A stretch of 64,000 nt of DNA from an uncultured Oribacterium sp. (lineage in GTDB: Bacteria; Bacillota; Clostridia; Lachnospirales; Lachnospiraceae): NCBI GenBank assembly GCA_934270345.1, contig CAKQPT010000005.1:1-64000 (forward strand). Direction: 5' to 3'. A model generated the notes under the pieces. That model saw only the letters and a program-made list of their open reading frames with translations, made no database searches and was not told the DNA's origin. This document shows, one piece after another, positions 1 to 64,000 of this stretch (positions are counted from its first letter, which is position 1; each line of letters starts with the position of its first letter). The translations under genes and the position numbers were made by a program.

Positions 1-145
1 CCCCCTGTGTGCCTCGGATCGTTCTATTCTGTTGGCCACGATATAATGCCCATATACGCTCCAGAATTATTTACATGGTTTCTGACAGTATAACACAGGG
101 GCATAAAGATGAAAACCAGATTCTAAAAATTTTATAAACTGATGA

Positions 146-1033
146 TTACTCCTCCGCTCCGAAGACGCGCTCCTTCAGTTTGCGACCGGTCGGGGTGGCG
201 GCGAGGCCGCCGCCGGCGGTTTCCTTGAGGGCACTGTTCATCATGTCGCCGACGGACTGCATCGCGCCGATGCACTCGTCCGCCGGGATGTAGGCGCGGA
301 TGCCGGCGAGGACCATGTCCGCGCTGGAGAAGGCGATCATGATGCCGGAGACGTTTCGCTTGATGCATGGGATCTCGACGAGGCCGGCGACCGGGTCACA
401 CGCGAGGCCGAGCTGGTTTGCGATAGCGATGGCGAGGGCGTCCGCACACATGTCCGGGCTGCCGCCCATGAGCTCGACGAGCGCTGCAGCGGCCATGCCG
501 GAGGCACTGCCACACTCAGCCTGACAGCCGCCGGTCGCGCCGGCGATCGATGCGTTTTTCGCGATGACCATACCGAAGGCGCCTGATGTAAACATGGACA
601 TCACGATGTCGCGCTTCTCGGCTTTTCCTTCCTTATAAAGAGAGACGAGGCAGCCCGGAAGGATCCCGCAGGAGCCGGCGGTCGGACTCGCGACGATGCG
701 CCCCATAGAAGCATTGCACCCGGCCACACTGAGCGCCCGCGCCATCGCACCGGTCATGAAGCTGCCGGAAAGGCCGCCACCGGTGCGCTTCGCGTAGTCG
801 AACATGTGGTAGCCCTCGCCGCCGGTGAGGCCGGACATCGAGACCTGGTCCTTCGCAGAGCCGGACTCCACTGCCTCGCACATGACGTCGAAGCTCCGCT
901 CCATCCGTGCGTAGAGGGTCTCTGGATCGGCTTCAGCCGCGGTGGCCTGATCTGCCAGCACGATCTCGGATATTTTCATCTTCTGCTTCTTCGCCGCCTC
1001 GATGAGCTCGGCGATGGAATCGTATTTCAGCAT
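146..1033 (-). CDS. sdaAA: L-serine dehydratase, iron-sulfur type, alpha subunit
   Basis: Deaminates L-serine to pyruvate and ammonia in the cytosol, using an oxygen-sensitive 4Fe-4S cluster as Lewis acid. The 295-residue length is normal for the alpha subunit of the two-subunit Firmicutes enzyme. Conserved stretches are visible: a TAGSCGILPGC loop near residue 120, GGCQAECGSASGMAAA near 170 and ACDPVAGLVEIPC near 215, whose cysteines are the expected cluster ligands. AAAGGAGAAG lies 6 bases before the ATG. It follows the beta-subunit gene on the same strand after about 140 bases that contain a hairpin, so the pair is probably one operon with possible internal attenuation. Confidence 0.95.
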   Translation of the reverse strand: MLKYDSIAELIEAAKKQKMKISEIVLADQATAAEADPETLYARMERSFDVMCEAVESGSAKDQVSMSGLTGGEGYHMFDYAKRTGGGLSGSFMTGAMARALSVAGCNASMGRIVASPTAGSCGILPGCLVSLYKEGKAEKRDIVMSMFTSGAFGMVIAKNASIAGATGGCQAECGSASGMAAAALVELMGGSPDMCADALAIAIANQLGLACDPVAGLVEIPCIKRNVSGIMIAFSSADMVLAGIRAYIPADECIGAMQSVGDMMNSALKETAGGGLAATPTGRKLKERVFGAEE

Positions 1034-1121
1034 GGGAATCTTCTCCTTTAATTATGGTGATGCTACGGATTGCTCCGCTTCTTCGAAGCTACCGCACTCC
1101 TGCCGGCATTCGGATTTCGCT

Positions 1122-1146
1122 GATTTTTCTACAGAACAGAAAAATC
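1122..1146 (-). terminator. Hairpin between sdaAB and sdaAA
   Basis: Nine-base inverted repeat (GATTTTTCT / AGAAAAATC) with a 7-base loop in the sdaAB-sdaAA spacer. The stem is AT-rich and lacks a clear U-tract, so it may be an attenuator or RNA processing site rather than a full terminator. Confidence 0.35.
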
Positions 1147-1171
1147 TCTGCATCCTCATGTCGGGCACCTT

Positions 1172-1840
1172 TCAGATCTTGTGGATCAATAAGCAGTTCA
1201 GCACATCCGGGGTCTGGCGGATGTCGGCGGTGATCTTCTCCGGCGGCACGGAGTCGGCCTCGATGGTCATCAGAGCCTCGCCGCCCTTCTCGCGCCGGCT
1301 CAGCTGGAAGGCGCCGATGTTGATGTCGCTGTACATGAGATGCATGAGGTTCGTGACGTTCGCGATGACCCCCGGCACGTCACGGTGCAGAACGAGGATG
1401 GTTTCCTTGTCACCCGAGAACTTCACTTCCATACCGTTGATGATGTCGATGCGAATGTTTCCGCCGCCGACGCTGGCACCCTGCATGAAGCCGCTGCGGC
1501 CGTCCGGCAGATAGTAGGTGATGCGCGCGGTATTCGGATGGGCGTTCGGGATGTCCTGGTGGATGAAGTTAATCTCGATGCCCTCTTCCTTTGCGATGTC
1601 GAGCGCGTCACGGATGCGGGTATCGTCCGTCTCGAAGCCCATGATCCCACCCACGATGGCGCGGTCCGTACCGTGGCCGCGGCCCGTACGTGAAAAGGAA
1701 CCGGACAGGATGATGTCACAGCGGGATGGCGTCCGTCCATCCATCAGCTTATTGGCCACACGCCCGAGACGACACGCACCCGCCGTGTGCGAACTCGACG
1801 GACCGATCATCACCGGTCCGATAATATCGAAAACGTCCAT
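1172..1840 (-). CDS. sdaAB: L-serine dehydratase, iron-sulfur type, beta subunit
   Basis: Beta subunit of serine dehydratase. It begins MDVFDIIGPVMIGPSSSHTA, the family N-terminal signature that contributes to the serine-binding site, and ends in an ACT-like regulatory region (from about residue 145: ETILVLHRDVPGVIANV). An upstream in-frame ATG at 1915 would add 25 residues with no family similarity. The start at 1840 is preferred because AAAGGAGAG precedes it and the resulting 222 residues match the usual length. First gene of the sdaAB-sdaAA pair, with a LysR gene divergent upstream. Confidence 0.93.
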   Translation of the reverse strand: MDVFDIIGPVMIGPSSSHTAGACRLGRVANKLMDGRTPSRCDIILSGSFSRTGRGHGTDRAIVGGIMGFETDDTRIRDALDIAKEEGIEINFIHQDIPNAHPNTARITYYLPDGRSGFMQGASVGGGNIRIDIINGMEVKFSGDKETILVLHRDVPGVIANVTNLMHLMYSDINIGAFQLSRREKGGEALMTIEADSVPPEKITADIRQTPDVLNCLLIHKI

Positions 1841-2165
1841 AACTTCACTGCTCTCCTTTGATTCTGAAATCGTATCGGACAGCGGAAACTGCCAGAAGCC
1901 GGACCGGACATACATGCCTGCTCTGACCTCTGACAGCTCCCCTTGCTATCTTCTATATATAAATCATTTTAATAGCAATCACGTTGCATAACAAGCTGCA
2001 AAAGCGCAAAAAGTCACGAAATCGCGTATATGCTCTTTATTTTACCGATAAAATAAATTTATATTTCGCTTGTTTCAGAGCGCCGGCTCACATATAATAA
2101 ACAGAGACTTTTCAGCCAAGGGAGCCCCGGAGGACCGGCAACAGAAGCCATACGGAGAGTTCGTG

Positions 2166-2301
2166 TAAAATCAAGCCAGGTTCCCTTAGCGGCACTTGGT
2201 ACATTTTTCCTTAGCACCCTCTGCAACGCCGAGTTTTCATAAAGAAAACTCAGCGATTGCAGAGGGCCTAGTGCCGCTTAGGGGTCCTGGCTTAGATTTT
2301 A
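2166..2301 (+). repeat. 136-nt nested inverted repeat in the LysR leader / sdaAB upstream region
   Basis: The whole stretch folds on itself. Outer arms TAAAATCAAGCCAGG (2166-2180) pair with CCTGGCTTAGATTTTA (2286-2301) with one bulge. Next pair TTAGCGGCACT and AGTGCCGCTTAGG, then CCCTCTGCAA and TTGCAGAGGG, then GAGTTTTC and GAAAACTC around the apical ATAAA. Terminal inverted repeats of about 31 bp without an ORF look like a MITE. The alternative is a structured leader of the LysR mRNA. The rest of 1916-2375 shows only AT-rich promoter-like sequence. Confidence 0.75.
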
Positions 2302-2375
2302 CCGATCTCGGAGTACTGTGCTTCTGTTGCCGATCCTCCGGGTCTCTCACTAACCAGCTCAGAAAGGATCCCTTT

Positions 2376-3278
2376 ATGGAAATTCGTCAGTTGACTTCTT
2401 TTGTAAAAATCGTAGAGATGCAGAGCTTTTCGAAGGCGGCGGAGGCACTCGGCTATACGCAGGCGGCGGTGACGATCCAGATCCGCCAGCTGGAGCAGGA
2501 GTTCAACACGCGTTTCTTCGATCGTGTCGGCCGTCGCGTCGTACTGACGCCACCGGGACGTGAGTTCCTGCAGTATGCCAATGAAATCCTCCGGCGCGTA
2601 GATGACGTCCATACAGCGCTCGGCAACTCGAAGATGCAGGAGCACAAGCTGCGCATCGGCTCGCTCGAGTCGCTGCTGACCTATAAGATCCCGAACGTCG
2701 TCCGCTACTTCTATCAGGAGCACCCGGAGATCTCGCTGGAGATCAAAACCGGCTCGCCGAAGGAACTCACCGATATGCTCGAGCATAACCTCGTGGATGT
2801 GGTCTATTTCCTGGATCGTCGTGTCTACGACAAGAACTGGGTGAAGATTCTGGAGGAACCGGAGCCGATCATCTTCGTGGCGAGCGCCGAGATGGCGATC
2901 CCGGGCGAGAAGCGCATCGGTTCAGTATCTCATGTGCGCCTCGCGGACCTCGTCGATCTCCGCTTCTTCCTCACAGAGAAGGACGCGAACTACCGCTATG
3001 CGTTGGAGCAGCACCTCGCGGCGGAGCGCATGCAGATCCATCCTTTCTTCGAAACCGGAAACACCGAGGTCCTGATCCGCCTCGTGAAGGAGAACCAGGG
3101 CATCTCCTTCCTGCCGGCGTTCTCCGTGCAGGACTCCATCGAGCGCGGGGAGCTGCGCGAGATCAAGGTCGACGACTTCGACATGACGATGTACCGGCAG
3201 ATCTTCTTCCATAAGGATAAGTGGGTCACCGACGAGATGCAGGCGTTTGAGAAGCTCGTGCGGCAGGGGCTGCTATAA
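2376..3278 (+). CDS. LysR-family transcriptional regulator
   Basis: A 300-residue LysR regulator. The N-terminal winged helix-turn-helix is clear (residues 1-60: FSKAAEALGYTQAAVTIQIR), followed by the two-lobed effector-binding domain from about residue 90. The ORF is open upstream to 2196, but that part runs through a large inverted repeat; AGAAAGGAT in front of the ATG at 2376 marks the start. It is transcribed divergently from sdaAB, so by LysR convention it may control serine dehydratase; this is inference from position only. The effector cannot be read from sequence. Confidence 0.88.
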   Translation: MEIRQLTSFVKIVEMQSFSKAAEALGYTQAAVTIQIRQLEQEFNTRFFDRVGRRVVLTPPGREFLQYANEILRRVDDVHTALGNSKMQEHKLRIGSLESLLTYKIPNVVRYFYQEHPEISLEIKTGSPKELTDMLEHNLVDVVYFLDRRVYDKNWVKILEEPEPIIFVASAEMAIPGEKRIGSVSHVRLADLVDLRFFLTEKDANYRYALEQHLAAERMQIHPFFETGNTEVLIRLVKENQGISFLPAFSVQDSIERGELREIKVDDFDMTMYRQIFFHKDKWVTDEMQAFEKLVRQGLL

Positions 3279-3279
3279 C

Positions 3280-3311
3280 AGAAAATGAGGCCCTCCTGGG
3301 CCTCATTTTCT
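3280..3311 (+). terminator. Bidirectional terminator after LysR gene
   Basis: Perfect 14-bp stem (AGAAAATGAGGCCC and its complement) with TCCT loop starting 2 bases after the LysR stop. A second perfect 10-bp hairpin (AAGCAGTGCC) follows at 3323-3346. Both can work on either strand between convergent genes. Confidence 0.85.
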
Positions 3312-3415
3312 ATCATACAAAGAAGCAGTGCCTTCCGGCACTGCTTTGAATACGTTCGCCACTGAGGCATCACGGGGATCCCCCGCGCCCTACGGGCGGC
3401 ACTCCCCCGTGATAT

Positions 3416-4519
3416 TCACTGACACATCTGGTAGGTGTTCCACGCGAGTTTGCGGGTGGTCGGGTTTTCGCTGACGCCGTCGCAGTTGTAGAGGCCGAAG
3501 GCGTAGCCCTGGGCGAGTTCGGCCGGGGCGTCGACGAGGCGGCTCAGGAGGAAGGCTTCGACGTACGGGTTCGCCTGGGCGAGCTGCCATGCCTGCTGGA
3601 TGGCGACGGCCTGGGCGGCTTCGCCGCCGGCGGAGGCGGAATTAAAGCCCTCTTCGGACAGAATCAGATGACGGACCGCGCCACTCGGACTCAGCATTGG
3701 CGCCTGCTGCATGTAATCGGTCAGCACGTGCAGGTTCTTCATGTTGATGATCGCGCTGTTCGGCGAGTCGGTCGCGTGCGGGGAGGCGTTCAGGAAGTCC
3801 GGATTCAGGAGCCCCTCCGGGTACGGATGCCAGGCGATGCCGTAGTCGGTGTCGCTGAGGTAGGTGTTCAGGAGCTCGAGCAGGGTCTTCGAGGTCATGG
3901 TCGTGCCACCCTGCTGCGTCCAGTTGTAGTCGAACGGGATGAAGACGCGCGCGTCCGGGTTCTGGGCCTTGATCGCGTTGTAGAAGATGCGGAAGCCGTC
4001 GGCGTAGGCCTTCACGTAGGTGTTCGTGTCGACCGCACCGAGGTAGTTCCAGACCGTGTTGTTGATTTCGTTGCCGATGACCCAGTTCGAAACGCGGTTA
4101 CGGTAACGGCTCGCGAGCTGCTCCGCCACCTGCTGCGTGCGCGCGATGCCCTCCGGCGTCAGGGTGTTGAACTGATAGAGGTTCGCCGTAGGAGTCAGGG
4201 TCGGGCAGATCGGATCGCCCGCCTGGAAATCATTCATGACGCCCATCGTGATGGTGAGGTCGGCCGCGTCGAACTGGTCGATCATCGCATCGAACGCGCG
4301 CATCTGCTGCTCGTCCTTCAGGAAGCTCGCGTTGAACTGGAAGGTCACCTGCTTACAGCCGAGCTGCTGGATGTCGGAGACCATGTCGACGTGCGAGGAG
4401 CAGATACCCTTCTTCGACTCCGGCGTGTTGTAGAAGGCCAATGCCGGCGTGCTCGACGCAAGTACCAGCGCGCCCGTGAGCATGGCTGCGGTCAGTTTCT
4501 TAAAGTGAAATGATTTCAT
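3416..4519 (-). CDS. Secreted TIM-barrel glycoside hydrolase-like protein
   Basis: 367 residues with a classic signal peptide: KK, hydrophobic core, cleavage near ALA-FY at residue 29. The mature part resembles clan GH-A barrels such as DUF5722-type proteins. NWVIGNEINN (about residue 148) would hold the acid/base Glu, and ILSEEGFNS (about residue 290) the nucleophile Glu. Acts outside the cell; the substrate is unknown. Monocistronic: an ABC-F terminator lies upstream and the LysR terminators downstream. The family name is an inference from the two Glu motifs and their spacing. Confidence 0.6.
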   Translation of the reverse strand: MKSFHFKKLTAAMLTGALVLASSTPALAFYNTPESKKGICSSHVDMVSDIQQLGCKQVTFQFNASFLKDEQQMRAFDAMIDQFDAADLTITMGVMNDFQAGDPICPTLTPTANLYQFNTLTPEGIARTQQVAEQLASRYRNRVSNWVIGNEINNTVWNYLGAVDTNTYVKAYADGFRIFYNAIKAQNPDARVFIPFDYNWTQQGGTTMTSKTLLELLNTYLSDTDYGIAWHPYPEGLLNPDFLNASPHATDSPNSAIINMKNLHVLTDYMQQAPMLSPSGAVRHLILSEEGFNSASAGGEAAQAVAIQQAWQLAQANPYVEAFLLSRLVDAPAELAQGYAFGLYNCDGVSENPTTRKLAWNTYQMCQ

Positions 4520-4563
4520 ATGTGCCCCCCCTTCTATAATATACTTTTAGTATACAAAAAAAC

Positions 4564-4586
4564 CGCTACGCAGTGAATGCGTAGCG
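4564..4586 (-). other. Hairpin upstream of the secreted hydrolase gene
   Basis: CGCTACGCA and TGCGTAGCG form a perfect 9-bp stem with a 5-base loop, 45 bases before the start of the secreted hydrolase gene. It may be the tail of the neighbouring terminator region or an operator. Confidence 0.35.
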
Positions 4587-4604
4587 CTTCCGAAATTTTT
4601 AAAA

Positions 4605-4652
4605 AGAGAGAGCCATCCCGCGGCAGGCTTGCCTGTCACGGGATGGCTCTCT
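4605..4652 (-). terminator. Rho-independent terminator of the ABC-F gene
   Basis: AGAGAGCCATCCCG pairs perfectly with CGGGATGGCTCTCT. The inner GGCAGG/CCTG pairs extend the stem, and it is followed on the minus strand by CTTTTTAAAAAT. It lies 45 bases after the ABC-F stop. Confidence 0.85.
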
Positions 4653-4697
4653 GATTTCTGCTTTGTGATTTGTGCTGTCTGTTCGGATGCTCGTCGC

Positions 4698-6335
4698 TTA
4701 GTTGTCGCTTGCGTCGGATCCGGACAGGGTGAAGACGAATCTCTTCTTGATGTCCTCGTCGGATGCGAGGTACTCGTCGTAGGTGGTCATCTTGTCGATG
4801 AGCTTGCCGTCGATGATCTCGAAGATACGGTTCGCCGTGGTCTCTACGACCTGGTGGTCACGGGATGCGAAGATGATGACACCCGGGTAGCTCTTGAGTC
4901 CGTCGTTCAGTGCAGAGATGGACTCCATGTCGAGGTGGTCGGTCGGCTCGTCGAGGATGATGACATTGGAACCGGAAATCATCATCTTACTGAGCATGCA
5001 GCGCACGCGCTCACCTCCGGAGAGGACATTGACCTTCTTCAGACCATCGTCACCCTTGAAGAGCATACGGCCGAGGTAGCCGCGGACGAACTGGGTATCC
5101 TTATCCGGGCTGTACTGGGTCAGCCACTCGACGATGGTGTCCTCGGATGCGAACTCCTTCGTGTTGTCCTTCGGGAAGTAGGACTGGCTGGTGGTTACGC
5201 CCCACTTGTAGTCACCGCTGTCCGGCTCCATCTCGCCGGAGATGATCTGCATGAGGGTGGTCTTCGCGAGCTCGTTCGGGCCGACCAGCGCGATCTTATC
5301 GGTACGGTTCACGATGAAGGAGATGTCATCGAGTACCTTTACGCCGTTGATGGTCTTCGAGAGGTTCTTCACCTCGAGGACATCGTTACCGATCTCACGG
5401 TTCGGCTTAAATACGATGTATGGATACTGACGAGAGGACGGCTTGATGTTGTCGAGCTCGATCTTCTCGAGGGCACGCTTACGGGAGGTCGCCTGCTTTG
5501 ATTTGGAAGCATTGGCCGAGAAACGCTGGATGAACTCCTGCAGCTCCTTGATCTTCTCCTCCTTCTTGCGGTTCGCTTCCTTCTGCTGACGCACGATGAG
5601 CTGGGAGGACTCGAACCAGAAGTCGTAGTTTCCGGCGAAGAGGGTGATCTTACCGTAGTCGATGTCCGCGATGTTCGTGCAGACCTTGTTCAGGAAGTAA
5701 CGGTCATGGGATACGACGATAACGGTGTTCTCGAAGTTGATGAGGAACTCCTCGAGCCACTCGATGGAGTTCAGGTCGAGGTGGTTGGTCGGCTCGTCAA
5801 GGAGCAGGATGTCCGGATTACCGAACAGTGCCTTCGCGAGGAGAACCTTGACCTTCTCGGAACCCTTCAGCTCGTTCATCTGCTTGTAGTGGAGCTCAGT
5901 GCCGATCCCTAAGCCGTTCAGCATCGTCTCGGCGTCGGCTTCTGCATTCCAGCCGTCCATCGCAGCGAACTCGGCCTCGAGATCCGCGGCACGGAGGCCA
6001 TCCTCGTCGGTGAAATCAGCCTTCGCGTAGATGGCGTCCTTCTCCTTCATGATGTCATACAGGCGCTTGTTGCCCATGATGACGGTGTCGATGACGGAGT
6101 AGTCATCGTACTTGAACTGATCCTGCTCGAGTACGCTGAGACGCTGACCAGGGGTCATGGTGATCTCACCGCTGGTCGGCTCGAGAACGCCGCTCAGGAT
6201 CTTCAGGAAGGTCGACTTACCGGCACCGTTGGCACCGATGATGCCATAACAGTTGCCCTCGGTGAACTTGATATTAACGTCTTCAAACAGTGCCTTCTTA
6301 CCTACACGGAAGGTAATGTTATTTGCTGCAATCAT
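4698..6335 (-). CDS. ABC-F family ATPase (YbiT-like)
   Basis: 545-residue soluble protein with two ABC ATPase domains and no membrane segments, joined by a charged linker (about 250-300). This is the layout of ABC-F proteins that act on the ribosome. Domain 1 has Walker A GANGAGKST, signature LKGSEKVKVLLAKA and Walker B LLLDEPTNHLD. Domain 2 has LSGGERVRCMLSK and IILDEPTDHLD. Its Walker A reads GPNELAKTT, without the usual second glycine, a variant I associate with this subfamily. Nothing nearby indicates antibiotic resistance, so a housekeeping translation role is the better guess. Confidence 0.88.
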   Translation of the reverse strand: MIAANNITFRVGKKALFEDVNIKFTEGNCYGIIGANGAGKSTFLKILSGVLEPTSGEITMTPGQRLSVLEQDQFKYDDYSVIDTVIMGNKRLYDIMKEKDAIYAKADFTDEDGLRAADLEAEFAAMDGWNAEADAETMLNGLGIGTELHYKQMNELKGSEKVKVLLAKALFGNPDILLLDEPTNHLDLNSIEWLEEFLINFENTVIVVSHDRYFLNKVCTNIADIDYGKITLFAGNYDFWFESSQLIVRQQKEANRKKEEKIKELQEFIQRFSANASKSKQATSRKRALEKIELDNIKPSSRQYPYIVFKPNREIGNDVLEVKNLSKTINGVKVLDDISFIVNRTDKIALVGPNELAKTTLMQIISGEMEPDSGDYKWGVTTSQSYFPKDNTKEFASEDTIVEWLTQYSPDKDTQFVRGYLGRMLFKGDDGLKKVNVLSGGERVRCMLSKMMISGSNVIILDEPTDHLDMESISALNDGLKSYPGVIIFASRDHQVVETTANRIFEIIDGKLIDKMTTYDEYLASDEDIKKRFVFTLSGSDASDN

Positions 6336-6609
6336 GTGGCTGCTCCTTTTCTTAAATTAAATATAGAACGAACTGCGTCTGCACATCGAAGCAGACCCGG
6401 GTCTGTTCTGCACGTCGTGAACTCTGCAGAGCGGACATAAAGCGGATCCATCGATGCAGGAAACCGAAATCATCGCTCGCGTAAAAAATAAGAGTGGCTC
6501 GGGAAGCCGCTCTCAACTGTCATTAACCTCGAGCATTATAGCCGAGAACCCGCATAAAAGCAATAGATTTGCGGAAAACCGGGGGCGCGAAAGGCTTCCT
6601 TACAAAAGC
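6336..6609. other. Gene-free spacer upstream of the ABC-F gene
   Basis: No supported gene. It holds the ABC-F promoter region (AAAAGGAGCAG RBS at 6338-6350) and imperfect GC-rich hairpins such as AGTGGCT / AGCCGCT near 6491-6511. Short ORFs here have no coding features. Confidence 0.5.
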
Positions 6610-6637
6610 AGCCCCCGGTGCGGATGCACCGGGGGCT
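6610..6637 (-). terminator. Terminator of the nucleoside ABC operon
   Basis: Perfect 12-bp GC-rich stem AGCCCCCGGTGC with a 4-base loop, followed on the minus strand by CTTTTG, 12 bases after the last permease gene. Confidence 0.85.
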
Positions 6638-6649
6638 GGAAATAACATA

Positions 6650-7591
6650 TTACTTCGACCGTACAAACGGCTTGCCGTTTGCCGCCGGTACGTGGCCGGC
6701 GCCGACGAAGAAGATGAGGGTCAGCAGGGTCACGATGTACGGGATCATGCTGAGGAGATTCGGGCTGATGAGGTTCGAGCCGCCGAGGAGCGACTTGACG
6801 CCGTTACAGAATCCGAAGAGGAGGCAGCCGACGAAGGCGCCGCCCGGGGAGAACTTACCGAAGATGACGGCTGCGATCGCGATGAAGCCCTGGCCGACGA
6901 TGACCGCCGGACGGAACTGCGATACGGTTGCGAGGGTGACGAACGCGCCACCGAGGCCCGACAGGAAACCGGACAGGATCACGCAGATGTAGCGAACTAC
7001 ATAGACATTGATACCGAGGGTCTCACATGCCTCCGGATGCTCGCCCGCCGCACGCAGACGCATGCCGAAGCGGGTCTTGTAGAACACAAACCAGATGACC
7101 GCCACCAGCAGGAAGCTGAGGTACGCCACCGAGTAGGTGGAGATGACATTGTACTGAAAGGAACCGGCCGGGAAGATGGACACGCCCTTTTCGTTCGTAA
7201 ACATCTTCGGCAGCTTCGCCAGCATATCGAGCGCCGGTGAATCCGAGGAGTTCTCGAAGATCGCCTTGCAGAGGAAGATCGCGAAGCCCGGTCCGATGAA
7301 GTTGATCGCGGTTCCGGCGATCGTCTGGTCCGCATGCAGACTCACGCAGACCACCGCGTGGATCAGGCCGAGCGCGGCACCCGCGAGACCACCCGCGAAG
7401 AAACCGATCCAGCCGTTGCCCGTGAAGTACGCGACCGCCGCCCCCACGAACGCGCCGAGGGTCATCATACCCTCGATGCCAATGTTTACGACGCCAGAGC
7501 GCTCACTGAAGCAGGAGCCTAAGGCTGCGAGCAGCAGTGGTGGCGTCGAGATCAGCATTGCATTGATTAAAAGTCCTAAATTCGTAAGCAT
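6650..7591 (-). CDS. Nucleoside ABC transporter permease (NupQ/YufQ type)
   Basis: 313-residue inner-membrane permease of the BPD_transp_2 family with about eight hydrophobic segments. The stretch VVNIGIEGMMTLGAFVGAA near residue 35 is typical of the second permease of BMP-type purine nucleoside importers, and LRAAGEHPEACETLGI near 195 is the cytoplasmic loop contacting the ATPase. Its ATG overlaps the stop of the preceding permease gene by one base (TAATG), so the two are translationally coupled. Last gene of the operon, followed by a strong terminator. Confidence 0.88.
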   Translation of the reverse strand: MLTNLGLLINAMLISTPPLLLAALGSCFSERSGVVNIGIEGMMTLGAFVGAAVAYFTGNGWIGFFAGGLAGAALGLIHAVVCVSLHADQTIAGTAINFIGPGFAIFLCKAIFENSSDSPALDMLAKLPKMFTNEKGVSIFPAGSFQYNVISTYSVAYLSFLLVAVIWFVFYKTRFGMRLRAAGEHPEACETLGINVYVVRYICVILSGFLSGLGGAFVTLATVSQFRPAVIVGQGFIAIAAVIFGKFSPGGAFVGCLLFGFCNGVKSLLGGSNLISPNLLSMIPYIVTLLTLIFFVGAGHVPAANGKPFVRSK

Positions 7592-8658
7592 TACTTCGCC
7601 GCCTCCTTCTTCGTGGTCATCTTCGTGAGGATCGACTTAAATACCGGTGCGATCGCGATGAAGATAATAACGGTACCCATGATGATGTTGACGACCTCAT
7701 TCGGCACCTGGATTACGGTCAGCTTGTTTCCACCATACTTCATCGCGCCGTAGAACCAGCCGGCGAAGATACAGCCGATCGGATTCGTGGCACCGATGAG
7801 GGCGACGGTGATACCCTGGAAGCCGTAGGATTCCTGGGCTGCAAACTGCGGGATACGCTGGCTCATGCCGAGGAGCTGTACCGCTCCACCGAGACCCGAC
7901 AGGAGACCGGAGATCGACATCGATGCGAGGAATACGCGGTTCGAGCTGATGCCGGCATACTCTGCGGCCGTTCTCGAAAAACCGACGGCACGCAGCTGAT
8001 AGCCGAAGGTGGTCTTCGTCATGACGAACCAGAGAATGATCGCGGCGACGATGGCCATCACGATGCCCCAGTGGACGTCGGAGCAGCCGGTAAGCTTCGC
8101 CACCGCCGTCGGCATCTTGATCGACGCACTCGCGAGGATGTTTTTCGATGCCTCCGCGCCCTGATCCGTATGAATCGTCTTCAGGTTCACGACGAAGTTC
8201 GAAAGATAGAACGCGATCCAGTTAAACATAATATAGGAAAGGACCTCGTTGATGCCCTTCTTTACCTTCAGCACACCGACGATGGCACCCCAGAGCGCAC
8301 CAGCGAGGGCCGCTGCCAGGAGACATACGATCGCGTGGATCACCGGCGGCAGCGGACAGAGGATACCGATCACCGCGGCGGCCAGGGAGCCGACCACGTA
8401 CTGGCCCTCGGCACCGATGTTGAAGACACCGGTACGGAAGGAGAACGCCACCGAAAGTCCGGTGAAGATCAGCGGTGCTGCATAGACGATACTGTAGGTG
8501 AAAAACTTCGGCTTACTGAAAACACCGTTGAAAAGCTTCGCGTAGGCCTCACCCGGATTGACACCGATCGCCACGAGGAGGATCGCACCCACGATGAAGC
8601 CGATCACAATCGCGATCAGGGTGTACAGCAGGGAGCTGTCTAATATTTTCTTTTTCAT
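7591..8658 (-). CDS. Nucleoside ABC transporter permease (NupP/YufP type)
   Basis: 355-residue first permease of the importer, with N-terminal membrane anchor and about ten hydrophobic segments. TGVFNIGAEGQYVVGSLAA near residue 82 and YQLRAVGFSRTAAEYAGI near 225 (coupling loop) are family signatures. It overlaps the ATPase gene by ATGA and the next permease by TAATG, so all three should be made in fixed ratio. Together they form the membrane part of an importer for purine nucleosides or related BMP ligands. Confidence 0.88.
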   Translation of the reverse strand: MKKKILDSSLLYTLIAIVIGFIVGAILLVAIGVNPGEAYAKLFNGVFSKPKFFTYSIVYAAPLIFTGLSVAFSFRTGVFNIGAEGQYVVGSLAAAVIGILCPLPPVIHAIVCLLAAALAGALWGAIVGVLKVKKGINEVLSYIMFNWIAFYLSNFVVNLKTIHTDQGAEASKNILASASIKMPTAVAKLTGCSDVHWGIVMAIVAAIILWFVMTKTTFGYQLRAVGFSRTAAEYAGISSNRVFLASMSISGLLSGLGGAVQLLGMSQRIPQFAAQESYGFQGITVALIGATNPIGCIFAGWFYGAMKYGGNKLTVIQVPNEVVNIIMGTVIIFIAIAPVFKSILTKMTTKKEAAK

Positions 8659-10190
8659 TCTGCCTTACCTCCTGCCATCATCAGGCCCAGCTTGTACTCA
8701 TCCGCCTCTGCGCCCATCATCTCGCCGTCGATCTGACCATCGAAGATAACGTCGATGCGGTCGGAGAGATTCATGATCTCATCGAGCTCGAAGGAAACGA
8801 GCAGGATCGCGCGGCCCTTGTTGCGCTGCGCCACGAGGTACTTGTGGACGAACTCGATCGCGCCGACATCGAGGCCTCGCGTCGGGTTGAAGGCAATGAG
8901 GAAGTCCTTATCGTTCGTCACTTCGCGGGCGATGATGACCTTCTGCTGGTTACCACCGGAGAGCTGACCTGCGAGACGCTCCTCGCAGCCCACCGGACGG
9001 ATATCGAAATCACGGATCATGTCGGTCGCGTGCTCGCGGATCACCTTCTTCTGCAGGATGCCGTTCTTCGCGTACGGCGCCACCGCGTAGTTCTGGAGCA
9101 CGAGGTTCTCGGCGACACTGAAGTCGAGCACGAGACCGTGCTTCTGACGGTCCTCCGGAATCGAGGAAATGCCCTCGTCGAAGAGCATCTTCGGGGTCTC
9201 GTTCGTGACGTCCTTTCCGTTCATGAGGACCTGGCCGCTCGTCGCCTTACCGAGTCCGGTGAGGATCTCGACGAGCTGTGACTGACCGTTACCGTCGATA
9301 CCTGCGAGTCCGAGGATCTCACCGGCATGCACCTCGAGATTGAGGCCCTTCAGGACCTCGACGCCACGGTAGTCCTTCGCGTGGAGATCCTTTACCTCCA
9401 CGACGACGCGCCCAGGCTCCATCTCCTTCTTGTCGACCTTGTTGGTGACCTGACGGCCGACCATCATCGCGGCGAGGTCGTCCTCGCTGACATCCGCGAC
9501 GCGGACGGTGTCGATGTACTTACCACGGCGGATAATCGTACAGTTATCGGACGACTCCTTGATCTCCTTCAGCTTATGAGTGATGATGATGATCGACTTG
9601 CCGGCAGCGGTGAGGTTATGGATGATGTCCATAAGCTCGTTGATTTCCTGCGGGGTCAGCGATGCGGTCGGCTCATCGAGGATGAGGAGATCGGCACCAC
9701 GATAAAGGACCTTCAGGATCTCGACACGCTGCTGCATGCCGACGGAGATATCCTCGACCTTCGCGTCCGGGTCGACCATGAGGCCGTACTTCTCACTGAG
9801 CTCTACGATCTTCTGACGCGCGGTCTTTAAGTCCACGGTCAGGCCCTTTCTCGGCTCTGCGCCGAGCACGATGTTCTCGGTGACGGTAAACGGCTGCACG
9901 AGCATGAAGTGCTGGTGCACCATACCGATGCCGAGCGCGATGGCCTTCTCCGGGTTATCGATGGAAACTTCCTTTCCGTTGATGAAAATCTGTCCGGAAG
10001 TCGGCCGGTACATGCCGTACAGTACGTTCATGAGCGTCGACTTGCCGGCACCATTCTCGCCGAGGATCGCGTGGACCTCGCCCTTGTGCACGGTCAGGTT
10101 GATGTGGTCATTCGCGGTGAAGTTTCCGAACTTCTTCACGATGTCCTTCATCTCGATGACGACAGTGCTTACATCCATGTTGCTTTTCAT
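8655..10190 (-). CDS. Nucleoside ABC transporter ATPase, two fused domains (NupO/YufO type)
   Basis: 511-residue energy-coupling subunit with two tandem ABC domains, as in ribose and nucleoside importers. Domain 1: Walker A GENGAGKST, signature ISVGMQQRVEIL, Walker B LLILDEPTASLTP. Domain 2: degenerate Walker A GIDGNGQSQ and signature LSGGNQQKVIIARE. The ATG at 10190 follows AAGAAGGG. The ATG at 10268 is less likely because the extra 26 residues look non-coding. Fourteen bases upstream structure is absent, and the promoter is probably between 10200 and 10350. Confidence 0.88.
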   Translation of the reverse strand: MKSNMDVSTVVIEMKDIVKKFGNFTANDHINLTVHKGEVHAILGENGAGKSTLMNVLYGMYRPTSGQIFINGKEVSIDNPEKAIALGIGMVHQHFMLVQPFTVTENIVLGAEPRKGLTVDLKTARQKIVELSEKYGLMVDPDAKVEDISVGMQQRVEILKVLYRGADLLILDEPTASLTPQEINELMDIIHNLTAAGKSIIIITHKLKEIKESSDNCTIIRRGKYIDTVRVADVSEDDLAAMMVGRQVTNKVDKKEMEPGRVVVEVKDLHAKDYRGVEVLKGLNLEVHAGEILGLAGIDGNGQSQLVEILTGLGKATSGQVLMNGKDVTNETPKMLFDEGISSIPEDRQKHGLVLDFSVAENLVLQNYAVAPYAKNGILQKKVIREHATDMIRDFDIRPVGCEERLAGQLSGGNQQKVIIAREVTNDKDFLIAFNPTRGLDVGAIEFVHKYLVAQRNKGRAILLVSFELDEIMNLSDRIDVIFDGQIDGEMMGAEADEYKLGLMMAGGKAE

Positions 10191-10358
10191 TGCATTGTGT
10201 CCCTTCTTTAATGTATTTCGAGCAGTGTGTCCATGGCGAAACGCCCACCGTTTACTGCTAGTTGACACGGCCGTTCTGTCGGAAAAGCCAGGACAGAGAC
10301 GGTACTTTGACTCTATTGATACCTTCTAGAATATCATAAATCGCGCGGGTTTTACACT

Positions 10359-11387
10359 TCAAATAATCACGATATCGCTCATCCCTTCGACGCGGGCGAG
10401 GTCGGCGAGGTGCTCGAGCCAGGCGTCGGTCGGCGGGGTGAAGCTGCGGTAGGCTTCGCGGACGCCGAACGGGCGATACTTGATGATCTTGTAGCGTATG
10501 CTCGTCCCCTCGTTTTCCGGCCAATGCTTCTGCCGTGAGAGGTATGGCTGCAGCGCGCGGGCGGTGTCGACGATGGTTTTCTCGGTGTCGAAGAGCTCCG
10601 GGACGACAACGGTCCGGACTTCGTAGAGCTGGCCGCGGTCGGCGAGGAAGCGCATGTTCTTCAGGACGAGAGCATTGTCCACGTCGGTGACGGCGCGGTG
10701 GTCTGCGGCGTCGTAGGCCTTGATGTCGAGCATGACGCCGTCGATCACGGACAGAAGGTCCGCCGGATCGTTTTCGAAATCGTAGGTGCCGTTCGAGTCG
10801 AGGAGGAAGCCGAGGCCGTCCCGCTTCGCAAGGACCGCAAGTTCGTGGAGGAACGCCGGGTAGAAGGTGCATTCGCCGCCGGAGACGGTGATGCCGCGGA
10901 TAAACGGGACGTTTCTCTTCACTTCGGCGTACACCTCTTCCGCGTTCATGTAGCGGATACGCGGGCTCGCGTCGTGCGTACAGGTATGGATGCAGGTGTC
11001 GCAGCCGACGCACTTCGCCGGATCGAAGAGGACGAGGCCGCGTGGCAGTTTCGTCTCAGCAGTGCACTCTCCTGCGGCCTCGGACGCTGTGGTGGCAGTG
11101 GCTCCGGTGCCGATCGGTGCCGTCGAGGCGGCGTCCGCGCCACCTGATGGAAGGGGCCAGCATTGGCCTTCGACTGAGAGTGTGAGGGCACCGGCCGGGC
11201 AGGTCGCGACGCAGTCGCCGCAGCTGATGCAGACGGCGCGGGTCTCCGGGTTATGGCAGTAGTGGCAGTTGAAGTTGCAGCCCTGGACGAAGACGGCGGT
11301 ACGGTTGCCGGGGCCGTCGACGGAGCTGAATGGGATGATTTTATTGACGGGCACGCGGCCGCCCGCGCGTCTCGGATCGTTTTGCAT
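10359..11387 (-). CDS. yjjW: YjjW-family glycine-radical enzyme activase (radical SAM)
   Basis: Radical SAM activase that would install the glycyl radical on the neighbouring YjjI. N-terminal CNFNCHYC (CxxxCxxC) binds the SAM-linked 4Fe-4S cluster. Two ferredoxin-like clusters follow: CISCGDCVATCP near residue 53 and CVGCDTCIHTC near 125. TVSGGECTFYP near 165 is the SAM-binding GGE motif. RBS GGAGA precedes the ATG. Odd feature: residues about 67-114, between the two accessory clusters, are an Ala/Thr/Gly/Ser-rich stretch (ADAASTAPIGTGATATTASE) that normal YjjW proteins should not have. The spacer to yjjI holds repeated TAGGCAT words. Confidence 0.82.
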   Translation of the reverse strand: MQNDPRRAGGRVPVNKIIPFSSVDGPGNRTAVFVQGCNFNCHYCHNPETRAVCISCGDCVATCPAGALTLSVEGQCWPLPSGGADAASTAPIGTGATATTASEAAGECTAETKLPRGLVLFDPAKCVGCDTCIHTCTHDASPRIRYMNAEEVYAEVKRNVPFIRGITVSGGECTFYPAFLHELAVLAKRDGLGFLLDSNGTYDFENDPADLLSVIDGVMLDIKAYDAADHRAVTDVDNALVLKNMRFLADRGQLYEVRTVVVPELFDTEKTIVDTARALQPYLSRQKHWPENEGTSIRYKIIKYRPFGVREAYRSFTPPTDAWLEHLADLARVEGMSDIVII

Positions 11388-11411
11388 TGGATTCTCCTTT
11401 TTTCTTCACTG

Positions 11412-11539
11412 TAGGCATGTTCGGACTCAAAATTAGGCATCGTGCCTGTTTTTTCTTCTGTTTTTGTAGGCATGACAGCCGAATAAGCATTCCACCATGC
11501 CTACAGATGGTACCGAATATGGTCCATTTTCGTAGGCAT
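11412..11539. repeat. Cluster of TAGGCAT words between yjjI and yjjW
   Basis: TAGGCAT occurs at 11412, 11434, 11467 and 11533, and inverted (ATGCCTA) at 11497; AGGCATCGTGCCT at 11435 is itself a small palindrome. Five copies in 128 bases upstream of yjjW suggest a protein-binding array or a decayed tandem repeat. Confidence 0.5.
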
Positions 11540-11588
11540 ATTTCCATTTTAAAGCGCTTACAGTGCCTGTCTTTCATCAAAATACAAC

Positions 11589-11622
11589 GAGGAGATCAGG
11601 CCTTTGCTGGTCTGCTCTCCTC
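11589..11622 (-). terminator. Terminator of yjjI
   Basis: GAGGAGA...TCTCCTC stem with further imperfect pairing inside, followed on the minus strand by TTGTATTTTG, 30 bases after the yjjI stop. It may partly separate yjjI from yjjW. Confidence 0.65.
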
Positions 11623-11652
11623 GCTGTGTAGATGTGTTTCACGAATGACGTA

Positions 11653-13200
11653 TCAGCGGACTTTTCGCTCCATGATGTGGCAGTTCTGCTTCGCGCCGAG
11701 GCCGAGGGCGGTGGTGTCGTGCTTGACGTTCTGGCCCTGCTCGAGCTTCTCGATCTCGGACTTCTTTACGAGGTAGCCGGTGACGCGGATGACGTCAGAG
11801 TCGCTCGCGTAGAAGCTTAAGTAGCGGAGGTTCTGCCGGAAGGAGCCCTTGATGATATCGAGGACGTAGTCCGGGTTCTTGTGCACGGTCATGTCGATCG
11901 GGAAGATGTCGCCGGTGCCGGACGGGAAGTAGTGGTGGAAGTTCGACAGAATCATGAGCTGATCCACCAGGTTCGCCGGCTCCTCGCCGATCGGGATGCG
12001 GGTGCCCGGGGTGACATTCACGTCGGAGGCGATGCCGACCTGCGCGTGCAGGAGGAAGTGGCCGCCGGTCGCTTCACAGTACGGGTTGAAGTGGTGATCG
12101 TTGAAGTCCTTGATCACGTCCATGATCCGCACGCCGAGCTTCGTCGCTTCGTCATCACGGCCGAAGCGCCACTCCGGGTGGCCCTCCTTCTCCAGCAGGA
12201 TGTCGACGGCGTCTGCGAGGCCGACGAGACCGAACATCGCGCTGAAGAGATCGCGGCGGATGAGGCCCTCCTTCGCGAGGAAGTTATTCTCGAAGAAGCC
12301 GGACTCCTCCACGATGAAGCGGATACGCTCGTCCATGTAGCGTGCCTGGATGTCCATCACGTACGGGAGCTGGTTCTGCAGGAAGTCCTCGATGTTCTTC
12401 GCGCGCTTCGCGATATTGCCGAGGATGAGGCGGACGAGGGTGTAGGAACCGCCGCCGAACTTGAGACCGTTGTAGCAGGAAGCGATAACGTAATCCTGTC
12501 CGAGCTCGGACTTGAACATCGCGTGGTTGCCGAAGGACGGCTTCGCCGAGGCGAGCGCTGCCCTTACGCACTCCAGCGCGAAGTCATCTGGGGTCTCCGC
12601 TTCGTCGTACTTCATCGTGATGTTCGGTACGGCATCCCGTGTCGCTTCGATCGCCTTCAGGATGAGCCGGCCGGCCTTCGTGTCGCGCGGGCCGATGTTG
12701 CCGTGGGAGAAGGAATCGAGGATCGTACGGTCCATATTGATGAAGAACAGGGTGATCAGCTTCTGCGCGAGTGCCTCATCCATGTCCTGTACGAACGGGT
12801 CGAGGAGCTCATCGAGCTGTCCCACGTAGACCGGGAAATTCGTTACGGACGGAACATGACGATAGATGATTTCGAGTGCATTGATCGCCTCGAAGAGGTC
12901 CTTCGGCGGCTCAAGGTTCAGGAAACGGGAGCCCTCCTTCATGAACTTCTCGTAATTCGGGATGATGTAGCGCGGGCGTAGCGGTGCGTGGCCCTCGCTG
13001 AGATCGCAGATGCACTGACGGTCGATCGGCTGGTTCAGGAGCTCATCGAGTCCCTCCGGAAGGTTCAGCACCTCCAGCAGGGAATCCGCCTGATTCGCCA
13101 TCGTCGCCACCTTCTGCTCGTGCGTCAGGGTCGGGGACTTCACGGTCTCCAGCATCGCCTCGCGTGTCTGGTTTACACGCTCCATGGAAATATCTCTCAT
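11653..13200 (-). CDS. yjjI: YjjI-family glycine-radical enzyme
   Basis: 515-residue member of the YjjI (DUF3029) glycine-radical family, whose substrate is not established. The C-terminal radical loop is visible: VIRVTGYLVKKSEIEKLEQ, with the Gly of RVTGY as the expected radical site. The active-site region near residue 245-275 has FGNHAMFKSELGQDYVIASC, with a candidate catalytic Cys. The start at 13200 (MRDISMERVNQTRE) has GAGGT 7 bases upstream; the longer ORF adds 16 unlikely residues. Paired with its activase YjjW downstream. It lies between a nucleoside transporter and that transporter's probable binding protein, which hints at a nucleoside- or sugar-derived substrate; this is only inference. 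Confidence 0.85.
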   Translation of the reverse strand: MRDISMERVNQTREAMLETVKSPTLTHEQKVATMANQADSLLEVLNLPEGLDELLNQPIDRQCICDLSEGHAPLRPRYIIPNYEKFMKEGSRFLNLEPPKDLFEAINALEIIYRHVPSVTNFPVYVGQLDELLDPFVQDMDEALAQKLITLFFINMDRTILDSFSHGNIGPRDTKAGRLILKAIEATRDAVPNITMKYDEAETPDDFALECVRAALASAKPSFGNHAMFKSELGQDYVIASCYNGLKFGGGSYTLVRLILGNIAKRAKNIEDFLQNQLPYVMDIQARYMDERIRFIVEESGFFENNFLAKEGLIRRDLFSAMFGLVGLADAVDILLEKEGHPEWRFGRDDEATKLGVRIMDVIKDFNDHHFNPYCEATGGHFLLHAQVGIASDVNVTPGTRIPIGEEPANLVDQLMILSNFHHYFPSGTGDIFPIDMTVHKNPDYVLDIIKGSFRQNLRYLSFYASDSDVIRVTGYLVKKSEIEKLEQGQNVKHDTTALGLGAKQNCHIMERKVR

Positions 13201-13407
13201 ATAATTACCTCGTATTCTGTATCTTGCCAGCGGACGATCGGATTTCAAAAATCGATAATCATTCGCAATTTCTCTTTATTCTTATATTATACTAGATAGC
13301 GATGAAATTCTATCTTTTTTTGAATAGATTTCTGTCGACTTCAGCAGTTCGTAAACAGTTCAGCTACCCTGACTCTCCTGAGGGAGTTTGCGGATGCATC
13401 CATACAA

Positions 13408-13435
13408 AAACCGGGTGGCGTGTGCCACCCGGTTT
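13408..13435 (-). terminator. Terminator of the BMP lipoprotein gene
   Basis: Perfect 12-bp stem AAACCGGGTGGC / GCCACCCGGTTT with 4-base loop followed by TTTTTG on the minus strand, about 50 bases after the stop. Confidence 0.88.
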
Positions 13436-13486
13436 CGGTTTCATATCGAACGATCGATGATCCGTCGAGCTCGTATGTCTCGAGGA

Positions 13487-14614
13487 TTAGTCGAGCTCGT
13501 AGATGTCGCCGTACTTTGCTTCGAAATCAGCCTTGTTTGCCGGAACGGTGATCTTACCGTCGACGATCTGCTGCTTCACATCCTGAACCTCAGCGAGAAC
13601 AGCCGGGTCGATGTTGTCTGTGGTCGGAGCGAGATCAACACCTGCGTCTGCAAGGGTGTAGGTCTTTACGCCTGGCTGAACAGTGCCCTCTACGGTTGCC
13701 TTCGCTACATCGTATACAGCGTTATCTACACGCTTCATAGCAGATGTGAGAATGGTCTCCGGAGCGATGGAGGACTGATCGGAGTCAACGCCGATTGCCC
13801 AGATGCCGGCTTCCTTACAGCCATCGATGACACCGAGGCCGGTACCACCAGCTGCGTGGAAGATAACGTCTGCGCCCTGTGCAACCATGTTGTTTGCAGC
13901 AGTCTTACCAGCAGCGGTATCTGCGAAGGAGTTTGCGTTGTTCTGGAGAACCTTGCAATCCGGGTTTGCATCTACAGCACCGGCAACGTAGCCGTAACCG
14001 AACTGGTTCATGAGGTCAGTTGCCATACCAAGAACGATACCTACGGTGTTGGTCTTGGTGGTCTTACCTGCTACATAACCTACGAGGTAGGAAGCCTGTG
14101 CCTGCTCGAACATAAGGGAAGTTACGTTGGAAGAATCTGCGAGAGAAGCATCATCAACGATGGCGAACTTCATATCCGGGTTTGCAGCGCTCTCATCCTT
14201 CAGTGCATCTGCAAGTGCGTAGCCGATGCAGATGATCATGTCGTAATCCTCATCGATATAGGTCTCGATGTTTGGCTTGTAATCTGCGTCGGTGTGGGAC
14301 TCGAGGTAAGAAGCCTGGAAGCCGAGCTCGTCTGCTGCCTTGGAAAGGCCTGCCCATGCGGACTGGTTGAAGGAACCGTCGTTTACACCGCCGACATCGG
14401 TTACGATACCGATCTTTACGTCGGAAGCATCCTTGCCGGTAGCCTCTGCGGCTGCTGTGGTCTCAGCGGCTGCTGCCTCTGTCGCTGCCTCAGCTGCGGC
14501 TGCTGTGGTCTCTGCAGATGCTGCTGTAGTCTCTGCTGGCTTGCTGGAACCGCAAGCTGCGAGAGAAGCAACCATGGATGCGGCCATAAATGCTGCAATC
14601 ATTCTCTTTTTCAT
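13487..14614 (-). CDS. BMP-family nucleoside-binding lipoprotein
   Basis: Surface lipoprotein that captures purine nucleosides or similar ligands for an ABC importer. The start at 14614 has AGGAGG 10 bases upstream. The signal peptide MKKRMIAAFMAASMVASLAA ends in lipobox LAAC-GSS. A 40-residue Ala/Glu/Thr linker (about 25-62) follows, then the BMP fold: IGIVTDVGGVNDGSFNQSAW (residues 68-87) is the family signature and VIFHAAGGTGLGVI the ligand loop. It probably serves the NupOPQ-like transporter 3.3 kb downstream on the same strand, although yjjI-yjjW lie between. It has its own promoter and terminator. Confidence 0.9.
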   Translation of the reverse strand: MKKRMIAAFMAASMVASLAACGSSKPAETTAASAETTAAAAEAATEAAAAETTAAAEATGKDASDVKIGIVTDVGGVNDGSFNQSAWAGLSKAADELGFQASYLESHTDADYKPNIETYIDEDYDMIICIGYALADALKDESAANPDMKFAIVDDASLADSSNVTSLMFEQAQASYLVGYVAGKTTKTNTVGIVLGMATDLMNQFGYGYVAGAVDANPDCKVLQNNANSFADTAAGKTAANNMVAQGADVIFHAAGGTGLGVIDGCKEAGIWAIGVDSDQSSIAPETILTSAMKRVDNAVYDVAKATVEGTVQPGVKTYTLADAGVDLAPTTDNIDPAVLAEVQDVKQQIVDGKITVPANKADFEAKYGDIYELD

Positions 14615-14686
14615 AAATACTTTCCTCCTATGTATCGGCCCTGGATGGCCGAAAAACATTTCTCCCGTAATGGGAAACACAGAAAC

Positions 14687-14715
14687 ATTATAAGTGTTTT
14701 ACTATCTGTTTACAA
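14687..14715 (-). promoter_or_regulatory. Sigma-A-type promoter for the BMP lipoprotein gene
   Basis: On the minus strand TTGTAA (14715-14710) and TATAAT (14692-14687) are separated by exactly 17 bases, a near-consensus promoter about 75 bases before the ATG. Confidence 0.7.
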
Positions 14716-14785
14716 GAACGAATACCTGTCATAACCGCCCATGTGCCCAAATTTCATAGAATTTTAAGGAAGTTAAGGGAACGGA

Positions 14786-14878
14786 GGAATAAGCATCGGC
14801 TTATTCCGTAGCGATATCCCACCGGGCTGTGCCCGGTGCCCGCAGGGCTGAGGCTGGCTTTCCTAAGGCCAGCCTCAG
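14786..14878. terminator. Cluster of three hairpins between hydrolase and BMP genes
   Basis: Three consecutive perfect stems: GGAATAAGC (14786-14807 region), CACCGGGC (14820-14838) and CTGAGGCTGGC (14848-14878). The last overlaps the stop codon of the hydrolase gene and probably stabilises or ends its transcript, although no clear U-tract follows. Confidence 0.55.
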
Positions 14879-15741
14879 GGAGCAAAAAACTCGATGATCT
14901 TCTGGATGGCGAGGTCCATGCAGCCTGGGTTGCTGAAGGGGTGGTCGGCGTTTTCGACTTCTACAAGTTCGATGACGTTGTCGTCGCTGAACGTCCGGGA
15001 GACCTCGATCGGGGCCATCTCGTCCTTCGTGCCGTGGATCATGAGGATGGATTCGGCGTAGTCCATGAAGTCGCAGCTGCTGACGTCGTGGGCCCGGAGA
15101 TCATCGAAGAAGTCTTCGGTAAGCTTGATCTTCCGGTCGAAGCCGCGGAGGATCTCCTTGCCCTTCCGGAGCTTGTCCCAATCCTCCGGGGTGACGCCGG
15201 CGGCGATGGAGTCGTACATCTTAATCGCCGGGCAGCGGAAGGCGATGCGTTTGAACGGGTTGTCGCCGTTTTCCGTAAGGTAGTGGTGCTCGCTCTGCCC
15301 GTCACTGCCGTGCTTCGCGGTAGAGCTGGCGGATGCTGCGTGGTGGTCGTCTGCATTGGCCGCGGCACGGTACTGCTGCTCCGCGAGGTAGCGGAGGGTG
15401 ATGTAGGCGCCGAAGCTCGAGGAGTAGTTGTAGACATCCTCGGCGTGCATGGTGTCCCGGACGTAGCGGGTGACGAGGTCGAGATAGGTGCTGCACTCGT
15501 CGAGGATCAGCTTGTTGCGGGCGTCTTTTCCGTGGCAGGGCCAGTCGAAGCAGACGACGCCGTAGCCGTGGTACTTCGTGGTAAGGCGCTCGGCGAACTT
15601 CTCGATGGCTTTGTTGTCCTTGTTGCCGCCGAAGCCGTAGGTCGCGACGACGATGTGCGGCAGATTGTGAAGGTCCTTATTATAGTAGAGCTTGCAGCGG
15701 ATGCTGAAGCCCGATTCATTGATGTCGAAATACTTTTCCAT
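14875..15741 (-). CDS. Alpha/beta hydrolase
   Basis: 288-residue cytosolic serine hydrolase. The nucleophile elbow is YSSSFGAY near residue 107, so the first glycine of GxSxG is replaced by Ser. The acid lies near HGTKDEMAP (about 245) and the histidine in ADHPF (about 270). The N-terminal GFGG loop (about 37) may form the oxyanion hole. Residues about 124-158 (NADDHHAASASSTAKHGSD) are a low-complexity insertion in the cap region and contain the word CATTGGCC at DNA level. The substrate is unknown; it could be an esterase or acyl-CoA-like thioesterase. Confidence 0.75.
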   Translation of the reverse strand: MEKYFDINESGFSIRCKLYYNKDLHNLPHIVVATYGFGGNKDNKAIEKFAERLTTKYHGYGVVCFDWPCHGKDARNKLILDECSTYLDLVTRYVRDTMHAEDVYNYSSSFGAYITLRYLAEQQYRAAANADDHHAASASSTAKHGSDGQSEHHYLTENGDNPFKRIAFRCPAIKMYDSIAAGVTPEDWDKLRKGKEILRGFDRKIKLTEDFFDDLRAHDVSSCDFMDYAESILMIHGTKDEMAPIEVSRTFSDDNVIELVEVENADHPFSNPGCMDLAIQKIIEFFAP

Positions 15742-15783
15742 AGTTCGTGCCTCGAATTTAATTCGTGAAATGGTCTACAGGAA

Positions 15784-15968
15784 GGGGTCAGACCCCACTT
15801 CGTCAGGGGTCAGACCCCGGGGTTCCGGCTGAATCCACGTAGTGAAATGGTCTGCGGGAATGGGGCTGAGCCCGGGGGCAAAAAATGGAGCCCTGATTTC
15901 GGGCTCCATCATAGCACTGGAAATGACTGATTTCCATTCGTAATTTGTAATAGGAAGGGGCTGACCCC
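15784..15968. repeat. REP-like GGGGTCAGACCCC palindromes
   Basis: Palindromes at 15784-15796 and 15806-15818 and a variant GGGGCTGACCCC at 15957-15968. A degraded copy lies near 15862. The words GTGAAATGGTCT at 15775 and 15842 show that a larger unit was duplicated. Same family as elements at 35.4, 41.7, 49.8, 52.6 and 62.6 kb. Confidence 0.75.
15885..15909 (-). terminator. Terminator of the MATE gene
   Basis: ATGGAGCCC / GGGCTCCAT perfect stem with 7-base loop, followed by TTTTTT on the minus strand. Confidence 0.85.
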
Positions 15969-15984
15969 GGGGTCCGGCCACTCG

Positions 15985-17346
15985 TCAGCTCTTCCGACTC
16001 CACCTTCTGAAGAAGTAGAGGGTTTCGAGGATGCAGCAGGTGGTCCAACCGACCGGGTAGCCGAAGCCGACGGTGGCCGGGGTGTTCGCGATGAAGCGGG
16101 TCATGAAGAAGAGGTAGGTCTGGCGGACGGCGACGAAGCTGAGGAGCATGATGATCATCGGGCCGGTGGAGTCGCCGCGGCCGCGGAGGGCGCCGGCGAG
16201 GACGTGGTTCACGCTGTTAAACAGGAGGAAGAACACGTTCTGGCGGAGGAAGAGCGTTCCGAAGCGGATAACCTCCGGGTCCGGGGTGAAGAGGCCGACG
16301 GCTGGCGGGGCGAAGATCCAGAGCGCGACCGCGAGGCCGAAGTTCAGCATGAGGGTCATCACCACCGACGTCACGGTGCCTTCATTGGCCCGCTTCACCT
16401 TCTGGGCGCCGATGTTCTGGGAGACGAAGGTCGTCGAAGCCATGGCCATGCTCTGGATGAAAAGCATGATGAAGGCGTCGAGCTTGTTGTAGCTCGTCCA
16501 GCCGGCCATGCAGGCCGAGCCGAAGTTGTTGATGTAGGACTGGACGAAGACGTTCGAGAACGCGGTGATGACGGACTGGATGCCCGCCGGGAGGCCGACC
16601 GCCAGGATCTGCCGGAGCATCTGCGGGTCGATGTGGCAGTCGTGGAGGGTCAGGCGGTAGACGTCCTTCGTGCGGAGCAGGAGGAGCAGCGTGAGCGCCG
16701 CAGAGATGAACTGCGAGATGATCGTCGCGAGGGCCACGCCGAAGATGCCGAGGTGGAACTGGAGCACGAACAGGAGGTCGAGGGCAATGTTCAGGACGGA
16801 GGTCAGTACCAGGAAGTACAGTGGGCGGCGCGTGTCACCGACCGCACGCAGGATACCGGAGCCGATGTTGTAGATGAGGAGGCCGGCGATGCCCGCGAAG
16901 TAGGTGCGGAGGTAGATGCTGGCGTCCGCCATGACGTCGTCCGGGGTCGCCATGAAGTTCAGCATGAAAGGTACACCGAGGATGCCGATGATGGTGAAGA
17001 GCACGCAGCAGACGAAGGTGGTGGCCATAGTGGTCTCGATGGAATCGTGGAGGCGCTCCATGTTTTTCGCACCGAAATAGCGCCCGATGATGACACCGGC
17101 ACCGATGGAGAAGCCGTTGAAGAAGAACACGGCCATGTTGACGATCATCGTGGTCGCGCCGACCGCCGCGAGGGCCTCGGTGCTGACGTAGTTGCCGACG
17201 ACGATGGAGTCGACGGTGTTGTACAGCATCTGGAAGATGTTGCCGAACATCAGCGGCAACGCGAAGAGCATGATCTCCTTCGCGATGTTGCCCGTCGTCA
17301 TGTCACGGGTGGTGGTTTTTTTCTTTAATGCGGTACTCTGCTCCAT
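15985..17346 (-). CDS. MATE-family efflux transporter
   Basis: About 453-residue inner-membrane antiporter with twelve hydrophobic segments. The family start TTGNIAKEIMLFALPLMFGN (about residue 18) and the mid-protein duplication (ILAVGLPAGIQSVI near 245) are typical of the NorM/DinF-like branch. It exports drugs or metabolites using a Na+ or H+ gradient. The ATG at 17346 has GGAG six bases upstream; ATGs at 17358 and 17382 are alternatives. A palindrome at 17469-17500 upstream is a possible repressor site. Confidence 0.85.
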   Translation of the reverse strand: MEQSTALKKKTTTRDMTTGNIAKEIMLFALPLMFGNIFQMLYNTVDSIVVGNYVSTEALAAVGATTMIVNMAVFFFNGFSIGAGVIIGRYFGAKNMERLHDSIETTMATTFVCCVLFTIIGILGVPFMLNFMATPDDVMADASIYLRTYFAGIAGLLIYNIGSGILRAVGDTRRPLYFLVLTSVLNIALDLLFVLQFHLGIFGVALATIISQFISAALTLLLLLRTKDVYRLTLHDCHIDPQMLRQILAVGLPAGIQSVITAFSNVFVQSYINNFGSACMAGWTSYNKLDAFIMLFIQSMAMASTTFVSQNIGAQKVKRANEGTVTSVVMTLMLNFGLAVALWIFAPPAVGLFTPDPEVIRFGTLFLRQNVFFLLFNSVNHVLAGALRGRGDSTGPMIIMLLSFVAVRQTYLFFMTRFIANTPATVGFGYPVGWTTCCILETLYFFRRWSRKS

Positions 17347-17401
17347 AAATCTCTCCATATATTCAGGTAAACATCCCGCCACGCGCGTCCGAGTGCTCAG
17401 G

Positions 17402-17428
17402 CATCATCTGCGATCACTGCAGATGATG
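17402..17428 (-). promoter_or_regulatory. Palindrome upstream of the MATE gene
   Basis: CATCATCTGC and GCAGATGATG, perfect 10-bp arms around a 7-base spacer, 56 bases upstream of the MATE start. Could be an operator or a leader hairpin. Confidence 0.4.
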
Positions 17429-17468
17429 TCCTGCATGCGCAGGGGCTATGTCTGTTCCAACATAAAAG

Positions 17469-17500
17469 TATGCATATCTATATCGCTATAGATATGCATA
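17469..17500. promoter_or_regulatory. Perfect 14-bp palindrome, candidate operator
   Basis: TATGCATATCTATA, a TCGC spacer, and the exact complement. AT-rich, with no U-tract, between the hybrid kinase 3' end and MATE. It is more like a PadR/MarR-type operator than a terminator; no such regulator lies adjacent. A shorter related palindrome (CGATATA/TATATCG) is at 26459-26476. Confidence 0.5.
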
Positions 17501-17557
17501 CCTTCACTTTACAACTTATTTACATTATAGCACGATTCGCCGGGCGTTCCATACTTT

Positions 17558-20176
17558 TTACAGCTCTTCCGAGAGCTTCAGCGGATCGTTCTCCGACATG
17601 CACTCGCGGAGGGCGCGGATCATGCCGTCCTCATCGACCGGCTTCGCGAGGTGGCGGTTCATGCCGGCGAGGCGGCCGTTGATGATGTCGTCGGAAAAGG
17701 CATTGGCCGACATCGCGATGATCGGAATCACGCGTGCGTCGCGCCGCTTCATGGCACGGATCGCCCGGGTCGCGTCGAGGCCGTTCATGCGCGGCATCAT
17801 GATGTCCATGTAGATCGCGCCGAAGTAATCCGGGGCGGAGTTCTCGAAGATTTCCACCGCCTCTTGGCCGTCCACCGCCGGCGTCACCTCGATGCCGTGG
17901 TTCTCGAGCATGAAGGTCGCGATCTCGCGGTTCAGCTCGTTATCCTCAACCACCAGCGCGCGGATACCCTCCACTGGGATCTCGTCGAAGTTCTGTCCCT
18001 CCGGATGAATCGCGTTCTGCTCGCCGATGGCGAACGGGAGCTCGATCATGAGCTTCGTGCCGACGCCGAGCGTGCTCTCGATCTTCATCCGGCCGCCCAT
18101 GCGCTCGACGAGCTGCTTCGTGATCGCGAGGCCGAGGCCGGCACCCTGGTACTGCGTCCGGCTCGTCTCCGTCTCCTGCGTGAACGCCATGCCGACGCGG
18201 TGCAGCGTCTCCTCGCTCATGCCGCAGCCCTGGTCCTCACAGTAGAAGCGGAACACCGTTTTCTGCGGTACAGCGCCCGAGGCCAATGTCTCTGCCGTGG
18301 CGCTCGTCACTTCCCGTGCCAGATCGGCGGCGGAAGCGCCCGAAGCCGGGCTGTTCTGCGAAGTGACGACACTGGTGGCGGAAGCATTGCCCGAGGCCGG
18401 GGTGTCCGAGGCCACTTCCTCGCCCCAGACGCGCACGGTGGTGCCCGGCTCGCTGAACTTGATGGCGTTGTCCGTGATGTTCGTCAGGATGCGGGTCAGG
18501 TAGACCGGATTTCCACGCAGGGCCGGGTGCCGGATGTCGCCGCGATTCCAGTCGATCTGATACTGTACGCCCTTTTTCTCCGCCTTCGCCTGCGCCTGCT
18601 GGTTCAGTCGAACGAGCAGATCGACGAGATCGAAGTCGAGCTCACGCTCCTCGATCGTGCCGCTCGCAAGCTTGTTCATATCAAGGATGTCGTTCACGAG
18701 GGACACGAGGTACTGCAGGGTCTCGCGTTCCTTCGACCGGATCTTCGTCAGCATCTCGAGGTCTCTCGGGTACTGCTCGGCGAGGTTCACGAGTCCGATG
18801 ACGCCGTTCAGCGGTGTCCGGATGTCGTGACTCATGTTCGACAGGAAGCGGGCCTTCAGCTCGCCTTCCCGCTTCGCCGCATCTGCCTGGTAGACGAGGT
18901 CGAGCTCACGGCGCTTCACATCACTGATGCTTCGCACGGTCGCCAGCACGTTGGTGACGCGCCCCGTCTCATCCCGCTTCTTCACGAGGAAGCAGAAGCG
19001 ATGCCAGTTACCATCCACCATCTTATACTCGGTATCGAGGATGTCGTCGTGCGCCATCCGCTCTGGAAGGTTCGAGAGGTCCATGAACTTCTTCACCGCT
19101 TCACGGTACTCCGGAGCCACCGTCTGATCACAAGCTTTCCGGAGGGCTGCCGATGCCGTCTTCTCCGACTGCACGATGGCCTCTGCATAGCCACCGATGC
19201 TGATCTTCTTTAAACGATCCTGCACGAGGTCGATGCGCACGATGGTCGTGTAGGCCTTCGCGATCGCCGAGATGATCTCATAGCGAAGCTGCGCCTCGTC
19301 GAGCGCCGTCTTCAGCTCCTGCTGTACCGCCTTTTCCCGCTCCATGATCGGGTCAATGCAGCGGTAGCCGATCAGCGCGTACATCTGTCCCTGCGCATCA
19401 TGCGTCCGGACGATCTGCGCCTCGAAGAAACGCTGCCCGGTCGACGTCGGCATACTCTCGTAGTGTCCAGTCACACGCGGGTGCTCCGACAGCATCTTCC
19501 GGATATTCTCCACACGAAGCCATGACCGGAGTGCTTCCCGCGCCTCCGGATAGAGATAGGCCTCCACATAGTGATCCGTAAATTCATCGTAACTGGCGTA
19601 ATTCTGGCCCATCAGACGACTCGCATTGCTGCCGGATGCGAGATGCAGGATGCTGAACGCACCGGTGTCGACATTGACCTGATATACAGCGGTGTAGTCG
19701 GTACAGAGCTGGTCCAGCACCTTCTTCTCGTCCGCGAGCTGCTGGTACATCTCCTGCAGCTGCTGGTTCTGGCGCTCCTTCTCGATGATCTCCTGCTGAA
19801 TGTTGTAGAGAATGCACATGCAGTAGCCGGGCTTGCCGGTCGGCAGCGCCTCGATGCGGAGGTAGGTGCCGGTCCGCTGCGATACGATGTCGAACTCCTG
19901 GTAGCTGTCCTCGTATGCTGCCCGGTAGTAGTACGGCAGCCACTCGCGGCTGCTGCCCGGACGCAGCTCGAAGTAGCTCTTTCCGCGAAGCTCCTCCGGC
20001 GTCGTGCCCTCTGCCCGCGCCAGCGCAGGATTACAGTAGTCGAAGCACCAGTCGTACGGCGCCCCGGCCTCGTTCAGCAGCACATGAATCACACAGATTC
20101 CGTGGGGACTGCGGTCGTTGATGTCTATATTCCAGAGCTGACGCTCATCTGTCGTTTCTGCTCGCTTATTTTCCAT
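17558..20176 (-). CDS. Hybrid sensor histidine kinase / response regulator with PAS-like sensors
   Basis: 872-residue cytosolic hybrid kinase without obvious membrane segments. Order: two or three PAS-like regions (about 1-430, e.g. GICVIHVLLNEAGAP), HisKA with FLSNMSHDIRTPLNG (phospho-His about 450), HATPase with N box NITDNAIKFS (about 570), G1 box EDQGCGMS (about 645) and GLAITKQLVERMGG, then a receiver domain with phospho-Asp in YMDIMMP (about 790) and the conserved Lys in AKPVDED. Residues about 585-637, between the N and G1 boxes, are a 50-residue Ala/Ser/Thr insertion whose DNA carries two opposed copies of a dispersed repeat. No output domain: the signal must pass to another partner. 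Confidence 0.85.
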   Translation of the reverse strand: MENKRAETTDERQLWNIDINDRSPHGICVIHVLLNEAGAPYDWCFDYCNPALARAEGTTPEELRGKSYFELRPGSSREWLPYYYRAAYEDSYQEFDIVSQRTGTYLRIEALPTGKPGYCMCILYNIQQEIIEKERQNQQLQEMYQQLADEKKVLDQLCTDYTAVYQVNVDTGAFSILHLASGSNASRLMGQNYASYDEFTDHYVEAYLYPEAREALRSWLRVENIRKMLSEHPRVTGHYESMPTSTGQRFFEAQIVRTHDAQGQMYALIGYRCIDPIMEREKAVQQELKTALDEAQLRYEIISAIAKAYTTIVRIDLVQDRLKKISIGGYAEAIVQSEKTASAALRKACDQTVAPEYREAVKKFMDLSNLPERMAHDDILDTEYKMVDGNWHRFCFLVKKRDETGRVTNVLATVRSISDVKRRELDLVYQADAAKREGELKARFLSNMSHDIRTPLNGVIGLVNLAEQYPRDLEMLTKIRSKERETLQYLVSLVNDILDMNKLASGTIEERELDFDLVDLLVRLNQQAQAKAEKKGVQYQIDWNRGDIRHPALRGNPVYLTRILTNITDNAIKFSEPGTTVRVWGEEVASDTPASGNASATSVVTSQNSPASGASAADLAREVTSATAETLASGAVPQKTVFRFYCEDQGCGMSEETLHRVGMAFTQETETSRTQYQGAGLGLAITKQLVERMGGRMKIESTLGVGTKLMIELPFAIGEQNAIHPEGQNFDEIPVEGIRALVVEDNELNREIATFMLENHGIEVTPAVDGQEAVEIFENSAPDYFGAIYMDIMMPRMNGLDATRAIRAMKRRDARVIPIIAMSANAFSDDIINGRLAGMNRHLAKPVDEDGMIRALRECMSENDPLKLSEEL
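18282..18400. repeat. Two opposed copies of the GCATTGGCC repeat inside the hybrid kinase gene
   Basis: One copy reads on the minus strand (GAAGTGACGAGC...GAGACATTGGCC, 18320-18282). The other reads on the plus strand (CTGTTCTGCGAAGTGACGAC...GAAGCATTGCCC, 18351-18391). The plus-strand copy matches the methyltransferase-relic segment at 40151-40106 (CTGTTCTGCGACATGACAGA...GAAGCATTGGCC). Both lie in frame within the kinase ATPase domain. Confidence 0.7.
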
Positions 20177-20284
20177 CGTAGTTTCCTCTGCTCTGGTTAC
20201 GAAGTTTCATGAGTAGATAATAAAATACAGAGAAATGCGTGTCAAATGTTGCCGATTTTTTAAGAATATAGACAGAATTACATC

Positions 20285-22153
20285 TTATCCTGCGTACATG
20301 ATGCCTTCGAAGAGGCTGTCTTCTTCGACGCCGTTCACGTGGTGCGGCCAGCCGTCGGAGTGATCGATATGGACGCGGTAGATCGGCTTCGTGAGGTCGA
20401 TGTGGTCAGTACTGCGATCCGCGATCTGGAAGTACTTCCACTCGCTTTCATCGTTGATTCCGAGGGCCGATGCGTCGATCGTCTGGAGATCCACGAAGCT
20501 CTCGCCATCGGTGCGCATATCGAAGAGGTAGGTGCCGGCCGGAACGGTCTTCGTACCGGTCTTCTTTCCGCTCGCGTCGACGACGTCGAGCTTCAGATCC
20601 TTTTTCGCGCGGATGGCGAAGCTGGTTAAAATCGTATAGAGCTCGTCATTCGCTGCCGGATAGCCATCGGCACCGACATGGCAGGAGCGATAGCCGTTCG
20701 TCGTTCCGAGGACTTCGAGACGACGTGAAAGCGAGATGTCGGCAGGATCCGTGAACGCCGGTCCACGGAGACAGCTCGTATCATAGCTGTCACCCTCGTT
20801 CCAGGTATAGTCCACGCCACCCAGGCCTGCATTTTCGGTGCGGCTTTCATCGAGGCTCTTCGTATCCACATCCACGACCTCCAGCATCGAATAGTCATTT
20901 TCGGCAGACGAGAAGGTATAGAGGTAGTGCTTTCCGCCGGCAACCACGATATAGCTGTTGGAAGAGTAGCTGTAGCCCTCCGGGCGGATGCGGGTGTTGC
21001 CGATCACGTACTCCCGGGCGTAGCTTCCGTACTCGTCGTTGTAGTCGAAGTCCACGTCGATTGACACACGCTTCCCGCCGCCTGCATTGGCCTCATACGA
21101 ACGGGCCGGGAGCAGCGGAATGACGTACTCCGCACAGGTGTCGAGGTACTTCGCGGTGAAGAGCTCCGGCGCCTCGTCGAAGTAAATGCTGACTTCCTGC
21201 GCACCATCCGCGTAGGTGCCGAGGACGTACGGCGCGAAGAAAAGGGTAATGCTTTCGGAATCCATGATCCATGGCGTGCTCGCATACTCCTCATCCCCGA
21301 GGGAGCTGAGATACTCGCCTGCGTTCGTCAGCATATACGAGTCGTTCGCATACTTCTCTTCGAACTTGTCACGCACGAGCCCGATGAATTTGTCCTTCTT
21401 CGACACGACATCGGAGAGCTTCAGCTCCCGGCCGCTCGCCGCATCATAGTTCAGCCCATAGCTGTAGTAGTAACCGTGCGCGCCGCCATGATAATCCTCG
21501 AAGTTGCAGAGTACGCTCACGATCCGGGAATCCGCGCGCATCACATGCGGCTTCACGCTCTCACTCATATGGCCCTCGTACTCGCTCCAGTCGGCGGTCA
21601 GCTCCTGGTACTCCGTGGAGAGATCCGCGATCGACTTCTGTGCGTGGGCAGTTTCGTCCTTCGCCGCCTGCACGAGGGCACGCTGGAGCGCCGGATACTG
21701 CTTCGCCGTCTCTGCATCCAGCTCGAGCGTGAAGTAGTCGCACTGCGCCATCGTCGCATAGCTGTCCGGCTTCGTCGCCGACAGACTGTACTCCGCTACC
21801 GTGAGCGGAATGTGCTGCACGCCCTGCTCATCGCCGGAAGCGCCTGTTCCGTTGCCGGAAGCATCTGTGCCGGTACCGTCCTGTTTTCCTGCGGCGTCGC
21901 CCGACGCATCCTGCCCATTTCCGGAAGCATCGTTCCCGCTGCCCGGGGTCTTTCCCGTGCTGTCGCCCGCTGCATCCTGCCCGTTTTTCGACGCATCCTC
22001 ATCCGCGCCCGGGGTCTTCCCTGTCGCATCCGTCGCCTCGACTGCCGTCGGCCCTTCCGTCGCGGTCGGATTCTTCTTCGATCCTGAACATGCCGGCAGT
22101 GAAATCGCCATCATCATAAGCCCCAGCCCGAAGGCAATGTCTCTCTTTCTCAT
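20285..22153 (-). CDS. Lipoprotein with DUF3298/DUF4163-like domain
   Basis: 622 residues. Signal peptide and lipobox LPAC-SGS at residue 22. A long Gly/Ser/Asp/Gln linker (about 25-115) is built of degenerate repeats around ASGNGQDASGD and TGKTPG. A DUF3298-like region follows (YFTLELDAE near 138; HGYYYSYGLNYDAASGRELKL near 240), known from anti-sigma or cell-envelope proteins such as RsiV. The C-terminal half (about 390-620) is unassigned. It is probably membrane-anchored and faces outward. The RBS GGGAGGTGA is part of a 60-bp tandem repeat that extends upstream. Confidence 0.7.
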   Translation of the reverse strand: MRKRDIAFGLGLMMMAISLPACSGSKKNPTATEGPTAVEATDATGKTPGADEDASKNGQDAAGDSTGKTPGSGNDASGNGQDASGDAAGKQDGTGTDASGNGTGASGDEQGVQHIPLTVAEYSLSATKPDSYATMAQCDYFTLELDAETAKQYPALQRALVQAAKDETAHAQKSIADLSTEYQELTADWSEYEGHMSESVKPHVMRADSRIVSVLCNFEDYHGGAHGYYYSYGLNYDAASGRELKLSDVVSKKDKFIGLVRDKFEEKYANDSYMLTNAGEYLSSLGDEEYASTPWIMDSESITLFFAPYVLGTYADGAQEVSIYFDEAPELFTAKYLDTCAEYVIPLLPARSYEANAGGGKRVSIDVDFDYNDEYGSYAREYVIGNTRIRPEGYSYSSNSYIVVAGGKHYLYTFSSAENDYSMLEVVDVDTKSLDESRTENAGLGGVDYTWNEGDSYDTSCLRGPAFTDPADISLSRRLEVLGTTNGYRSCHVGADGYPAANDELYTILTSFAIRAKKDLKLDVVDASGKKTGTKTVPAGTYLFDMRTDGESFVDLQTIDASALGINDESEWKYFQIADRSTDHIDLTKPIYRVHIDHSDGWPHHVNGVEEDSLFEGIMYAG

Positions 22154-22156
22154 CCG

Positions 22157-22312
22157 TCACCTCCCGGTGCCTGTATGGCACACTCTTCTGTTGAGGTCCG
22201 CGCCCAGAAGCATGAAGACCTCCCGGTGCCTGCATTGGCACCCCTCACCTGTTGGAAGCCCGCGCCCGGAAGCACAGACCTCCCGGTGCCTGCATTGGCA
22301 CCCTCACGTACA
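22157..22312 (-). repeat. 60-bp tandem repeat containing the lipoprotein gene's RBS
   Basis: The block ACCTCCCGGTGCCTG starts at 22158, 22217 and 22278 (period 59-61). Each unit carries on the minus strand a GTGCC-AATGCA-GGCAC hairpin followed by GGGAGGT. The unit next to the gene provides the real Shine-Dalgarno sequence (GGGAGGTGAC, 5 bases before ATG), so ribosome-binding-like sequences are present three times in the leader. Confidence 0.85.
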
Positions 22313-22845
22313 ATTGTAAAATCTACTTATATCATATCAGATTTAAGTTCATATGTGCGAAATACTGCGGATTTTTCGCCTGTCACGGCGAAAGTATATG
22401 AAAAGTCGCTATTTCTGAAATTTAATATATGTCATAGCGTGGATCTGGGCAGATTCGCAGAATGCAGTATATGAAACTCTTGTATTTTGAAAAAATCATA
22501 TACTTTGAAGTCCGGCAAATGATGGAACGTGGCCTTTAAGTATATTATTTTTTCAAAATCGAGCTTCATCATATAGTTTCTGGTCAAAGAAGCTCTGTCA
22601 TCCTCAAAATCCATATATGAAATTTCTTAAATCGGCAGAAATAATATAGCCACCTGAATCTCCAGCCATGGAGTGTGTTACGGAAGCCTGAAAAAAGGGC
22701 GGTCGCTATCGTGCGGCCGCCCTCGTAAGGCTGAATCTTCTATTAAGGATTATTTCTTGTCAGATGGCGGACTCCACCGGACAGATACAAGTCTCCCACA
22801 AAATCCTGCAAGTCATTTCATCCGATGCACTTCATGATTACTTCA
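22313..22845. other. Gene-free AT-rich stretch with long inverted repeat and terminator
   Basis: No supported gene. From 22313 to about 22650 the base composition is far more AT-rich than the neighbours. It contains a 22-bp inverted repeat (22484-22505 with 22538-22559, one mismatch, arms starting ATTTTGAAAAAAT) and several ATATGAAA words. A minus-strand terminator (AGGGCGGCCGC stem, 22696-22723, then TTTTTT) ends the region. Confidence 0.6.
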
Positions 22846-22991
22846 TCAAATGTAATACTCCATCGGGTAGGTGAGGTATGCGTTCGGGTCGAACTGGTCG
22901 ACGGTGACATAACCTGCCGGCGCATTCAGGATCTGCGGGAGGCGGTTTACGATGGTCGCGTAGGACAGCTCAGCGTCCTCCGTACAGGTTT
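22846..22991 (-). pseudogene. C-terminal fragment of a dehydrogenase-like gene
   Basis: Reading the minus strand from about 22991 to the TGA at 22846 gives an uninterrupted sequence of about 48 codons with protein-like composition (CTEDAELSYATIVNRLP then APAGYVTVDQFDP). It resembles the C-terminus of DapB-like NAD(P) dehydrogenases with the N-x-LP-x-L-x-APAG pattern. It has no start codon and overlaps the 3' end of the AraC regulator in another frame, so it looks like a gene end left after rearrangement. The family call is from memory. Confidence 0.45.
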
Positions 22992-24466
22992 TTCCGATAC
23001 TGCTCCGGTGTCATCCCTTCCACGCGTTTAAAGACCTTCGAGAAATAGGTGGCGTTTTCATAGCCCAGAATATCGGAGACCTGATACACCAGTTTTCCAT
23101 CTTTCAGGAGCTCCTTCGCCCGCTTCATCTTCAGCCGGTTCACATACGGAATAAAGTTTTCATTCATGGTGCTCTTAAAATAGGAGCTGAGGTATGGCTC
23201 CGACACGCCGATGATCTTCGCAACATCCGACAGCTGGATCGGCTTATCGAGGTTCACTTCGATATAGTCGAGGGCGCTCTGGATAATATCCGACTCGGTC
23301 TTTTTCTGACGCGTGAAAAACAGCCGGCTGAACTTCGGCAGAAACTCCATCCACCAGCTCTGCATATCCTTGAAGCTTGTGATGTTTACGATCTTCTGAT
23401 AGTGCTTCCGGCTCTCCTGGACCTCGATTTCCTCGATCGTGCCGCCTAGTGCGGTGGCCTTCTGCGAAAAGCGGCTCAGCATCTCGATCATCAGCTTCTT
23501 CACCAGATTCACGGATACATACGGCGTAGCTTCGATCTGATCAAACATATACCGCAGCGTCGCGCTCATCTCCTTTTCCGAGATTTTCGCGATTCCGTAT
23601 TCCAGCTGCTCCATGCACTGATCCACATCGAAGGACAATGCTTTCTTAATCTCAATCGGTGCCTCCAGCACGACGGTCTGGCTGCTGCACTCATAAAAGC
23701 CATACACCTCGATCGAGTTCGCCATCTGAACGAAGAACTGGTCATCCTGCTGCTCCAGCTGGTACGGCGTGATGCCGATATAACAGCGATTCGTCACAAA
23801 CTGAAAGATGAGCTTCCGAAGCCGGTCAACCTCCGCCTCCGTCGTTTCTTCTTTCAGGAGGAGCAGAAGCTTTCCTTCATAAAAGACCGTCATCAGATTT
23901 CTTCCCAGCTTCTGATAATACTGGCACGCGACGCTCTCCACGATCTTCATATCCGTCATTTCTTCCGAATACTTCCACAGCATATAAAAGCTCAGCAGGT
24001 ACCCCGACATGAAATCTGCCGGAATCTGCTGCAGCTTTTTCTTCATCTGCATGCCGGTCTGCACCGCGGACTGCTGGAGATATGCCGGCTTCTCTACCGG
24101 TGCCTGCAGTACGTTTCGGAGCGACGTGATCAGCTCCTCCTTCGATAATCCGAACTTCCGAATATAGTCGACGGCGCCGAGCATCATGGCTTTCTTCACC
24201 GTATCGAAATCCTCATAGCAACTGACAACGATGGCCTTACATGGCAGGCCCTTCTGTCGTATGATCTGCAGAAGCTCCAGCCCGCTGATTTCCGGGATAT
24301 TCAAGTCAAGAAGAATCAGCTCCGGCTGTTCCTTCTCGATCGTTTTCAGTGCATCCGCACCGTTGCTCGCATCCTCCAGGAGCGTGATGCCCATGGCTTC
24401 CCAGTCGATCAGTGAACGCATCCCTAGTCTGGCCAGCAGCTCATCCTCGACGATCAATGCTTTCAT
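22970..24466 (-). CDS. Response regulator, YesN type with AraC output
   Basis: About 498 residues. The N-terminal receiver (KALIVEDELLARLGMR; phospho-Asp in LILLDLNIPE near residue 54; conserved Lys at YIRKFG) is followed by a long middle region and a C-terminal AraC HTH (about 395-495: DVAKIIGVSEPYLSSYFK and VSDILGYENATYFSKVFKR). It overlaps the kinase gene end by 26 bases, so it is co-translated with its partner. It would activate the upstream glycosidase/ABC genes in response to a sugar. ATG at 24466 (AGGA five bases upstream) is preferred to GTG at 24478. Confidence 0.88.
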   Translation of the reverse strand: MKALIVEDELLARLGMRSLIDWEAMGITLLEDASNGADALKTIEKEQPELILLDLNIPEISGLELLQIIRQKGLPCKAIVVSCYEDFDTVKKAMMLGAVDYIRKFGLSKEELITSLRNVLQAPVEKPAYLQQSAVQTGMQMKKKLQQIPADFMSGYLLSFYMLWKYSEEMTDMKIVESVACQYYQKLGRNLMTVFYEGKLLLLLKEETTEAEVDRLRKLIFQFVTNRCYIGITPYQLEQQDDQFFVQMANSIEVYGFYECSSQTVVLEAPIEIKKALSFDVDQCMEQLEYGIAKISEKEMSATLRYMFDQIEATPYVSVNLVKKLMIEMLSRFSQKATALGGTIEEIEVQESRKHYQKIVNITSFKDMQSWWMEFLPKFSRLFFTRQKKTESDIIQSALDYIEVNLDKPIQLSDVAKIIGVSEPYLSSYFKSTMNENFIPYVNRLKMKRAKELLKDGKLVYQVSDILGYENATYFSKVFKRVEGMTPEQYRKNLYGGR

Positions 24467-26420
24467 CCTGTTCCTCACTCATTTCCGCCGGAATTCTCAA
24501 CGAAATCCGGAAACCCATTTCCACATCTGAATCGACCTTTAATCCATATCCCGGACCATACAGCATCTGGATCCGCCGATGGATATTTGAGAGGCCAATG
24601 CCGGTGATCCCACGCTTATTGGCTTCGCTTTCCACAGACAGATCGACCTTCTTTCCGTTCAGTCCTTCACCATTATCGATCAGCGTAAGCTCGATATCCT
24701 GTCCGGCTTTCTCACCACGCAGGACGATGGTTCCTTCCTCTGCATTGCTCATCCCATGGATAAATGAGTTTTCGACGAGCGGCTGCAGACAGAAGCGTGG
24801 GATCTGATAGTTCTTCAGTTCCTCTGGAATCACACAGAAAAACTCCACCTTGTTTCCGAAACGGATCTCCATGATCTTTACGTAGGCCTCCAGCGTGTAG
24901 ATCGCGTTACCGATGGTCTCCATCTCATCATCATTTTTATAGGTTTCACTCAGCAGCACCCCGAGGCTTGCGAGGATATCGGCGACCTCCTCGTCCCCAT
25001 TGATCGATGCTTTCCAGCGAATCGCATTGAGCGTATTAAAGAGAAAATGTGGTTTGATCTGGGCCTTCAGGGAATCAAATCGCGCCTTCTCCTTCATCTT
25101 CGCTTCTTCTCGCACCTCCTCGAGCAGGCGCTGGATACGCTCCTGCGCACGGAGCATACCATCCTCGAGCTCCTTCGTCTCCTTGAAGCGATTGTGCTCG
25201 AGGACGAGGTCCTGCGGCGCACTCTGTTCGATCTTCTGAATTCTATCCGAGAGGAACAAAATCGGCTTCGTAATATACCGGGAGATCGACCAGGTGATCG
25301 CAATCGACAGAACGGTAATCACCAGCATAAACAGCGCGAGATACCAGATGATCTGCTCACTGCGTTCGAAGATCGCATGGCGATTTCCTACGTATAGAAT
25401 ATAGTTCTGACTCGAGCTGAGCGCACTGCCCATGACATAGTAGTCTCCCCTGCCCTTCTGATCATTCAGTTTCTGCTTCGCATTCGGTTTCTGATGAAGC
25501 TTCTGGCTCTGCTGCTGAAGCCAGTCCTCGAACATTTCCTGCAGCTCCTGCTCTTTATAGTGTTCGCCTGCTCCGCTCAAGAGACGGCCATCTGCCGAAA
25601 ACATGAAGAGATCACCCGTCTGATAGCGCTCATCCGTCTGAAAATTCGTAAACAAAGTCCGCGGAATCGATATCAGCGCATATCCATACACCTGCTGCCC
25701 ATAGTGCGTAAGCTCTCTTGCATAGGTCACATAATCTTCGGGATTTTTCTGGTTAAACAGCTTCCCGATTTCGGTATCCCAGTACGGAACCGCTTTTCCT
25801 GCATGTACCTTCTGCATCCACGCGGTATCCAGAAAACCGGTGCCTATATTGACCGCCTTTTCAGAGCTGATCAGGTAGCCATCCTTCATCAGAATCATCA
25901 GCTTCCCGCCGAAGCCGCCCAGATTCGTGACATCACTGTTTCCAATCATGTCCTGTATCTTTTTCATCGCAACACTGCGATCATACTCGTTCGTCGCCTG
26001 GTAATAGTCCTTCAGCAGCTGATTTTTCTCCGTATACGTGATCATCGCGCTGCTCGCATAATTCGACTGCAGAATCGCACTGTCGATCGCACGGACATTC
26101 TGGTCGAACATCATCTGATAGGCTTCCATGGTACTCGAGGCAGTGGTGCGCTGCAGAAGGGCGCAGAGAACCAGCAGCGCAACGAACAGGGGCAGTAATA
26201 CCCCCAGAACGATGCTGAAGATCATGCTGAATTTAATACTTGGTGCCTGCTTCTCTTTCTTCAAAACAGCTTCCCCTTCCTTACCCTGGCTTTCTCTTAA
26301 GGCCACTTCCTTTAAAGCCCCGCTCTTCTGAACGCCGCTGCCTGCGCCTGCAGCCGTTTCCTCTGAAAACCACGGTATCAAAAAACTGCTTTCTCCAGCA
26401 GCCATGCTCTGCACGAGCAT
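24441..26420 (-). CDS. Sensor histidine kinase, YesM type
   Basis: About 659 residues. One membrane helix (residues 62-88), an extracellular sensor region of about 240 residues, a second helix (WYLALFMLVITVLSIAITWS near 330), HAMP linker, then a His_kinase domain with phospho-His in QIKPHFLFNTLNA (about 458). The GHKL ATPase has N box LQPLVENSFIHG and G boxes DNGEGL and GIGLSNIHRR. It senses extracellular carbohydrate and phosphorylates the AraC-type partner. The exact start is uncertain because the first 55 residues are weakly supported. Confidence 0.87.
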   Translation of the reverse strand: MLVQSMAAGESSFLIPWFSEETAAGAGSGVQKSGALKEVALRESQGKEGEAVLKKEKQAPSIKFSMIFSIVLGVLLPLFVALLVLCALLQRTTASSTMEAYQMMFDQNVRAIDSAILQSNYASSAMITYTEKNQLLKDYYQATNEYDRSVAMKKIQDMIGNSDVTNLGGFGGKLMILMKDGYLISSEKAVNIGTGFLDTAWMQKVHAGKAVPYWDTEIGKLFNQKNPEDYVTYARELTHYGQQVYGYALISIPRTLFTNFQTDERYQTGDLFMFSADGRLLSGAGEHYKEQELQEMFEDWLQQQSQKLHQKPNAKQKLNDQKGRGDYYVMGSALSSSQNYILYVGNRHAIFERSEQIIWYLALFMLVITVLSIAITWSISRYITKPILFLSDRIQKIEQSAPQDLVLEHNRFKETKELEDGMLRAQERIQRLLEEVREEAKMKEKARFDSLKAQIKPHFLFNTLNAIRWKASINGDEEVADILASLGVLLSETYKNDDEMETIGNAIYTLEAYVKIMEIRFGNKVEFFCVIPEELKNYQIPRFCLQPLVENSFIHGMSNAEEGTIVLRGEKAGQDIELTLIDNGEGLNGKKVDLSVESEANKRGITGIGLSNIHRRIQMLYGPGYGLKVDSDVEMGFRISLRIPAEMSEEQDESIDRRG

Positions 26421-26477
26421 GCCCCTTCGAAAGCAGTTCAGCTTTTATATTGCTGTATCGATATATCTCTATATCGT

Positions 26478-27305
26478 TTAGCCCTTTACCGCACCGGCCG
26501 ACAGACCACCGACCAGATTATCCTGGACGAATCCGAAGAAAACGATGACCGGAATGAGGCTCAGGATAACCGCTGCCATCAGAGGGCCCCAGTCGGTCGA
26601 GAACTCACCGATATAATCACGGATACCTACCTGGACGGTTTTCTTCAGTGTCGTGTTGATGAAGGTATTCGCATACATATACTCATCCCAGGACATCAGG
26701 AAGCAGTACAGGGTCGTCGCCATAATACCCGGCTTCGCCAGCGGAAAAATCGTTTTGGTAAATGCCTGAAAACGGTTGCAGCCATCCACCAGTGCAGCCT
26801 CTTCGACCTCCCACGGAATCTGCAGGAAGAAGGTACACATATTCCATACCGCAAACGGCAGAACGAAGGAACAGTTAATAATCACGAGGCCCAGATGCGT
26901 ATCGATCAGGCCCATTTTTTTCATGATAACATAGTAGGGAATCGAGAGCAACACGCCCGGAAACATCTTCGTAAACAGGATTCCGAGCTTGATTCGATCG
27001 CATCCCATAATATGGTAACGACAGAATCCATAGGCTGCCATCACGGCAAACAGCATCGAAATGACCGTAACCTGCACTGAGATCACCGCACTGTTGATAA
27101 AGTAGCGGACGAAATTCGAGTGAAATAATACCTCGCTGAAATTCTTAAAGGTAATGTAGGTCGGAATGATCTGACTCGTATTGAAAATCTGTTCCGGCGA
27201 TTTCACCGATGTCATCAGTACCCAGACGAACGGCAGCGCCGAACATAAAACCGTACTGATGGCAATGGTATACAGCACTGCCTTTTCAAGCTTCGTTCTT
27301 TGCAT
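26478..27305 (-). CDS. Carbohydrate ABC transporter permease (CUT1, MalG type)
   Basis: 275 residues with six membrane segments. The EAA loop EEAALVDGCNRFQAFTKTIFPLAKPG (positions about 185-210) contacts the ATPase. It forms the second half of the membrane channel with the preceding permease, 12 bases upstream. The operon has no ATPase gene, so a shared MsmX-like ATPase encoded elsewhere is expected. It ends 57 bases before the kinase gene start. Confidence 0.9.
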   Translation of the reverse strand: MQRTKLEKAVLYTIAISTVLCSALPFVWVLMTSVKSPEQIFNTSQIIPTYITFKNFSEVLFHSNFVRYFINSAVISVQVTVISMLFAVMAAYGFCRYHIMGCDRIKLGILFTKMFPGVLLSIPYYVIMKKMGLIDTHLGLVIINCSFVLPFAVWNMCTFFLQIPWEVEEAALVDGCNRFQAFTKTIFPLAKPGIMATTLYCFLMSWDEYMYANTFINTTLKKTVQVGIRDYIGEFSTDWGPLMAAVILSLIPVIVFFGFVQDNLVGGLSAGAVKG

Positions 27306-27317
27306 AGCGGGCCTCCT

Positions 27318-28247
27318 TTAATCCTTATGCTCTGGTGTGATCATCTTGATATAGATCACGGTAAGAATGGCGATGACAACGAAAATCACCACTGATGTCG
27401 CTGCTGCATATCCGAATTTATGGTCGACGAAGGCCTGCCGGTATGCATAGGTATACATGATTTCGGTGCTGTCCAGCGGACCGCCCTTGGTCATCAGCCA
27501 GATCGCATTAAAGTTATTGAAGATGGAAATCAGGTTCAGAATGACGGCGACCGCCATCGGTTCCTTGATATTCGGAAGTGTCACATACAGGAAACGCTTC
27601 CACTTGCCGGCGCCATCGATGGATGCACTCTCATACATGTCATAGGAAACGCCCTGCAGCGCTGCCAGAATGAAGATCATCAGAAACGGTGTACTTTTCC
27701 ATACATTGGCGATGATGACAGCCGGCATCGCGGTTTTGATATTACCGAGGAAAGAAAAGCCTTCCTTCAGGATGCCGAGCTTTATCAGGATGACGTTGAT
27801 GATACCAATCTTTGTGTCATACAGTGCACTGAAGGTCAGTGCACTGATCGCTGCCGGAATCGCCCACGGAAGCAGTGCAATCGTACGAAACACGCCACGC
27901 CCTTTCAGCTTTTCGTTGAGCACCAGTGCCACCATCAGTGAAAGCACCACCTGTGCGACGATGTTCACCAGCGTCCAGAGCACGGAGTTCCCGACCGCAT
28001 TTATGAACTTCGGATTACTGAATACGACCTGATAATTCTTTAATCCGGCGAAGGTGCCAAACAGCTTACTGCTGGCTTTCGTCATATCATAGTTCAGGAA
28101 ACTGATCCAGATACCCTGCAGCAGCGGATAGATACTTAAAAGTATGATGGAAATCACCGCCGGTGCGATCAGCAGATATCCATAGAGATTCTGCCGGACA
28201 GAATACTCCTTCAGGCGAAGCTTCTGCTTCTTGGTTTTCGTTTTCAT
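27318..28247 (-). CDS. Carbohydrate ABC transporter permease (CUT1, MalF type)
   Basis: 310 residues with six membrane segments and the EAA-type loop ESASIDGAGKWKRFLYVTLP near residue 210. The start at 28247 has GGAAGGAGG upstream; an ORF extension to 28304 runs through a hairpin and is unlikely. Encoded between the substrate-binding protein and the MalG-type permease. Confidence 0.9.
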   Translation of the reverse strand: MKTKTKKQKLRLKEYSVRQNLYGYLLIAPAVISIILLSIYPLLQGIWISFLNYDMTKASSKLFGTFAGLKNYQVVFSNPKFINAVGNSVLWTLVNIVAQVVLSLMVALVLNEKLKGRGVFRTIALLPWAIPAAISALTFSALYDTKIGIINVILIKLGILKEGFSFLGNIKTAMPAVIIANVWKSTPFLMIFILAALQGVSYDMYESASIDGAGKWKRFLYVTLPNIKEPMAVAVILNLISIFNNFNAIWLMTKGGPLDSTEIMYTYAYRQAFVDHKFGYAAATSVVIFVVIAILTVIYIKMITPEHKD

Positions 28248-28268
28248 ACGATCGTCCTCCTTCCAAAA

Positions 28269-28301
28269 AGGACCGCCATCTGCTTCTGCATCGGCGGTCC
28301 T
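28269..28301 (-). terminator. Intercistronic hairpin after the sugar-binding protein gene
   Basis: AGGACCGCC pairs with GGCGGTCCT across a 15-base loop, 20 bases after the binding-protein stop. Such hairpins commonly protect the binding-protein mRNA and lower readthrough into permease genes. Confidence 0.6.
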
Positions 28302-28319
28302 CACAATTCACTGGATCGT

Positions 28320-29624
28320 TTAATAATTTTCTGCGACGAAATTGTTCAGTTCAGCCTCAAGCTCATTTAAAGCGTCTTCCGCGCTGCTCTGTCCGAAAAA
28401 CACCTTCATAAATGCATTCGACAGCATCTCGTCTACGGAAGCTGCATTCTTTATACGAGGTCTCGGAACCGTGTACGCTGCCTCATCGATAAATACCTGA
28501 TACTCCGGATTCATCTCCAGGATCGGTGTATAATCGACATCCTTTCTTCCCGGGATACGACCCTGATCGGTCAGTACCGTATCACAGTCCTTGCTGGTCA
28601 GATATTCGACAACTGCCCAGGCAAGCTCTTTGTTCTTTGTGTTTGCATTGATGGCCATATTGTAACCACCGAGACATACCGCATTGATCGATCCCTTCGG
28701 CATCGGCGCGAGACCGAACTGAAGATCCGGATTACCGGACTTGATGTTCTTATATGCCCAGTCACCACTGATAAAGAAGAGACAGTCATCGGAAACGAAG
28801 GTGGTATACGCGGTCGCCCAGTCGGATGCATCCTTCATCGCCTCCGGGAATGCCTGATACTTGGTCTGGAGTCCCGTCCAGAAATTAAAGGCTTCCTTTC
28901 CGGATTCGTTGTTCACGGTTACGACCGGCTTATCGCCGGTGGTATCGATGACCGGATTATCATTCTCCATAAAGATGTTGTAGATCGCATATCCATCCAG
29001 ACGAGTGGAAACGCCGGAATATCCCTTTTCAGTTGCGAGCTTGACGTCTTCCTCAAACTCCTCCCAGTTCGTCGGTGCATCGGTCTTTCCGATCTCGTTC
29101 AGGATTCTCTTGTTGTAATAAAGTCCTGTGTTGTTAAAGTACCATGGAACCGAATAGTAGCTGCCCTCATAGAAGCCAGAATCCAGCGGCCCCTGGAGAT
29201 AATCATTCTCGGATGCTGCGATCTCATCATCGAGCGGCAGGAGAAGTCCCATCGCCGCAAGATCGATCGGCCAGCCGGAATTATCGAGTGCCACGATATC
29301 TGGTCCGGATCCAGCCATCGCTGAGGTCGTAAACTTGCTCAGGAGCTCTTTGCTTGAGAGGCCTTCAACCGTGATCTTCGTGCCAGGATGATCCTCCTCA
29401 AACTTTCTTGCCGCTGCATTGACGGCCTCTGCATTCTCACCGGTCATATTCTGGAGTATCGAGATCTCGCCGGAAAGCTCGCCGGTCGAGCTCTGCTGCG
29501 CTTCTCCACCAGCCTCGGTCGCTGCCTTCGTTTCCTCTGTTGCTGCCGGTGCTCCACCTACACAACCCGTCAGGGATGCGGCTGCCATCAGCACCGCCAT
29601 CGTCGTCGCCATAATTTTCTTCAT
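28320..29624 (-). CDS. Extracellular sugar-binding lipoprotein
   Basis: 434 residues with signal peptide and lipobox LTGC-VGG at residue 21, a short linker, and the SBP_bac_1 fold of CUT1 importers (VNAAARKFEEDHPGTKITVE near 67; ELAWAVVEYLTS near 350). It delivers an oligosaccharide to the two downstream permeases. Separate promoter possible in the 177-base gap after the GH31 gene. Confidence 0.9.
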   Translation of the reverse strand: MKKIMATTMAVLMAAASLTGCVGGAPAATEETKAATEAGGEAQQSSTGELSGEISILQNMTGENAEAVNAAARKFEEDHPGTKITVEGLSSKELLSKFTTSAMAGSGPDIVALDNSGWPIDLAAMGLLLPLDDEIAASENDYLQGPLDSGFYEGSYYSVPWYFNNTGLYYNKRILNEIGKTDAPTNWEEFEEDVKLATEKGYSGVSTRLDGYAIYNIFMENDNPVIDTTGDKPVVTVNNESGKEAFNFWTGLQTKYQAFPEAMKDASDWATAYTTFVSDDCLFFISGDWAYKNIKSGNPDLQFGLAPMPKGSINAVCLGGYNMAINANTKNKELAWAVVEYLTSKDCDTVLTDQGRIPGRKDVDYTPILEMNPEYQVFIDEAAYTVPRPRIKNAASVDEMLSNAFMKVFFGQSSAEDALNELEAELNNFVAENY

Positions 29625-29801
29625 AAAACACGTACCTCCTCTTCATGCCCTCCGTTCTCTCGGGCAGATCTTTAAGATACCATCATTATATTTATAGTCT
29701 TTGCACAGCTGAATAATCGTTTTTCCGCTGTTTTTGTGCAATCTGATTTAAATTTCTGCAGTCTGCACTTTTTTAAGCTTTCCCGCCATTTTCAGATTAA
29801 T

Positions 29802-32294
29802 TTAGCGCACAGCCATCTCCATCAGAACCGAGCGCCAGCTCTCCGGAAGGTCGAGCCCCATCAGTCCGCTCACGATTTCTGCCGACGTCTTCGCCTGTCC
29901 GAAGCACTTCATCACGGCCTTCTTCAGCACGGCGTCTCCCTGGAACATATCCAACACATCGAATAAGTGTGCCTGGAAATCCAGCTCCTCCGGCAGAAGT
30001 CGTCCGTCCAACGTCACAGAAAGGGTTCTCCTGACATCGGATCCCTCGAAGCAGAGGGTCAATGTGCGCTTTTCTGCGTCATAGCTCTTCCGGAAGGCTT
30101 CGCTCGCCCGGATCTCAGCTTCCGGTACATCCTGGAAGCCACGGAAATGCACGATATAATGCCGTGTCGCCGGCAGAACCGAAAAATCACCCTTCGGTTC
30201 GATACAGAAGGCACTGTGCTCCGGTGACCACTGCAGCGTCATGCAGGTCTTTACGCACTCACCCGCTTCATATCCGAAACCATCACCCGCATCCTCGAAC
30301 AGCTCGAACTGATTGTCCGCGCCGGGGAATACATAGATCTCCAGCGTTTCCGGATTCTCGAGGTCCAGGCTACCGACCTCGTGCTGTGCCATCGGCACGA
30401 TCGCGCCCGGCTTCGCAAGCACACCCTGCTGATGGATCGAGCGGTTCAGTGTCCGGCATGCGCCATGCTCTCCGCCGTGGTACACGGCACCCTCATATAC
30501 GTCTGTCCAGATGCCAGGCGGAAGCCAGGTCGGCTCGGCCGTATAACCGGTCGCCGGATCGGTCGGATGGACCATCGGCTGCACCAGAAGCTCACTGCCA
30601 TAGAAGTACTCATTCCGGTACTGATAGCAGTCTTCCTCCATCGGATAGTAGTAGTATACCGGCACCAGATTCGGCTTCAGCTCCGCGTGGCACTGATAGT
30701 TCAGCGTGTAGGTATATGGCAGCATGCGGTGACGGAGGCGCAACGTCTCCTCTGCAATCTCATCATATGGCTTCGGATAGTGCCATGGTTCCTTGCCGCC
30801 GAACGGATTCGTGTTACTGTGCAGGCGATTGATCGGCGAGAAAATACCGAACTGCAGCCAGCGGACGTAGAGCTCATAATTCTTGATGCCATTCATATGG
30901 CCGCCGATATCATGGCTCCACCAGGTGTAGCCGACATTGGCCGCCGTAGCTGTAAAATACGGCTGGTACTGAAGTGACTGCCAGGTGATGTAGGTATCGC
31001 CGGAGAAGCCCATCGGGTAGCGGTGACTGCCGAGTCCGCTGTAGCGGGACAGCATGACGGCACGTTTTCCGTTCCGCTCGAGATCATAGTGATGATAGTG
31101 ATTCAGCATCCAGAGAGGGTCCATACCCTCGACGGCGGAGACATTGCCCTGCTGCCAGTCCATCCACCAGAAATCGACACCCCGCGCCTCATTCGGATGA
31201 TGGAGATACTTGAAGTAGGCCTCGATAAATTCCTTATTTGTAAAATCGAAGCGAACCGGGAATTCCGTTTCCGGATCAACGCCCAGCGCCCGGGCCATCT
31301 CCGGATACTGTTCCTCATAGGCCCGTACGCCATCCGCCGGATGCAGATTCAGCGTGATGTGGTAGTCGTGCGCATGGAGCCAGTTTAAAAAGCGGTCTGG
31401 ATCCGGGAAGAAATCCTTATTCCAGGTATAGCCGGTCCATCCCTTTCCATACTTTTCCGGAACGTCCACAAGATGCCAGTCCATATCCATGACCACCACG
31501 GAGAACGGGATATCAAGCTTCTCAAAACGTGTCAGCAGCGCCATGTAGCTTTCTTCGGTATACTTCCAGTAGCGGCTCCACCAGTTGCCGAGCACATACT
31601 TCGGGAGAAGCGGTGTCGCTCCGGATAAGCGGTAGAAGTCCCGGATCGCTCCGAAATAATCACGGCCATAGCCGAAGAAATAGGTATCGATGCAGCCCTT
31701 TCGTCTCGGCTGCACCCAGCCCTCCTCATCGATGATCAGCGACGCGCCGTCTTCGAAGAAGGCCCGGCCACTCGTATCGCATAAGCCGCGTCCGAGGTCC
31801 ACATCCCCATCCGCTCTGTTTATCGGCTCCGTGTTCGAATGAATATGATCGAGGCAGTTGGTCGGCTCATACCACGCGCCGTCACAGCGGTCCAGCGTAC
31901 GTGCCGTGCCCCCTAAATTATGATCTCTCGGCGGATTGCCATAGTCGGTCCGTCCGTAATACCAGCGCCCACCATAATTCGTAAAATTGTATTTCACATC
32001 GATGTAGAGATGGTTCGGATCAAAGGTCTTCTTGTCATACACCAGGTGAAAATACTCCGTATCGATCTCCAGAAGCTCTGGCTGATCCAGCACCTTGAAT
32101 TCCGGATGCCCCAGCTTTCGATTCCATACGACCTGTGTCGGTCGATCCTCAAACACGCCATCCTCCGCATATTCCATACGAAGCATACGCGACGTCAGTA
32201 CCGTAAAGCGGTATTTCTCTCCCTGAACCACACAATCCGGATAGCAGCTTCCATCCAGCCCCAGCGCAAATCTCTCGTCCAGTCTGCTCATCAT
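29802..32294 (-). CDS. GH31-family alpha-glycosidase
   Basis: 830-residue cytosolic alpha-glucosidase/xylosidase-type enzyme; no signal peptide. The N-terminal beta-sandwich is followed by the catalytic barrel: VVVMDMDWH near 290, nucleophile Asp in FWWMDWQQG (about 380), acid/base Asp in GFSGDTYITW (about 431) and WWSHDIGGH near 460. A C-terminal beta domain follows. The start at 32294 is fixed by AGGAGGAAGTA; the 82 residues upstream are not needed. First gene of the transporter/two-component operon, so it probably hydrolyses the imported oligosaccharide. Confidence 0.88.
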   Translation of the reverse strand: MMSRLDERFALGLDGSCYPDCVVQGEKYRFTVLTSRMLRMEYAEDGVFEDRPTQVVWNRKLGHPEFKVLDQPELLEIDTEYFHLVYDKKTFDPNHLYIDVKYNFTNYGGRWYYGRTDYGNPPRDHNLGGTARTLDRCDGAWYEPTNCLDHIHSNTEPINRADGDVDLGRGLCDTSGRAFFEDGASLIIDEEGWVQPRRKGCIDTYFFGYGRDYFGAIRDFYRLSGATPLLPKYVLGNWWSRYWKYTEESYMALLTRFEKLDIPFSVVVMDMDWHLVDVPEKYGKGWTGYTWNKDFFPDPDRFLNWLHAHDYHITLNLHPADGVRAYEEQYPEMARALGVDPETEFPVRFDFTNKEFIEAYFKYLHHPNEARGVDFWWMDWQQGNVSAVEGMDPLWMLNHYHHYDLERNGKRAVMLSRYSGLGSHRYPMGFSGDTYITWQSLQYQPYFTATAANVGYTWWSHDIGGHMNGIKNYELYVRWLQFGIFSPINRLHSNTNPFGGKEPWHYPKPYDEIAEETLRLRHRMLPYTYTLNYQCHAELKPNLVPVYYYYPMEEDCYQYRNEYFYGSELLVQPMVHPTDPATGYTAEPTWLPPGIWTDVYEGAVYHGGEHGACRTLNRSIHQQGVLAKPGAIVPMAQHEVGSLDLENPETLEIYVFPGADNQFELFEDAGDGFGYEAGECVKTCMTLQWSPEHSAFCIEPKGDFSVLPATRHYIVHFRGFQDVPEAEIRASEAFRKSYDAEKRTLTLCFEGSDVRRTLSVTLDGRLLPEELDFQAHLFDVLDMFQGDAVLKKAVMKCFGQAKTSAEIVSGLMGLDLPESWRSVLMEMAVR

Positions 32295-32486
32295 TACTTC
32301 CTCCTCACTGAATAGACGATCGTGGGACAGTATCTGTGGCATTCCTTTCTCATCGATGGCTTGCGATCCCATCGTATGCTGACGCCACGGCTCCCACTCT
32401 CTCATGATGGAAATATCGTAGCATTCCGATTTTCGAAAGTCGTCGAGCATTTTTACCGGATGTATGCACTTTTTTAATATGGAAAA

Positions 32487-32516
32487 CGCCCCCTGTTCCA
32501 TTCGAAACAGGAGGCG
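32487..32516 (-). terminator. Terminator of the second LysR gene
   Basis: CGCCCCCTGTT / AACAGGAGGCG stem with one mismatch, followed by GTTTTCC on the minus strand. It separates the LysR gene from the GH31 promoter region (32295-32486), in which I see no gene. Confidence 0.7.
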
Positions 32517-32554
32517 GCCAATTCTTACATCTGGATGCATACCTGCACCCGAAA

Positions 32555-33484
32555 TCAGATCATCTCCAGGAACGTGGCGAGGGCGCGCGATACGTAGCGG
32601 TTCCGCTTATAGTAGAAGCTGATCTGGCGGATGGAGTCGCGGTTTTCGAGTTTATAGAAGAGGAGGTTTTTCGCCTTCGGGACGTTCTGGATCAGCGAGT
32701 CGCCGACGAAGGCGATGCCCATGCCGTAGCAGGCGAGGTTGTACGCGGTGATCTGCTGGTCGAGCTCGAGGCGGATCTTCGGGCTGAAGTGGTTCTCGCG
32801 GCAGATCGTCATGGCGCGCTCGCGCGTGTCGTTCCGCTCGTGCAGCAGCAGGAAGGGATCGTCGCGGAAGACGTGCATCGGCACCGGGGTCCGCTCGGCC
32901 GCGAGGTGATGTCCGGCCTTTATGTCCGCCGCGGTCAATGCATAAGGCACGACTTCCATGTTCGACGCGAAGTCCACCGGCACCGCCATGAGGAGATGGT
33001 CCTCCTGGATCACCTTCCGATCGAAAACCATCGAATCGAGCTCACTGTTGTCGAGGAGCAGATCGAGGGTGCCCGCCGACAGCTTCTCCGTCAGCTCACT
33101 CGTCGAGCCCTCGACGAGGGTGATATGAATCGACGGGTAGCTCGCCGTGAAGCGGCTGAGGATCGGCGGCAGTACATAGGATACGAAAAAGTTCGTGCCG
33201 CCGATGGTGAGGGCACCATGCCGGAGCGCCGTGAGGTCACTCACATAGCTCTCGAAGCTGTTCTCCGCATCCATGATGCGCTCCACCGCGCGGATGTACT
33301 CCTGCCCGACCTCGGTGAGATGAATCGGGTTCGTGCTCCGGTCGAAGATCGGCGCACCGATCCGCTCCTCCTCCTTTTTCACCGCCGCACTGAGCGACGG
33401 CTGACTGATAAAGAGCTTCTGCGCCGCACGGGAAAAGCTCATTTCTTTATAAACCTCATAAATGTAGCGCATCGACTGGAACAT
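32555..33484 (-). CDS. LysR-family transcriptional regulator
   Basis: 309 residues. Winged HTH at residues 1-60 (SFSRAAQKLFISQPSLSAAVK), effector domain from about 90. The ATG follows GGAGGATAT. Divergent from aspartase across 275 bases that contain a 39-bp tandem repeat, so aspA is the most likely target; this is inferred from position. Confidence 0.87.
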   Translation of the reverse strand: MFQSMRYIYEVYKEMSFSRAAQKLFISQPSLSAAVKKEEERIGAPIFDRSTNPIHLTEVGQEYIRAVERIMDAENSFESYVSDLTALRHGALTIGGTNFFVSYVLPPILSRFTASYPSIHITLVEGSTSELTEKLSAGTLDLLLDNSELDSMVFDRKVIQEDHLLMAVPVDFASNMEVVPYALTAADIKAGHHLAAERTPVPMHVFRDDPFLLLHERNDTRERAMTICRENHFSPKIRLELDQQITAYNLACYGMGIAFVGDSLIQNVPKAKNLLFYKLENRDSIRQISFYYKRNRYVSRALATFLEMI

Positions 33485-33525
33485 ATATCCTCCACTTCCT
33501 GCCCGGCACCACCGCGTCCCGGACG

Positions 33526-33620
33526 GACGACGAACTGTCCGGCAGACGACATTGGCCTGCCCAGGACGACGAGCTGTCCGGCAGATGACATTGGCCCACC
33601 CAGGACGATGGGCGGTCCGG
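33526..33620. repeat. 39-bp tandem repeat between LysR and aspA
   Basis: Units begin GACGACGAACTGTCCGG (33526), GACGACGAGCTGTCCGG (33565) and a diverged third (33604). Period is exactly 39 and each full unit contains CATTGGCC. It lies in the aspA/LysR control region; the period of 13 codons resembles coding minisatellites elsewhere in the window, but no gene is evident here. Confidence 0.8.
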
Positions 33621-33759
33621 GCTGCAGACGCACCGCCAAACGCGGCACGTTATAGTCTGCAAACTATAAGACAGTTCATCATATAAGTATTTGAAAATAA
33701 CATAACACGAAGCTATAGTGAAAACAAGAAGATTAACCACCATCAGGGAGGATATACAC

Positions 33760-35184
33760 ATGGCAGCTGTAAATTCAAATTTCCGTTCCGAACACGATTC
33801 CATCGGCGATCGCACCGTCCCGAAGGACGCGTACTATGGCGTCCAGTCACTTCGTGCTTCCGAGAACTTCCACATCACCGGACTGAAGATGCATCCGGAA
33901 ATCATCAACTCCATCGTAGAGATCAAGAAGGCCTCCGCCATCACGAACCTCGAGATCGGTCTCCTCGACAAGAAGGTCGCGGACGCTATCGTACAGGCCT
34001 GTGACGAGATCGTCGCCGGCGAGTTCCGCGACGCCTTCATCGTCGACCCGATCCAGGGCGGCGCAGGCACGAGCCTCAACATGAACGCGAACGAGGTCAT
34101 CGCGAACCGTGCGATCGAGATCCTCGGCGGTGAAAAGGGCGACTACTCCCTCGTAAATCCGAACGACCACGTAAACTGCGGTCAGTCCACGAACGACGTC
34201 TTCCCATCCGCCGGTAAGATCGCCGTACTCAAGCTCCTCATCAAGGCACAGATCCAGCTGCAGCGTCTCTATAAGGCGCTCTCCGATAAGGCCGAGGAGT
34301 TCGATGATGTCCTGAAGATGGGCCGGACTCAGTTGCAGGACGCGGTCCCGATTCGACTCGGACAGGAGTTCCGGGCCTACAGTGAAGCCATACGTCGAGA
34401 TATCGCCCGCCTCGAGCATGCACAGGACGAGATGCGCTGCCTGAACATGGGCGGCACCGCCGTCGGCACGGGTATCAATGCGGACGAGATGTACCTCCGC
34501 CGCATCGTACCGAATCTCTCCATGGTCACCGGCCTCCAGCTCGTGCAGGCCTTCAACCTCGTGGACGCCACCCAGAACCTCGACGGTTTCGTGGCTGTGT
34601 CCGGTGCCGTCAAGACCTGCGCCGTCAACCTCTCGAAGATGTGTAACGACCTGCGTCTCATGTCCTCCGGTCCACGCTGCGGCTTCAACGAGATCAACCT
34701 CCCGGCGAAGCAGAACGGCTCCTCGATCATGCCGGGCAAGGTGAATCCGGTCATCCCGGAGGTCGTGAATCAGGTAGCCTTCAACATCATGGGCAATGAC
34801 TTCACCATCACCATGGCGGCCGAGGGCGGTCAGCTCGAGCTCAATGCCTTTGAGCCGATCATCTTCTGGAACCTCACCCATGAAGTGGAGTTCCTTACGT
34901 ACGCGGTGAATACATTGACCGACAACTGCATCGTCGGCATCACCGCAAACCGCGAGCGCTGCCAGAGCTACGTCGACCACTCCGTCGGCATCATCACCGC
35001 CTTGACCCCGCACATCGGCTACGAGCACGCCGCCGACATCGCGAAGGAAGCGATCCGCACCGGTGCCTCCGTGAAGGACCTCATCCTCCAGAAGGGCATC
35101 CTCACCCAGGAGAACATCGACAAGATCCTCGACACCTACGCCATGACCAGCCCAGGCATCTCCGCGAAGGAGCTGCTGGAATAA
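33760..35184 (+). CDS. aspA: Aspartate ammonia-lyase
   Basis: 474-residue member of the fumarase/aspartase superfamily, converting aspartate to fumarate and ammonia. KMGRTQLQDAVP (about residue 190) is the aspartase-type version of the second conserved region, and GSSIMPGKVNP (about 320) is the superfamily signature with the catalytic Ser loop. GGAGGATATACAC precedes the ATG. Fumarase C is the alternative, but QLQDAVP favours aspartase. With serine dehydratase it points to amino-acid fermentation. Confidence 0.85.
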   Translation: MAAVNSNFRSEHDSIGDRTVPKDAYYGVQSLRASENFHITGLKMHPEIINSIVEIKKASAITNLEIGLLDKKVADAIVQACDEIVAGEFRDAFIVDPIQGGAGTSLNMNANEVIANRAIEILGGEKGDYSLVNPNDHVNCGQSTNDVFPSAGKIAVLKLLIKAQIQLQRLYKALSDKAEEFDDVLKMGRTQLQDAVPIRLGQEFRAYSEAIRRDIARLEHAQDEMRCLNMGGTAVGTGINADEMYLRRIVPNLSMVTGLQLVQAFNLVDATQNLDGFVAVSGAVKTCAVNLSKMCNDLRLMSSGPRCGFNEINLPAKQNGSSIMPGKVNPVIPEVVNQVAFNIMGNDFTITMAAEGGQLELNAFEPIIFWNLTHEVEFLTYAVNTLTDNCIVGITANRERCQSYVDHSVGIITALTPHIGYEHAADIAKEAIRTGASVKDLILQKGILTQENIDKILDTYAMTSPGISAKELLE

Positions 35185-35224
35185 TCCATGAACCATACGA
35201 TGCCGAGCATAGCATAAACGCGCG

Positions 35225-35344
35225 GTACCCGGCCCCGTCCAGTACGATGCGCAGTCATCTTTCTGGCGGACGTCTCAGCCGAATCCCCGCCGTAAATCTC
35301 ACAGCATATACGAATCCCCCTGTTCACACCCGAACAGGGGGATT
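35225..35344 (+). repeat. ~120-bp terminal block of aspA, repeated after the 37.9-kb gene
   Basis: This stretch aligns with 38690-38807. Shared pieces include CGCGGT, CTGGCGG, CTCAGCCGA and the final 36 bases, which are identical. The block ends in a terminator hairpin, AATCCCCCTGTTC / GAACAGGGGGATT (35313-35344), followed by TTTTATG. Confidence 0.8.
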
Positions 35345-35363
35345 TTATGCCGCGAAAGTTTAT

Positions 35364-35440
35364 GGGGTCTGACCCCATAAACTTCAGTTTAGATTTTGTT
35401 TAGAAAAAATTAATGGGGTCAGACCCCCTTACGAAATTCT
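35364..35440. repeat. Composite REP-like element at the crp/fnr 3' end
   Basis: Two palindromes, GGGGTCTGACCCC (35364-35376) and GGGGTCAGACCCC (35415-35427), flank an AT-rich core with GTTTAGATTTTGTTTAG. The same arrangement with 3-4 changes recurs at 62628-62691. The right flank TTACGAAATTCTTAAG runs into the stop codon of the Crp/Fnr gene. Confidence 0.85.
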
Positions 35441-36114
35441 TAAGATGCGCTGCCGACGATCAGCTCGAAGTGCCGGCGTTTCGTTTTGAGTATGCCTTCC
35501 TTCTGCAGCTTCGAGAGTTCTACGGACATGGCGGCGCGGTCCACACAGAGATAGTCGGCGAGCTGCTGCCGGTCGAAGGGGATGTCAAAGGAGAGCGATG
35601 CCTGCCGGACGGATTCGGTGGAAAGATACGACAGGAGCTTCTCCCGGGTAGAGCGTTTGCTGACGTGCGTGATCTTATCGTTGAAGACCAGCAGCCGGTT
35701 CGCCAACACGCTGACCAGATTTCGAATCAGCTTCTGATGATGGTCGCAGGCGGTCGGGCAGCTCGTCAGAAGGCGCTTCACATTCAGAAAGAGAAGCGTA
35801 CAATCGTCCTCGGCGACAGCATTGACGTTCAGAACCGTGCCGGACGTCGCCGCATAGGGTTCCCCGAAAAAGTCCCCCGCCGTGCACTTCGAGAGGATAT
35901 TTCGGTGCCCCCAGAGGTCCTCCTGGAGGATGAGCACCGAACCGGACAGCACGAGACCCATGACCTCCGTCGTGTCGCCCGCGCGCAGGATATACGCGCC
36001 CCGCGGCCGGGTGACCGTAGACGCCGGCACACAGTGAAGAATCGACAGGATCTCATCATCCCGCATGCCGTTAAAAAACGGACAGCTCCGTAATATTGGT
36101 AAATATTTCTGCAT
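35440..36114 (-). CDS. Crp/Fnr-family transcriptional regulator
   Basis: 224 residues: cNMP-binding-like beta-roll (about 15-120) and C-terminal Crp HTH (about 165-215: DRQQLADYLCVDRAAMSVELS). There is no N-terminal cysteine cluster; a few scattered Cys remain (C11, C28), so an FNR-type cluster is unlikely and a haem or redox sensor of HcpR type is possible. Divergent from the ferredoxin gene; a palindrome in the shared promoter region is its likely site. GGAGGACCA precedes the ATG. The last codons lie in a REP-like element. Confidence 0.85.
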   Translation of the reverse strand: MQKYLPILRSCPFFNGMRDDEILSILHCVPASTVTRPRGAYILRAGDTTEVMGLVLSGSVLILQEDLWGHRNILSKCTAGDFFGEPYAATSGTVLNVNAVAEDDCTLLFLNVKRLLTSCPTACDHHQKLIRNLVSVLANRLLVFNDKITHVSKRSTREKLLSYLSTESVRQASLSFDIPFDRQQLADYLCVDRAAMSVELSKLQKEGILKTKRRHFELIVGSAS

Positions 36115-36126
36115 TGGTCCTCCGAT

Positions 36127-36142
36127 TGTTTGAAATCAAACA
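36127..36142. promoter_or_regulatory. Candidate Crp/Fnr operator
   Basis: TGTTTGA-AA-TCAAACA, perfect 7-bp arms, midway between the divergent Crp/Fnr and ferredoxin genes. TATACT at 36159-36164 could be the plus-strand -10, which places the palindrome at about -35. Confidence 0.6.
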
Positions 36143-36261
36143 TACAATTCCACTTAAATATACTATGATCGGGTCACAAAACACAACTCATCTTTGATGA
36201 CAGGCCAATGTCTTCATCAGGATGAAGAAAATCTGGTTTAGATAAGACGGAGGATGACGAG

Positions 36262-36981
36262 ATGATACGAAAGCTTATTCATATCGATGAGGATAGATGC
36301 AACGGCTGTGGGATCTGTGCCAGCGCCTGTCATGAGGGCGCGATCGGCATCGTGGATGGAAAGGCGAAGCTGCTGAGAGACGATTACTGTGACGGCATGG
36401 GCGACTGTCTGCCGACCTGTCCGACGGGCGCAATCAGCTTCGAGGAGCGGGAGGCCGCGGCGTACGATGAGGCGGCGGTTCAGGAAAACAAGAAGAAAAA
36501 GGAGCTGCAGGAAAAGATGAAGCACATGCACGAGGGCGGCTGCCCGGGCTCCAGAGTCCGCATGATGCAGCCTGCGGAGGAAGCGGAAGCGCCAGCTACT
36601 GCCCGTACGAGTGCTGGATCTCAGCTACGCAACTGGCCGGTACAGATCAAGCTCGCGCCGATAAATGCACCGTACTTCGATGGCGCGAAGCTGCTGATCG
36701 CCGCCGACTGTACCGCGTATGCCTACGCAGACTTTCACCAGGAATTTATCCGCGGCAGGGTCGCACTGGTGGGCTGCCCGAAGCTCGATGATGTCGATTA
36801 CAGCGAGAAGCTGACGGAGATCATCCGGAACAACGACATCCAGAGCGTCACCATCGTCCGGATGGAAGTGCCATGCTGCGGCGGTCTCGAAATGGCCGCG
36901 AAGAAGGCACTGCAGGCCAGTGGAAAGTTCATCCCATGGCAGGTGGTCACGATCAGCATCGACGGAAAGATCCTGGACTGA
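36262..36981 (+). CDS. 4Fe-4S ferredoxin-type electron carrier
   Basis: 239 residues. The N-terminus holds two 4Fe-4S sites: CNGCGICASACHEGAI (residues 14-29) and a second, CDGMGDCLPTCP (from 43). The second is a CxxxxCxxxC variant. A charged linker (70-120) follows, then a C-terminal alpha/beta region with four Cys (DCTAYAYA, GCPKLDD, VPCCGG), which may bind another centre. Cytosolic. RBS GGAGG precedes ATG. It is co-transcribed with the hybrid-cluster-like gene and controlled by the divergent Crp/Fnr protein, an arrangement known around hcp genes in Clostridia. Confidence 0.8.
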   Translation: MIRKLIHIDEDRCNGCGICASACHEGAIGIVDGKAKLLRDDYCDGMGDCLPTCPTGAISFEEREAAAYDEAAVQENKKKKELQEKMKHMHEGGCPGSRVRMMQPAEEAEAPATARTSAGSQLRNWPVQIKLAPINAPYFDGAKLLIAADCTAYAYADFHQEFIRGRVALVGCPKLDDVDYSEKLTEIIRNNDIQSVTIVRMEVPCCGGLEMAAKKALQASGKFIPWQVVTISIDGKILD

Positions 36982-37107
36982 GCGGGGGCAGTATGACAGA
37001 TAGAGAAATGCTTCAGGTTCAGCATCGATGGCAGAAGCCTAGACTGAGCGAGGTACAGAATGACAGATAAAGAAATGCTTCAGGTTCAGCATGTACAGAT
37101 CGCCGGA
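36976..37107 (+). repeat. 66-bp tandem duplication at the ferredoxin/hcp-like junction
   Basis: GACTGAGCG followed by ATGACAGATA.AGAAATGCTT occurs at 36976 and again at 37042. The first copy carries its own RBS and ATG (36993) but its frame stops after 25 codons. The second gives the true start of the next gene at 37060. Confidence 0.85.
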
Positions 37108-37698
37108 GGCACCAACTCCGCAGAAGACGTCTGTGTCGATACGAAAAAGACTGCGACCGTCCGCTTGCAGGATGTGTTGACCGGCGCACTGATCGGTCTC
37201 GCGAGAGCCATCGATGATCCGGCGACCGTTTCCGACGAAACATGGACAGTCATGACGGAAGGGCTGCTGGCTACCGCGCCCGATGCCTGCATCAGCGATG
37301 CCACCCTCGTACACGATGCCCACCCAGACGATGCCGTGATCGAAGCGCTGATCAGAAAAGTCAGAGCAGAAAAAGAACGCCTCGCGCCCGGCTGCAGCTC
37401 ATGCACAGCGCCATGCGGCAGAACCGCCGACTATGATATGCAGGCGCTGTGGAACGCTGAGGAAGAGGTCCGCGCGCTCAAGCTTCGCATCCTCGCCGAC
37501 CTCCGCGAGATAGCAGCGCATATCGCTCACGCACCTGCGCAGCAGGACGAAGAAACCGACGTGTATCCGCTTCTCTATGAAGCACTGTTTAAAATCGGGT
37601 ATGACGAAAGCGTGGACGCGCTGCTGCCCACGGTACGCAAAGTCGAGGAAACGAAGCTGACTTGGGGGCTGACTTGGGGCGTGGGATCATTTTTGTGA
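37060..37698 (+). CDS. Hybrid-cluster-protein N-terminal-like helical protein
   Basis: 212 residues, mostly helical, no signal peptide. The pattern VRLQDVLTGALIGLARAI (34-51) then a TEGLLATAPDACISDA region resembles the N-terminal helical bundle of hydroxylamine reductase (Hcp). CSSCTAPCG (about 113) could bind metal, but the usual Hcp N-terminal CxxC..CG ligands and the whole hybrid-cluster domain are absent. It may be a small partner or scaffold for the adjacent ferredoxin. The last nine codons lie in a terminator stem. Function is unknown; the Hcp link is moderate. Confidence 0.6.
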   Translation: MTDKEMLQVQHVQIAGGTNSAEDVCVDTKKTATVRLQDVLTGALIGLARAIDDPATVSDETWTVMTEGLLATAPDACISDATLVHDAHPDDAVIEALIRKVRAEKERLAPGCSSCTAPCGRTADYDMQALWNAEEEVRALKLRILADLREIAAHIAHAPAQQDEETDVYPLLYEALFKIGYDESVDALLPTVRKVEETKLTWGLTWGVGSFL

Positions 37699-37723
37699 CC
37701 TCGCGAAAATGATCCCACGCCCC
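37676..37723 (+). terminator. Terminator embedded in the 3' end of the hcp-like gene
   Basis: Perfect 18-bp stem starting GGGGCGTGGGATCATTTT. The left arm lies inside the CDS and the stop codon sits in the loop. TCTCTTTTCT follows. Confidence 0.85.
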
Positions 37724-37933
37724 TCTCTTTTCTAACTTCCCATCGCCGATTTGTATTTTACCTCCGCCTGAAAACATGGTAAGTTTGTAGTAGATACACC
37801 ATGTTCGTGAATGTAAGAGTGCGCGGCGATCAGCACGTGCTTTCCAGCCTTTAAGCTGCGACCCGGCAAGTGTTCAATCCGCTATGACCGGTCATGCTGA
37901 CCATACAAGCGTACGCTCAGAAAGGAGGCTTTT

Positions 37934-38683
37934 ATGAAACGAAAGATGAAGTTTTTTGCGGCGCTGCTCGCCTGCGCGATGACGATCAGTCCGATCGCGG
38001 CGATGGCGGGACAGTGGGTGCCGATGGGCTCAGACTGGGCCTACATGACAGATGACGGCGATTTCGCGAAGAACTGCTGGCTCTGGCTCGATGAGAACCA
38101 CGACCAGAAGGCGGAGCTCTATCACTTCGATGCGAGCGGCCTGATGTCGAAGCAGACGATGCTTACCCTGAACGGGGATGGCGAGACCCTGTGCATCAAT
38201 ATCGACGAGAACGGTATCGCGAACTTCTACGCGTACTGCGCCGGCGCGTCCTGGTACACGAGTGACATGATCTCCCCGGTACTCATGCCGGCGTATGCGA
38301 TCCACATGGCGAACGGCCAGTACTGCTACTACCTGCCGGACGGCGTTCCGTACTACAACTTCGCCGAAGTGAAGGACTCGTATATCAGTGAGCTGACCGA
38401 TTACGGCCCATGCTACGCGGCGGACGCTTTCATCCCGATCTATCACCAGGGCAGTGCCCCGGGCGTCTGGGAGCCGATGGAGTGCGGCATCATCACGAAC
38501 GCCCGCTTCGCGAAGAACTGCCTCGTAACCGTAAGCTATTATGTCGGCGCAGGCGACAATTACGATGACGTGATGTCGATCTCCGACTTCCTCGCCCGCC
38601 ATATCGACTACAACTATATGAGCGTAAGCGCGACGGATGCCGACGGCTATGTCACCGCCTGCACCATGATGGCGGTAGAATAA
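37934..38683 (+). CDS. Small secreted protein with cell-wall-binding-like repeat
   Basis: 249 residues with signal peptide (MKRKMKFFAALLACAMTISP, cleavage after AMA near residue 25). The segment MGSDWAYMTDDGDFAKNCWL...YHFDASG resembles choline/glucan-binding repeats of Lachnospiraceae surface proteins. The C-terminal half is unassigned. AGAAAGGAGG precedes ATG. Monocistronic, with a terminator block copied also at the aspA 3' end. In the 235 bases upstream I see no gene. Confidence 0.6.
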   Translation: MKRKMKFFAALLACAMTISPIAAMAGQWVPMGSDWAYMTDDGDFAKNCWLWLDENHDQKAELYHFDASGLMSKQTMLTLNGDGETLCINIDENGIANFYAYCAGASWYTSDMISPVLMPAYAIHMANGQYCYYLPDGVPYYNFAEVKDSYISELTDYGPCYAADAFIPIYHQGSAPGVWEPMECGIITNARFAKNCLVTVSYYVGAGDNYDDVMSISDFLARHIDYNYMSVSATDADGYVTACTMMAVE

Positions 38684-38689
38684 TCCGCG

Positions 38690-38807
38690 GTGCCCAGCCC
38701 GTCCACGGCGACGCACCGTCACCCGCCTGGCGGCCGGCTCAGCCGACTCCCCGACGAAATTTCACAGAGTCGACGAATCCCCCTGTTCACACCCGAACAG
38801 GGGGATT
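38690..38807 (+). repeat. Second copy of the ~120-bp terminal block
   Basis: Homologous to 35225-35344. It ends in the identical terminator hairpin (AATCCCCCTGTTC, 38776-38807) with TTTTC. Confidence 0.8.
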
Positions 38808-38820
38808 TTCATCACCTCCA

Positions 38821-38916
38821 CTTTCAAAACTCAAAAATTTTTCAAGTTTTGAAAGCGGCACCACCGTCCTGCGCCAATGTCTCCGCCCTCTGCATCGTCA
38901 CGTCGCAGACCAGAAC
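38821..38916 (-). repeat. Inverted repeat plus copy of the GCATTGGCC-type repeat
   Basis: CTTTCAAAACT (38821-38831) pairs perfectly with AGTTTTGAAAG (38845-38855). Next to it, 38872-38916 on the minus strand reads CTGCGACGTGACGATGCAGA then GGGCGGAGACATTGGCG. That frame gives CDVTMQRAETLAQ, close to CDMTEQRAEALAQ of the methyltransferase relic at 40.1 kb. Confidence 0.65.
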
Positions 38917-38931
38917 GCCACCGCTGCTTTC

Positions 38932-39540
38932 TCAGTCAAAAACGGTACTCCACTGATCTCCGGCTACTGCATCGAAGCACATACGGATCTGCTCCTCGCA
39001 GCACTTCTCCTCCGCCAGCACCGGAAGCTCCTCTTCGGAAAAATATCGGCTTTCCGACGTCTCGATGTTTTCCATGAATTCACCGCCAAGCACTTCACAC
39101 AGATAGAAGATTTTCACCACGCCATACGCATAGGGCGGCCGATTGTGCTTATCCCTGTCCTGAACAGCGATCACCATCTTCACGCGCACATCCAGACCGG
39201 CCTCCTCCTTCGTCTCCTTCACCACATTTTCTGCCGGCGAAAGATTAAACTCGCACCAGCCGCCCGGCAGCGACCATTTTCCCTTCTCACAAACCAGCAG
39301 TATCTTTCCATCTTTAAAAATCGCAGCCCGCGTATCAAGCTTCGGCGTCTGGTAGCCCTCATCACCACAAAACAGACCGTAAATCTTCTCCGCCGGCACA
39401 TCCGCTCTCATCAGCATCATCTCTGCCGCTATCTCCCGGATCCGCTGATACCGCTCCCTGTCATACACATCGCGCCCATAAAAAAGCCCCGCCTGCGCCA
39501 GACTCTGAAGCTCCTTCGCCCACTCTACGATCTGATCCAT
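38932..39540 (-). CDS. NUDIX hydrolase
   Basis: 202 residues. An N-terminal helical region (1-60) precedes the NUDIX fold. The box is GGWCEFNLSPAENVVKETKE followed by EAG (about 95-117), with Lys in place of the first Arg of the RE pair. It hydrolyses a nucleoside diphosphate linked to X, and the layout with an N-terminal helical part resembles ADP-ribose or NADH pyrophosphatases. Nineteen bases after the SWIM gene region on the same strand. Confidence 0.85.
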   Translation of the reverse strand: MDQIVEWAKELQSLAQAGLFYGRDVYDRERYQRIREIAAEMMLMRADVPAEKIYGLFCGDEGYQTPKLDTRAAIFKDGKILLVCEKGKWSLPGGWCEFNLSPAENVVKETKEEAGLDVRVKMVIAVQDRDKHNRPPYAYGVVKIFYLCEVLGGEFMENIETSESRYFSEEELPVLAEEKCCEEQIRMCFDAVAGDQWSTVFD

Positions 39541-39558
39541 GCTTCGCCCTCCACATAG

Positions 39559-39993
39559 TCACCACTGGCGATTTCTAATCTCATCCAATTCTACGAGCGC
39601 GTCATAGAGTTGCATCTGCAGTTCGGATTTCGAAAGACTATATACGTAGTCCATCAGGTCGTCATCATCCATCTGCTCGCTCTCTTCCTCGCGTTCACTT
39701 ATGTTCATCTGTTTCCTGAAGTCTTCCGCGACTTCCGGTTCCGCCGTGAAATACAGCGCAATCATATGCTTACATACTTCATGATGCCCTCTCGCAAACG
39801 GACATGTGCAGGTGGATTTTTCAGGGCGAATCTTATCGACATGTACATCATAGCTGTTTCCTTCGCTGCCACCCACAACGCCATCATACGAACTGCCATC
39901 AACCGCTTTACTCCATAACTTCACCATTCCGAGCTCATAATAATCCAGCCCACGCCAGGCAGAAGTCTCACTCGCAGCTTCTATTAACCCCAT
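39559..39993 (-). CDS. SWIM zinc-finger protein
   Basis: 144 residues. CTCPFARGHHEVCKHMIAL (about 62-80) is a CxCxnCxH SWIM motif, which binds zinc and usually contacts nucleic acid or protein. The C-terminus is acidic and helical (DDDDLMDYVYSLSKSELQMQ). Position just upstream of the NUDIX gene suggests co-transcription. No catalytic domain is present. Confidence 0.75.
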   Translation of the reverse strand: MGLIEAASETSAWRGLDYYELGMVKLWSKAVDGSSYDGVVGGSEGNSYDVHVDKIRPEKSTCTCPFARGHHEVCKHMIALYFTAEPEVAEDFRKQMNISEREEESEQMDDDDLMDYVYSLSKSELQMQLYDALVELDEIRNRQW

Positions 39994-39997
39994 AGTC

Positions 39998-40307
39998 TCA
40001 AATCTCCTTCCTGAAGATCACATTCAGCCACTTCTGGCTTCGCCGGTCCGCACGCACGTCTTCGGATATCCAGCACGCTTCGATGCTGGCACCGCTTTCC
40101 GCCTGGGCCAATGCTTCTGCCCTCTGCTCTGTCATGTCGCAGAACAGGCGGCCGCTCGACGCTTCGGTGCGCTCCGTTGCGCCGTATTTCCAGGATGCGT
40201 AGAGCACGCCGCCCGGCACGAGTGCATGCATCCAGCGTCTGATCCGCATAGGCGTTCGCCGGATCGTCGTAATATGTTATCGTCTGGTTCTTCTCGTTCG
40301 TCATCAT
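39998..40307 (-). pseudogene. Class I SAM methyltransferase with internal deletion and frameshift
   Basis: The N-terminal start (NEKNQTITYYDDPANAYADQ from 40304) is typical of small Clostridia methyltransferases. After QTLDA the frame changes, and the C-terminal part (HALVPGGVLYASWKYG then LFCDMTEQRAEALAQ) continues in another frame to 39998. The SAM-binding glycine loop and most of the Rossmann fold, roughly 100 residues, are missing. The C-terminal segment is the same sequence as the dispersed GCATTGGCC repeat. Confidence 0.7.
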
Positions 40308-40493
40308 TTTTCACACTTAAAACTGACCCGTTTTACACTCAGATTTGACCCACCCTGTGGTAAAATTCCGGTTCCCAATCCAAGCCCGATTAGTTTTCTC
40401 TGTTTATCCACCTGCAAGCGCCCTGTTTTGCGTCTTCAGGCCGCATTTGAAGCATATTCATCGGTCAGAGCGACATGGTTTTCCACATTTTGC

Positions 40494-41103
40494 TCATCTG
40501 ACAACCACATAATCTGTATATCTCCACAGTCCATAGCCCTGTAGCTTCGCGGCGTCATAGACCGGTCGCAGGTTGTGCTCGAGGATGTTTGTGAACTGCT
40601 CTTCGGTATTTCCGGGGATGTACAGATTCTCGACCGCCCACATCGCATTCAGGTTGTCGCGGCGACACTTCTCGAAGACCTTCTGGATCTGCTCGTAGCT
40701 GAAGACGGTTTCATACATCTTATACTGGAGAGCGGCCAGATTGCCGAAGTAGAGATCCCACTCCGGGAGGCGATTGCTCTTACTGGAATTCAGCCGACGC
40801 TCCATCGGGATGAGATCCCAAAGCTCATCATTGGCAACGAAAGACCACGGCACGAAGTGATCGAGATCACTCTTCCGAACGTCGATCTCGTGGCCGGAAT
40901 AGATGTCGTGAATCGGCGTCGCAGATCATCTCGTCGATGATCTTTTCGAAGCTGCTGTCGCCCTCCTCGGTCGGCAGCAGGTTGAGGATTGCCTCCAGCC
41001 AGTAGAACTTGTAGCACTGCGACGGATAGTCCAGCATACGCGCGAACTTGCCCGTATCCAGATCGTTCCTGTAGGAAGCATCGGTATGTAATACTAAGTC
41101 CAT
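40494..41103 (-). pseudogene. HNH endonuclease-like gene with internal deletion and frameshift
   Basis: The N-terminal part (DASYRNDLDTGKFARMLDYP, YKFYWLEAILNLLP, FEKIIDEMICDA) reads in one frame to about 40925. The C-terminal part (IHDIYSGHEIDV, then DHFVPWSFVANDELWDLIP and NSSKSNRLP) reads in another. The latter is an HNH-like motif with His in DHF and Asn in NSSKS. The middle region between EMICDA and the HNH motif, which I expect to be about 200 residues, is gone. Non-functional as it stands. Confidence 0.7.
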
Positions 41104-41215
41104 AGGCAGGCCCCCGGTGGTTAAAGATGAGCTACGTAAATACGAGATTCAATATGTCTTTGATTTTATCACATTCTCATGCCGTGCTCTATATGCTCTG
41201 ACATATGCAACGGCG

Positions 41216-41245
41216 GCGTGACGATGTGGAGGGCGGAGGCATTGG
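41216..41245 (+). repeat. Copy of the GCATTGGCC-type dispersed repeat
   Basis: GTGACGATGTGGAGGGCGGA followed by GGCATTGGAT, nearly identical to copies at 51081 and 38916-38872 (minus strand). It lies in the gene-free 41104-41354 spacer. Confidence 0.75.
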
Positions 41246-41354
41246 ATAATAATTTTAGTAAGGATTTCAAATGAAGCCGCCGATTGACTTTTTACAGCAT
41301 GCACGCCATCATGTTTATGAGGTATTCTACACGTTTCGAAAGGAGGCCTGAATT

Positions 41355-41546
41355 ATGAAAACCTGGACAGATTATAAAAATCATGTGAAGGAAGTCGATT
41401 CTGATACAGCGAAAGAACTGGCAGAAATCGAAGAAAATTCAAAGAATATTTCTGCGATGCTTCAGCATAGTTATTCTCAGGCTATTGCAAAGCAGGGCAG
41501 GGCTATGGATGATGTATTCGATGATCTGGAAAGGAGTCTGAAGTAA
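41355..41546 (+). CDS. Truncated XRE antitoxin-like small protein
   Basis: 63 residues with strong RBS GAAAGGAGG. The start MKTWTDYKNHVKEVD and the following ISAM region match the N-terminus of XRE-type antitoxins of RelE/HigB modules. The HTH that should follow (GLSQ..LA..) is replaced by an acidic helical tail (AMDDVFDDLERSLK). No toxin gene is recognisable upstream. Could be a decayed antitoxin or a small protein of its own; translation is likely given the RBS. Confidence 0.5.
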   Translation: MKTWTDYKNHVKEVDSDTAKELAEIEENSKNISAMLQHSYSQAIAKQGRAMDDVFDDLERSLK

Positions 41547-41612
41547 AGAGACTCCTTTGAAACAATTCTAATGATTGTACTATAGGTCAAGACGAAAACT
41601 ATCCCACTGGGA

Positions 41613-41755
41613 GGCGATGACGGAGGCATTGGCTGAGGACATAGCAGCGCCGGGCGGTTAATATAATTCAGATTATGATAATTTGAATTATATTAACCGC
41701 CCGGTGCTGTATTTATACCTCTTCGGGTATACGGAGTCTGACCCCATTACGAAAT
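41613..41755. repeat. Modular ~140-bp repeat, copy 1
   Basis: Order: GCATTGGC-type repeat (41613-41640), palindrome with 24-bp arms AGCGCCGGGCGGTTAATATA.. (41646-41669 and 41685-41708, one mismatch), small hairpin TATACC/GGTATA, then a degraded REP-like GGAGTCTGACCCC (41733-41745) and ATTACGAAATTCT running into the dehydratase stop. The palindrome is a plausible terminator for the minus-strand gene. Confidence 0.85.
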
Positions 41756-42916
41756 TCTGAAGGCGTTTACCTGGTCCCAGTCGAGGTCGAGGCCGAGGCC
41801 GTCGCCGTCCGGGACGAGGAAGTTCATGTGCTCGTCGGTTTCGAACGGGCTCTTCGTGAGGGCTTCCTTGAGCGGATTCGGGTTTTCTTCGGACTCCATC
41901 ATCTCGGTGTTCGGCATGGCGGCCGCGACCTGGAGGGTGGCGGCGAAGAGCACGGCGGAGCCGAAGCAGTGGAGGGAGATCTTCCGTCCGGAGCTTTCGC
42001 CGAGGGCACCGATTTTCCGGACTTCGGTGATGCCGCCGGCCCAGCCGACGTCTGGCTGGAGGATGTCGATGGCTTCGGCTTTCACCATGTTTTCGAAGTT
42101 GCGGAGGCCCTGCTGCGTTTCACAGCCGATGAGGCTGAGCTCCGGAACGGCCTGCTTCAGGCGCTGGTATCCTTCGATGTCTTCGAACGGGATCGGCTCT
42201 TCGAGCCAACAGACGCCGAGCTTCGCGAGCTCTCTGCCACGTTCGATGGCAGTGAAAGAATCCCAGGAGGCGTTCGTATCGACGAGGAGGCGGCCGTTAC
42301 CGACGACTTCCTTTGCGATGGCGACACGCTGATAGTCATCCTCCACGGAGACAGCATTGCCCTGAAATCCCATGTAGTGAAGCGGATTTCCCGGGCGGTC
42401 GAGATTTCGGCCGATCTTGATCTTCGCGTCGCGGTAGCCCTTCTCCATGTAGCCTTCGAGTTCTGCGCGCAGCTCGTCGAAGCCCTTACCGGCCTGATAG
42501 AAGCCGCCACTTGCGTAGGACGGGATGCGGTCGAAATGCTGGCCGAGGAGCTTCGCGATCGGCTGGTGGACCATCTTGCCGAAGAGGTCCCAGAGGGCGA
42601 TGTCGATGCCGCTGATGCAGCCCATGATGAGGCCACGGCGGCCGTGTGCGATCGAGCGCCAGTACATGGTCTGCCAGATTTCTTCGATTGCGGATGGATC
42701 GCGGCCGATCAGCATCGCGCCGAGCTCCTCTTCCACGATGACCTTCATCGCGGCCAGTGGTGCGCCGTAGGTGAATGCTTCGCCGATGCCGAAGAGCTCC
42801 GTGTCAGTTTCGATTTTCACGAGCAGTGCCTGCCGCGCGAAGGAGGTCGACAGCGCGTCGCTGATCGGCGCGCAGGCACATCTTAATGGGATACCGGTAA
42901 TGTTTGTGATTTTCAT
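41747..42916 (-). CDS. Enolase-superfamily acid-sugar dehydratase (mandelate racemase group)
   Basis: 389 residues. Capping domain at 1-120, barrel after. Expected catalytic residues are visible: KIKIG (KxK base near 168), metal ligands in LVDTNASW, WLEEPI and GCETQ, and a histidine in SLHCFGS near 312. This is the pattern of sugar-acid dehydratases. The start at 42916 has AAAGGTGA upstream. It ends in a repeat module (stop TAA inside ATTTCGTAATGG context). Same operon as the TRAP transporter, so it probably dehydrates the imported sugar acid. Confidence 0.82.
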   Translation of the reverse strand: MKITNITGIPLRCACAPISDALSTSFARQALLVKIETDTELFGIGEAFTYGAPLAAMKVIVEEELGAMLIGRDPSAIEEIWQTMYWRSIAHGRRGLIMGCISGIDIALWDLFGKMVHQPIAKLLGQHFDRIPSYASGGFYQAGKGFDELRAELEGYMEKGYRDAKIKIGRNLDRPGNPLHYMGFQGNAVSVEDDYQRVAIAKEVVGNGRLLVDTNASWDSFTAIERGRELAKLGVCWLEEPIPFEDIEGYQRLKQAVPELSLIGCETQQGLRNFENMVKAEAIDILQPDVGWAGGITEVRKIGALGESSGRKISLHCFGSAVLFAATLQVAAAMPNTEMMESEENPNPLKEALTKSPFETDEHMNFLVPDGDGLGLDLDWDQVNAFRIS

Positions 42917-42926
42917 AGACTCACCT

Positions 42927-44225
42927 TTATACACTCATGCCCAGTGTCATCGGAAGGTAAAGGCTTAACTGAGGAATAAATGTAACCAGCAGCAGTGCTA
43001 CAAGAAGTGCGAACAGCCATGGAAGCAGTGCCTTAGAAAAGCGTCCGATTGATATATTTCCGATTTTACTAATTACGAATAGAACGAGACCAAATGGAGG
43101 TGTGAGAAGACCTATCATCAGGTTCAGCACCATAATAATACCAAACTGTGTTAAGTTAATCTGATATGCTTTCAGCAGAGGCATTATTAACGGAACTACA
43201 ATCGTAATCGCCGATGCAGTTTCCAGGAAACATCCGATGATCAGCAGGAAGATGTTGATGATGATGAGCAACATGAACTTGTTGCTTACGATGCTGGTCA
43301 TACCGGTCAAAATCATCTGCGGAATCTTCGCTCTGGTTGCAACATAACCGAAGAAGGTAGCACCTGCGATGATCAACGCGATGGTGATGGAATCACGTAC
43401 GGTTTCCTTCAGGACCATGATGAACTTTTTAAATGTCAGCTCTTTATAGATGACGATTTCAAGGAAGAGGCTGTAGCATACGACAACAGCGGCACTCTCG
43501 GTCGGCGTGAATACACCACCGTAGATACCTACGAGGAGGATGATCGGTGCCATCAGCGGGAGGAAGCCTTCTTTCAGCGCATGCAGGAATTCACTGCCCG
43601 ATGGGAATTTCGTTCTCGGATAGTGACGGATGATCGCATAAATCGTTACTACTGCCATCATGAGAAGTGCCATCACAACACCCGGAATGATACCAGCCAT
43701 GAACAGCGCACCAACAGAAGCGCCGGATACGGTTGCATAGACAACCAACGGGATGGATGGCGGGATGATCGGTCCCAGTGTTGAGGAGGCTGCCGTAACA
43801 CAGCAGGAGAAATCATTGTCGAAGCCATTTTCATTCATGGCTTTGATTTCGATACTGCCGAGACCACCTGCATCAGAAACTGCTGTACCGGACATACCGG
43901 CAAATACGACCGAACAGAGAACATTGACATGTCCCAGACCACCCGGGAGCCAGCCTACAACCTTCATACAGAACGCGAAGAGCTTCTTCGTGATACTTCC
44001 TGTGTTCATCAGCTTCGCGGCCAGTAGGAACAGCGGGATGGACAGAAGGGTGAAGGAGTTGACACCGGTATAAAGATACTGTGATAAGATGCTCCACTTC
44101 ATGCCGGATGTCACGAACATCAGTGCGCATCCGGTCAGTGCCATGCTGATATATACTGGAATCTTCAGCATGAACATCACCAGCATACATACTAAAAGGA
44201 TGATTACAATTGTGTTTGTGCTCAT
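42927..44225 (-). CDS. dctM: TRAP transporter large permease
   Basis: 432 residues with about twelve hydrophobic segments of the DctM/SiaM family (IGDP-like features replaced by family motifs such as GCFLETASAITIVVPLIMPL near 330 and GIIPGVVMALLMM near 180). It forms the ion-coupled channel for a carboxylate or sugar acid together with the small permease, whose gene it overlaps by ATGA. Confidence 0.9.
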   Translation of the reverse strand: MSTNTIVIILLVCMLVMFMLKIPVYISMALTGCALMFVTSGMKWSILSQYLYTGVNSFTLLSIPLFLLAAKLMNTGSITKKLFAFCMKVVGWLPGGLGHVNVLCSVVFAGMSGTAVSDAGGLGSIEIKAMNENGFDNDFSCCVTAASSTLGPIIPPSIPLVVYATVSGASVGALFMAGIIPGVVMALLMMAVVTIYAIIRHYPRTKFPSGSEFLHALKEGFLPLMAPIILLVGIYGGVFTPTESAAVVVCYSLFLEIVIYKELTFKKFIMVLKETVRDSITIALIIAGATFFGYVATRAKIPQMILTGMTSIVSNKFMLLIIINIFLLIIGCFLETASAITIVVPLIMPLLKAYQINLTQFGIIMVLNLMIGLLTPPFGLVLFVISKIGNISIGRFSKALLPWLFALLVALLLVTFIPQLSLYLPMTLGMSV

Positions 44226-44764
44226 ATGCCTAAATCTAACTCTCCTTCCTCTTTCTGAACAGTTGCCTTCTCTTCTGCATTAATATCAATCGTATCTGCC
44301 TGGCCCTTCATAATCTGAATCAACTTCACAGCACCCACGATGGCAAGGAAAACAAATCCGACGAGCATCGCATAGTATATCCAGTTCATTTGTATCCATG
44401 TCATGGAAACCGCGGTTACACCCTTATTCACCGAAGTAAAGGTGATAAGACTACGAATGCAGAAAGCCGCAAAACCGATGACGCCGACATTGACGATGAT
44501 GCCCAGTACCTTCTGTGCCGGCTTCGGCAGTACTTTATACAGCATGTCGACTGAGATATCCGCACCTTCCGCCATGGCCAGCGGAGCACCGAAGAACACC
44601 ATGATGCAGAAACAGATTCTCGCAAGCTCCTCTGTGAAGTTCTGCCCGATGGTAAACAGTCTGCACACGACCTGGATAACCATCAGCGCAAAAATCACAA
44701 AGAGAAGTACTATGCAAATCGTTTCTACAATTCTGAGATACGTTTTCGCTATTTTTTTTAACAT
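44222..44764 (-). CDS. dctQ: TRAP transporter small permease
   Basis: 180 residues with four hydrophobic segments; the pattern GQNFTEELARICFCIMVFFG and GADISVDMLYKVLPK (about 38-85) is typical of DctQ. The C-terminal 30 residues are a charged tail. Coupled by ATGA to the large permease gene. Confidence 0.88.
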   Translation of the reverse strand: MLKKIAKTYLRIVETICIVLLFVIFALMVIQVVCRLFTIGQNFTEELARICFCIMVFFGAPLAMAEGADISVDMLYKVLPKPAQKVLGIIVNVGVIGFAAFCIRSLITFTSVNKGVTAVSMTWIQMNWIYYAMLVGFVFLAIVGAVKLIQIMKGQADTIDINAEEKATVQKEEGELDLGI

Positions 44765-44786
44765 TTTCTTACTCTCCCGAATAATT

Positions 44787-44811
44787 TTGGGGGCTGTTAT
44801 TCAGCCCCCAA
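44787..44811 (-). terminator. Intercistronic hairpin between dctP and dctQ
   Basis: TTGGGGGCTG / CAGCCCCCAA perfect 10-bp stem, followed by AATTATTC on the minus strand. Probably a partial terminator giving more binding protein than permease. Confidence 0.75.
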
Positions 44812-44823
44812 CGATCTTTTCGC

Positions 44824-45903
44824 TTACTTTGCGTAGCTCATAACCTCATCATATGTGGTAGCCGTCCACTTGCTGTTGAACTGCTCCTTATAGTAATCTT
44901 CAAGGGCGGCTCTGAAGGCATCTGTATCCACCTCTGTAAGTGTCATTCCGCCATCCAGACACTGCTGCTTGTACTCATCACGATTCTTCTCAGCAAGCTC
45001 ATCCGCATACTTAAGGTCTTCCGCTGCACAGTCCTGAAGGATCTTCTTCTGATGATCACTCATTCTGTCATAGAGCTCCTTGTGAATATAGAGACCAACA
45101 AATTCATATACGTGATTGGTCTCCATGATGTTCTTCTGAACTTCGTAGAGCTTCAGTGTCGTCATCTGCTCGTAACCGCCCTCGCAGGCCTCTGCAACCT
45201 TCGTCTGCAGTGCGGTATACAGCTCCGACATCGCTACGGTTGTGGAAGAAACGCCGAGTTTCGACCAGGTATCTACGTATACAGTCATGCCTGGAAGTCT
45301 CAGTTTCAGGCCTTTGACATCATCTGGAGTCTTCACTTCCTTATTGGCTGCCAGTACTCGAACATCTCGGTTATGGAAGCCCAAGGTTACGAAACCATTG
45401 TCCTCATAAATCTGCTTCAGCTTATCACCAATACCGGAATTCAGGATTGCCTCCTGCTGCTCCACGCTCTGCATCAAGAATGGTGCGTCGAGGAAGGTAT
45501 ATTCTGGTGCGTACAGATCCAGGCCCTCGAGACCCGCCATGGTCATATCTAGATCACCAGATGCAACGGCTGCATAGTTGTCACCTGCATTTCCCAGTGT
45601 TCCATCTGTGAAAAGGCTGATATCGATTGATCCGCCAGAAGCGGTCTTTACATCCTCTACAAACTTCGCAAGTGCGACGCCTGCCGGCGCATCAGCGGCA
45701 TAAGCTGTAGCAAGGTCAATCTTGAATGTTTCTTCATCTGCAGCTTGAGTGTCTTCTGCAACTGTAGATGCCTCCGCATTCTCGGTTGCAGCAGCCTTCT
45801 CCGTCGTACCAGATGCACTGGATCCTGAACCTCCACAAGCTGCAAGCGATGCAGCAAGGATGGTAGCACTACATGTTAATGCGATTACTTTTCTTAACTT
45901 CAT
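44824..45903 (-). CDS. dctP: TRAP transporter substrate-binding lipoprotein
   Basis: 359 residues. Lipobox LAAC-GGS at residue 23, then Ala/Thr/Glu linker. The DctP fold carries LRLPGMTVYVDTWSKLG (about 195-211), whose Arg usually forms the salt bridge to the ligand carboxylate. First gene of dctP-dctQ-dctM-dehydratase, divergent from the GntR regulator. Ligand probably a hexuronate or aldonate. Confidence 0.9.
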   Translation of the reverse strand: MKLRKVIALTCSATILAASLAACGGSGSSASGTTEKAAATENAEASTVAEDTQAADEETFKIDLATAYAADAPAGVALAKFVEDVKTASGGSIDISLFTDGTLGNAGDNYAAVASGDLDMTMAGLEGLDLYAPEYTFLDAPFLMQSVEQQEAILNSGIGDKLKQIYEDNGFVTLGFHNRDVRVLAANKEVKTPDDVKGLKLRLPGMTVYVDTWSKLGVSSTTVAMSELYTALQTKVAEACEGGYEQMTTLKLYEVQKNIMETNHVYEFVGLYIHKELYDRMSDHQKKILQDCAAEDLKYADELAEKNRDEYKQQCLDGGMTLTEVDTDAFRAALEDYYKEQFNSKWTATTYDEVMSYAK

Positions 45904-46005
45904 TTTTATTTCCTCCGTGAGAACCGAACTTTTTTATTGATTTCAATTTATCATCCTTTTTTCCTTTAGAAAAAGCATTTATGTGGTATCATCTATAAGT
46001 ACCTG

Positions 46006-46015
46006 ATGTATACAT
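46006..46015. promoter_or_regulatory. Candidate GntR operator
   Basis: ATGTATACAT palindrome midway between divergent dctP and gntR. GTATAC-centred sites are common for FCD-type GntR regulators. Prediction only. Confidence 0.4.
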
Positions 46016-46065
46016 GTTGCACACACAATCACTGGAAATAAGGCTAAAAGCGAGGAATTTCACCA

Positions 46066-46713
46066 ATGGCAAACCTGAAAGAAACCACCTATTTATTCAT
46101 AAAGGAGAAGATTCTGGACTGCAGCTACGCGCCGAATACGTTTATCAACGAGGCGGAGGTGATGAAGGAGATTGATGTTTCGCGGACGCCGGTGCGTGAG
46201 GCGTTCAGTAAGCTGGAGCAGGAGGGGTTCATCGAGGTCATCCCGAAGAAAGGGGTGCTGGTGAAGGCGCTGACGATTTCGGTCATCAATCAGACCTTTG
46301 AATCCCGGCAGTTACTGGAGCCTTTTATCATCGAACACTATATGAAATTCGTGGACTGGAAGGAGCTTCGGTCGATTATGGCGGATTCGCGGGCGATGCT
46401 GGATGCGCCGGAAAATCATGAGGGCTTCTGCGCGATGGACGACCACCTTCATCGGGTCATTACGGCCGCCTGCCCGAATATGTTTTTCATCGAGATGCTG
46501 AAGCACATCTATGACCAGAATCAGCGGATCCGTAAGCTGAATGGCCCGGATATCTGGGAACGGCATCTGGTCGCGGCGCAGGAGCACATCGATATCATCA
46601 CGGCGATTCTGGCGGAGGATTACGCCGTCGCGGCGGATCTCATGCGGAAGCACCTCGACTACTCGAAGAGCACCGCGCTGGTCAGCCTAAGCAGTAAAGC
46701 GATCAGTTTTTAA
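46066..46713 (+). CDS. GntR-family regulator (FCD subfamily)
   Basis: 215 residues. Winged HTH (about 25-70: NEAEVMKEIDVSRTPVREAF) and FCD ligand-binding domain with the expected Asp/His metal residues (MDDHLHRVI near 125; H in AAQEHIDII near 172; H in MRKHLDYS near 195). Divergent from the TRAP/dehydratase operon, which it most likely represses until the sugar acid is present. AGGAATTTCACCA precedes ATG. Confidence 0.87.
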   Translation: MANLKETTYLFIKEKILDCSYAPNTFINEAEVMKEIDVSRTPVREAFSKLEQEGFIEVIPKKGVLVKALTISVINQTFESRQLLEPFIIEHYMKFVDWKELRSIMADSRAMLDAPENHEGFCAMDDHLHRVITAACPNMFFIEMLKHIYDQNQRIRKLNGPDIWERHLVAAQEHIDIITAILAEDYAVAADLMRKHLDYSKSTALVSLSSKAISF

Positions 46714-46802
46714 TTACTTCACAGGCCCGATAAGTTCAGAAACAGTGACTTCAGGATGTTTTCGTAGAGTTTCTATTTCGAGAATGCAGGGCATGAACGA
46801 CG

Positions 46803-46881
46803 ATGGAAAAGCCAGAGGCATTGGCCCTGTACATAAAAATATCCCACTGTGAATCGCGGGGAAGGTGGTTCACGGTGGGAT
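46803..46881. terminator. Bidirectional terminator with adjoining GCATTGGCC repeat
   Basis: ATCCCACTGTGAA pairs with TTCACGGTGGGAT (46841-46853 with 46869-46881, one G-T) and U-tracts lie on both sides. It serves gntR and the convergent peptidase gene. Immediately upstream 46803-46830 carries GGCATTGGCCCTGTACATAAA, a copy of the dispersed repeat. Confidence 0.8.
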
Positions 46882-46929
46882 TTTTGTGTCCGACTCCATC
46901 AGGAGAAGACGGCACCGTCAGTCGTGATC

Positions 46930-48021
46930 TTAGAGGATGTCGCGGCGGAGGATGTGCCAGAGGTCTGCGCTGCTGAGGTCCTGCACGAGGTGAGTGACGA
47001 GGGCGATGGTGGCGTCGATGTCGTCGATCCTGCAGAAGTTATAGTGGCTGTGCACGTAGCGGCTCGGGACGCCGAGGACGAGGACCGGGACGGCCTGCTG
47101 CGTGAGGCTGATGACGCCGGCGTTGGTGCCGCCACCTCGTCGGACGGCTTCCTGATAGCGGATGTGGTACTTGTCAGCGATGTGCTCGGCGACTTCGATG
47201 AAGGCCGGGTTCGAGATGTAGCTTCGGTCCATGATGCGGATCTGCGTGCCTTCGCCCATCCGGCACTGCGCCTGCTGCACGCCGAAATAGAAGTCATCCG
47301 ATGGGGAGCCTTCGAAGACGATCGCGAGGTCCGGGCGGACCTGCTGCGCGGTGACGGTCGCGCCGCGCTCTCCGACTTCTTCCTGTGCGGCGAGTGCGCC
47401 GACCAGTCTGACCGGAAGTGTGGCGGCCTGGGCACGGAGCTGCTGCATGATTTCGATGATGACGGCGCAGCCGACGCGGTTGTCGAACGCCTTGCCGAAG
47501 CAGAGTCCGTGCTTTTCGTCATAGTGGAAGCGGACGTCCGGCACAATCGGATCGCCGATGCGGATGCCGAAGGACGTGATCACTTCTTCTCTGCTGGTGG
47601 CGCCGACGTCGAGCTTCAGTGTTTCGATCTGGAGCTTCGTGTTTTTCCGCTCTTCTTCGCTCATGAAGTGAACAGGTTCGGAGGCGATGATGCCCCGGAT
47701 GTACTCTCCCTTCCGGTTGCGGATCAGGACGGAATGCGCCGGCAGGCTGGTCGGGTGAAAGCCGCCGAGAAGGATGATTTTCAGTGTTCCGTCGTCTTCG
47801 ATGCTCTGGACCATCATGCCGCATTCGTCGAGGTGCGCGTCGAGGAGAAGGGTCGGGCGGTCGTCCGGCTCCTGTGCCGGCAGGTCGAGGTAGAGATTAT
47901 TCATCGCGTCGTTCCGGTAGCGCAGCCCCTCGAGATAGGGCTCGGCACACCGCAGTACATCTTCTTCATATCCGCTGGGACCGAAGGCGTCGGACAGCGC
48001 CTGAAACAGCTTAAGATTCAT
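46930..48021 (-). CDS. M42-family metallopeptidase
   Basis: 363-residue cytosolic aminopeptidase of the PepA/FrvX group. Metal ligands can be placed: His in LLDAHLDE (about 62), Asp in KAFDNRVG (about 177), catalytic Glu-Glu in AAQEEVGERG (about 212), ligand in FEGSPSD (about 238) and His in VHSHYN (about 322). Likely trims peptides. Monocistronic, with the bidirectional terminator downstream. Confidence 0.9.
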   Translation of the reverse strand: MNLKLFQALSDAFGPSGYEEDVLRCAEPYLEGLRYRNDAMNNLYLDLPAQEPDDRPTLLLDAHLDECGMMVQSIEDDGTLKIILLGGFHPTSLPAHSVLIRNRKGEYIRGIIASEPVHFMSEEERKNTKLQIETLKLDVGATSREEVITSFGIRIGDPIVPDVRFHYDEKHGLCFGKAFDNRVGCAVIIEIMQQLRAQAATLPVRLVGALAAQEEVGERGATVTAQQVRPDLAIVFEGSPSDDFYFGVQQAQCRMGEGTQIRIMDRSYISNPAFIEVAEHIADKYHIRYQEAVRRGGGTNAGVISLTQQAVPVLVLGVPSRYVHSHYNFCRIDDIDATIALVTHLVQDLSSADLWHILRRDIL

Positions 48022-48119
48022 TTCGAACGTTCCTTTCTGGTTTTCGTTTGTGTTTACTATAGTAGCACGGATCGACAGGGGATGCGGGGATGACCATATT
48101 ACGAAGTGATTTAATGATA

Positions 48120-49472
48120 CTACACGTCATATACGGTGTATCGGATATTTCTTGCTTTTCCGATCTGTCTGAGCTGTTTACTCGTAACCAGGTTCCGGAT
48201 GCGTCGTGAAGCACTGGCCGCGCTGATACCCAGCAGCTTTTCGACATCTGCTCTTGTGATTTCGCCGTGCGTTCGGGCGTACTGTAAAATCTGCTGTGCT
48301 GTATCATCGATGGCTTGTCTGGTTTCTGGATTCGTTTCTACTGCTGTTGTCGTTCTGGTTTCTACAGCTTCTTTCATTTCGGATCTGCTGTTTATGTTCG
48401 GAAGGATGATTTTAAAGCTGTTGTTCGTTGTGGTGATCGTCGGCTGTTCGGTCTTCCCTTCATAAGCCCGCAGTATTTTTCCGAGGCCGGTACCGTACGC
48501 TTCGATCAGATGCAGGCGGTAGAAAACATTGGACAGTTCCTGATTTCGGCATACGGATATGCCCGCCATCACATCCTCCAGTTCGATTCCTGGAACCAGT
48601 CCGCCGATGGACACGAATTCGATACGGTCTTCGTACATGCTGATCAGAGCGCTGGCACTGTATGCGTAGTCACGGTGTACCAGCAGATTTAAGAGCGCCT
48701 CTCTGACTGCTATTTCCGGATAATCTCTGGTATCGATTCGGGTTAGTTTTTCGATCGTGGCTCGTGTTCGATTTCGGAAATCGATGAAATCATAGACTTC
48801 ATTCATCTGCCTCATGAGTGATCCACCGAATTCCCTGCGGTCTGTGAAGATCACCTGATCGGTTCCCTGGAACACGGCTACTTTAATGGTATGTGTGCAC
48901 TGGTCTGACAGAAGAAGCGCCAGATTCGTATATAATCCATCCCGGTCGATCAGCTTCAGGCTGCGCATCTGCTGTGCGCCGAACTCTACATTTCGAAGCT
49001 GAAACTCTTTTTCTGTGGCTTCGAAGCTCAATGCCTGATTCAGGCTACGCATGGACTCGAAGCAATCGCCATCTGTTTCTTTAATCATCCGCCGAATGGC
49101 GCTATCTGTGGCCGGCACGGATGAATATCCCTGTCTGACATAAACACCTTCTGGCCGCATGCCCTTTTGGGCGATGTAGTATGGTCGATCTGTTCCACGC
49201 TGGATTTCTACTTCCACAATTGCCTTGCCGTCCTCTTCGATGATGTCATAATGCAAAAACATCGTGAGATCTGGTTTGATGGAATCTCTTACCATATTGC
49301 TGATTTGTAAGGACACACTGTCTGGATCCTCCACACCGAGGATGCTTCCATCATCATTTACGCCTATATACAGTTTTCCACCGTCGCAGTTGGCAAATGC
49401 TATGATTTCTTTTTTGATATCACTTATCACGACTGCTTTTAATTCAACTGTTTCACTCTCCTGATAACGCAT
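48120..49472 (-). CDS. AlbA_2 (Schlafen-type) putative transcriptional regulator
   Basis: 450 residues. N-terminal AlbA_2 domain (ESETVELKAVV then IIAFANCDGGKLYIGVNDDG, about 5-50), middle region, HATPase_c_4-like part (VREALLNLLVHRDYA near 258; EAYGTGLGKILRAYEG near 330) and C-terminal winged HTH (ITRADVEKLLGISAASASR near 405). Typical of RecG-like/Schlafen regulators. CGGAGGAAG precedes ATG. A 36-bp palindrome centred on GATCGATTC lies about 40 bases upstream, a possible autoregulatory site. Confidence 0.82.
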   Translation of the reverse strand: MRYQESETVELKAVVISDIKKEIIAFANCDGGKLYIGVNDDGSILGVEDPDSVSLQISNMVRDSIKPDLTMFLHYDIIEEDGKAIVEVEIQRGTDRPYYIAQKGMRPEGVYVRQGYSSVPATDSAIRRMIKETDGDCFESMRSLNQALSFEATEKEFQLRNVEFGAQQMRSLKLIDRDGLYTNLALLLSDQCTHTIKVAVFQGTDQVIFTDRREFGGSLMRQMNEVYDFIDFRNRTRATIEKLTRIDTRDYPEIAVREALLNLLVHRDYAYSASALISMYEDRIEFVSIGGLVPGIELEDVMAGISVCRNQELSNVFYRLHLIEAYGTGLGKILRAYEGKTEQPTITTTNNSFKIILPNINSRSEMKEAVETRTTTAVETNPETRQAIDDTAQQILQYARTHGEITRADVEKLLGISAASASRRIRNLVTSKQLRQIGKARNIRYTVYDV

Positions 49473-49513
49473 ATCTTCTTCCTCCGTGTTTTTATCTAAT
49501 CATTATCTTATCA

Positions 49514-49549
49514 TATCTCGCCAAAAGGATCGATTCATTTGACGAGATA
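49514..49549. promoter_or_regulatory. 36-bp palindrome upstream of the AlbA_2 gene
   Basis: TATCTCGCCAAA and TTTGACGAGATA arms (one mismatch) around GGATCGATTC, 42 bases before the AlbA_2 start. Nearly identical to 52517-52552. Confidence 0.7.
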
Positions 49550-49645
49550 AATGAGGAGATAATTCGATGCGCGTCATTCGGCGGCTTGACTTTCCACGCA
49601 ATTACGTTGTTTTTTCACATTTGACGTTCATTTCATCTTATCATC

Positions 49646-49699
49646 ATCTCGTCACAATCTCGTCACGAATCGATTCACATGAGGAGATTGTGACGAGAT
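49646..49699. promoter_or_regulatory. 54-bp palindrome in the AlbA_2 upstream region
   Basis: Perfect 16-bp arms ATCTCGTCACAATCTC (49646-49661) and complement (49684-49699) centred on GAATCGATTC. Shares the CTCGTCA arm word with palindromes at 49514 and 52517. The gene-free region 49473-49850 otherwise holds only repeat module copy 2. Confidence 0.75.
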
Positions 49700-49708
49700 A
49701 ATGATCGA

Positions 49709-49860
49709 GTGATGAGGTGGAGGGCGGAGGCATAGACCGAAGACATAGCAGCGCCGGGCAGTTAATATAATTCAGATTATGATAATTCAAATTATATTAA
49801 CTGCTCGGCGCTGTATTTATACCTCTTCGGGTATATGGGGTCTGACCCCATTACAAAATT
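49709..49860. repeat. Modular ~140-bp repeat, copy 2
   Basis: Same order as 41613-41755: GGAGGGCGGAGGCATAGACC, palindrome (49750-49773 with 49790-49812), TATACC hairpin, GGGGTCTGACCCC (49837-49849), ATTACAAAATTCTTAAG into the SRAP stop. Relative to copy 1, a G-C pair in the stem is replaced by A-T on both arms. Confidence 0.85.
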
Positions 49861-50576
49861 CTTAAGAAGGTCATGTCGGTGATAGCATGAGGGATGAGGC
49901 CGGCGGGATTTGTGGTCGGAGCAAGCCAGGAAGAGAGATAATCTTCGGGCAGAAGCAGCGGCATGCGGTCGTGGATGAAGCGTATGCTGTCTGCGGGTTC
50001 GCGTGTCAGGACGACGAAATGCGGGAGGCCGGCCTCGATGCGATAGAGTCCGCAGAGCCAGGTCATGGTGCTGTGCGTGGGATGGATCGCGTACTTGTCG
50101 CCGGTTTTTGGCTTTCTGTCCGGGGCGGTGAGATGCTCCCACTCGTAATAGCCGCTTGCGGGGATGATGCAGCGGTGGCGGATCCAGTCTTCGCGAAAGG
50201 TTGGTTTTTCGGCGGCAGTTTCGACACGGGCGTTAATGAGGAGCGAGCGGGCATTGTAGCCCCACTGCATCGGAAAAACCGCGGGCTTGCCATTGCGGTC
50301 TGGCGCGATGACCGGCGTGAGGTCCGTCGGACGGATGTCAAGAGGCGGGATTACGTTGGGTGTAGAAAGTGCCGCCGGAGGCAAGGAGCCGTGAAGCTGT
50401 GCATCTGGAGCCGGCGATGAGAGGCTATCGGCCCGCAGAGATGATATCTGAGCGTCGGCGGCAAAGGTCTTAGATTGTGTGGATGGCCAGCGTTGCATCA
50501 ACGGGGAGCGGTTCATCTGCGCGATGATTTTCTGCATTTCCGGACTTTCTTTATCGATGTAAAAGCGACAGCACAT
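49851..50576 (-). CDS. SRAP-family protein (HMCES/YedK-like)
   Basis: 241 residues. The ATG at 50576 (AGGAG upstream) gives MCCRFYID, so Cys2 becomes the N-terminal nucleophile that crosslinks abasic sites in single-stranded DNA after Met removal. Other active-site elements: WGYNARSLLINARVETAAEK (about 92-111), IIPASGYYEWEH (about 125) and FIHDRMPLLL with the conserved His (about 205). Residues about 35-72 form a Ser/Ala/Pro-rich insertion not expected in the family. The last codons lie in repeat module copy 2. Confidence 0.88.
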   Translation of the reverse strand: MCCRFYIDKESPEMQKIIAQMNRSPLMQRWPSTQSKTFAADAQISSLRADSLSSPAPDAQLHGSLPPAALSTPNVIPPLDIRPTDLTPVIAPDRNGKPAVFPMQWGYNARSLLINARVETAAEKPTFREDWIRHRCIIPASGYYEWEHLTAPDRKPKTGDKYAIHPTHSTMTWLCGLYRIEAGLPHFVVLTREPADSIRFIHDRMPLLLPEDYLSSWLAPTTNPAGLIPHAITDMTFLRIL

Positions 50577-50988
50577 AGCCAACTCCTGTGGGATGAATGC
50601 ATGTTAAGTTCCTGCAGCGAGTGTCATTTTTACACGGTTCACTGCTAGGATAGACTACATTTGATTATAGCTTGTTCGATCAGGCACCACAATGTACTGG
50701 CAAAATGGGAACTTTCGCAAAGTGATGTTTTCCGGTCTACGTGACATTAAGTTCAGGGCGTCGAGAGCCCCTGCCGAAGCTTTTTCAGTGAGATGTCGTG
50801 GGCCGAGATAATGTCACTGGTCGAGAAAACGTGCAGTTTGCGTCATAAACCGGAAATCTGCTCGAAAATTCTCTGCAGGGTTTCGTCGGAGTTAATGTCA
50901 TAAGGTCGCCGAGAGGCGAGTCTGTGAAAAACCATAATGGCAGGAGCGCCCGGAATGCATGCTTTGTGAAAACGAGAGCTGTGTCCCA
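50577..50988. other. Gene-free stretch upstream of SRAP
   Basis: No convincing gene on either strand. It contains several AATGTCA/GTCATAA words (50741, 50812, 50842, 50896) and the SRAP promoter region. ORFs reading through on the minus strand have poor composition. Confidence 0.4.
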
Positions 50989-51080
50989 TTTTTCGACCGA
51001 AAAAGTGTTGTGGCGTTGCGTTTTTCGACCGAATAAATGTAGATTGGTTGCATTTTTCGACTGAATAAGTGTTGACTGAA
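50989..51080. repeat. 32-bp tandem repeat (three units)
   Basis: TTTTTCGACCGA starts at 50989 and 51021, and TTTTTCGACTGA at 51053; each is followed by A(A/T)AA(G/A)TGT. Period exactly 32. Not a CRISPR: unit spacing is too short and the whole unit is similar. Confidence 0.8.
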
Positions 51081-51128
51081 AGGGACATGATGATGTGGAG
51101 GGCGGAGGCATTGGCCGAGGACATAAAA
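51081..51128 (+). repeat. Copy of the GCATTGGCC-type dispersed repeat
   Basis: GGGACATGATGATGTGGAGG then GCGGAGGCATTGGCCGAGGA, directly after the 32-bp tandem array and before the malY terminator. Confidence 0.75.
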
Positions 51129-51129
51129 A

Positions 51130-51157
51130 CGCCGTACAGAAGGGCTTCCGTACGGCG
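51130..51157 (-). terminator. Terminator of the MalY-like gene
   Basis: CGCCGTAC / GTACGGCG stem extended by GAAG/CTTC pairing, followed by TTTTTATG on the minus strand. It lies about 100 bases after the stop. Confidence 0.75.
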
Positions 51158-51256
51158 GTAGGCGTCATTTTCCGAACAGGTCACTGTGCGTCCCCGTGCG
51201 GGACAAGGTCAGCACCAGCCTTTTTATTCTCGTTTTAACACATGTGCGGCTCTTCA

Positions 51257-52465
51257 TTACGCATTGAATACGTACTTGTCGAGGCGGTCAAACGCTTCCT
51301 GCACTCTCGAGAGCGGAAGTGCCAGGTTGATACGTAAGTGGCATGGGCCGTGGAACATACGTCCATCCTGGCAGGCGACGCCGACATCCCATGCGGCCTG
51401 CTCGACATCTTCGATCGTCTTTCCGTGCTTCTCACACCACTCGCTGCAGTCAACGAAGAGCATGTAGGTGCCTTCTGGACGGCTGACGTTCACGCCGTCG
51501 AAGTTTTCCTTTATATAATTGCAGGCGTAATCGATGTTGCCGGTGATAACTTCGCGGAGCTCATCCAGCCATTCATATCCTTCCGGCTGATAGGCACCGA
51601 TCAGAGCATGCATGGAAAGCACGTTCATACTGTTGTAGTGGCTCAGGCTGGACTCCTTGGCGATGCGGTCGCGGAGATGCTGGTTATAGATGATGTGATA
51701 GCTTCCGATGAGACCGGCGAGGTTAAAGGTCTTGCTAGGTGCATAGAGTGCAACAGTACGCATCTTTGCGTCCTCGGATACGCTCTGTGTCGGGATGTGC
51801 TTATGGCCGGTAGTGATGAGGTCAGACCAGATCTCGTCAGCTACGACCATGACGTCGTGCTTCTTAAAGATCTCCATCGCCTTTTCGATTTCCCAGCGCT
51901 CCCATACACGTCCGCATGGGTTGTGCGGTGAACAGAAAATGGTTGCATGGATGTTATGCTCCACGATTTTCTTCTCCATGTCCTCGAAATCCATACGCCA
52001 TACATCATTCTCATCCTTTACGAGCTCACTGTGAACGATGCGATAGCCGTTGTTTGTCAGACTGTTGGTGAAGCCGATGTAGGTCGGTTTGTGAACCAGG
52101 ACGTTATCGCCCCTGGAACAGTACACATTAAGCGCTGAAATCACGCCGCCGAGAACACCGTTTTCATAGCCGATGCACTTCGGGGTCAGGTCGGTGACGC
52201 CGTTTCGCTTCTTCTGCCACTGGATGATGGCGTCGTAATACTCTTTGCGCGGGGAGAAGTAACCGTATGCCGGGTGCTTCGCCCGCTCGATGATGGCTTC
52301 TGGGATCGTCGGAACGGTCGGGAAGTTCATGTCGGCTACCCACATCGGGATGATGTCGAAGCCGTCCTTCGGTGGCTTCGGAGCCATCTTCATCTGGCCG
52401 AGTGCTTCTACTGCGATCGCGTCTTTACCGACGCGGTCCATGATGGATGTAAAATCGTATTTCAT
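51257..52465 (-). CDS. MalY/PatB-family aminotransferase (cystathionine beta-lyase type)
   Basis: 402-residue fold-type I PLP enzyme. Signature features: IPMWVADMNFPTVP (about 39-52), CSPHNPCGRVW (about 175), VVADEIWSDL (about 207) and the PLP lysine in APSKTFNLAGL (about 244). MalY/PatB enzymes cleave cystathionine or cysteine conjugates, releasing homocysteine or thiols, pyruvate and ammonia. AACGGAGG precedes ATG. Monocistronic. A palindrome shared with the AlbA_2 gene lies 50-90 bases upstream. Confidence 0.88.
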   Translation of the reverse strand: MKYDFTSIMDRVGKDAIAVEALGQMKMAPKPPKDGFDIIPMWVADMNFPTVPTIPEAIIERAKHPAYGYFSPRKEYYDAIIQWQKKRNGVTDLTPKCIGYENGVLGGVISALNVYCSRGDNVLVHKPTYIGFTNSLTNNGYRIVHSELVKDENDVWRMDFEDMEKKIVEHNIHATIFCSPHNPCGRVWERWEIEKAMEIFKKHDVMVVADEIWSDLITTGHKHIPTQSVSEDAKMRTVALYAPSKTFNLAGLIGSYHIIYNQHLRDRIAKESSLSHYNSMNVLSMHALIGAYQPEGYEWLDELREVITGNIDYACNYIKENFDGVNVSRPEGTYMLFVDCSEWCEKHGKTIEDVEQAAWDVGVACQDGRMFHGPCHLRINLALPLSRVQEAFDRLDKYVFNA

Positions 52466-52516
52466 GATGAATCTCCTCCGTTTTTATATCTCATCATATT
52501 TTCGCACATCTGATCC

Positions 52517-52569
52517 TATCTCGTCAAAAGAATCGATTCATTTGACGAGATAAATCAGGGGCTAACCCC
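52517..52569. promoter_or_regulatory. 36-bp palindrome and REP-like site upstream of the MalY-like gene
   Basis: TATCTCGTCAAA (52517-52528) and TTTGACGAGATA (52541-52552) are perfect arms around AGAATCGATTCA. A variant REP, GGGGCTAACCCC (52558-52569), and TTACGAAATTCTTAAG follow at once, the same tail as at 35.4, 49.8 and 62.6 kb. Confidence 0.75.
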
Positions 52570-52717
52570 TTTACGAAATTCTTAAGAAGAGAGGCGCCGA
52601 CGGCACAAGATGTAGAAAAGCGGACACAAGATGTACTGTCACGTTTTCGGGGATGGATTATAATACATTTAAGATGCCGATTCCCTTCAGGATTGGGGTA
52701 TAATGTAATCAGAGATC

Positions 52718-52762
52718 GCACGGTCGTGGTGCGGAGAACTGCAGTGAAAGCCACGACCGTGC
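52718..52762 (+). promoter_or_regulatory. Leader hairpin of the LytTR operon
   Basis: GCACGGTCGTGG and CCACGACCGTGC, perfect 12-bp arms with a 21-base loop, between a TATAAT at 52699-52704 and the RBS. Probably in the 5' leader. CATTGGCC follows at 52773. Confidence 0.6.
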
Positions 52763-52800
52763 AGGTCGACTGCATTGGCCTGATCAGGGAAGGGAGAGGT

Positions 52801-53535
52801 ATGAAGATCGCGATTGTAGATGATATCAAGGGCGAGGCGGAGCATCTTTCCGGCCTGGTCGCGCACTACCTGTCGACGCATGGGCTGTTCTGTGATCAGA
52901 CGGATCTGTTTGCGAGCGGGGAGGCCTTCCTCGAGCATTTCGAGCCGGCGCTTTACGATATCATCTTTCTCGACATCTATATGAGCGGTATGACCGGCAT
53001 GGAGACGGCGCGGCGGATCCGGGAGCAGGATACGAACTGCAGTCTTCTCTTCGTGACGACGTCGCCGGATTTCGCCATCGACAGCTACGACGTGAATGCG
53101 ACCTACTATCTGCTGAAGCCGGTGAATGAGGCGCAGGTCACGCGGGCGCTGGACCGCTGCAACATGGACCGCATCGAGCGCGATCGCTATGTGATGGTAC
53201 CGTCACAGGGGAAGGATGTGCGGCTGTTTCTGCATAACATCGCCTACACGGAGTACGTGAGCCGTCGGATCATGGTGTATATGAAGGATGGCGGGACGAT
53301 GGAGGTGAACCTCAGCCAGAAGGATTTTCAGCAGCTGCTGCTTCCGTACGACTGGTTCTGTGACTGCATGAAGGGCGTCCTCGTGAACTTCGAGGACGTG
53401 CATAAGCTGCAGAGCGACCGTTTCGATATGAAGTGCGGTGCCACCATCGCGATCAGCCGACTGAAGTACAGCGATGTACGTGAGCGGTACCTCGACTATA
53501 CCTTTAAAACGCTGAGAGAGGGGCAGGCGCTATGA
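52801..53535 (+). CDS. LytTR-family response regulator
   Basis: 244 residues. Receiver domain with KIAIVDDIKGE and phospho-Asp in IIFLDIYMSGM (about 60), Lys in LLKPVNE (about 105). LytTR DNA-binding domain from about 135 (YTEYVSRRIMVYMKDG). The start at 52801 follows GGGAGAGGT; the ORF upstream crosses a hairpin. It overlaps the kinase gene by ATGA. Output unknown; AgrA-like systems control surface or secretion genes. Confidence 0.88.
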   Translation: MKIAIVDDIKGEAEHLSGLVAHYLSTHGLFCDQTDLFASGEAFLEHFEPALYDIIFLDIYMSGMTGMETARRIREQDTNCSLLFVTTSPDFAIDSYDVNATYYLLKPVNEAQVTRALDRCNMDRIERDRYVMVPSQGKDVRLFLHNIAYTEYVSRRIMVYMKDGGTMEVNLSQKDFQQLLLPYDWFCDCMKGVLVNFEDVHKLQSDRFDMKCGATIAISRLKYSDVRERYLDYTFKTLREGQAL

Positions 53536-55049
53536 CCGAACTGATCATCAACGAAGCACTGAATACATTTCCATTCCTTTTTGTGGGGTACCTGCCGGCG
53601 CAGGAGAGTCTCCGCTTTTCGAAGCGGCGCACACTTCTCCGCATGGTCCTCTGGGAGTGCGGATATCTATGCATCTTCGGGCTCCTGGTGAAGTTCGGTT
53701 TCCCTGCGGTGTACGTGCAGTACCTCGCGGCCCCGATGTTCCTCGCGCTGATGATGGTGAATTTCCAGACGGATAAATGGATCATCCTCTTCCACTTTAT
53801 TTTTACGCTCGACTATCTGCTGGCGATCCGCGCCGCGACCTTCTTCCTCTGCGAGAACAACATCGCTCTCGATTTTTACAGCTGGCAGGCCGGCCTCGTG
53901 ACGCTGATCATGACGGTCAGCACCCTGATTCCAATGTCTACATTTCTGCACGAGATCCTGAAGACGCTGATGTCCGTCGAGATCCATGATTTCTGGATGA
54001 CGGCCTGGCTGCTTCCGTTCGTCGCGACGACGATGATCCTGCTGCTCACAGGAGACATTCGAAGCGGACATGTCAGCAGTCTCGCGCTGCTCGCCCGTAT
54101 CCTGCTGCTGCTCTGTATGTTCATGCTGAGCCATCTCCTGATCCTCTTTATGAAGAATCTGCAGGAGCAGATCATCGCGAGTGAGCGAAACAAGACCATG
54201 GAGAATCTCCTGCGCGTTCAGACGGAGCAGTTTGAGATGCTGAAGACGCGCATCATGGAGAGCCGGCGTGCCCGCCACGATTTCCGCCACCATCGCATGG
54301 TGCTTCAGGACATGGCGGACCGGAATGATCTCCATGGGATTCAGACCTACCTCGCCGAGTACAACGCGGAGCACCAGGATACGCCGTCGAAGACCTACAG
54401 CAACAACCCGACCGTGAACGCGGTCGTCGCGTACTACGCAGGGCATGCGGAAGCCGCCGGGATTCGCTTCACCGCCCGTGTGCAGCTCCCGGAGCATCTT
54501 CTGATCCCGGACCCGATCTTCTGCGTCCTCCTCGGTAACCTCCTTGAGAACGCCGTCGACGCCTGTAAGACCGAGCTGAGCCGTGGCGCTTTGTCGGGCG
54601 CTGCTTCTGCCGACGCCAATGCCGGCGGACTCATCGCTGAAGCGGGCACTGTTCCGGCCAATGCCGACGGACTCGTCGCTGGGGCGGGCACTGCCGGGGC
54701 TAATGCCGACGGACTCGTCGCTGAGGCGGGCACTGCCGGGGCTGCTGCAGGCGACACAGCGATCGATCCGCGCGCCGGTGTCACCGCTTCCGCAGATGTC
54801 CGTTCCGACCAGGCCATTCGCGTGATCGTGAAGCAGAACGGCGACGCCTGCCTCTCCATCGCGGTCGACAACACCTGCAGCCGGAAGCCGATCTGGGACG
54901 ACGGCGAGCTCGTCTCCACGAAGCACGAGGGCCACGGCGTCGGCACTGTCTCGATCCGCTACATCGCCCAGCGCTACGACGGCGACGCCCGCTTCGAGTG
55001 GCGCGACGGCATCTTCTACGCCTCCGTCATGCTGAATCCGCAGAAGTAA
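53532..55049 (+). CDS. GHKL sensor histidine kinase (AgrC-like)
   Basis: 505 residues. About six membrane helices in residues 10-205, then a dimerisation helix with HDFRHHRMVLQDM (phospho-His near 255) and a GHKL ATPase: N box GNLLENAVDAC (about 335-345) and GVGTVSIRYIAQRYDG (about 475). Residues about 350-422, just after the N box, are a Gly/Ala-rich insertion built of 14-residue repeats (ANADGLVAEAGTAG), encoded by 42-bp DNA repeats at 54615, 54657 and 54699. Kinase partner of the LytTR protein. Confidence 0.87.
   Translation: MTELIINEALNTFPFLFVGYLPAQESLRFSKRRTLLRMVLWECGYLCIFGLLVKFGFPAVYVQYLAAPMFLALMMVNFQTDKWIILFHFIFTLDYLLAIRAATFFLCENNIALDFYSWQAGLVTLIMTVSTLIPMSTFLHEILKTLMSVEIHDFWMTAWLLPFVATTMILLLTGDIRSGHVSSLALLARILLLLCMFMLSHLLILFMKNLQEQIIASERNKTMENLLRVQTEQFEMLKTRIMESRRARHDFRHHRMVLQDMADRNDLHGIQTYLAEYNAEHQDTPSKTYSNNPTVNAVVAYYAGHAEAAGIRFTARVQLPEHLLIPDPIFCVLLGNLLENAVDACKTELSRGALSGAASADANAGGLIAEAGTVPANADGLVAGAGTAGANADGLVAEAGTAGAAAGDTAIDPRAGVTASADVRSDQAIRVIVKQNGDACLSIAVDNTCSRKPIWDDGELVSTKHEGHGVGTVSIRYIAQRYDGDARFEWRDGIFYASVMLNPQK
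54615..54745 (+). repeat. 42-bp in-frame tandem repeat inside the GHKL kinase gene
   Basis: Units start GCCAATGCCGGCGG (54615), GCCAATGCCGACGG (54657) and GCTAATGCCGACGG (54699), period exactly 42. Later parts (GCGGGCACTGCCGGGGCT) repeat almost perfectly, which indicates recent expansion. Confidence 0.9.
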
Positions 55050-55079
55050 TTTCCCTCATATAGGGCTGGCAAAGTCAAG

Positions 55080-55104
55080 TGATTATATGTTATGATATGA
55101 TGAC
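55080..55104. promoter_or_regulatory. Candidate operator upstream of the GntR/UTRA gene
   Basis: TGATTATATGTTATGATA shares TGATTATAT with a palindromic TGATTATATATCA (62415-62427) in the promoter region of the PTS operon, as expected for one regulator controlling itself and the operon. Weak evidence. Confidence 0.35.
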
Positions 55105-55153
55105 TTAGGGTTTAAATTATGTCATCGATGATGCTTAGGGGAGAGAGAAAATT

Positions 55154-55903
55154 ATGATCATGGATAGTAGCAAGCCGCTGTATCTGCAGGTGGAGGCGGA
55201 TATCAAAAACCGCATCCTGTCGAAGCAGTACATGCCGGGAGATAAGCTTCCGACGGAGAACGAGCTGAGTGCGCAGTACGAGGTGAGTAAGATCACGATT
55301 CGAAAGGCGATTCAGAATTTATCCGATGAGGGATATGTCAATAAGGTCCAGGGAAAGGGTACCTTCATCAATTTCAAGAAGGACAAGCTGCTTCTGAATA
55401 AGACCCGCGGCTTCAAGGAAATTCTGTCGAGCCGTGGACACACCTCCAGGCACGATATCATCCAGGCCTCGTTTCTGTACGCGGATGAGGATATCGCAGA
55501 GAAGCTGATGGTTCCGATCGGGACGAAGGTCGTCTACATCGAGCGTCTGGTCTGGCAGGATGACGAGCCGATCGCCATCGATAAGATCTACATCGAGGAT
55601 GCCCGCTTCCCGGACTTCATCACGACGCTTTCGAAGGATCGCTCGTTCTACCAGGTGATGGATGAGTGCTATCATATCCGGCCGAAGCATTCCGTCCTCG
55701 AAATCGACGGCAAGGCTGCGCAGAGCCACAGCGCGGATATTCTGAAGTGCAATGTCGGCGATCCGCTGTTTTCGATTCATAAAATCAGCTATGATCAGGA
55801 CGACAAGCCGATCCACTACTCGCTGACGACGGTCCGCTGTGATCGCGTCACCTACGTCGTTTCCACGAACGACTCCACGATCATGGACGAAAAGATCAGG
55901 TGA
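55154..55903 (+). CDS. GntR-family regulator with UTRA domain
   Basis: 249 residues. GntR HTH (about 10-75: LPTENELSAQYEVSKITIRK) and UTRA ligand-binding domain (about 95-240). Such proteins sense phosphosugars. It is convergent with the PTS operon, ending at a shared terminator, and is the natural regulator of it. GGGGAGAGAG precedes ATG. Confidence 0.87.
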   Translation: MIMDSSKPLYLQVEADIKNRILSKQYMPGDKLPTENELSAQYEVSKITIRKAIQNLSDEGYVNKVQGKGTFINFKKDKLLLNKTRGFKEILSSRGHTSRHDIIQASFLYADEDIAEKLMVPIGTKVVYIERLVWQDDEPIAIDKIYIEDARFPDFITTLSKDRSFYQVMDECYHIRPKHSVLEIDGKAAQSHSADILKCNVGDPLFSIHKISYDQDDKPIHYSLTTVRCDRVTYVVSTNDSTIMDEKIR

Positions 55904-55986
55904 AGCTGAGCTTCAGCACATAAGCGAAAGGTGATTTCATCCACGGATCCAGGCAGGATCCAGTGCGCTTGATATCTCCCTGAAAA

Positions 55987-56028
55987 GCGAAGGGGCAACC
56001 GACACATCTCGTGCGGTTGCCCCTTCGC
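55987..56028. terminator. Bidirectional terminator
   Basis: Perfect 15-bp stem GCGAAGGGGCAACCG with a 12-base loop between the convergent gntR and Enzyme I genes. T-rich tails on both sides. Confidence 0.88.
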
Positions 56029-56067
56029 TTCGTTTATGCTCTTCTGCTTTTCCTGTTATGAAAGCCG

Positions 56068-57687
56068 TCACGCCATCTCGCAGATCTTACTCCGTACGCT
56101 GAGCACCATGGATGGTGCGACGCTCAGCTCATCGATCCCCATCTCGACGAAGCGTTCTGTCAGCGTCGTGTCCGCACCCAGCTCACCGCAGATGCCGGCC
56201 CACCTGCCCGCCTTATGCGCGCCATCGATGGTCATCTGAATCATCCGAAGAACCGCCTCATGATGTGGATTATAGAAATCGTCCAGCTTCTCATTCTGGC
56301 GATCGATCGCAAGTGTATACTGCGTGAGGTCGTTGGTACCGATGCTGAAGAAATCCACCAGCTGCGCCAGCTCCTCACAGATCATCACCGCCGCCGGGGT
56401 CTCGATCATGATGCCCTGCTCCGGAATTGCATACGGGATGTGCTCGCTTTCGAGCTCTGCCGCTACCTCCGCAACGATCTCCTTGATCCGAAGCACCTCT
56501 TCCGTTGAAATGATCATCGGATACATGATGGCAAGGTTTCCGTACTTCGCTGCCCGAAGCAGTGCACGGAGCTGTGTCTTGAACACATCCGGCTGCTTGA
56601 GGCAGATACGGATCGCGCGATAGCCCATCGCCGGGTTATCTTCCTTTCCGAGTCCGAGGTAATCGACATTCTTATCCGCACCGATATCCAGTGTACGGAT
56701 GATGACCTTCTTTCCGCCCATCGTCTGCAGCACCTGGCGATACGCATTAAACTGCTCATTCTCATCCGGCAGCGCCGTCTTTCCGAGGTACAGGAACTCA
56801 CTTCGGAAGAGGCCGATGCCCTCCGCGTCATTTTCCTGCACATATGCGACATCCGAAACACTGCCGATGTTCGCATAGACGTTGACCTTCCGGCCGCTCT
56901 TTGTCACCGAAGGACGTCCCTTATAGGTGGCGAGCAGCTGCTTCTGCTCGGCTGCCTTCGCCTGCATCTCCCGCGCCGCGGCGATCGCCGCCTCATCCGG
57001 GTCCACACAGAACACGGCATCCTTCCCATCGACGATGGCCATCGTGCCGGAGTGAAGCTCCTCGAGCTCCATCGGTACGCCGATCAGCGCCGGGATGTTC
57101 ATCATACGCGCGAGAATCGCGGTATGGGAGTTCGTCGAGCCATGGACAGTGACGAAGGCGAGGATCTTCGTCTTATCCATCTGCACCGTTTCACTCGGTG
57201 TCAGGTCATCCGCCACGATGATGGACGGTTCCATATGTGCCCAGTCAAGTTCCTCCTCACCGCTCAGGTTCCGGATCAGACGATTCGAGATGTCCTTCAC
57301 ATCTGCGGAACGTGCCTGCATATATTCATCATCCATGTTCGCGAAGATCTCCGCGAAGTTGTCTCCGGTGACCGCCACCGCGTACTCCGCATTGACCTCC
57401 TCCGTCTCGATCATCGAGTGGATCGCGTCCAGGTAGTCCTCATCCTCGAGCATCATCTGATGCACCTCGAAGATCTGGGCATTCACCTCGCCGACCTCCT
57501 GGAGCGCCTTTTCGTAGAGCGCGCCGAGCTGCGCCTGGGCCTGCTCCTTCGCCGCCTCGAGGCGCTCGAACTCTGCCGCGACATCCTCTATATGACGGCG
57601 CTTCACGATGTCATCCTTTTTCTTCAGAACGTTGATCGGACCGATCGCCGTTCCCTTATAAACGGACTTTCCGATGTACTTTTCCAT
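56068..57687 (-). CDS. ptsI: PTS phosphoenolpyruvate-protein phosphotransferase (Enzyme I)
   Basis: 539 residues. It transfers phosphate from PEP to HPr. The N-terminal HPr-binding region is followed by phospho-His in GSTNSHTAILARMM (about 190) and the PEP-binding barrel (RSEFLYLGKTALPDENEQF near 295; FFSIGTNDLTQYTLAIDR near 440, with the catalytic Cys region after). The start at 57687 has GAGAGGACAG. As the last gene of a sugar-specific operon, this may be a dedicated rather than a general Enzyme I. Confidence 0.9.
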   Translation of the reverse strand: MEKYIGKSVYKGTAIGPINVLKKKDDIVKRRHIEDVAAEFERLEAAKEQAQAQLGALYEKALQEVGEVNAQIFEVHQMMLEDEDYLDAIHSMIETEEVNAEYAVAVTGDNFAEIFANMDDEYMQARSADVKDISNRLIRNLSGEEELDWAHMEPSIIVADDLTPSETVQMDKTKILAFVTVHGSTNSHTAILARMMNIPALIGVPMELEELHSGTMAIVDGKDAVFCVDPDEAAIAAAREMQAKAAEQKQLLATYKGRPSVTKSGRKVNVYANIGSVSDVAYVQENDAEGIGLFRSEFLYLGKTALPDENEQFNAYRQVLQTMGGKKVIIRTLDIGADKNVDYLGLGKEDNPAMGYRAIRICLKQPDVFKTQLRALLRAAKYGNLAIMYPMIISTEEVLRIKEIVAEVAAELESEHIPYAIPEQGIMIETPAAVMICEELAQLVDFFSIGTNDLTQYTLAIDRQNEKLDDFYNPHHEAVLRMIQMTIDGAHKAGRWAGICGELGADTTLTERFVEMGIDELSVAPSMVLSVRSKICEMA

Positions 57688-57718
57688 TTTCTGTCCTCTC
57701 AGATTCCATATCGATGAA

Positions 57719-57976
57719 TTACAGATTTTCCTGGAAAAACTTCTCCATCGCCTCGAAGGCCGCATCCTCATCCGGGCCCTCGACCTGCACCGTCACCTCA
57801 TCGCCCTGCTTCACGCCCATGCTCATGATGGCGATCAGCTTGCCGGCAGCGGCCGTCTTTCCCTTCGCCGCGAGGGTGGTGGCGCTCTGGAACTTCTTCG
57901 CCTCCTTCACCAGCAGTCCGGCTGGTCTCGCATGCAGTCCAAGTTCTTCCTTGATCACATATGTAAATTCTTTCAT
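57719..57976 (-). CDS. HPr-family phosphocarrier with Lys at the Ser46 position
   Basis: 85 residues. Phospho-His15 in GLHARPAGLLV is intact. Aligning KTAAAGKLIAIMSMG with the classic Bacillus KTVNLKSIMGVMSLG without gaps puts Lys where regulatory Ser46 should be. So it can carry phosphate for transport but should not be a substrate of HPr kinase or a CcpA co-repressor. AAAGAAAGGACAG precedes the ATG at 57976. Coded between EIID and Enzyme I, it looks like a dedicated carrier of this PTS. Confidence 0.88.
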   Translation of the reverse strand: MKEFTYVIKEELGLHARPAGLLVKEAKKFQSATTLAAKGKTAAAGKLIAIMSMGVKQGDEVTVQVEGPDEDAAFEAMEKFFQENL

Positions 57977-58005
57977 CTCTATCTGTCCTTTCTTTATAAA
58001 CAAAA

Positions 58006-58060
58006 CTTCCTGCACGGTATAGTGCTTTCCGGATCTCGAATTCACTATGCATGCAGGAAG
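58006..58060 (-). terminator. Intercistronic terminator before the HPr gene
   Basis: CTTCCTGCA / TGCAGGAAG outer arms and ATAGTG / CACTAT inner arms, with TTTTG following on the minus strand. It would limit HPr and Enzyme I expression relative to the EII genes. Confidence 0.7.
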
Positions 58061-58105
58061 TCTGGATATTTTTTCAGGGGTATGCCACAGTTTCCTGTGG
58101 GGGGT

Positions 58106-58147
58106 TAAAGAAGTGTATCGCTCTTTTAAAGAAGTGTATCGTTCTTT
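58106..58147 (-). repeat. 21-bp tandem repeat after EIID
   Basis: TAAAGAAGTGTATCGCTCTT and TAAAGAAGTGTATCGTTCTT, two consecutive units abutting the EIID stop. A CCACAG/CTGTGG hairpin follows at 58085-58100. Confidence 0.75.
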
Positions 58148-58975
58148 TTAAAGAATGCCCAGTGCACCCATGACCATACCGAAGAGGACGATGCCGATCA
58201 GCAGGACATTGGTATTGACCTTCTTCTGAACGAGGTTGTAGATGCCCAGCGTAAATACGAACGGAAGCATCTTCGGGATGATGGAATCCAGCATATCCTG
58301 GATGACCAGGTTCGTACCACCGGTCGAGAACGTAAGTGGCGTGGTGATACTTACCATGCTGGCCACCATGCCGCCGACAACGGCGAGACCGACGATGGAT
58401 GCGAAGTGCATCACGCGATCCATGAGACCTTCCTGGTACAGCTTCGCGAGGTATTTATTACCTGACTTGTAGCCGAAGAAGGTTGCATTGTACGCAAACA
58501 GCAACGACGGAATCGCAAACAGCAGTACCGCGAGAATCGGTCCCAGGATGCTGCCCTGCTGCGCGAACGAAAGGCCGATACCGAAGGTGATGATGCGGAT
58601 GGTGCCCTGGAAGAAGCTGTCACCGATGCCAGCGAACGGGCCCATCAGACTGGTCTTGATCATGGAGATCGACTCGGTCTGGAACTCACCCTCTTCCGAA
58701 TTCGCGTTCTGCTCCTCCATGGAAGCGGCGAGGCCCATGATAAACGGGGTCAGCTGCGGCGTACAGTTAAAGAACTCCATATGCCGCTCGTACGCTTCCT
58801 TCTTTCTCTCCTCATCATCTGCATACAGCTTGTCAAGCACCGGTGCCATGCCATACATGAAGCCCATGTGCATCTGACGCTCATAGTTCCATGAGCACAT
58901 GATCGCGAGGGAATGCAGGAAGACCTTACGTAAGTCTTTATCGCTTACCTTCTTTAATGCTTTCTGATTTTCCAT
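58148..58975 (-). CDS. PTS mannose-family EIID
   Basis: 275 residues. Family start DLRKVFLHSLAIMCSWNYER, GIGDSFFQGTIRIITFGIGL (about 115) and C-terminal membrane helices. Together with EIIC it forms the sugar channel. Its ATG overlaps the EIIC stop by one base (TAATG). Confidence 0.9.
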   Translation of the reverse strand: MENQKALKKVSDKDLRKVFLHSLAIMCSWNYERQMHMGFMYGMAPVLDKLYADDEERKKEAYERHMEFFNCTPQLTPFIMGLAASMEEQNANSEEGEFQTESISMIKTSLMGPFAGIGDSFFQGTIRIITFGIGLSFAQQGSILGPILAVLLFAIPSLLFAYNATFFGYKSGNKYLAKLYQEGLMDRVMHFASIVGLAVVGGMVASMVSITTPLTFSTGGTNLVIQDMLDSIIPKMLPFVFTLGIYNLVQKKVNTNVLLIGIVLFGMVMGALGIL

Positions 58976-59718
58976 TATGCATTTGCCCCCTTTCCATACA
59001 GAACCTTATCCAGAATGAATGCCAGGATCGCGGCGAACATGGTCACACCGATCAGGCTGAGGCCGGAATATGCGACGATCAGGAAGCCGAGGAGGAAGTA
59101 CGGGAACATCTTCTTCGACAGCATTGAACTCAGCAGCATCGCAAATCCGAGCGCGGATAAGAGGTTACCGGCTACCGTGAGGCCGTTCGTGATGACCTGC
59201 GGAATCGCGGATACCAGGTTCGTAACCAGATCCGTACCGAAGTAAACGGTCAGGAAGATCGGGATGAAGTAAACCAGCGCGTTGAAGCCGAAGGACCACC
59301 AGAGGTGGATATGAATCGCCTTCTTGAACTGTCCGTTCTCGATGGCCTTATCTGCCACGTGAGAGAACTGCGCGATCACCATTCGCATGATGACACTCAG
59401 GAACTCGCCAATGACGGCGACCGGAACGGCGATGGTCAGTGCCGCCTCGGTAGAGGCTCCGGAAAGAATTGCAAACGCAGTGGCGATGATACTACCGAAC
59501 TGCATGTTTGGTGGTCCGGCTGCTCCGATCGCTACAAATCCCATGGAAATAAGTTCCAGGGATGCACCTAAAATTACACCCTGTCTGACATCGCCTAATA
59601 CGAGGCCTGCCAGTGTACTCAGGATCAGTGGTCTGCCGATGTTCTGACGTCCGATCAATCTGGAGTCGATGACACCGACGATACCAACTAAACCGAGTAA
59701 TATCGCTTTAATCAGCAT
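58975..59718 (-). CDS. PTS mannose-family EIIC
   Basis: 247 residues, hydrophobic throughout. ILSTLAGLVLGDVRQGVILG (about 33-52) and AAGPPNMQFGSIIATAFAIL (about 67-86) are family signatures. ATG at 59718 after GAAGGAGATG; the longer ORF adds 11 residues. Membrane channel subunit. Confidence 0.9.
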   Translation of the reverse strand: MLIKAILLGLVGIVGVIDSRLIGRQNIGRPLILSTLAGLVLGDVRQGVILGASLELISMGFVAIGAAGPPNMQFGSIIATAFAILSGASTEAALTIAVPVAVIGEFLSVIMRMVIAQFSHVADKAIENGQFKKAIHIHLWWSFGFNALVYFIPIFLTVYFGTDLVTNLVSAIPQVITNGLTVAGNLLSALGFAMLLSSMLSKKMFPYFLLGFLIVAYSGLSLIGVTMFAAILAFILDKVLYGKGANA

Positions 59719-59739
59719 ACTACATCTCCTTCTTTCATC

Positions 59740-59818
59740 ATTCGAAATCATTCATTACGAATCGCCGGGCTCACATGCTTCATGCAGAAGCATGGAACTC
59801 AAATCGTTGATTTCGAAT
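59740..59818 (-). promoter_or_regulatory. Stem structure between EIIB and EIIC
   Basis: ATTCGAAATCA (59740-59750) pairs perfectly with TGATTTCGAAT (59808-59818). Inside is a second perfect hairpin CATGCTTC / GAAGCATG (59774-59794). It lies in the 118-base spacer and may tune EIIB:EIIC ratio or mark an mRNA processing point. Confidence 0.6.
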
Positions 59819-59836
59819 AACTCAATATTTCTATCA

Positions 59837-60301
59837 TCAGTTATCAAATGATGCATGCTCGACCGGGGAGGACGGCACCATCTGAATATAAATCTTCTTT
59901 CCCATCGAAATCAGTTCCTGGGTAGCCTTCAGCTCTGCTTCATTTAAGTACACGGCCTTACCGTATTCCTTCGAACCGGCCTTCTTCGCCACGCCACCAT
60001 AGTTGATTTCGCTGACCTCCGGAAGTTCCTTCGCAAGCTGGAGTGCTTCCGCCGGTCCCTTCACGATGATCATGATGTTCTTGTCTGCATTCTCATCCAC
60101 CAGCTTCCGAAGCTGTGAAAACGGGATGATGCTGAGCTCACAGTCCACCGGCTTCGCGATGCTGAGCGCCATCATGCTGATCGGATCATTCGGCACCTTA
60201 TCATCGGCGACGATGATGTAATTGGTACCTACCTGCTTGGTCCAGGAGAAAATCACCTGGCCATGTAAAAGACGATGATCTACACGAACAAACTTAATCA
60301 T
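59837..60301 (-). CDS. PTS mannose-family EIIB
   Basis: 154 residues. Phospho-His in RVDHRLLHGQVIFSW (about 15), the EIIB signature. Cytosolic; passes phosphate from EIIA to sugar. ATG overlaps the EIIA stop by ATGA, with GGAGGCAATG as RBS. Confidence 0.92.
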   Translation of the reverse strand: MIKFVRVDHRLLHGQVIFSWTKQVGTNYIIVADDKVPNDPISMMALSIAKPVDCELSIIPFSQLRKLVDENADKNIMIIVKGPAEALQLAKELPEVSEINYGGVAKKAGSKEYGKAVYLNEAELKATQELISMGKKIYIQMVPSSPVEHASFDN

Positions 60302-60720
60302 ACATTGCCTCCATTTAAAAAGTTATTGTACAGTACGATGCTCTGGGCTGCACTCTTACAGGTATCATCCAGGTCGAGCTCCTCCCATGTCGTACCGCTC
60401 TTCTTCATTGCCATGATTTCCAGTACCAGCGGGAGATTCACACCCGCGATCAGCTTTCTCGACGAGCTCATGAACGGTAAGGCGGTATTCGCCGGCGAGC
60501 CTCCCGGAAGGTCCAGAAGGACGACCAGGTTCCGATCCTTATATTTCTCCTCGATCGTCGCACGGATCTCTTCTGAAAAGTCATCCAGCGACTCTCCGTT
60601 TTCGAACGACAGGGTTCCGAAATCATCCTCGTCGATATCCAGGATCAGCTTCAATGCATCTGCATATCCCTTGCACAATCCTGCATGTGTAATCATCAGT
60701 ACATCAAATGCATCTTTCAT
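60298..60720 (-). CDS. PTS mannose-family EIIA
   Basis: 140 residues. Phospho-His in VLMITHAGLCKGYADAL (about 12) and VVLLDLPGGSPANTA (about 67-81) define the EIIA-Man fold. It overlaps the preceding HAD gene by 17 bases. Confidence 0.9.
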   Translation of the reverse strand: MKDAFDVLMITHAGLCKGYADALKLILDIDEDDFGTLSFENGESLDDFSEEIRATIEEKYKDRNLVVLLDLPGGSPANTALPFMSSSRKLIAGVNLPLVLEIMAMKKSGTTWEELDLDDTCKSAAQSIVLYNNFLNGGNV

Positions 60721-61390
60721 AGTTCATACCATCCTTACGTAATTCTTCTATGATTGGAACAGCCTCTGCCAGAGAGGCGATGATTTTTATGGTCTGTCGC
60801 TTCTGGACTTCCGTCGGCGGCATCAGATCCGGCACCATGATGACCGGGATGCCGGCATTCCAGGCTGCCTGGACGCCCACCTTCGAGTCCTCGAAAACGA
60901 GTGCATCCTCGGGTGCTGTGTTCATCTTCGCAAGCACCTTCAGATAGGCTTCCGGCGAAGGCTTCCGCTCGACGACTTCATCTCCACAGCAGATATAGTC
61001 AAAGTACTGTATGAGCTGTAAGCGTGTCAGGCGCTCCTCCGTCAGTGGTCGACCGGTGGCGGTGGCTACCGCACACGGAAGTCCGGCCTTTTTGATGCAG
61101 TTCAGGAGTTCCACGGCACCCGGTTTCACACGAAGCTCGCGCTCCAGGCGCTCCGCTCCGTTCCGCCGTGCGACTTCCAGGAATTCCTCGGTGGAGCAGC
61201 GTCCACGGAACTGTTCTTCCATGTAATCATACACCGGCTGTCCACTGCGACCAACCACGTTCAGAAAATCCTCTCTCTTCCAGTCGTCGATCCCGAACTC
61301 TCTCGCCGTATCATACCATACATCCTGCCATACCCGCTCTGTATCGAGCAGCAGTCCATCTACATCAAAAATAACCAGTTTAAGCGACAT
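60704..61390 (-). CDS. HAD-family phosphatase (beta-phosphoglucomutase-like)
   Basis: 228 residues. Motif I IFDVDGLLLDTE (about 7-18) with nucleophile and acid Asp, motif II TATGR (about 110), motif III lysine in ERKPSPEAY (about 140) and motif IV FEDSKVGVQAA (about 165). Subfamily I with alpha-helical cap. In this operon it probably removes phosphate from an intermediate or relieves phosphosugar stress. Confidence 0.85.
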   Translation of the reverse strand: MSLKLVIFDVDGLLLDTERVWQDVWYDTAREFGIDDWKREDFLNVVGRSGQPVYDYMEEQFRGRCSTEEFLEVARRNGAERLERELRVKPGAVELLNCIKKAGLPCAVATATGRPLTEERLTRLQLIQYFDYICCGDEVVERKPSPEAYLKVLAKMNTAPEDALVFEDSKVGVQAAWNAGIPVIMVPDLMPPTEVQKRQTIKIIASLAEAVPIIEELRKDGMNYERCI

Positions 61391-61414
61391 ATAGTTTCCT
61401 CTTCGTACGGTATC

Positions 61415-62392
61415 TTAGTACTGCATCTGCCACATGTAACGACGAACATCGAGAGAGTGACCACGCTCGAAGGCGATCGCCTCTACGAAGTGACGGATGA
61501 CAACGCCGGTAAGGATCGCTGCAACATATGGCTTCGCCTCATCTGCTACCGTGGAAAGATCGAGATCCTTCTGATCGAGAACGAGAAGATCCTCTGTAAA
61601 CTTCTTTGCGAAGTTCTCTACACGCTCATCGAGGTGTCTGGTGTTACCGATGGACTTTACAAGCATGAATGGAACATCATAATCGGTTACCTCGAACGGG
61701 CCGTGGAAGTACTCACCGGAGTGGATGCATCCGGAGTTGATCCACTGCATCTCCATGAACCAGCACATCGCGGTGGAGTAAACCTCACCATAGTTGATGC
61801 CGCTGCCGATGGTGTAGATGGTCTTCTCACGCTTGTTGCGCTTCGCCCATGCCTTCGCCTGTGCATCGTACTGTGCCTTCGCCTGTGCGGAAAGATCAGT
61901 CAGCTTCTCGAGCTCCTTCAGGCATACATCCCACTTCGCATCCGGCGCGAGTACGGAAAGAAGGCTGAACAGTAAGCCGTAAAGGATACCCTTGTTCTTA
62001 TCAGAATCGCTTACTTCCTTACCCCAGTCATAGTGAACAGGGTACTCAGCAGCCTCCCAGAGTGGAGAACCCTCGAGGTTGGATAAGCAGATCGTAAGGG
62101 CACCCTTGGAACGTGCAAGCTTGGTCGCCTCTACGGTCTCCGGTGTGTTTCCGGAATGTGAGCAGGAAATCACAACGGAATTCTCATTGAGACGCTTCGG
62201 TGTGTCGTATACGAACTCGTTCGCGGTGTATACGTGAGAAGGAATCGCACTCTCCTTATCGAACATATACTGTCCGGCCATAAGCACGGCCTGGGATCCG
62301 CCACAAGCGACGAAGTAAACCTCATTGACCTCCTTTCTCGCCTTCACTGCCTCAACTGCGGCCTTGATCTGTGTTGCATGTAACTCTCTCAT
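61415..62392 (-). CDS. SIS-domain fructosamine-6-phosphate deglycase-like protein
   Basis: 325 residues with two SIS domains: ISCSHSGNTPETVEATKLAR (about 74-93) and a second around TIGSGINYGEVYS (about 194). The C-terminus RRYMWQMQY resembles FrlB/GfrF deglycases, which split phosphorylated Amadori products such as fructoselysine- or glucoselysine-6-phosphate into glucose-6-phosphate and amino acid. First gene of the operon, RBS AAGGAGG. GlmS-like isomerase is the alternative, but no glutaminase domain is present. Confidence 0.75.
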   Translation of the reverse strand: MRELHATQIKAAVEAVKARKEVNEVYFVACGGSQAVLMAGQYMFDKESAIPSHVYTANEFVYDTPKRLNENSVVISCSHSGNTPETVEATKLARSKGALTICLSNLEGSPLWEAAEYPVHYDWGKEVSDSDKNKGILYGLLFSLLSVLAPDAKWDVCLKELEKLTDLSAQAKAQYDAQAKAWAKRNKREKTIYTIGSGINYGEVYSTAMCWFMEMQWINSGCIHSGEYFHGPFEVTDYDVPFMLVKSIGNTRHLDERVENFAKKFTEDLLVLDQKDLDLSTVADEAKPYVAAILTGVVIRHFVEAIAFERGHSLDVRRYMWQMQY

Positions 62393-62414
62393 AATTCCTC
62401 CTTAAAAATGATAT

Positions 62415-62476
62415 TGATTATATATCATTATATAACTTTATGAGACTTATTATATACATGTAGCACAAATAAGCAA
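62415..62476 (-). promoter_or_regulatory. Promoter of the PTS operon with candidate operator
   Basis: Minus-strand TTGCTT (62476-62471) and TATAAT (62454-62449) with 16-base spacing. A TGATATATAATCA palindrome (62427-62415) lies just downstream and could be the GntR/UTRA site. Confidence 0.5.
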
Positions 62477-62564
62477 GTACTTTTTGCTTTTTTGCCATGA
62501 ATTTGCATAAGTACAGGTATAACCTGTGGTAATCGTTATTTTTTTAACCATCCAGCACAAAAAA

Positions 62565-62610
62565 ACAGCCCCTCTTACGAGCGTCTCAAACGCTTCGCAA
62601 GAAGGGCTGT
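62565..62610 (-). terminator. Terminator of the ywlG-yggS operon
   Basis: ACAGCCC..CTT pairs with AAG..GGGCTGT, with an inner AGCGT/ACGCT stem, followed on the minus strand by TTTTTTTG. Confidence 0.82.
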
Positions 62611-62627
62611 CTTAAGAATTTCGTAAT

Positions 62628-62691
62628 GGGGTCTGACCCCATAAACTGCTGTTTAGATTCTGTTTAGAAAAATTTAATGGGGTCAGACCCC
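62628..62691. repeat. Composite REP-like element, copy 2
   Basis: GGGGTCTGACCCC (62628-62640) and GGGGTCAGACCCC (62679-62691) around an AT-rich core with GTTTAGATTCTGTTTAG. Same as 35364-35427. The tail CTTAAGAATTTCGTAAT lies on its left. Confidence 0.85.
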
Positions 62692-62700
62692 ATTAATTTT

Positions 62701-63435
62701 TCATAAACTTTTCTTCGCGGAGTAGTCGCGCGGGCCGTAGATGGCGGTGCCGATGCGGACGATGTTTGCGCCTTCCGCGATGGCGAGCGGGTAATCGCCG
62801 CTCATGCCCATGGAGAGGTACTGCATGTCGACGCTGCCGGCGTAGCGCTGCGCGGCTTCCTCGTAGAGTCCGCGCATCTTCGCGAAGAAGCGGCGGGTCT
62901 CGTCTTCACCGGCGTCCGCTGGCGGAATCGCCATGAGGCCGCGGATGTGCAGGTGCGGGGTCGTCGCGAGCAGGCTCTCAAACAGCGACCAGAGGCCGTC
63001 TGCATTGACCCCGCTCTTACTGCTTTCTTCGCCAATGTTGACTTCCAGGAGGATATCCTGCTGAAGTGCCCGCTTCGCTGCTTCCTTCTCGATCGCGAGG
63101 GCGAGGTGCTCGCTGTCCACGCTCTGGATCAGCGACGCACGGCCGACGACCTTCTTCACCTTGTTTGTCTGGAGATGGCCGATAAAGTGGCCCGGCTTCC
63201 CGAGGTAGGCGCCCGCGTCCGTCTTCTCGACGAGCTCCTGCACATGGTTCTCACCGAAGATGTCGATCGGGAGCTCTGCGCTCGCCCTGACCTCCTCGAC
63301 GGTACGTGTTTTACAGGCCGCACAGAGAAGTATCTCCTCCGGCTTCCGGCCTGCGCGGATCGCCGCCTCGATCATCGTACGGCGGATCTCCGCGACCGCC
63401 TGCTGCATCCGCTCCATCTGTTCCTTTTCTATCAT
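62701..63435 (-). CDS. YggS-family pyridoxal-phosphate homeostasis protein
   Basis: 244 residues, fold-type III PLP protein of the YggS/PLPBP family. PLP Lys in LCAACKTRTVEEV (about 42), GENHVQELVEK (about 61), FIGHLQTNKVKK (about 84), and C-terminal LSMGMSGDYPLAIAEGANIV then RIGTAIYG. No known catalytic reaction; buffers PLP. ATG overlaps the preceding mini-ORF stop by ATGA. Confidence 0.92.
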   Translation of the reverse strand: MIEKEQMERMQQAVAEIRRTMIEAAIRAGRKPEEILLCAACKTRTVEEVRASAELPIDIFGENHVQELVEKTDAGAYLGKPGHFIGHLQTNKVKKVVGRASLIQSVDSEHLALAIEKEAAKRALQQDILLEVNIGEESSKSGVNADGLWSLFESLLATTPHLHIRGLMAIPPADAGEDETRRFFAKMRGLYEEAAQRYAGSVDMQYLSMGMSGDYPLAIAEGANIVRIGTAIYGPRDYSAKKSL

Positions 63436-63536
63436 GCATTGCCTCCCTTATACGCTGTATAGTGGGCGCGCTCGCCGCCCCATAACCTCGGGCGTGTCTT
63501 CGCGCAGACCACGTGCGCTGCGATCTTCTCTTTCAT
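63432..63536 (-). CDS. 34-residue mini-ORF duplicated from the UPF0340 C-terminus
   Basis: Its sequence after MKEKI repeats the last 30 residues of the upstream UPF0340 protein (AAHVVCAKTRPRLWGGERAH then Y). It starts inside the stop of that gene (ATGA) and ends inside the start of yggS (ATGA), so all three are translationally coupled. Produced by a 101-bp tandem duplication; may be a by-product or a linker for coupling. Confidence 0.6.
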   Translation of the reverse strand: MKEKIAAHVVCAKTRPRLWGGERAHYTAYKGGNA

Positions 63537-64000
63537 GCCTGGTCTCCCACGTACGGTGTGTAGTGCGCACGCTCGCCGCCCCATAATCTCGGGCGTGTTT
63601 TCGCGCAGACCACGTGCGCTGCGCCGATCTGCGAAATGCTCAGTCGAACCGGCACGGCAACGCGCTTCAGATGCATGCCAATCAGCGTATCGCCGATGTC
63701 GATCCCAGCGTCCGCGCGCACTTCCTCGACCGCTACCGGGTCCTCGAAGTGCCGCCAGCAGGTCGTCGCCCAGCTGCCGCCCGCATGCGGCCACGGGCAG
63801 ACCGACACGATCTCATAGCCGTTCCGGAGCGCACACGCACGCTCCACGATCACGGCACGGTTCAGATGCTCGCAGCACTGCGCCGCGAGCTCGATGCCCT
63901 TTTCCCGCAGTACCGGCGCGATGCCCTGATACACCGCTTCCGCGACCTCCATACTGCCGATCTTTCCGATGTGCCCACCGAGGATCTCACTCGACGAACA
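63533..64000 (-). CDS. UPF0340 (YwlG, TIGR01440) family protein, 5' end outside window
   Basis: C-terminal 155 residues, running off the window end. Characteristic segments: CSSSEILGGHIGKIGSMEVA, CCEHLNRAVIVERACA, GIDIGDTLIGMHLKRVAVPV and RPRLWGGERAHYTPY. Function not established. Its 3' 100 bases are tandemly duplicated. Confidence 0.88.
   Translation of the reverse strand, partial: CSSSEILGGHIGKIGSMEVAEAVYQGIAPVLREKGIELAAQCCEHLNRAVIVERACALRNGYEIVSVCPWPHAGGSWATTCWRHFEDPVAVEEVRADAGIDIGDTLIGMHLKRVAVPVRLSISQIGAAHVVCAKTRPRLWGGERAHYTPYVGDQA

What the first reader, a model, noticed from the sequence alone, without database searches (positions are those of the whole stretch)
18250..18420. Hybrid kinase ATPase domain interrupted by an in-frame insertion made of two opposed copies of a dispersed repeat
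Between the N box and the G1 box, where a short turn is normal, residues about 585-637 are Ala/Ser/Thr-rich. The DNA holds one repeat copy on each strand. The plus-strand copy (CTGTTCTGCGAAGTGACGAC) aligns with a methyltransferase relic 22 kb away. A mobile or recombining repeat landing in frame in a catalytic domain and being kept is unusual.
Basis: partly seen in the sequence, partly recalled or inferred. Interest (0 to 1): 0.72.

Follow-up and report, generated by a model that had tools for sequence, protein, structure and literature searches.

The report
Variable disordered loop in sensor kinase
A bacterial sensor kinase carries an extra, floppy stretch of about 43 amino acids that its wider family lacks and that differs in length between close relatives; it looks like one of many such loops in this lineage, and the 'repeat' in it is best read as a short DNA word scattered over the genome rather than a jumping element.

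Summary
The insertion is real. In the 872-aa hybrid kinase (17558-20176, minus strand) about 43 residues (589-631; 18284-18412) widen the hairpin between N box and G1 box from 30 to 73 residues. It is absent from 30 of 30 other family hits measured (25-28 aa) and 120 of 120 listed homologues of an outgroup orthologue (28 aa). In 118 close homologues the segment has 13 lengths (30-95 aa); six are insert-free and fall among carriers. AlphaFold leaves it disordered between two strands. Its DNA is a weak imperfect palindrome (38 of 63 pairs; 0.9% of codon shuffles score as high) with one exact and one near copy of a dispersed word, core RRCATTGRCC. The word is over-represented in genes against synonymous shuffles (249 vs 46; rank 3 of 13,558 8-mers), and 17 of 18 copies in orthologue pairs with a congener lie in ungapped alignment, which speaks for a DNA word, not a mobile repeat. 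Ala/Ser/Gly/Asp-rich internal segments occur in 108 of 1363 proteins. Best reading: a tolerated hypervariable loop plus a genome-wide DNA word of unknown, possibly uptake-signal-like, role.

The parts
17558..20176 (-). Hybrid sensor histidine kinase, 872 aa (PAS_4, HisKA, HATPase_c, receiver)
   Evidence: ORF; Pfam
18284..18412 (-). In-frame insertion, about 43 aa (residues about 589-631) relative to insert-free alleles; Ala/Ser/Thr/Gly-rich, predicted disordered
   Evidence: homologue segments; residues 591-636 pLDDT <50 between strands 580-588 and 639-648
18274..18399 (.). Imperfect 126-nt palindrome, 38 of 63 pairs complementary
18281..18288 (-). Exact copy of the word CATTGGCC (on the gene strand, within ETLA codons)
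   Evidence: unchanged in G001
18384..18392 (+). Near copy of the word, GCATTGCCC, opposite orientation
18304..18313 (.). One 10-bp arm TCGTCACTTC of the exact inverted repeat (other arm 18360-18369)
15265..15378 (-). Second in-frame insertion of the same kind, up to 38 aa (residues about 122-159) in an alpha/beta hydrolase gene (14875-15741), with the word at 15354
   Evidence: all 10 matching genus genomes other than G001 lack it; Pfam alpha/beta hydrolase; word site
54579..54789 (+). Ala/Gly-rich segment with three 14-aa tandem units in a GHKL sensor (53532-55049), just after its N-box-like NLLENAVDAC
   Evidence: coordinates; tandem copies 54615-54740; Pfam HATPase_c_5 matches only after it; no homologue found in 17 genus genomes, so insertion not proven

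Best explanation
The segment is a lineage-specific, disordered, low-complexity loop insertion at a permissive hairpin turn of the kinase ATPase domain. It was most simply gained once in this lineage and has since been lengthened by in-frame duplication, shortened by deletion between short repeats, and perhaps reshuffled by recombination; the kinase tolerates it because both flanking strands are kept. It belongs to a wider set of Ala/Ser/Thr/Gly/Asp/Asn-rich in-frame segments in conserved proteins of this lineage. The opposed 'repeat copies' are instances of a short DNA word (core RRCATTGRCC) that accumulates where the sequence is free to change. Shown: insertion, absence from the wider family, length polymorphism, predicted disorder, word enrichment at DNA level. 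Inferred: the mutational route, single gain, neutrality, that the word arises by substitution inside the insert too, and why the word is favoured.
For: Hairpin 25-28 aa in 30 of 30 other family hits (29 distinct segments) and 28 aa in 120 of 120 outgroup homologues. 13 length classes, 30-95 aa, in 118 close homologues; insert-free alleles fall among carriers. The two 87-aa alleles differ from the 73-aa ones by the length of one 14-aa imperfect repeat, read by eye. Disordered loop between two predicted strands. Word in genes 60 (low-complexity) + 189 (other) vs 8.4 + 41.6 in synonymous shuffles; CATTGGCC rank 3 of 13,558 8-mers; intergenic 79 vs 6.5 expected; 17 of 18 comparable sites in ungapped alignment with G009. 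Internal 40-aa windows at least 75% ASTGPDN: 108 of 1363 proteins (15.7 in composition shuffles) vs 2 of 269 in G009 and 2 of 111 in E. coli K-12 samples. Insertions or much longer segments in alpha/beta hydrolase, MurB and MtaB.
Against: The 126-nt palindrome with a word near each end (0.9% of codon shuffles) is more order than a random loop would show. The 18 compared word sites include 6 of the variant CATTGACC, are nearly all outside low-complexity segments, and are not polarised (two are identical in G009), so they do not show how the word arose inside inserts. G009 is distant (GC 41% vs 55%). In the 73 G001/G009 pairs no insertion held the word. DNA is held for only two alleles of the insert, so the duplication/deletion route rests on protein sequences.
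Confidence: 0.64

Rival explanations
1. A decayed protein-coding palindromic mobile element (as Rickettsia palindromic elements): a 120-130 bp MITE-like unit with ends GGCCAATG...CATTGGCC inserted in frame and was kept.
For: 126-nt imperfect palindrome in the window allele and a shorter like one in the G001 allele; paired convergent words bound similar peptides in some other genes, e.g. ANADGRTTCASTASIG in an RluA-family protein; convergent pairs of CATTGG within 8-300 bp are 36, divergent 11, same-direction 39.
Against: No full-length second copy: the best match of the segment in G001 outside the kinase is 76% over 55 bp, E 1e-4. With one mismatch allowed and 24-140 bp the counts are 27 convergent, 19 divergent, 22 same. 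Compared word sites lie in ungapped alignment (17 of 18). 236 of 288 low-complexity segments lack the exact word. Five of six insert-free alleles read PQAAAPQKTM like the right flank of carrier P0014, as a deletion would leave.
Confidence: 0.2
2. The loop is functional: its length tunes ATP-lid movement or binds a partner, and length variation is selected.
For: Peptides like NASA-VVT-QD and REVTSA-AETLA recur in many alleles while the middle varies; a GHKL sensor in the window and a G001 kinase (L132) have Ala/Gly-rich segments at the matching place.
Against: Six of 118 homologues do without it; predicted disordered; like segments sit in unrelated enzymes.
Confidence: 0.1
3. Artefact of assembly or gene calling.
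For: The G001 copy has an in-frame TGA and an N run.
Against: 118 homologues carry a readable segment at the same place; ten besides the window's own are 872 aa long at 94-97% identity.
Confidence: 0.02

Closest known systems
Rickettsia palindromic elements (RPE)
   Same: In-frame, tolerated palindromic DNA inside unrelated conserved genes (passage of the review PMC10969869 seen)
   Different: RPEs are described there as ~150-bp elements in defined families; here no full-length second copy was found, and the shared part is an 8-12 bp word
DNA uptake sequence / uptake signal sequence (Neisseriaceae, Pasteurellaceae)
   Same: Short word, many copies, favoured in permissive sites, sometimes as inverted pairs (passages of PMC2397512); here also both strands, genes and spacers
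   Different: Known from Gram-negative groups as far as I recall; here about 325 exact 8-mers in 2.0 Mb with a soft consensus, and no uptake evidence
Low-complexity regions of proteins (for example in Plasmodium; recalled)
   Same: Disordered, length-variable in-frame segments in conserved enzymes
   Different: Bacterial, GC 55%, and here linked to a DNA-level word

Membership tests
Hybrid sensor histidine kinase | HisKA + HATPase_c + receiver domains | tested here: met
   Pfam E 1.1e-12, 6.4e-19, 5.1e-21
RPE / MITE | Multiple similar full-length copies in the genome | tested here: not met
   Best non-orthologous G001 match 76% over 55 bp; the window's own genome is not held
RPE / MITE | Palindromic or terminal inverted repeat structure | tested here: inconclusive
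   38 of 63 pairs; 0.9% (window) and 3.2% (G001 allele) of codon shuffles as good
RPE / MITE | Empty site with target-site duplication | tested here: inconclusive
   Insert-free alleles held only as proteins; they fall among carriers
DNA uptake sequence | Strong genome-wide over-representation not explained by proteins | tested here: met
   249 vs 46 in synonymous shuffles; 79 vs 6.5 intergenic
DNA uptake sequence | Word itself conserved in permissive places | tested here: inconclusive
   10 of 12 aligned window sites identical in G001 vs 75% of all aligned 8-mers
DNA uptake sequence | Competence machinery | tested here: inconclusive
   ComEC family PF03772 in G001 and 15 of 17 genus genomes, but also in 10 of 14 control genomes including E. 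coli; other competence genes not tested
DNA uptake sequence | Sequence-dependent uptake and a receptor | not testable with these tools
   needs a transformation assay

The most novel reading that the evidence does not exclude
RRCATTGRCC is an uptake-signal-like genome word in a Lachnospiraceae lineage, the first I know of in a Gram-positive group, and the lineage's many disordered loop insertions act as its reservoir: recombination after DNA uptake both spreads the word and makes loops such as this kinase's hypervariable.
Probability: 0.15. Interest if true: 0.8.

Novelty: new variant of a known kind. Interest (0 to 1): 0.5.

Why it matters
It points to a bacterium in which conserved enzymes, including a kinase catalytic domain, MurB and a tRNA-modifying enzyme, carry long tolerated low-complexity insertions, a situation better known from malaria parasites (recalled). 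The DNA word that stands out against synonymous shuffling is a concrete, testable lead: uptake signal, protein-binding site or other genome-wide marker.

Tried and rejected
Own-genome search was not possible (window assembly not held). G001 was used instead, 2,012,499 bases of about 2.3 Mb. It is the same or a sister species: 95.2% identity over 27,462 aligned window bases, 20% of sampled 31-mers shared.

A first thought that the kinase stands out as a replaced allele was dropped to a weak hint: it is 89.7% identical to G001 while one flank (6949-17357) is 97.7-98.0%, but the gene on the other side is 93.8% and other stretches are mostly 91.8-98.1%.

G001 versus G009 orthologue comparison for insertions: only 73 usable of 99 pairs; 10 insertions of at least 10 aa in G001 and 6 in G009, none with the word; too small and too distant to decide. 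A loose low-complexity measure (24 aa, 75%) gave 217 of 1363 proteins, but composition shuffles gave 139 and E. coli 9 of 106, so I rely on the stricter 40-aa measure. The 10.5-fold word enrichment inside low-complexity segments is partly a composition effect; the synonymous shuffle is the fair figure. Codon context may explain part: AAT is 76% of Asn in A-N-A against 39% overall, and a like trend is seen in G009.

Orientation of intergenic words relative to the downstream gene (56 with, 27 against) gave no mechanism. The GHKL sensor search in the genus returned nothing, so its insertion is unproven. Rfam at gathering cut-offs found nothing at the kinase. In the listings of paper searches I saw no report of an uptake word in Lachnospiraceae or of this insertion; I saw only the listed titles and abstract starts, and the library lacks most subscription papers. 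I saw passages of PMC10969869 and PMC2397512, no whole paper; one Rickettsia primary paper was not held.

Full report
The finding concerns a hybrid sensor kinase at 17558-20176 on the minus strand, 872 aa, with PAS, HisKA, HATPase_c and receiver domains. Between the N box (NAIKF, residues 570-574) and the G1 box (DQGCGM, from 648) lie 73 residues. In the insert-free alleles of 829 aa the same stretch is 30 residues; the extra 43 residues correspond to about 589-631, window 18284-18412. Pfam aligns HATPase_c through in an insert-free allele but only its later part in the window protein.

Is it an insertion? Yes. Thirty other hits read from genus genomes and one Agathobacter record have 25-28 residues there (29 distinct segments; two more hits were partial and not measured; the one long hit, 68 by that count, is G001's own copy of this kinase). 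All 120 listed homologues of the Agathobacter orthologue (of 1413 hits) have 28: 118 by the first pattern, and two that it mis-anchored were re-read. Among the 120 closest homologues listed (of 4214 hits), 118 could be read and show 13 lengths: 30: 6; 38: 1; 60: 1; 63: 44; 66: 3; 69: 20; 72: 1; 73: 25; 75: 1; 76: 1; 77: 12; 87: 2; 95: 1 (P0030 and P0084 not read). On a quick, midpoint-rooted FastTree built without the loop and without an outgroup, the six insert-free proteins fall among insert carriers, so they are most simply losses or recombinants; branch supports were not examined.

What does it look like? AlphaFold (33-sequence alignment, mean pLDDT 74, pTM 0.38) gives pLDDT below 50 for residues 591-636 between strands 580-588 and 639-648: a widened, floppy hairpin turn. 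The kinase gene is 89.7% identical to the G001 copy, less than one flank (97.7-98.0% over 6949-17357) but not far from the gene on the other side (93.8%), so recombination is only a hint.

The DNA claim. The exact inverted repeat is 10 bp, 46 bp apart. The best ungapped self-complementary stretch is 126 nt, 18274-18399, with 38 of 63 pairs; 0.9% of 1000 codon shuffles and 0.16% of 10,712 genic windows score as high, 3.2% of shuffles for the G001 allele. A profile from seven window seeds, the kinase among them, found 169 matches at E 10 or better in 2.08 Mb (seeds included) against 8 in the reversed sequence; 25 against 0 at E < 0.01. A dispersed motif therefore exists. Its centre is CATTGGCC: 325 copies in 2.01 Mb of G001, 79 of them intergenic against 6.5 expected from trinucleotides.

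What is the motif? Three tests favour a DNA word over an inserted unit. First, in genes it occurs 60 times in low-complexity segments and 189 times elsewhere, against 8.4 (sd 2.3) and 41.6 (sd 6.5) after shuffling synonymous codons within genes. Second, of 13,558 8-mers with at least 40 copies, the ten most over-represented against synonymous shuffles are all pieces of RRRCATTGRCC-like words: AAGCATTG, AGACATTG, CATTGGCC, AGCATTGG, GCATTGGC, CATTGACC, GAGACATT, GAAGCATT, GACATTGG, ACATTGGC. Third, of 18 word sites (12 CATTGGCC, 6 CATTGACC) in orthologue pairs with G009, 17 lie in ungapped blocks; in two cases the local protein is identical and the word differs by codon choice, in two the word itself is shared, and two blocks are poorly alike. 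The third test is unpolarised and speaks mostly of sites outside inserts. GRCATTGRCC occurs 207 times in G001 (9 for the pattern read backwards) and 20-90 times in the other 16 genus genomes (6-33 backwards). Of 12 aligned window sites, 10 are unchanged in G001, against 75% of all aligned 8-mers; the two others belong to a 39-nt tandem-unit difference at 33551.

A class of segments. Internal 40-aa windows at least 75% ASTGPDN occur in 108 of 1363 G001+window proteins (15.7 after shuffling each protein), 2 of 269 in G009 and 2 of 111 in 150 kb of E. coli K-12. Composition alone therefore does not explain them; that each is an insertion is not shown. For four proteins I compared relatives. The kinase is above. 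The alpha/beta hydrolase 2.5 kb away has residues about 122 to 153-159 that all 10 matching genus genomes other than G001 lack (6 of 17 have no match). MurB of G001 has about 40 residues that are missing or shorter in 9 genus genomes where both halves were found; in 5 only the later half was listed; G005 and G014 align through at 69-71%. MtaB has a like segment: 7 genus genomes align through it (G012 from residue 104), 8 break there, and in G004 the halves lie on two contigs. NCBIfam places MurB, MtaB, an RluA-family and another pseudouridine synthase and CDP-glucose dehydratase above its cut-offs; the topoisomerase III, phosphosugar mutase and DltB-like matches are below theirs, though Pfam finds topoisomerase domains. 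These further proteins were picked because they carry the word and were only read by eye. A G001 kinase (L132) and the window's GHKL sensor have Ala/Gly-rich segments beside or inside the ATPase domain.

Mechanism. Best supported: a permissive loop that gained low-complexity sequence and varies by small in-frame duplication, deletion and perhaps recombination (0.64). The word accumulates where little else constrains the sequence; opposed copies follow from its occurrence on both strands. A decayed palindromic element cannot be excluded (0.20), because the palindrome is better than chance. Why the word is favoured is open; published uptake signals behave in part like this (passages of PMC2397512), and ComEC is present, but ComEC is also in most control genomes, and there is no uptake test.

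Verdict.

Noticed in passing
window 20284-22248: The lipoprotein gene next to the kinase is inverted in the G001 locus (L010 6983-8920, 93.8% identity) relative to collinear flanks; no inverted repeat joining the two ends was listed in window 19901-23100.
   Followed up: partly
window 1058-1188 (-): Clostridiales-1 RNA (RF01699, 51.9 bits). Window 1050-1169 is missing at the matching place in G001, and none reached the cut-off in 140 kb of G001 searched.
   Followed up: partly
window 2136-2308, 11402-11592, 14769-14878, 15742-15995, 17358-17463: Spacers differ from G001 by blocks of about 100-250 bp while neighbouring genes are far more alike; some blocks are hairpin-rich, and sequence of the first recurs in a neighbouring G001 spacer.
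   Followed up: partly
window 35362, 49838, 62626 and G001: Palindromic repeat with core GGGTCTGACCC (near copy at 41734): 76 of 78 copies in G001+window are outside my gene calls.
   Followed up: no
window 41616-41762 and 49720-49866: 147-nt repeat, 89% identical, containing a 32-1-32 nt hairpin, next to near copies of the word.
   Followed up: no
window 53532-55049: GHKL sensor with three 14-aa Ala/Gly-rich tandem units just after its N-box-like motif; no homologue found in 17 genus genomes at E 1e-20.
   Followed up: partly
window 33538-33600: 39-nt unit with the CATTGGCC word, one copy more in the window than in G001.
   Followed up: no
L001 3127-3129 and 4030-4129: The G001 copy of the kinase has an in-frame TGA and an N run with a repeated end, so that allele may be broken or misassembled.
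   Followed up: no
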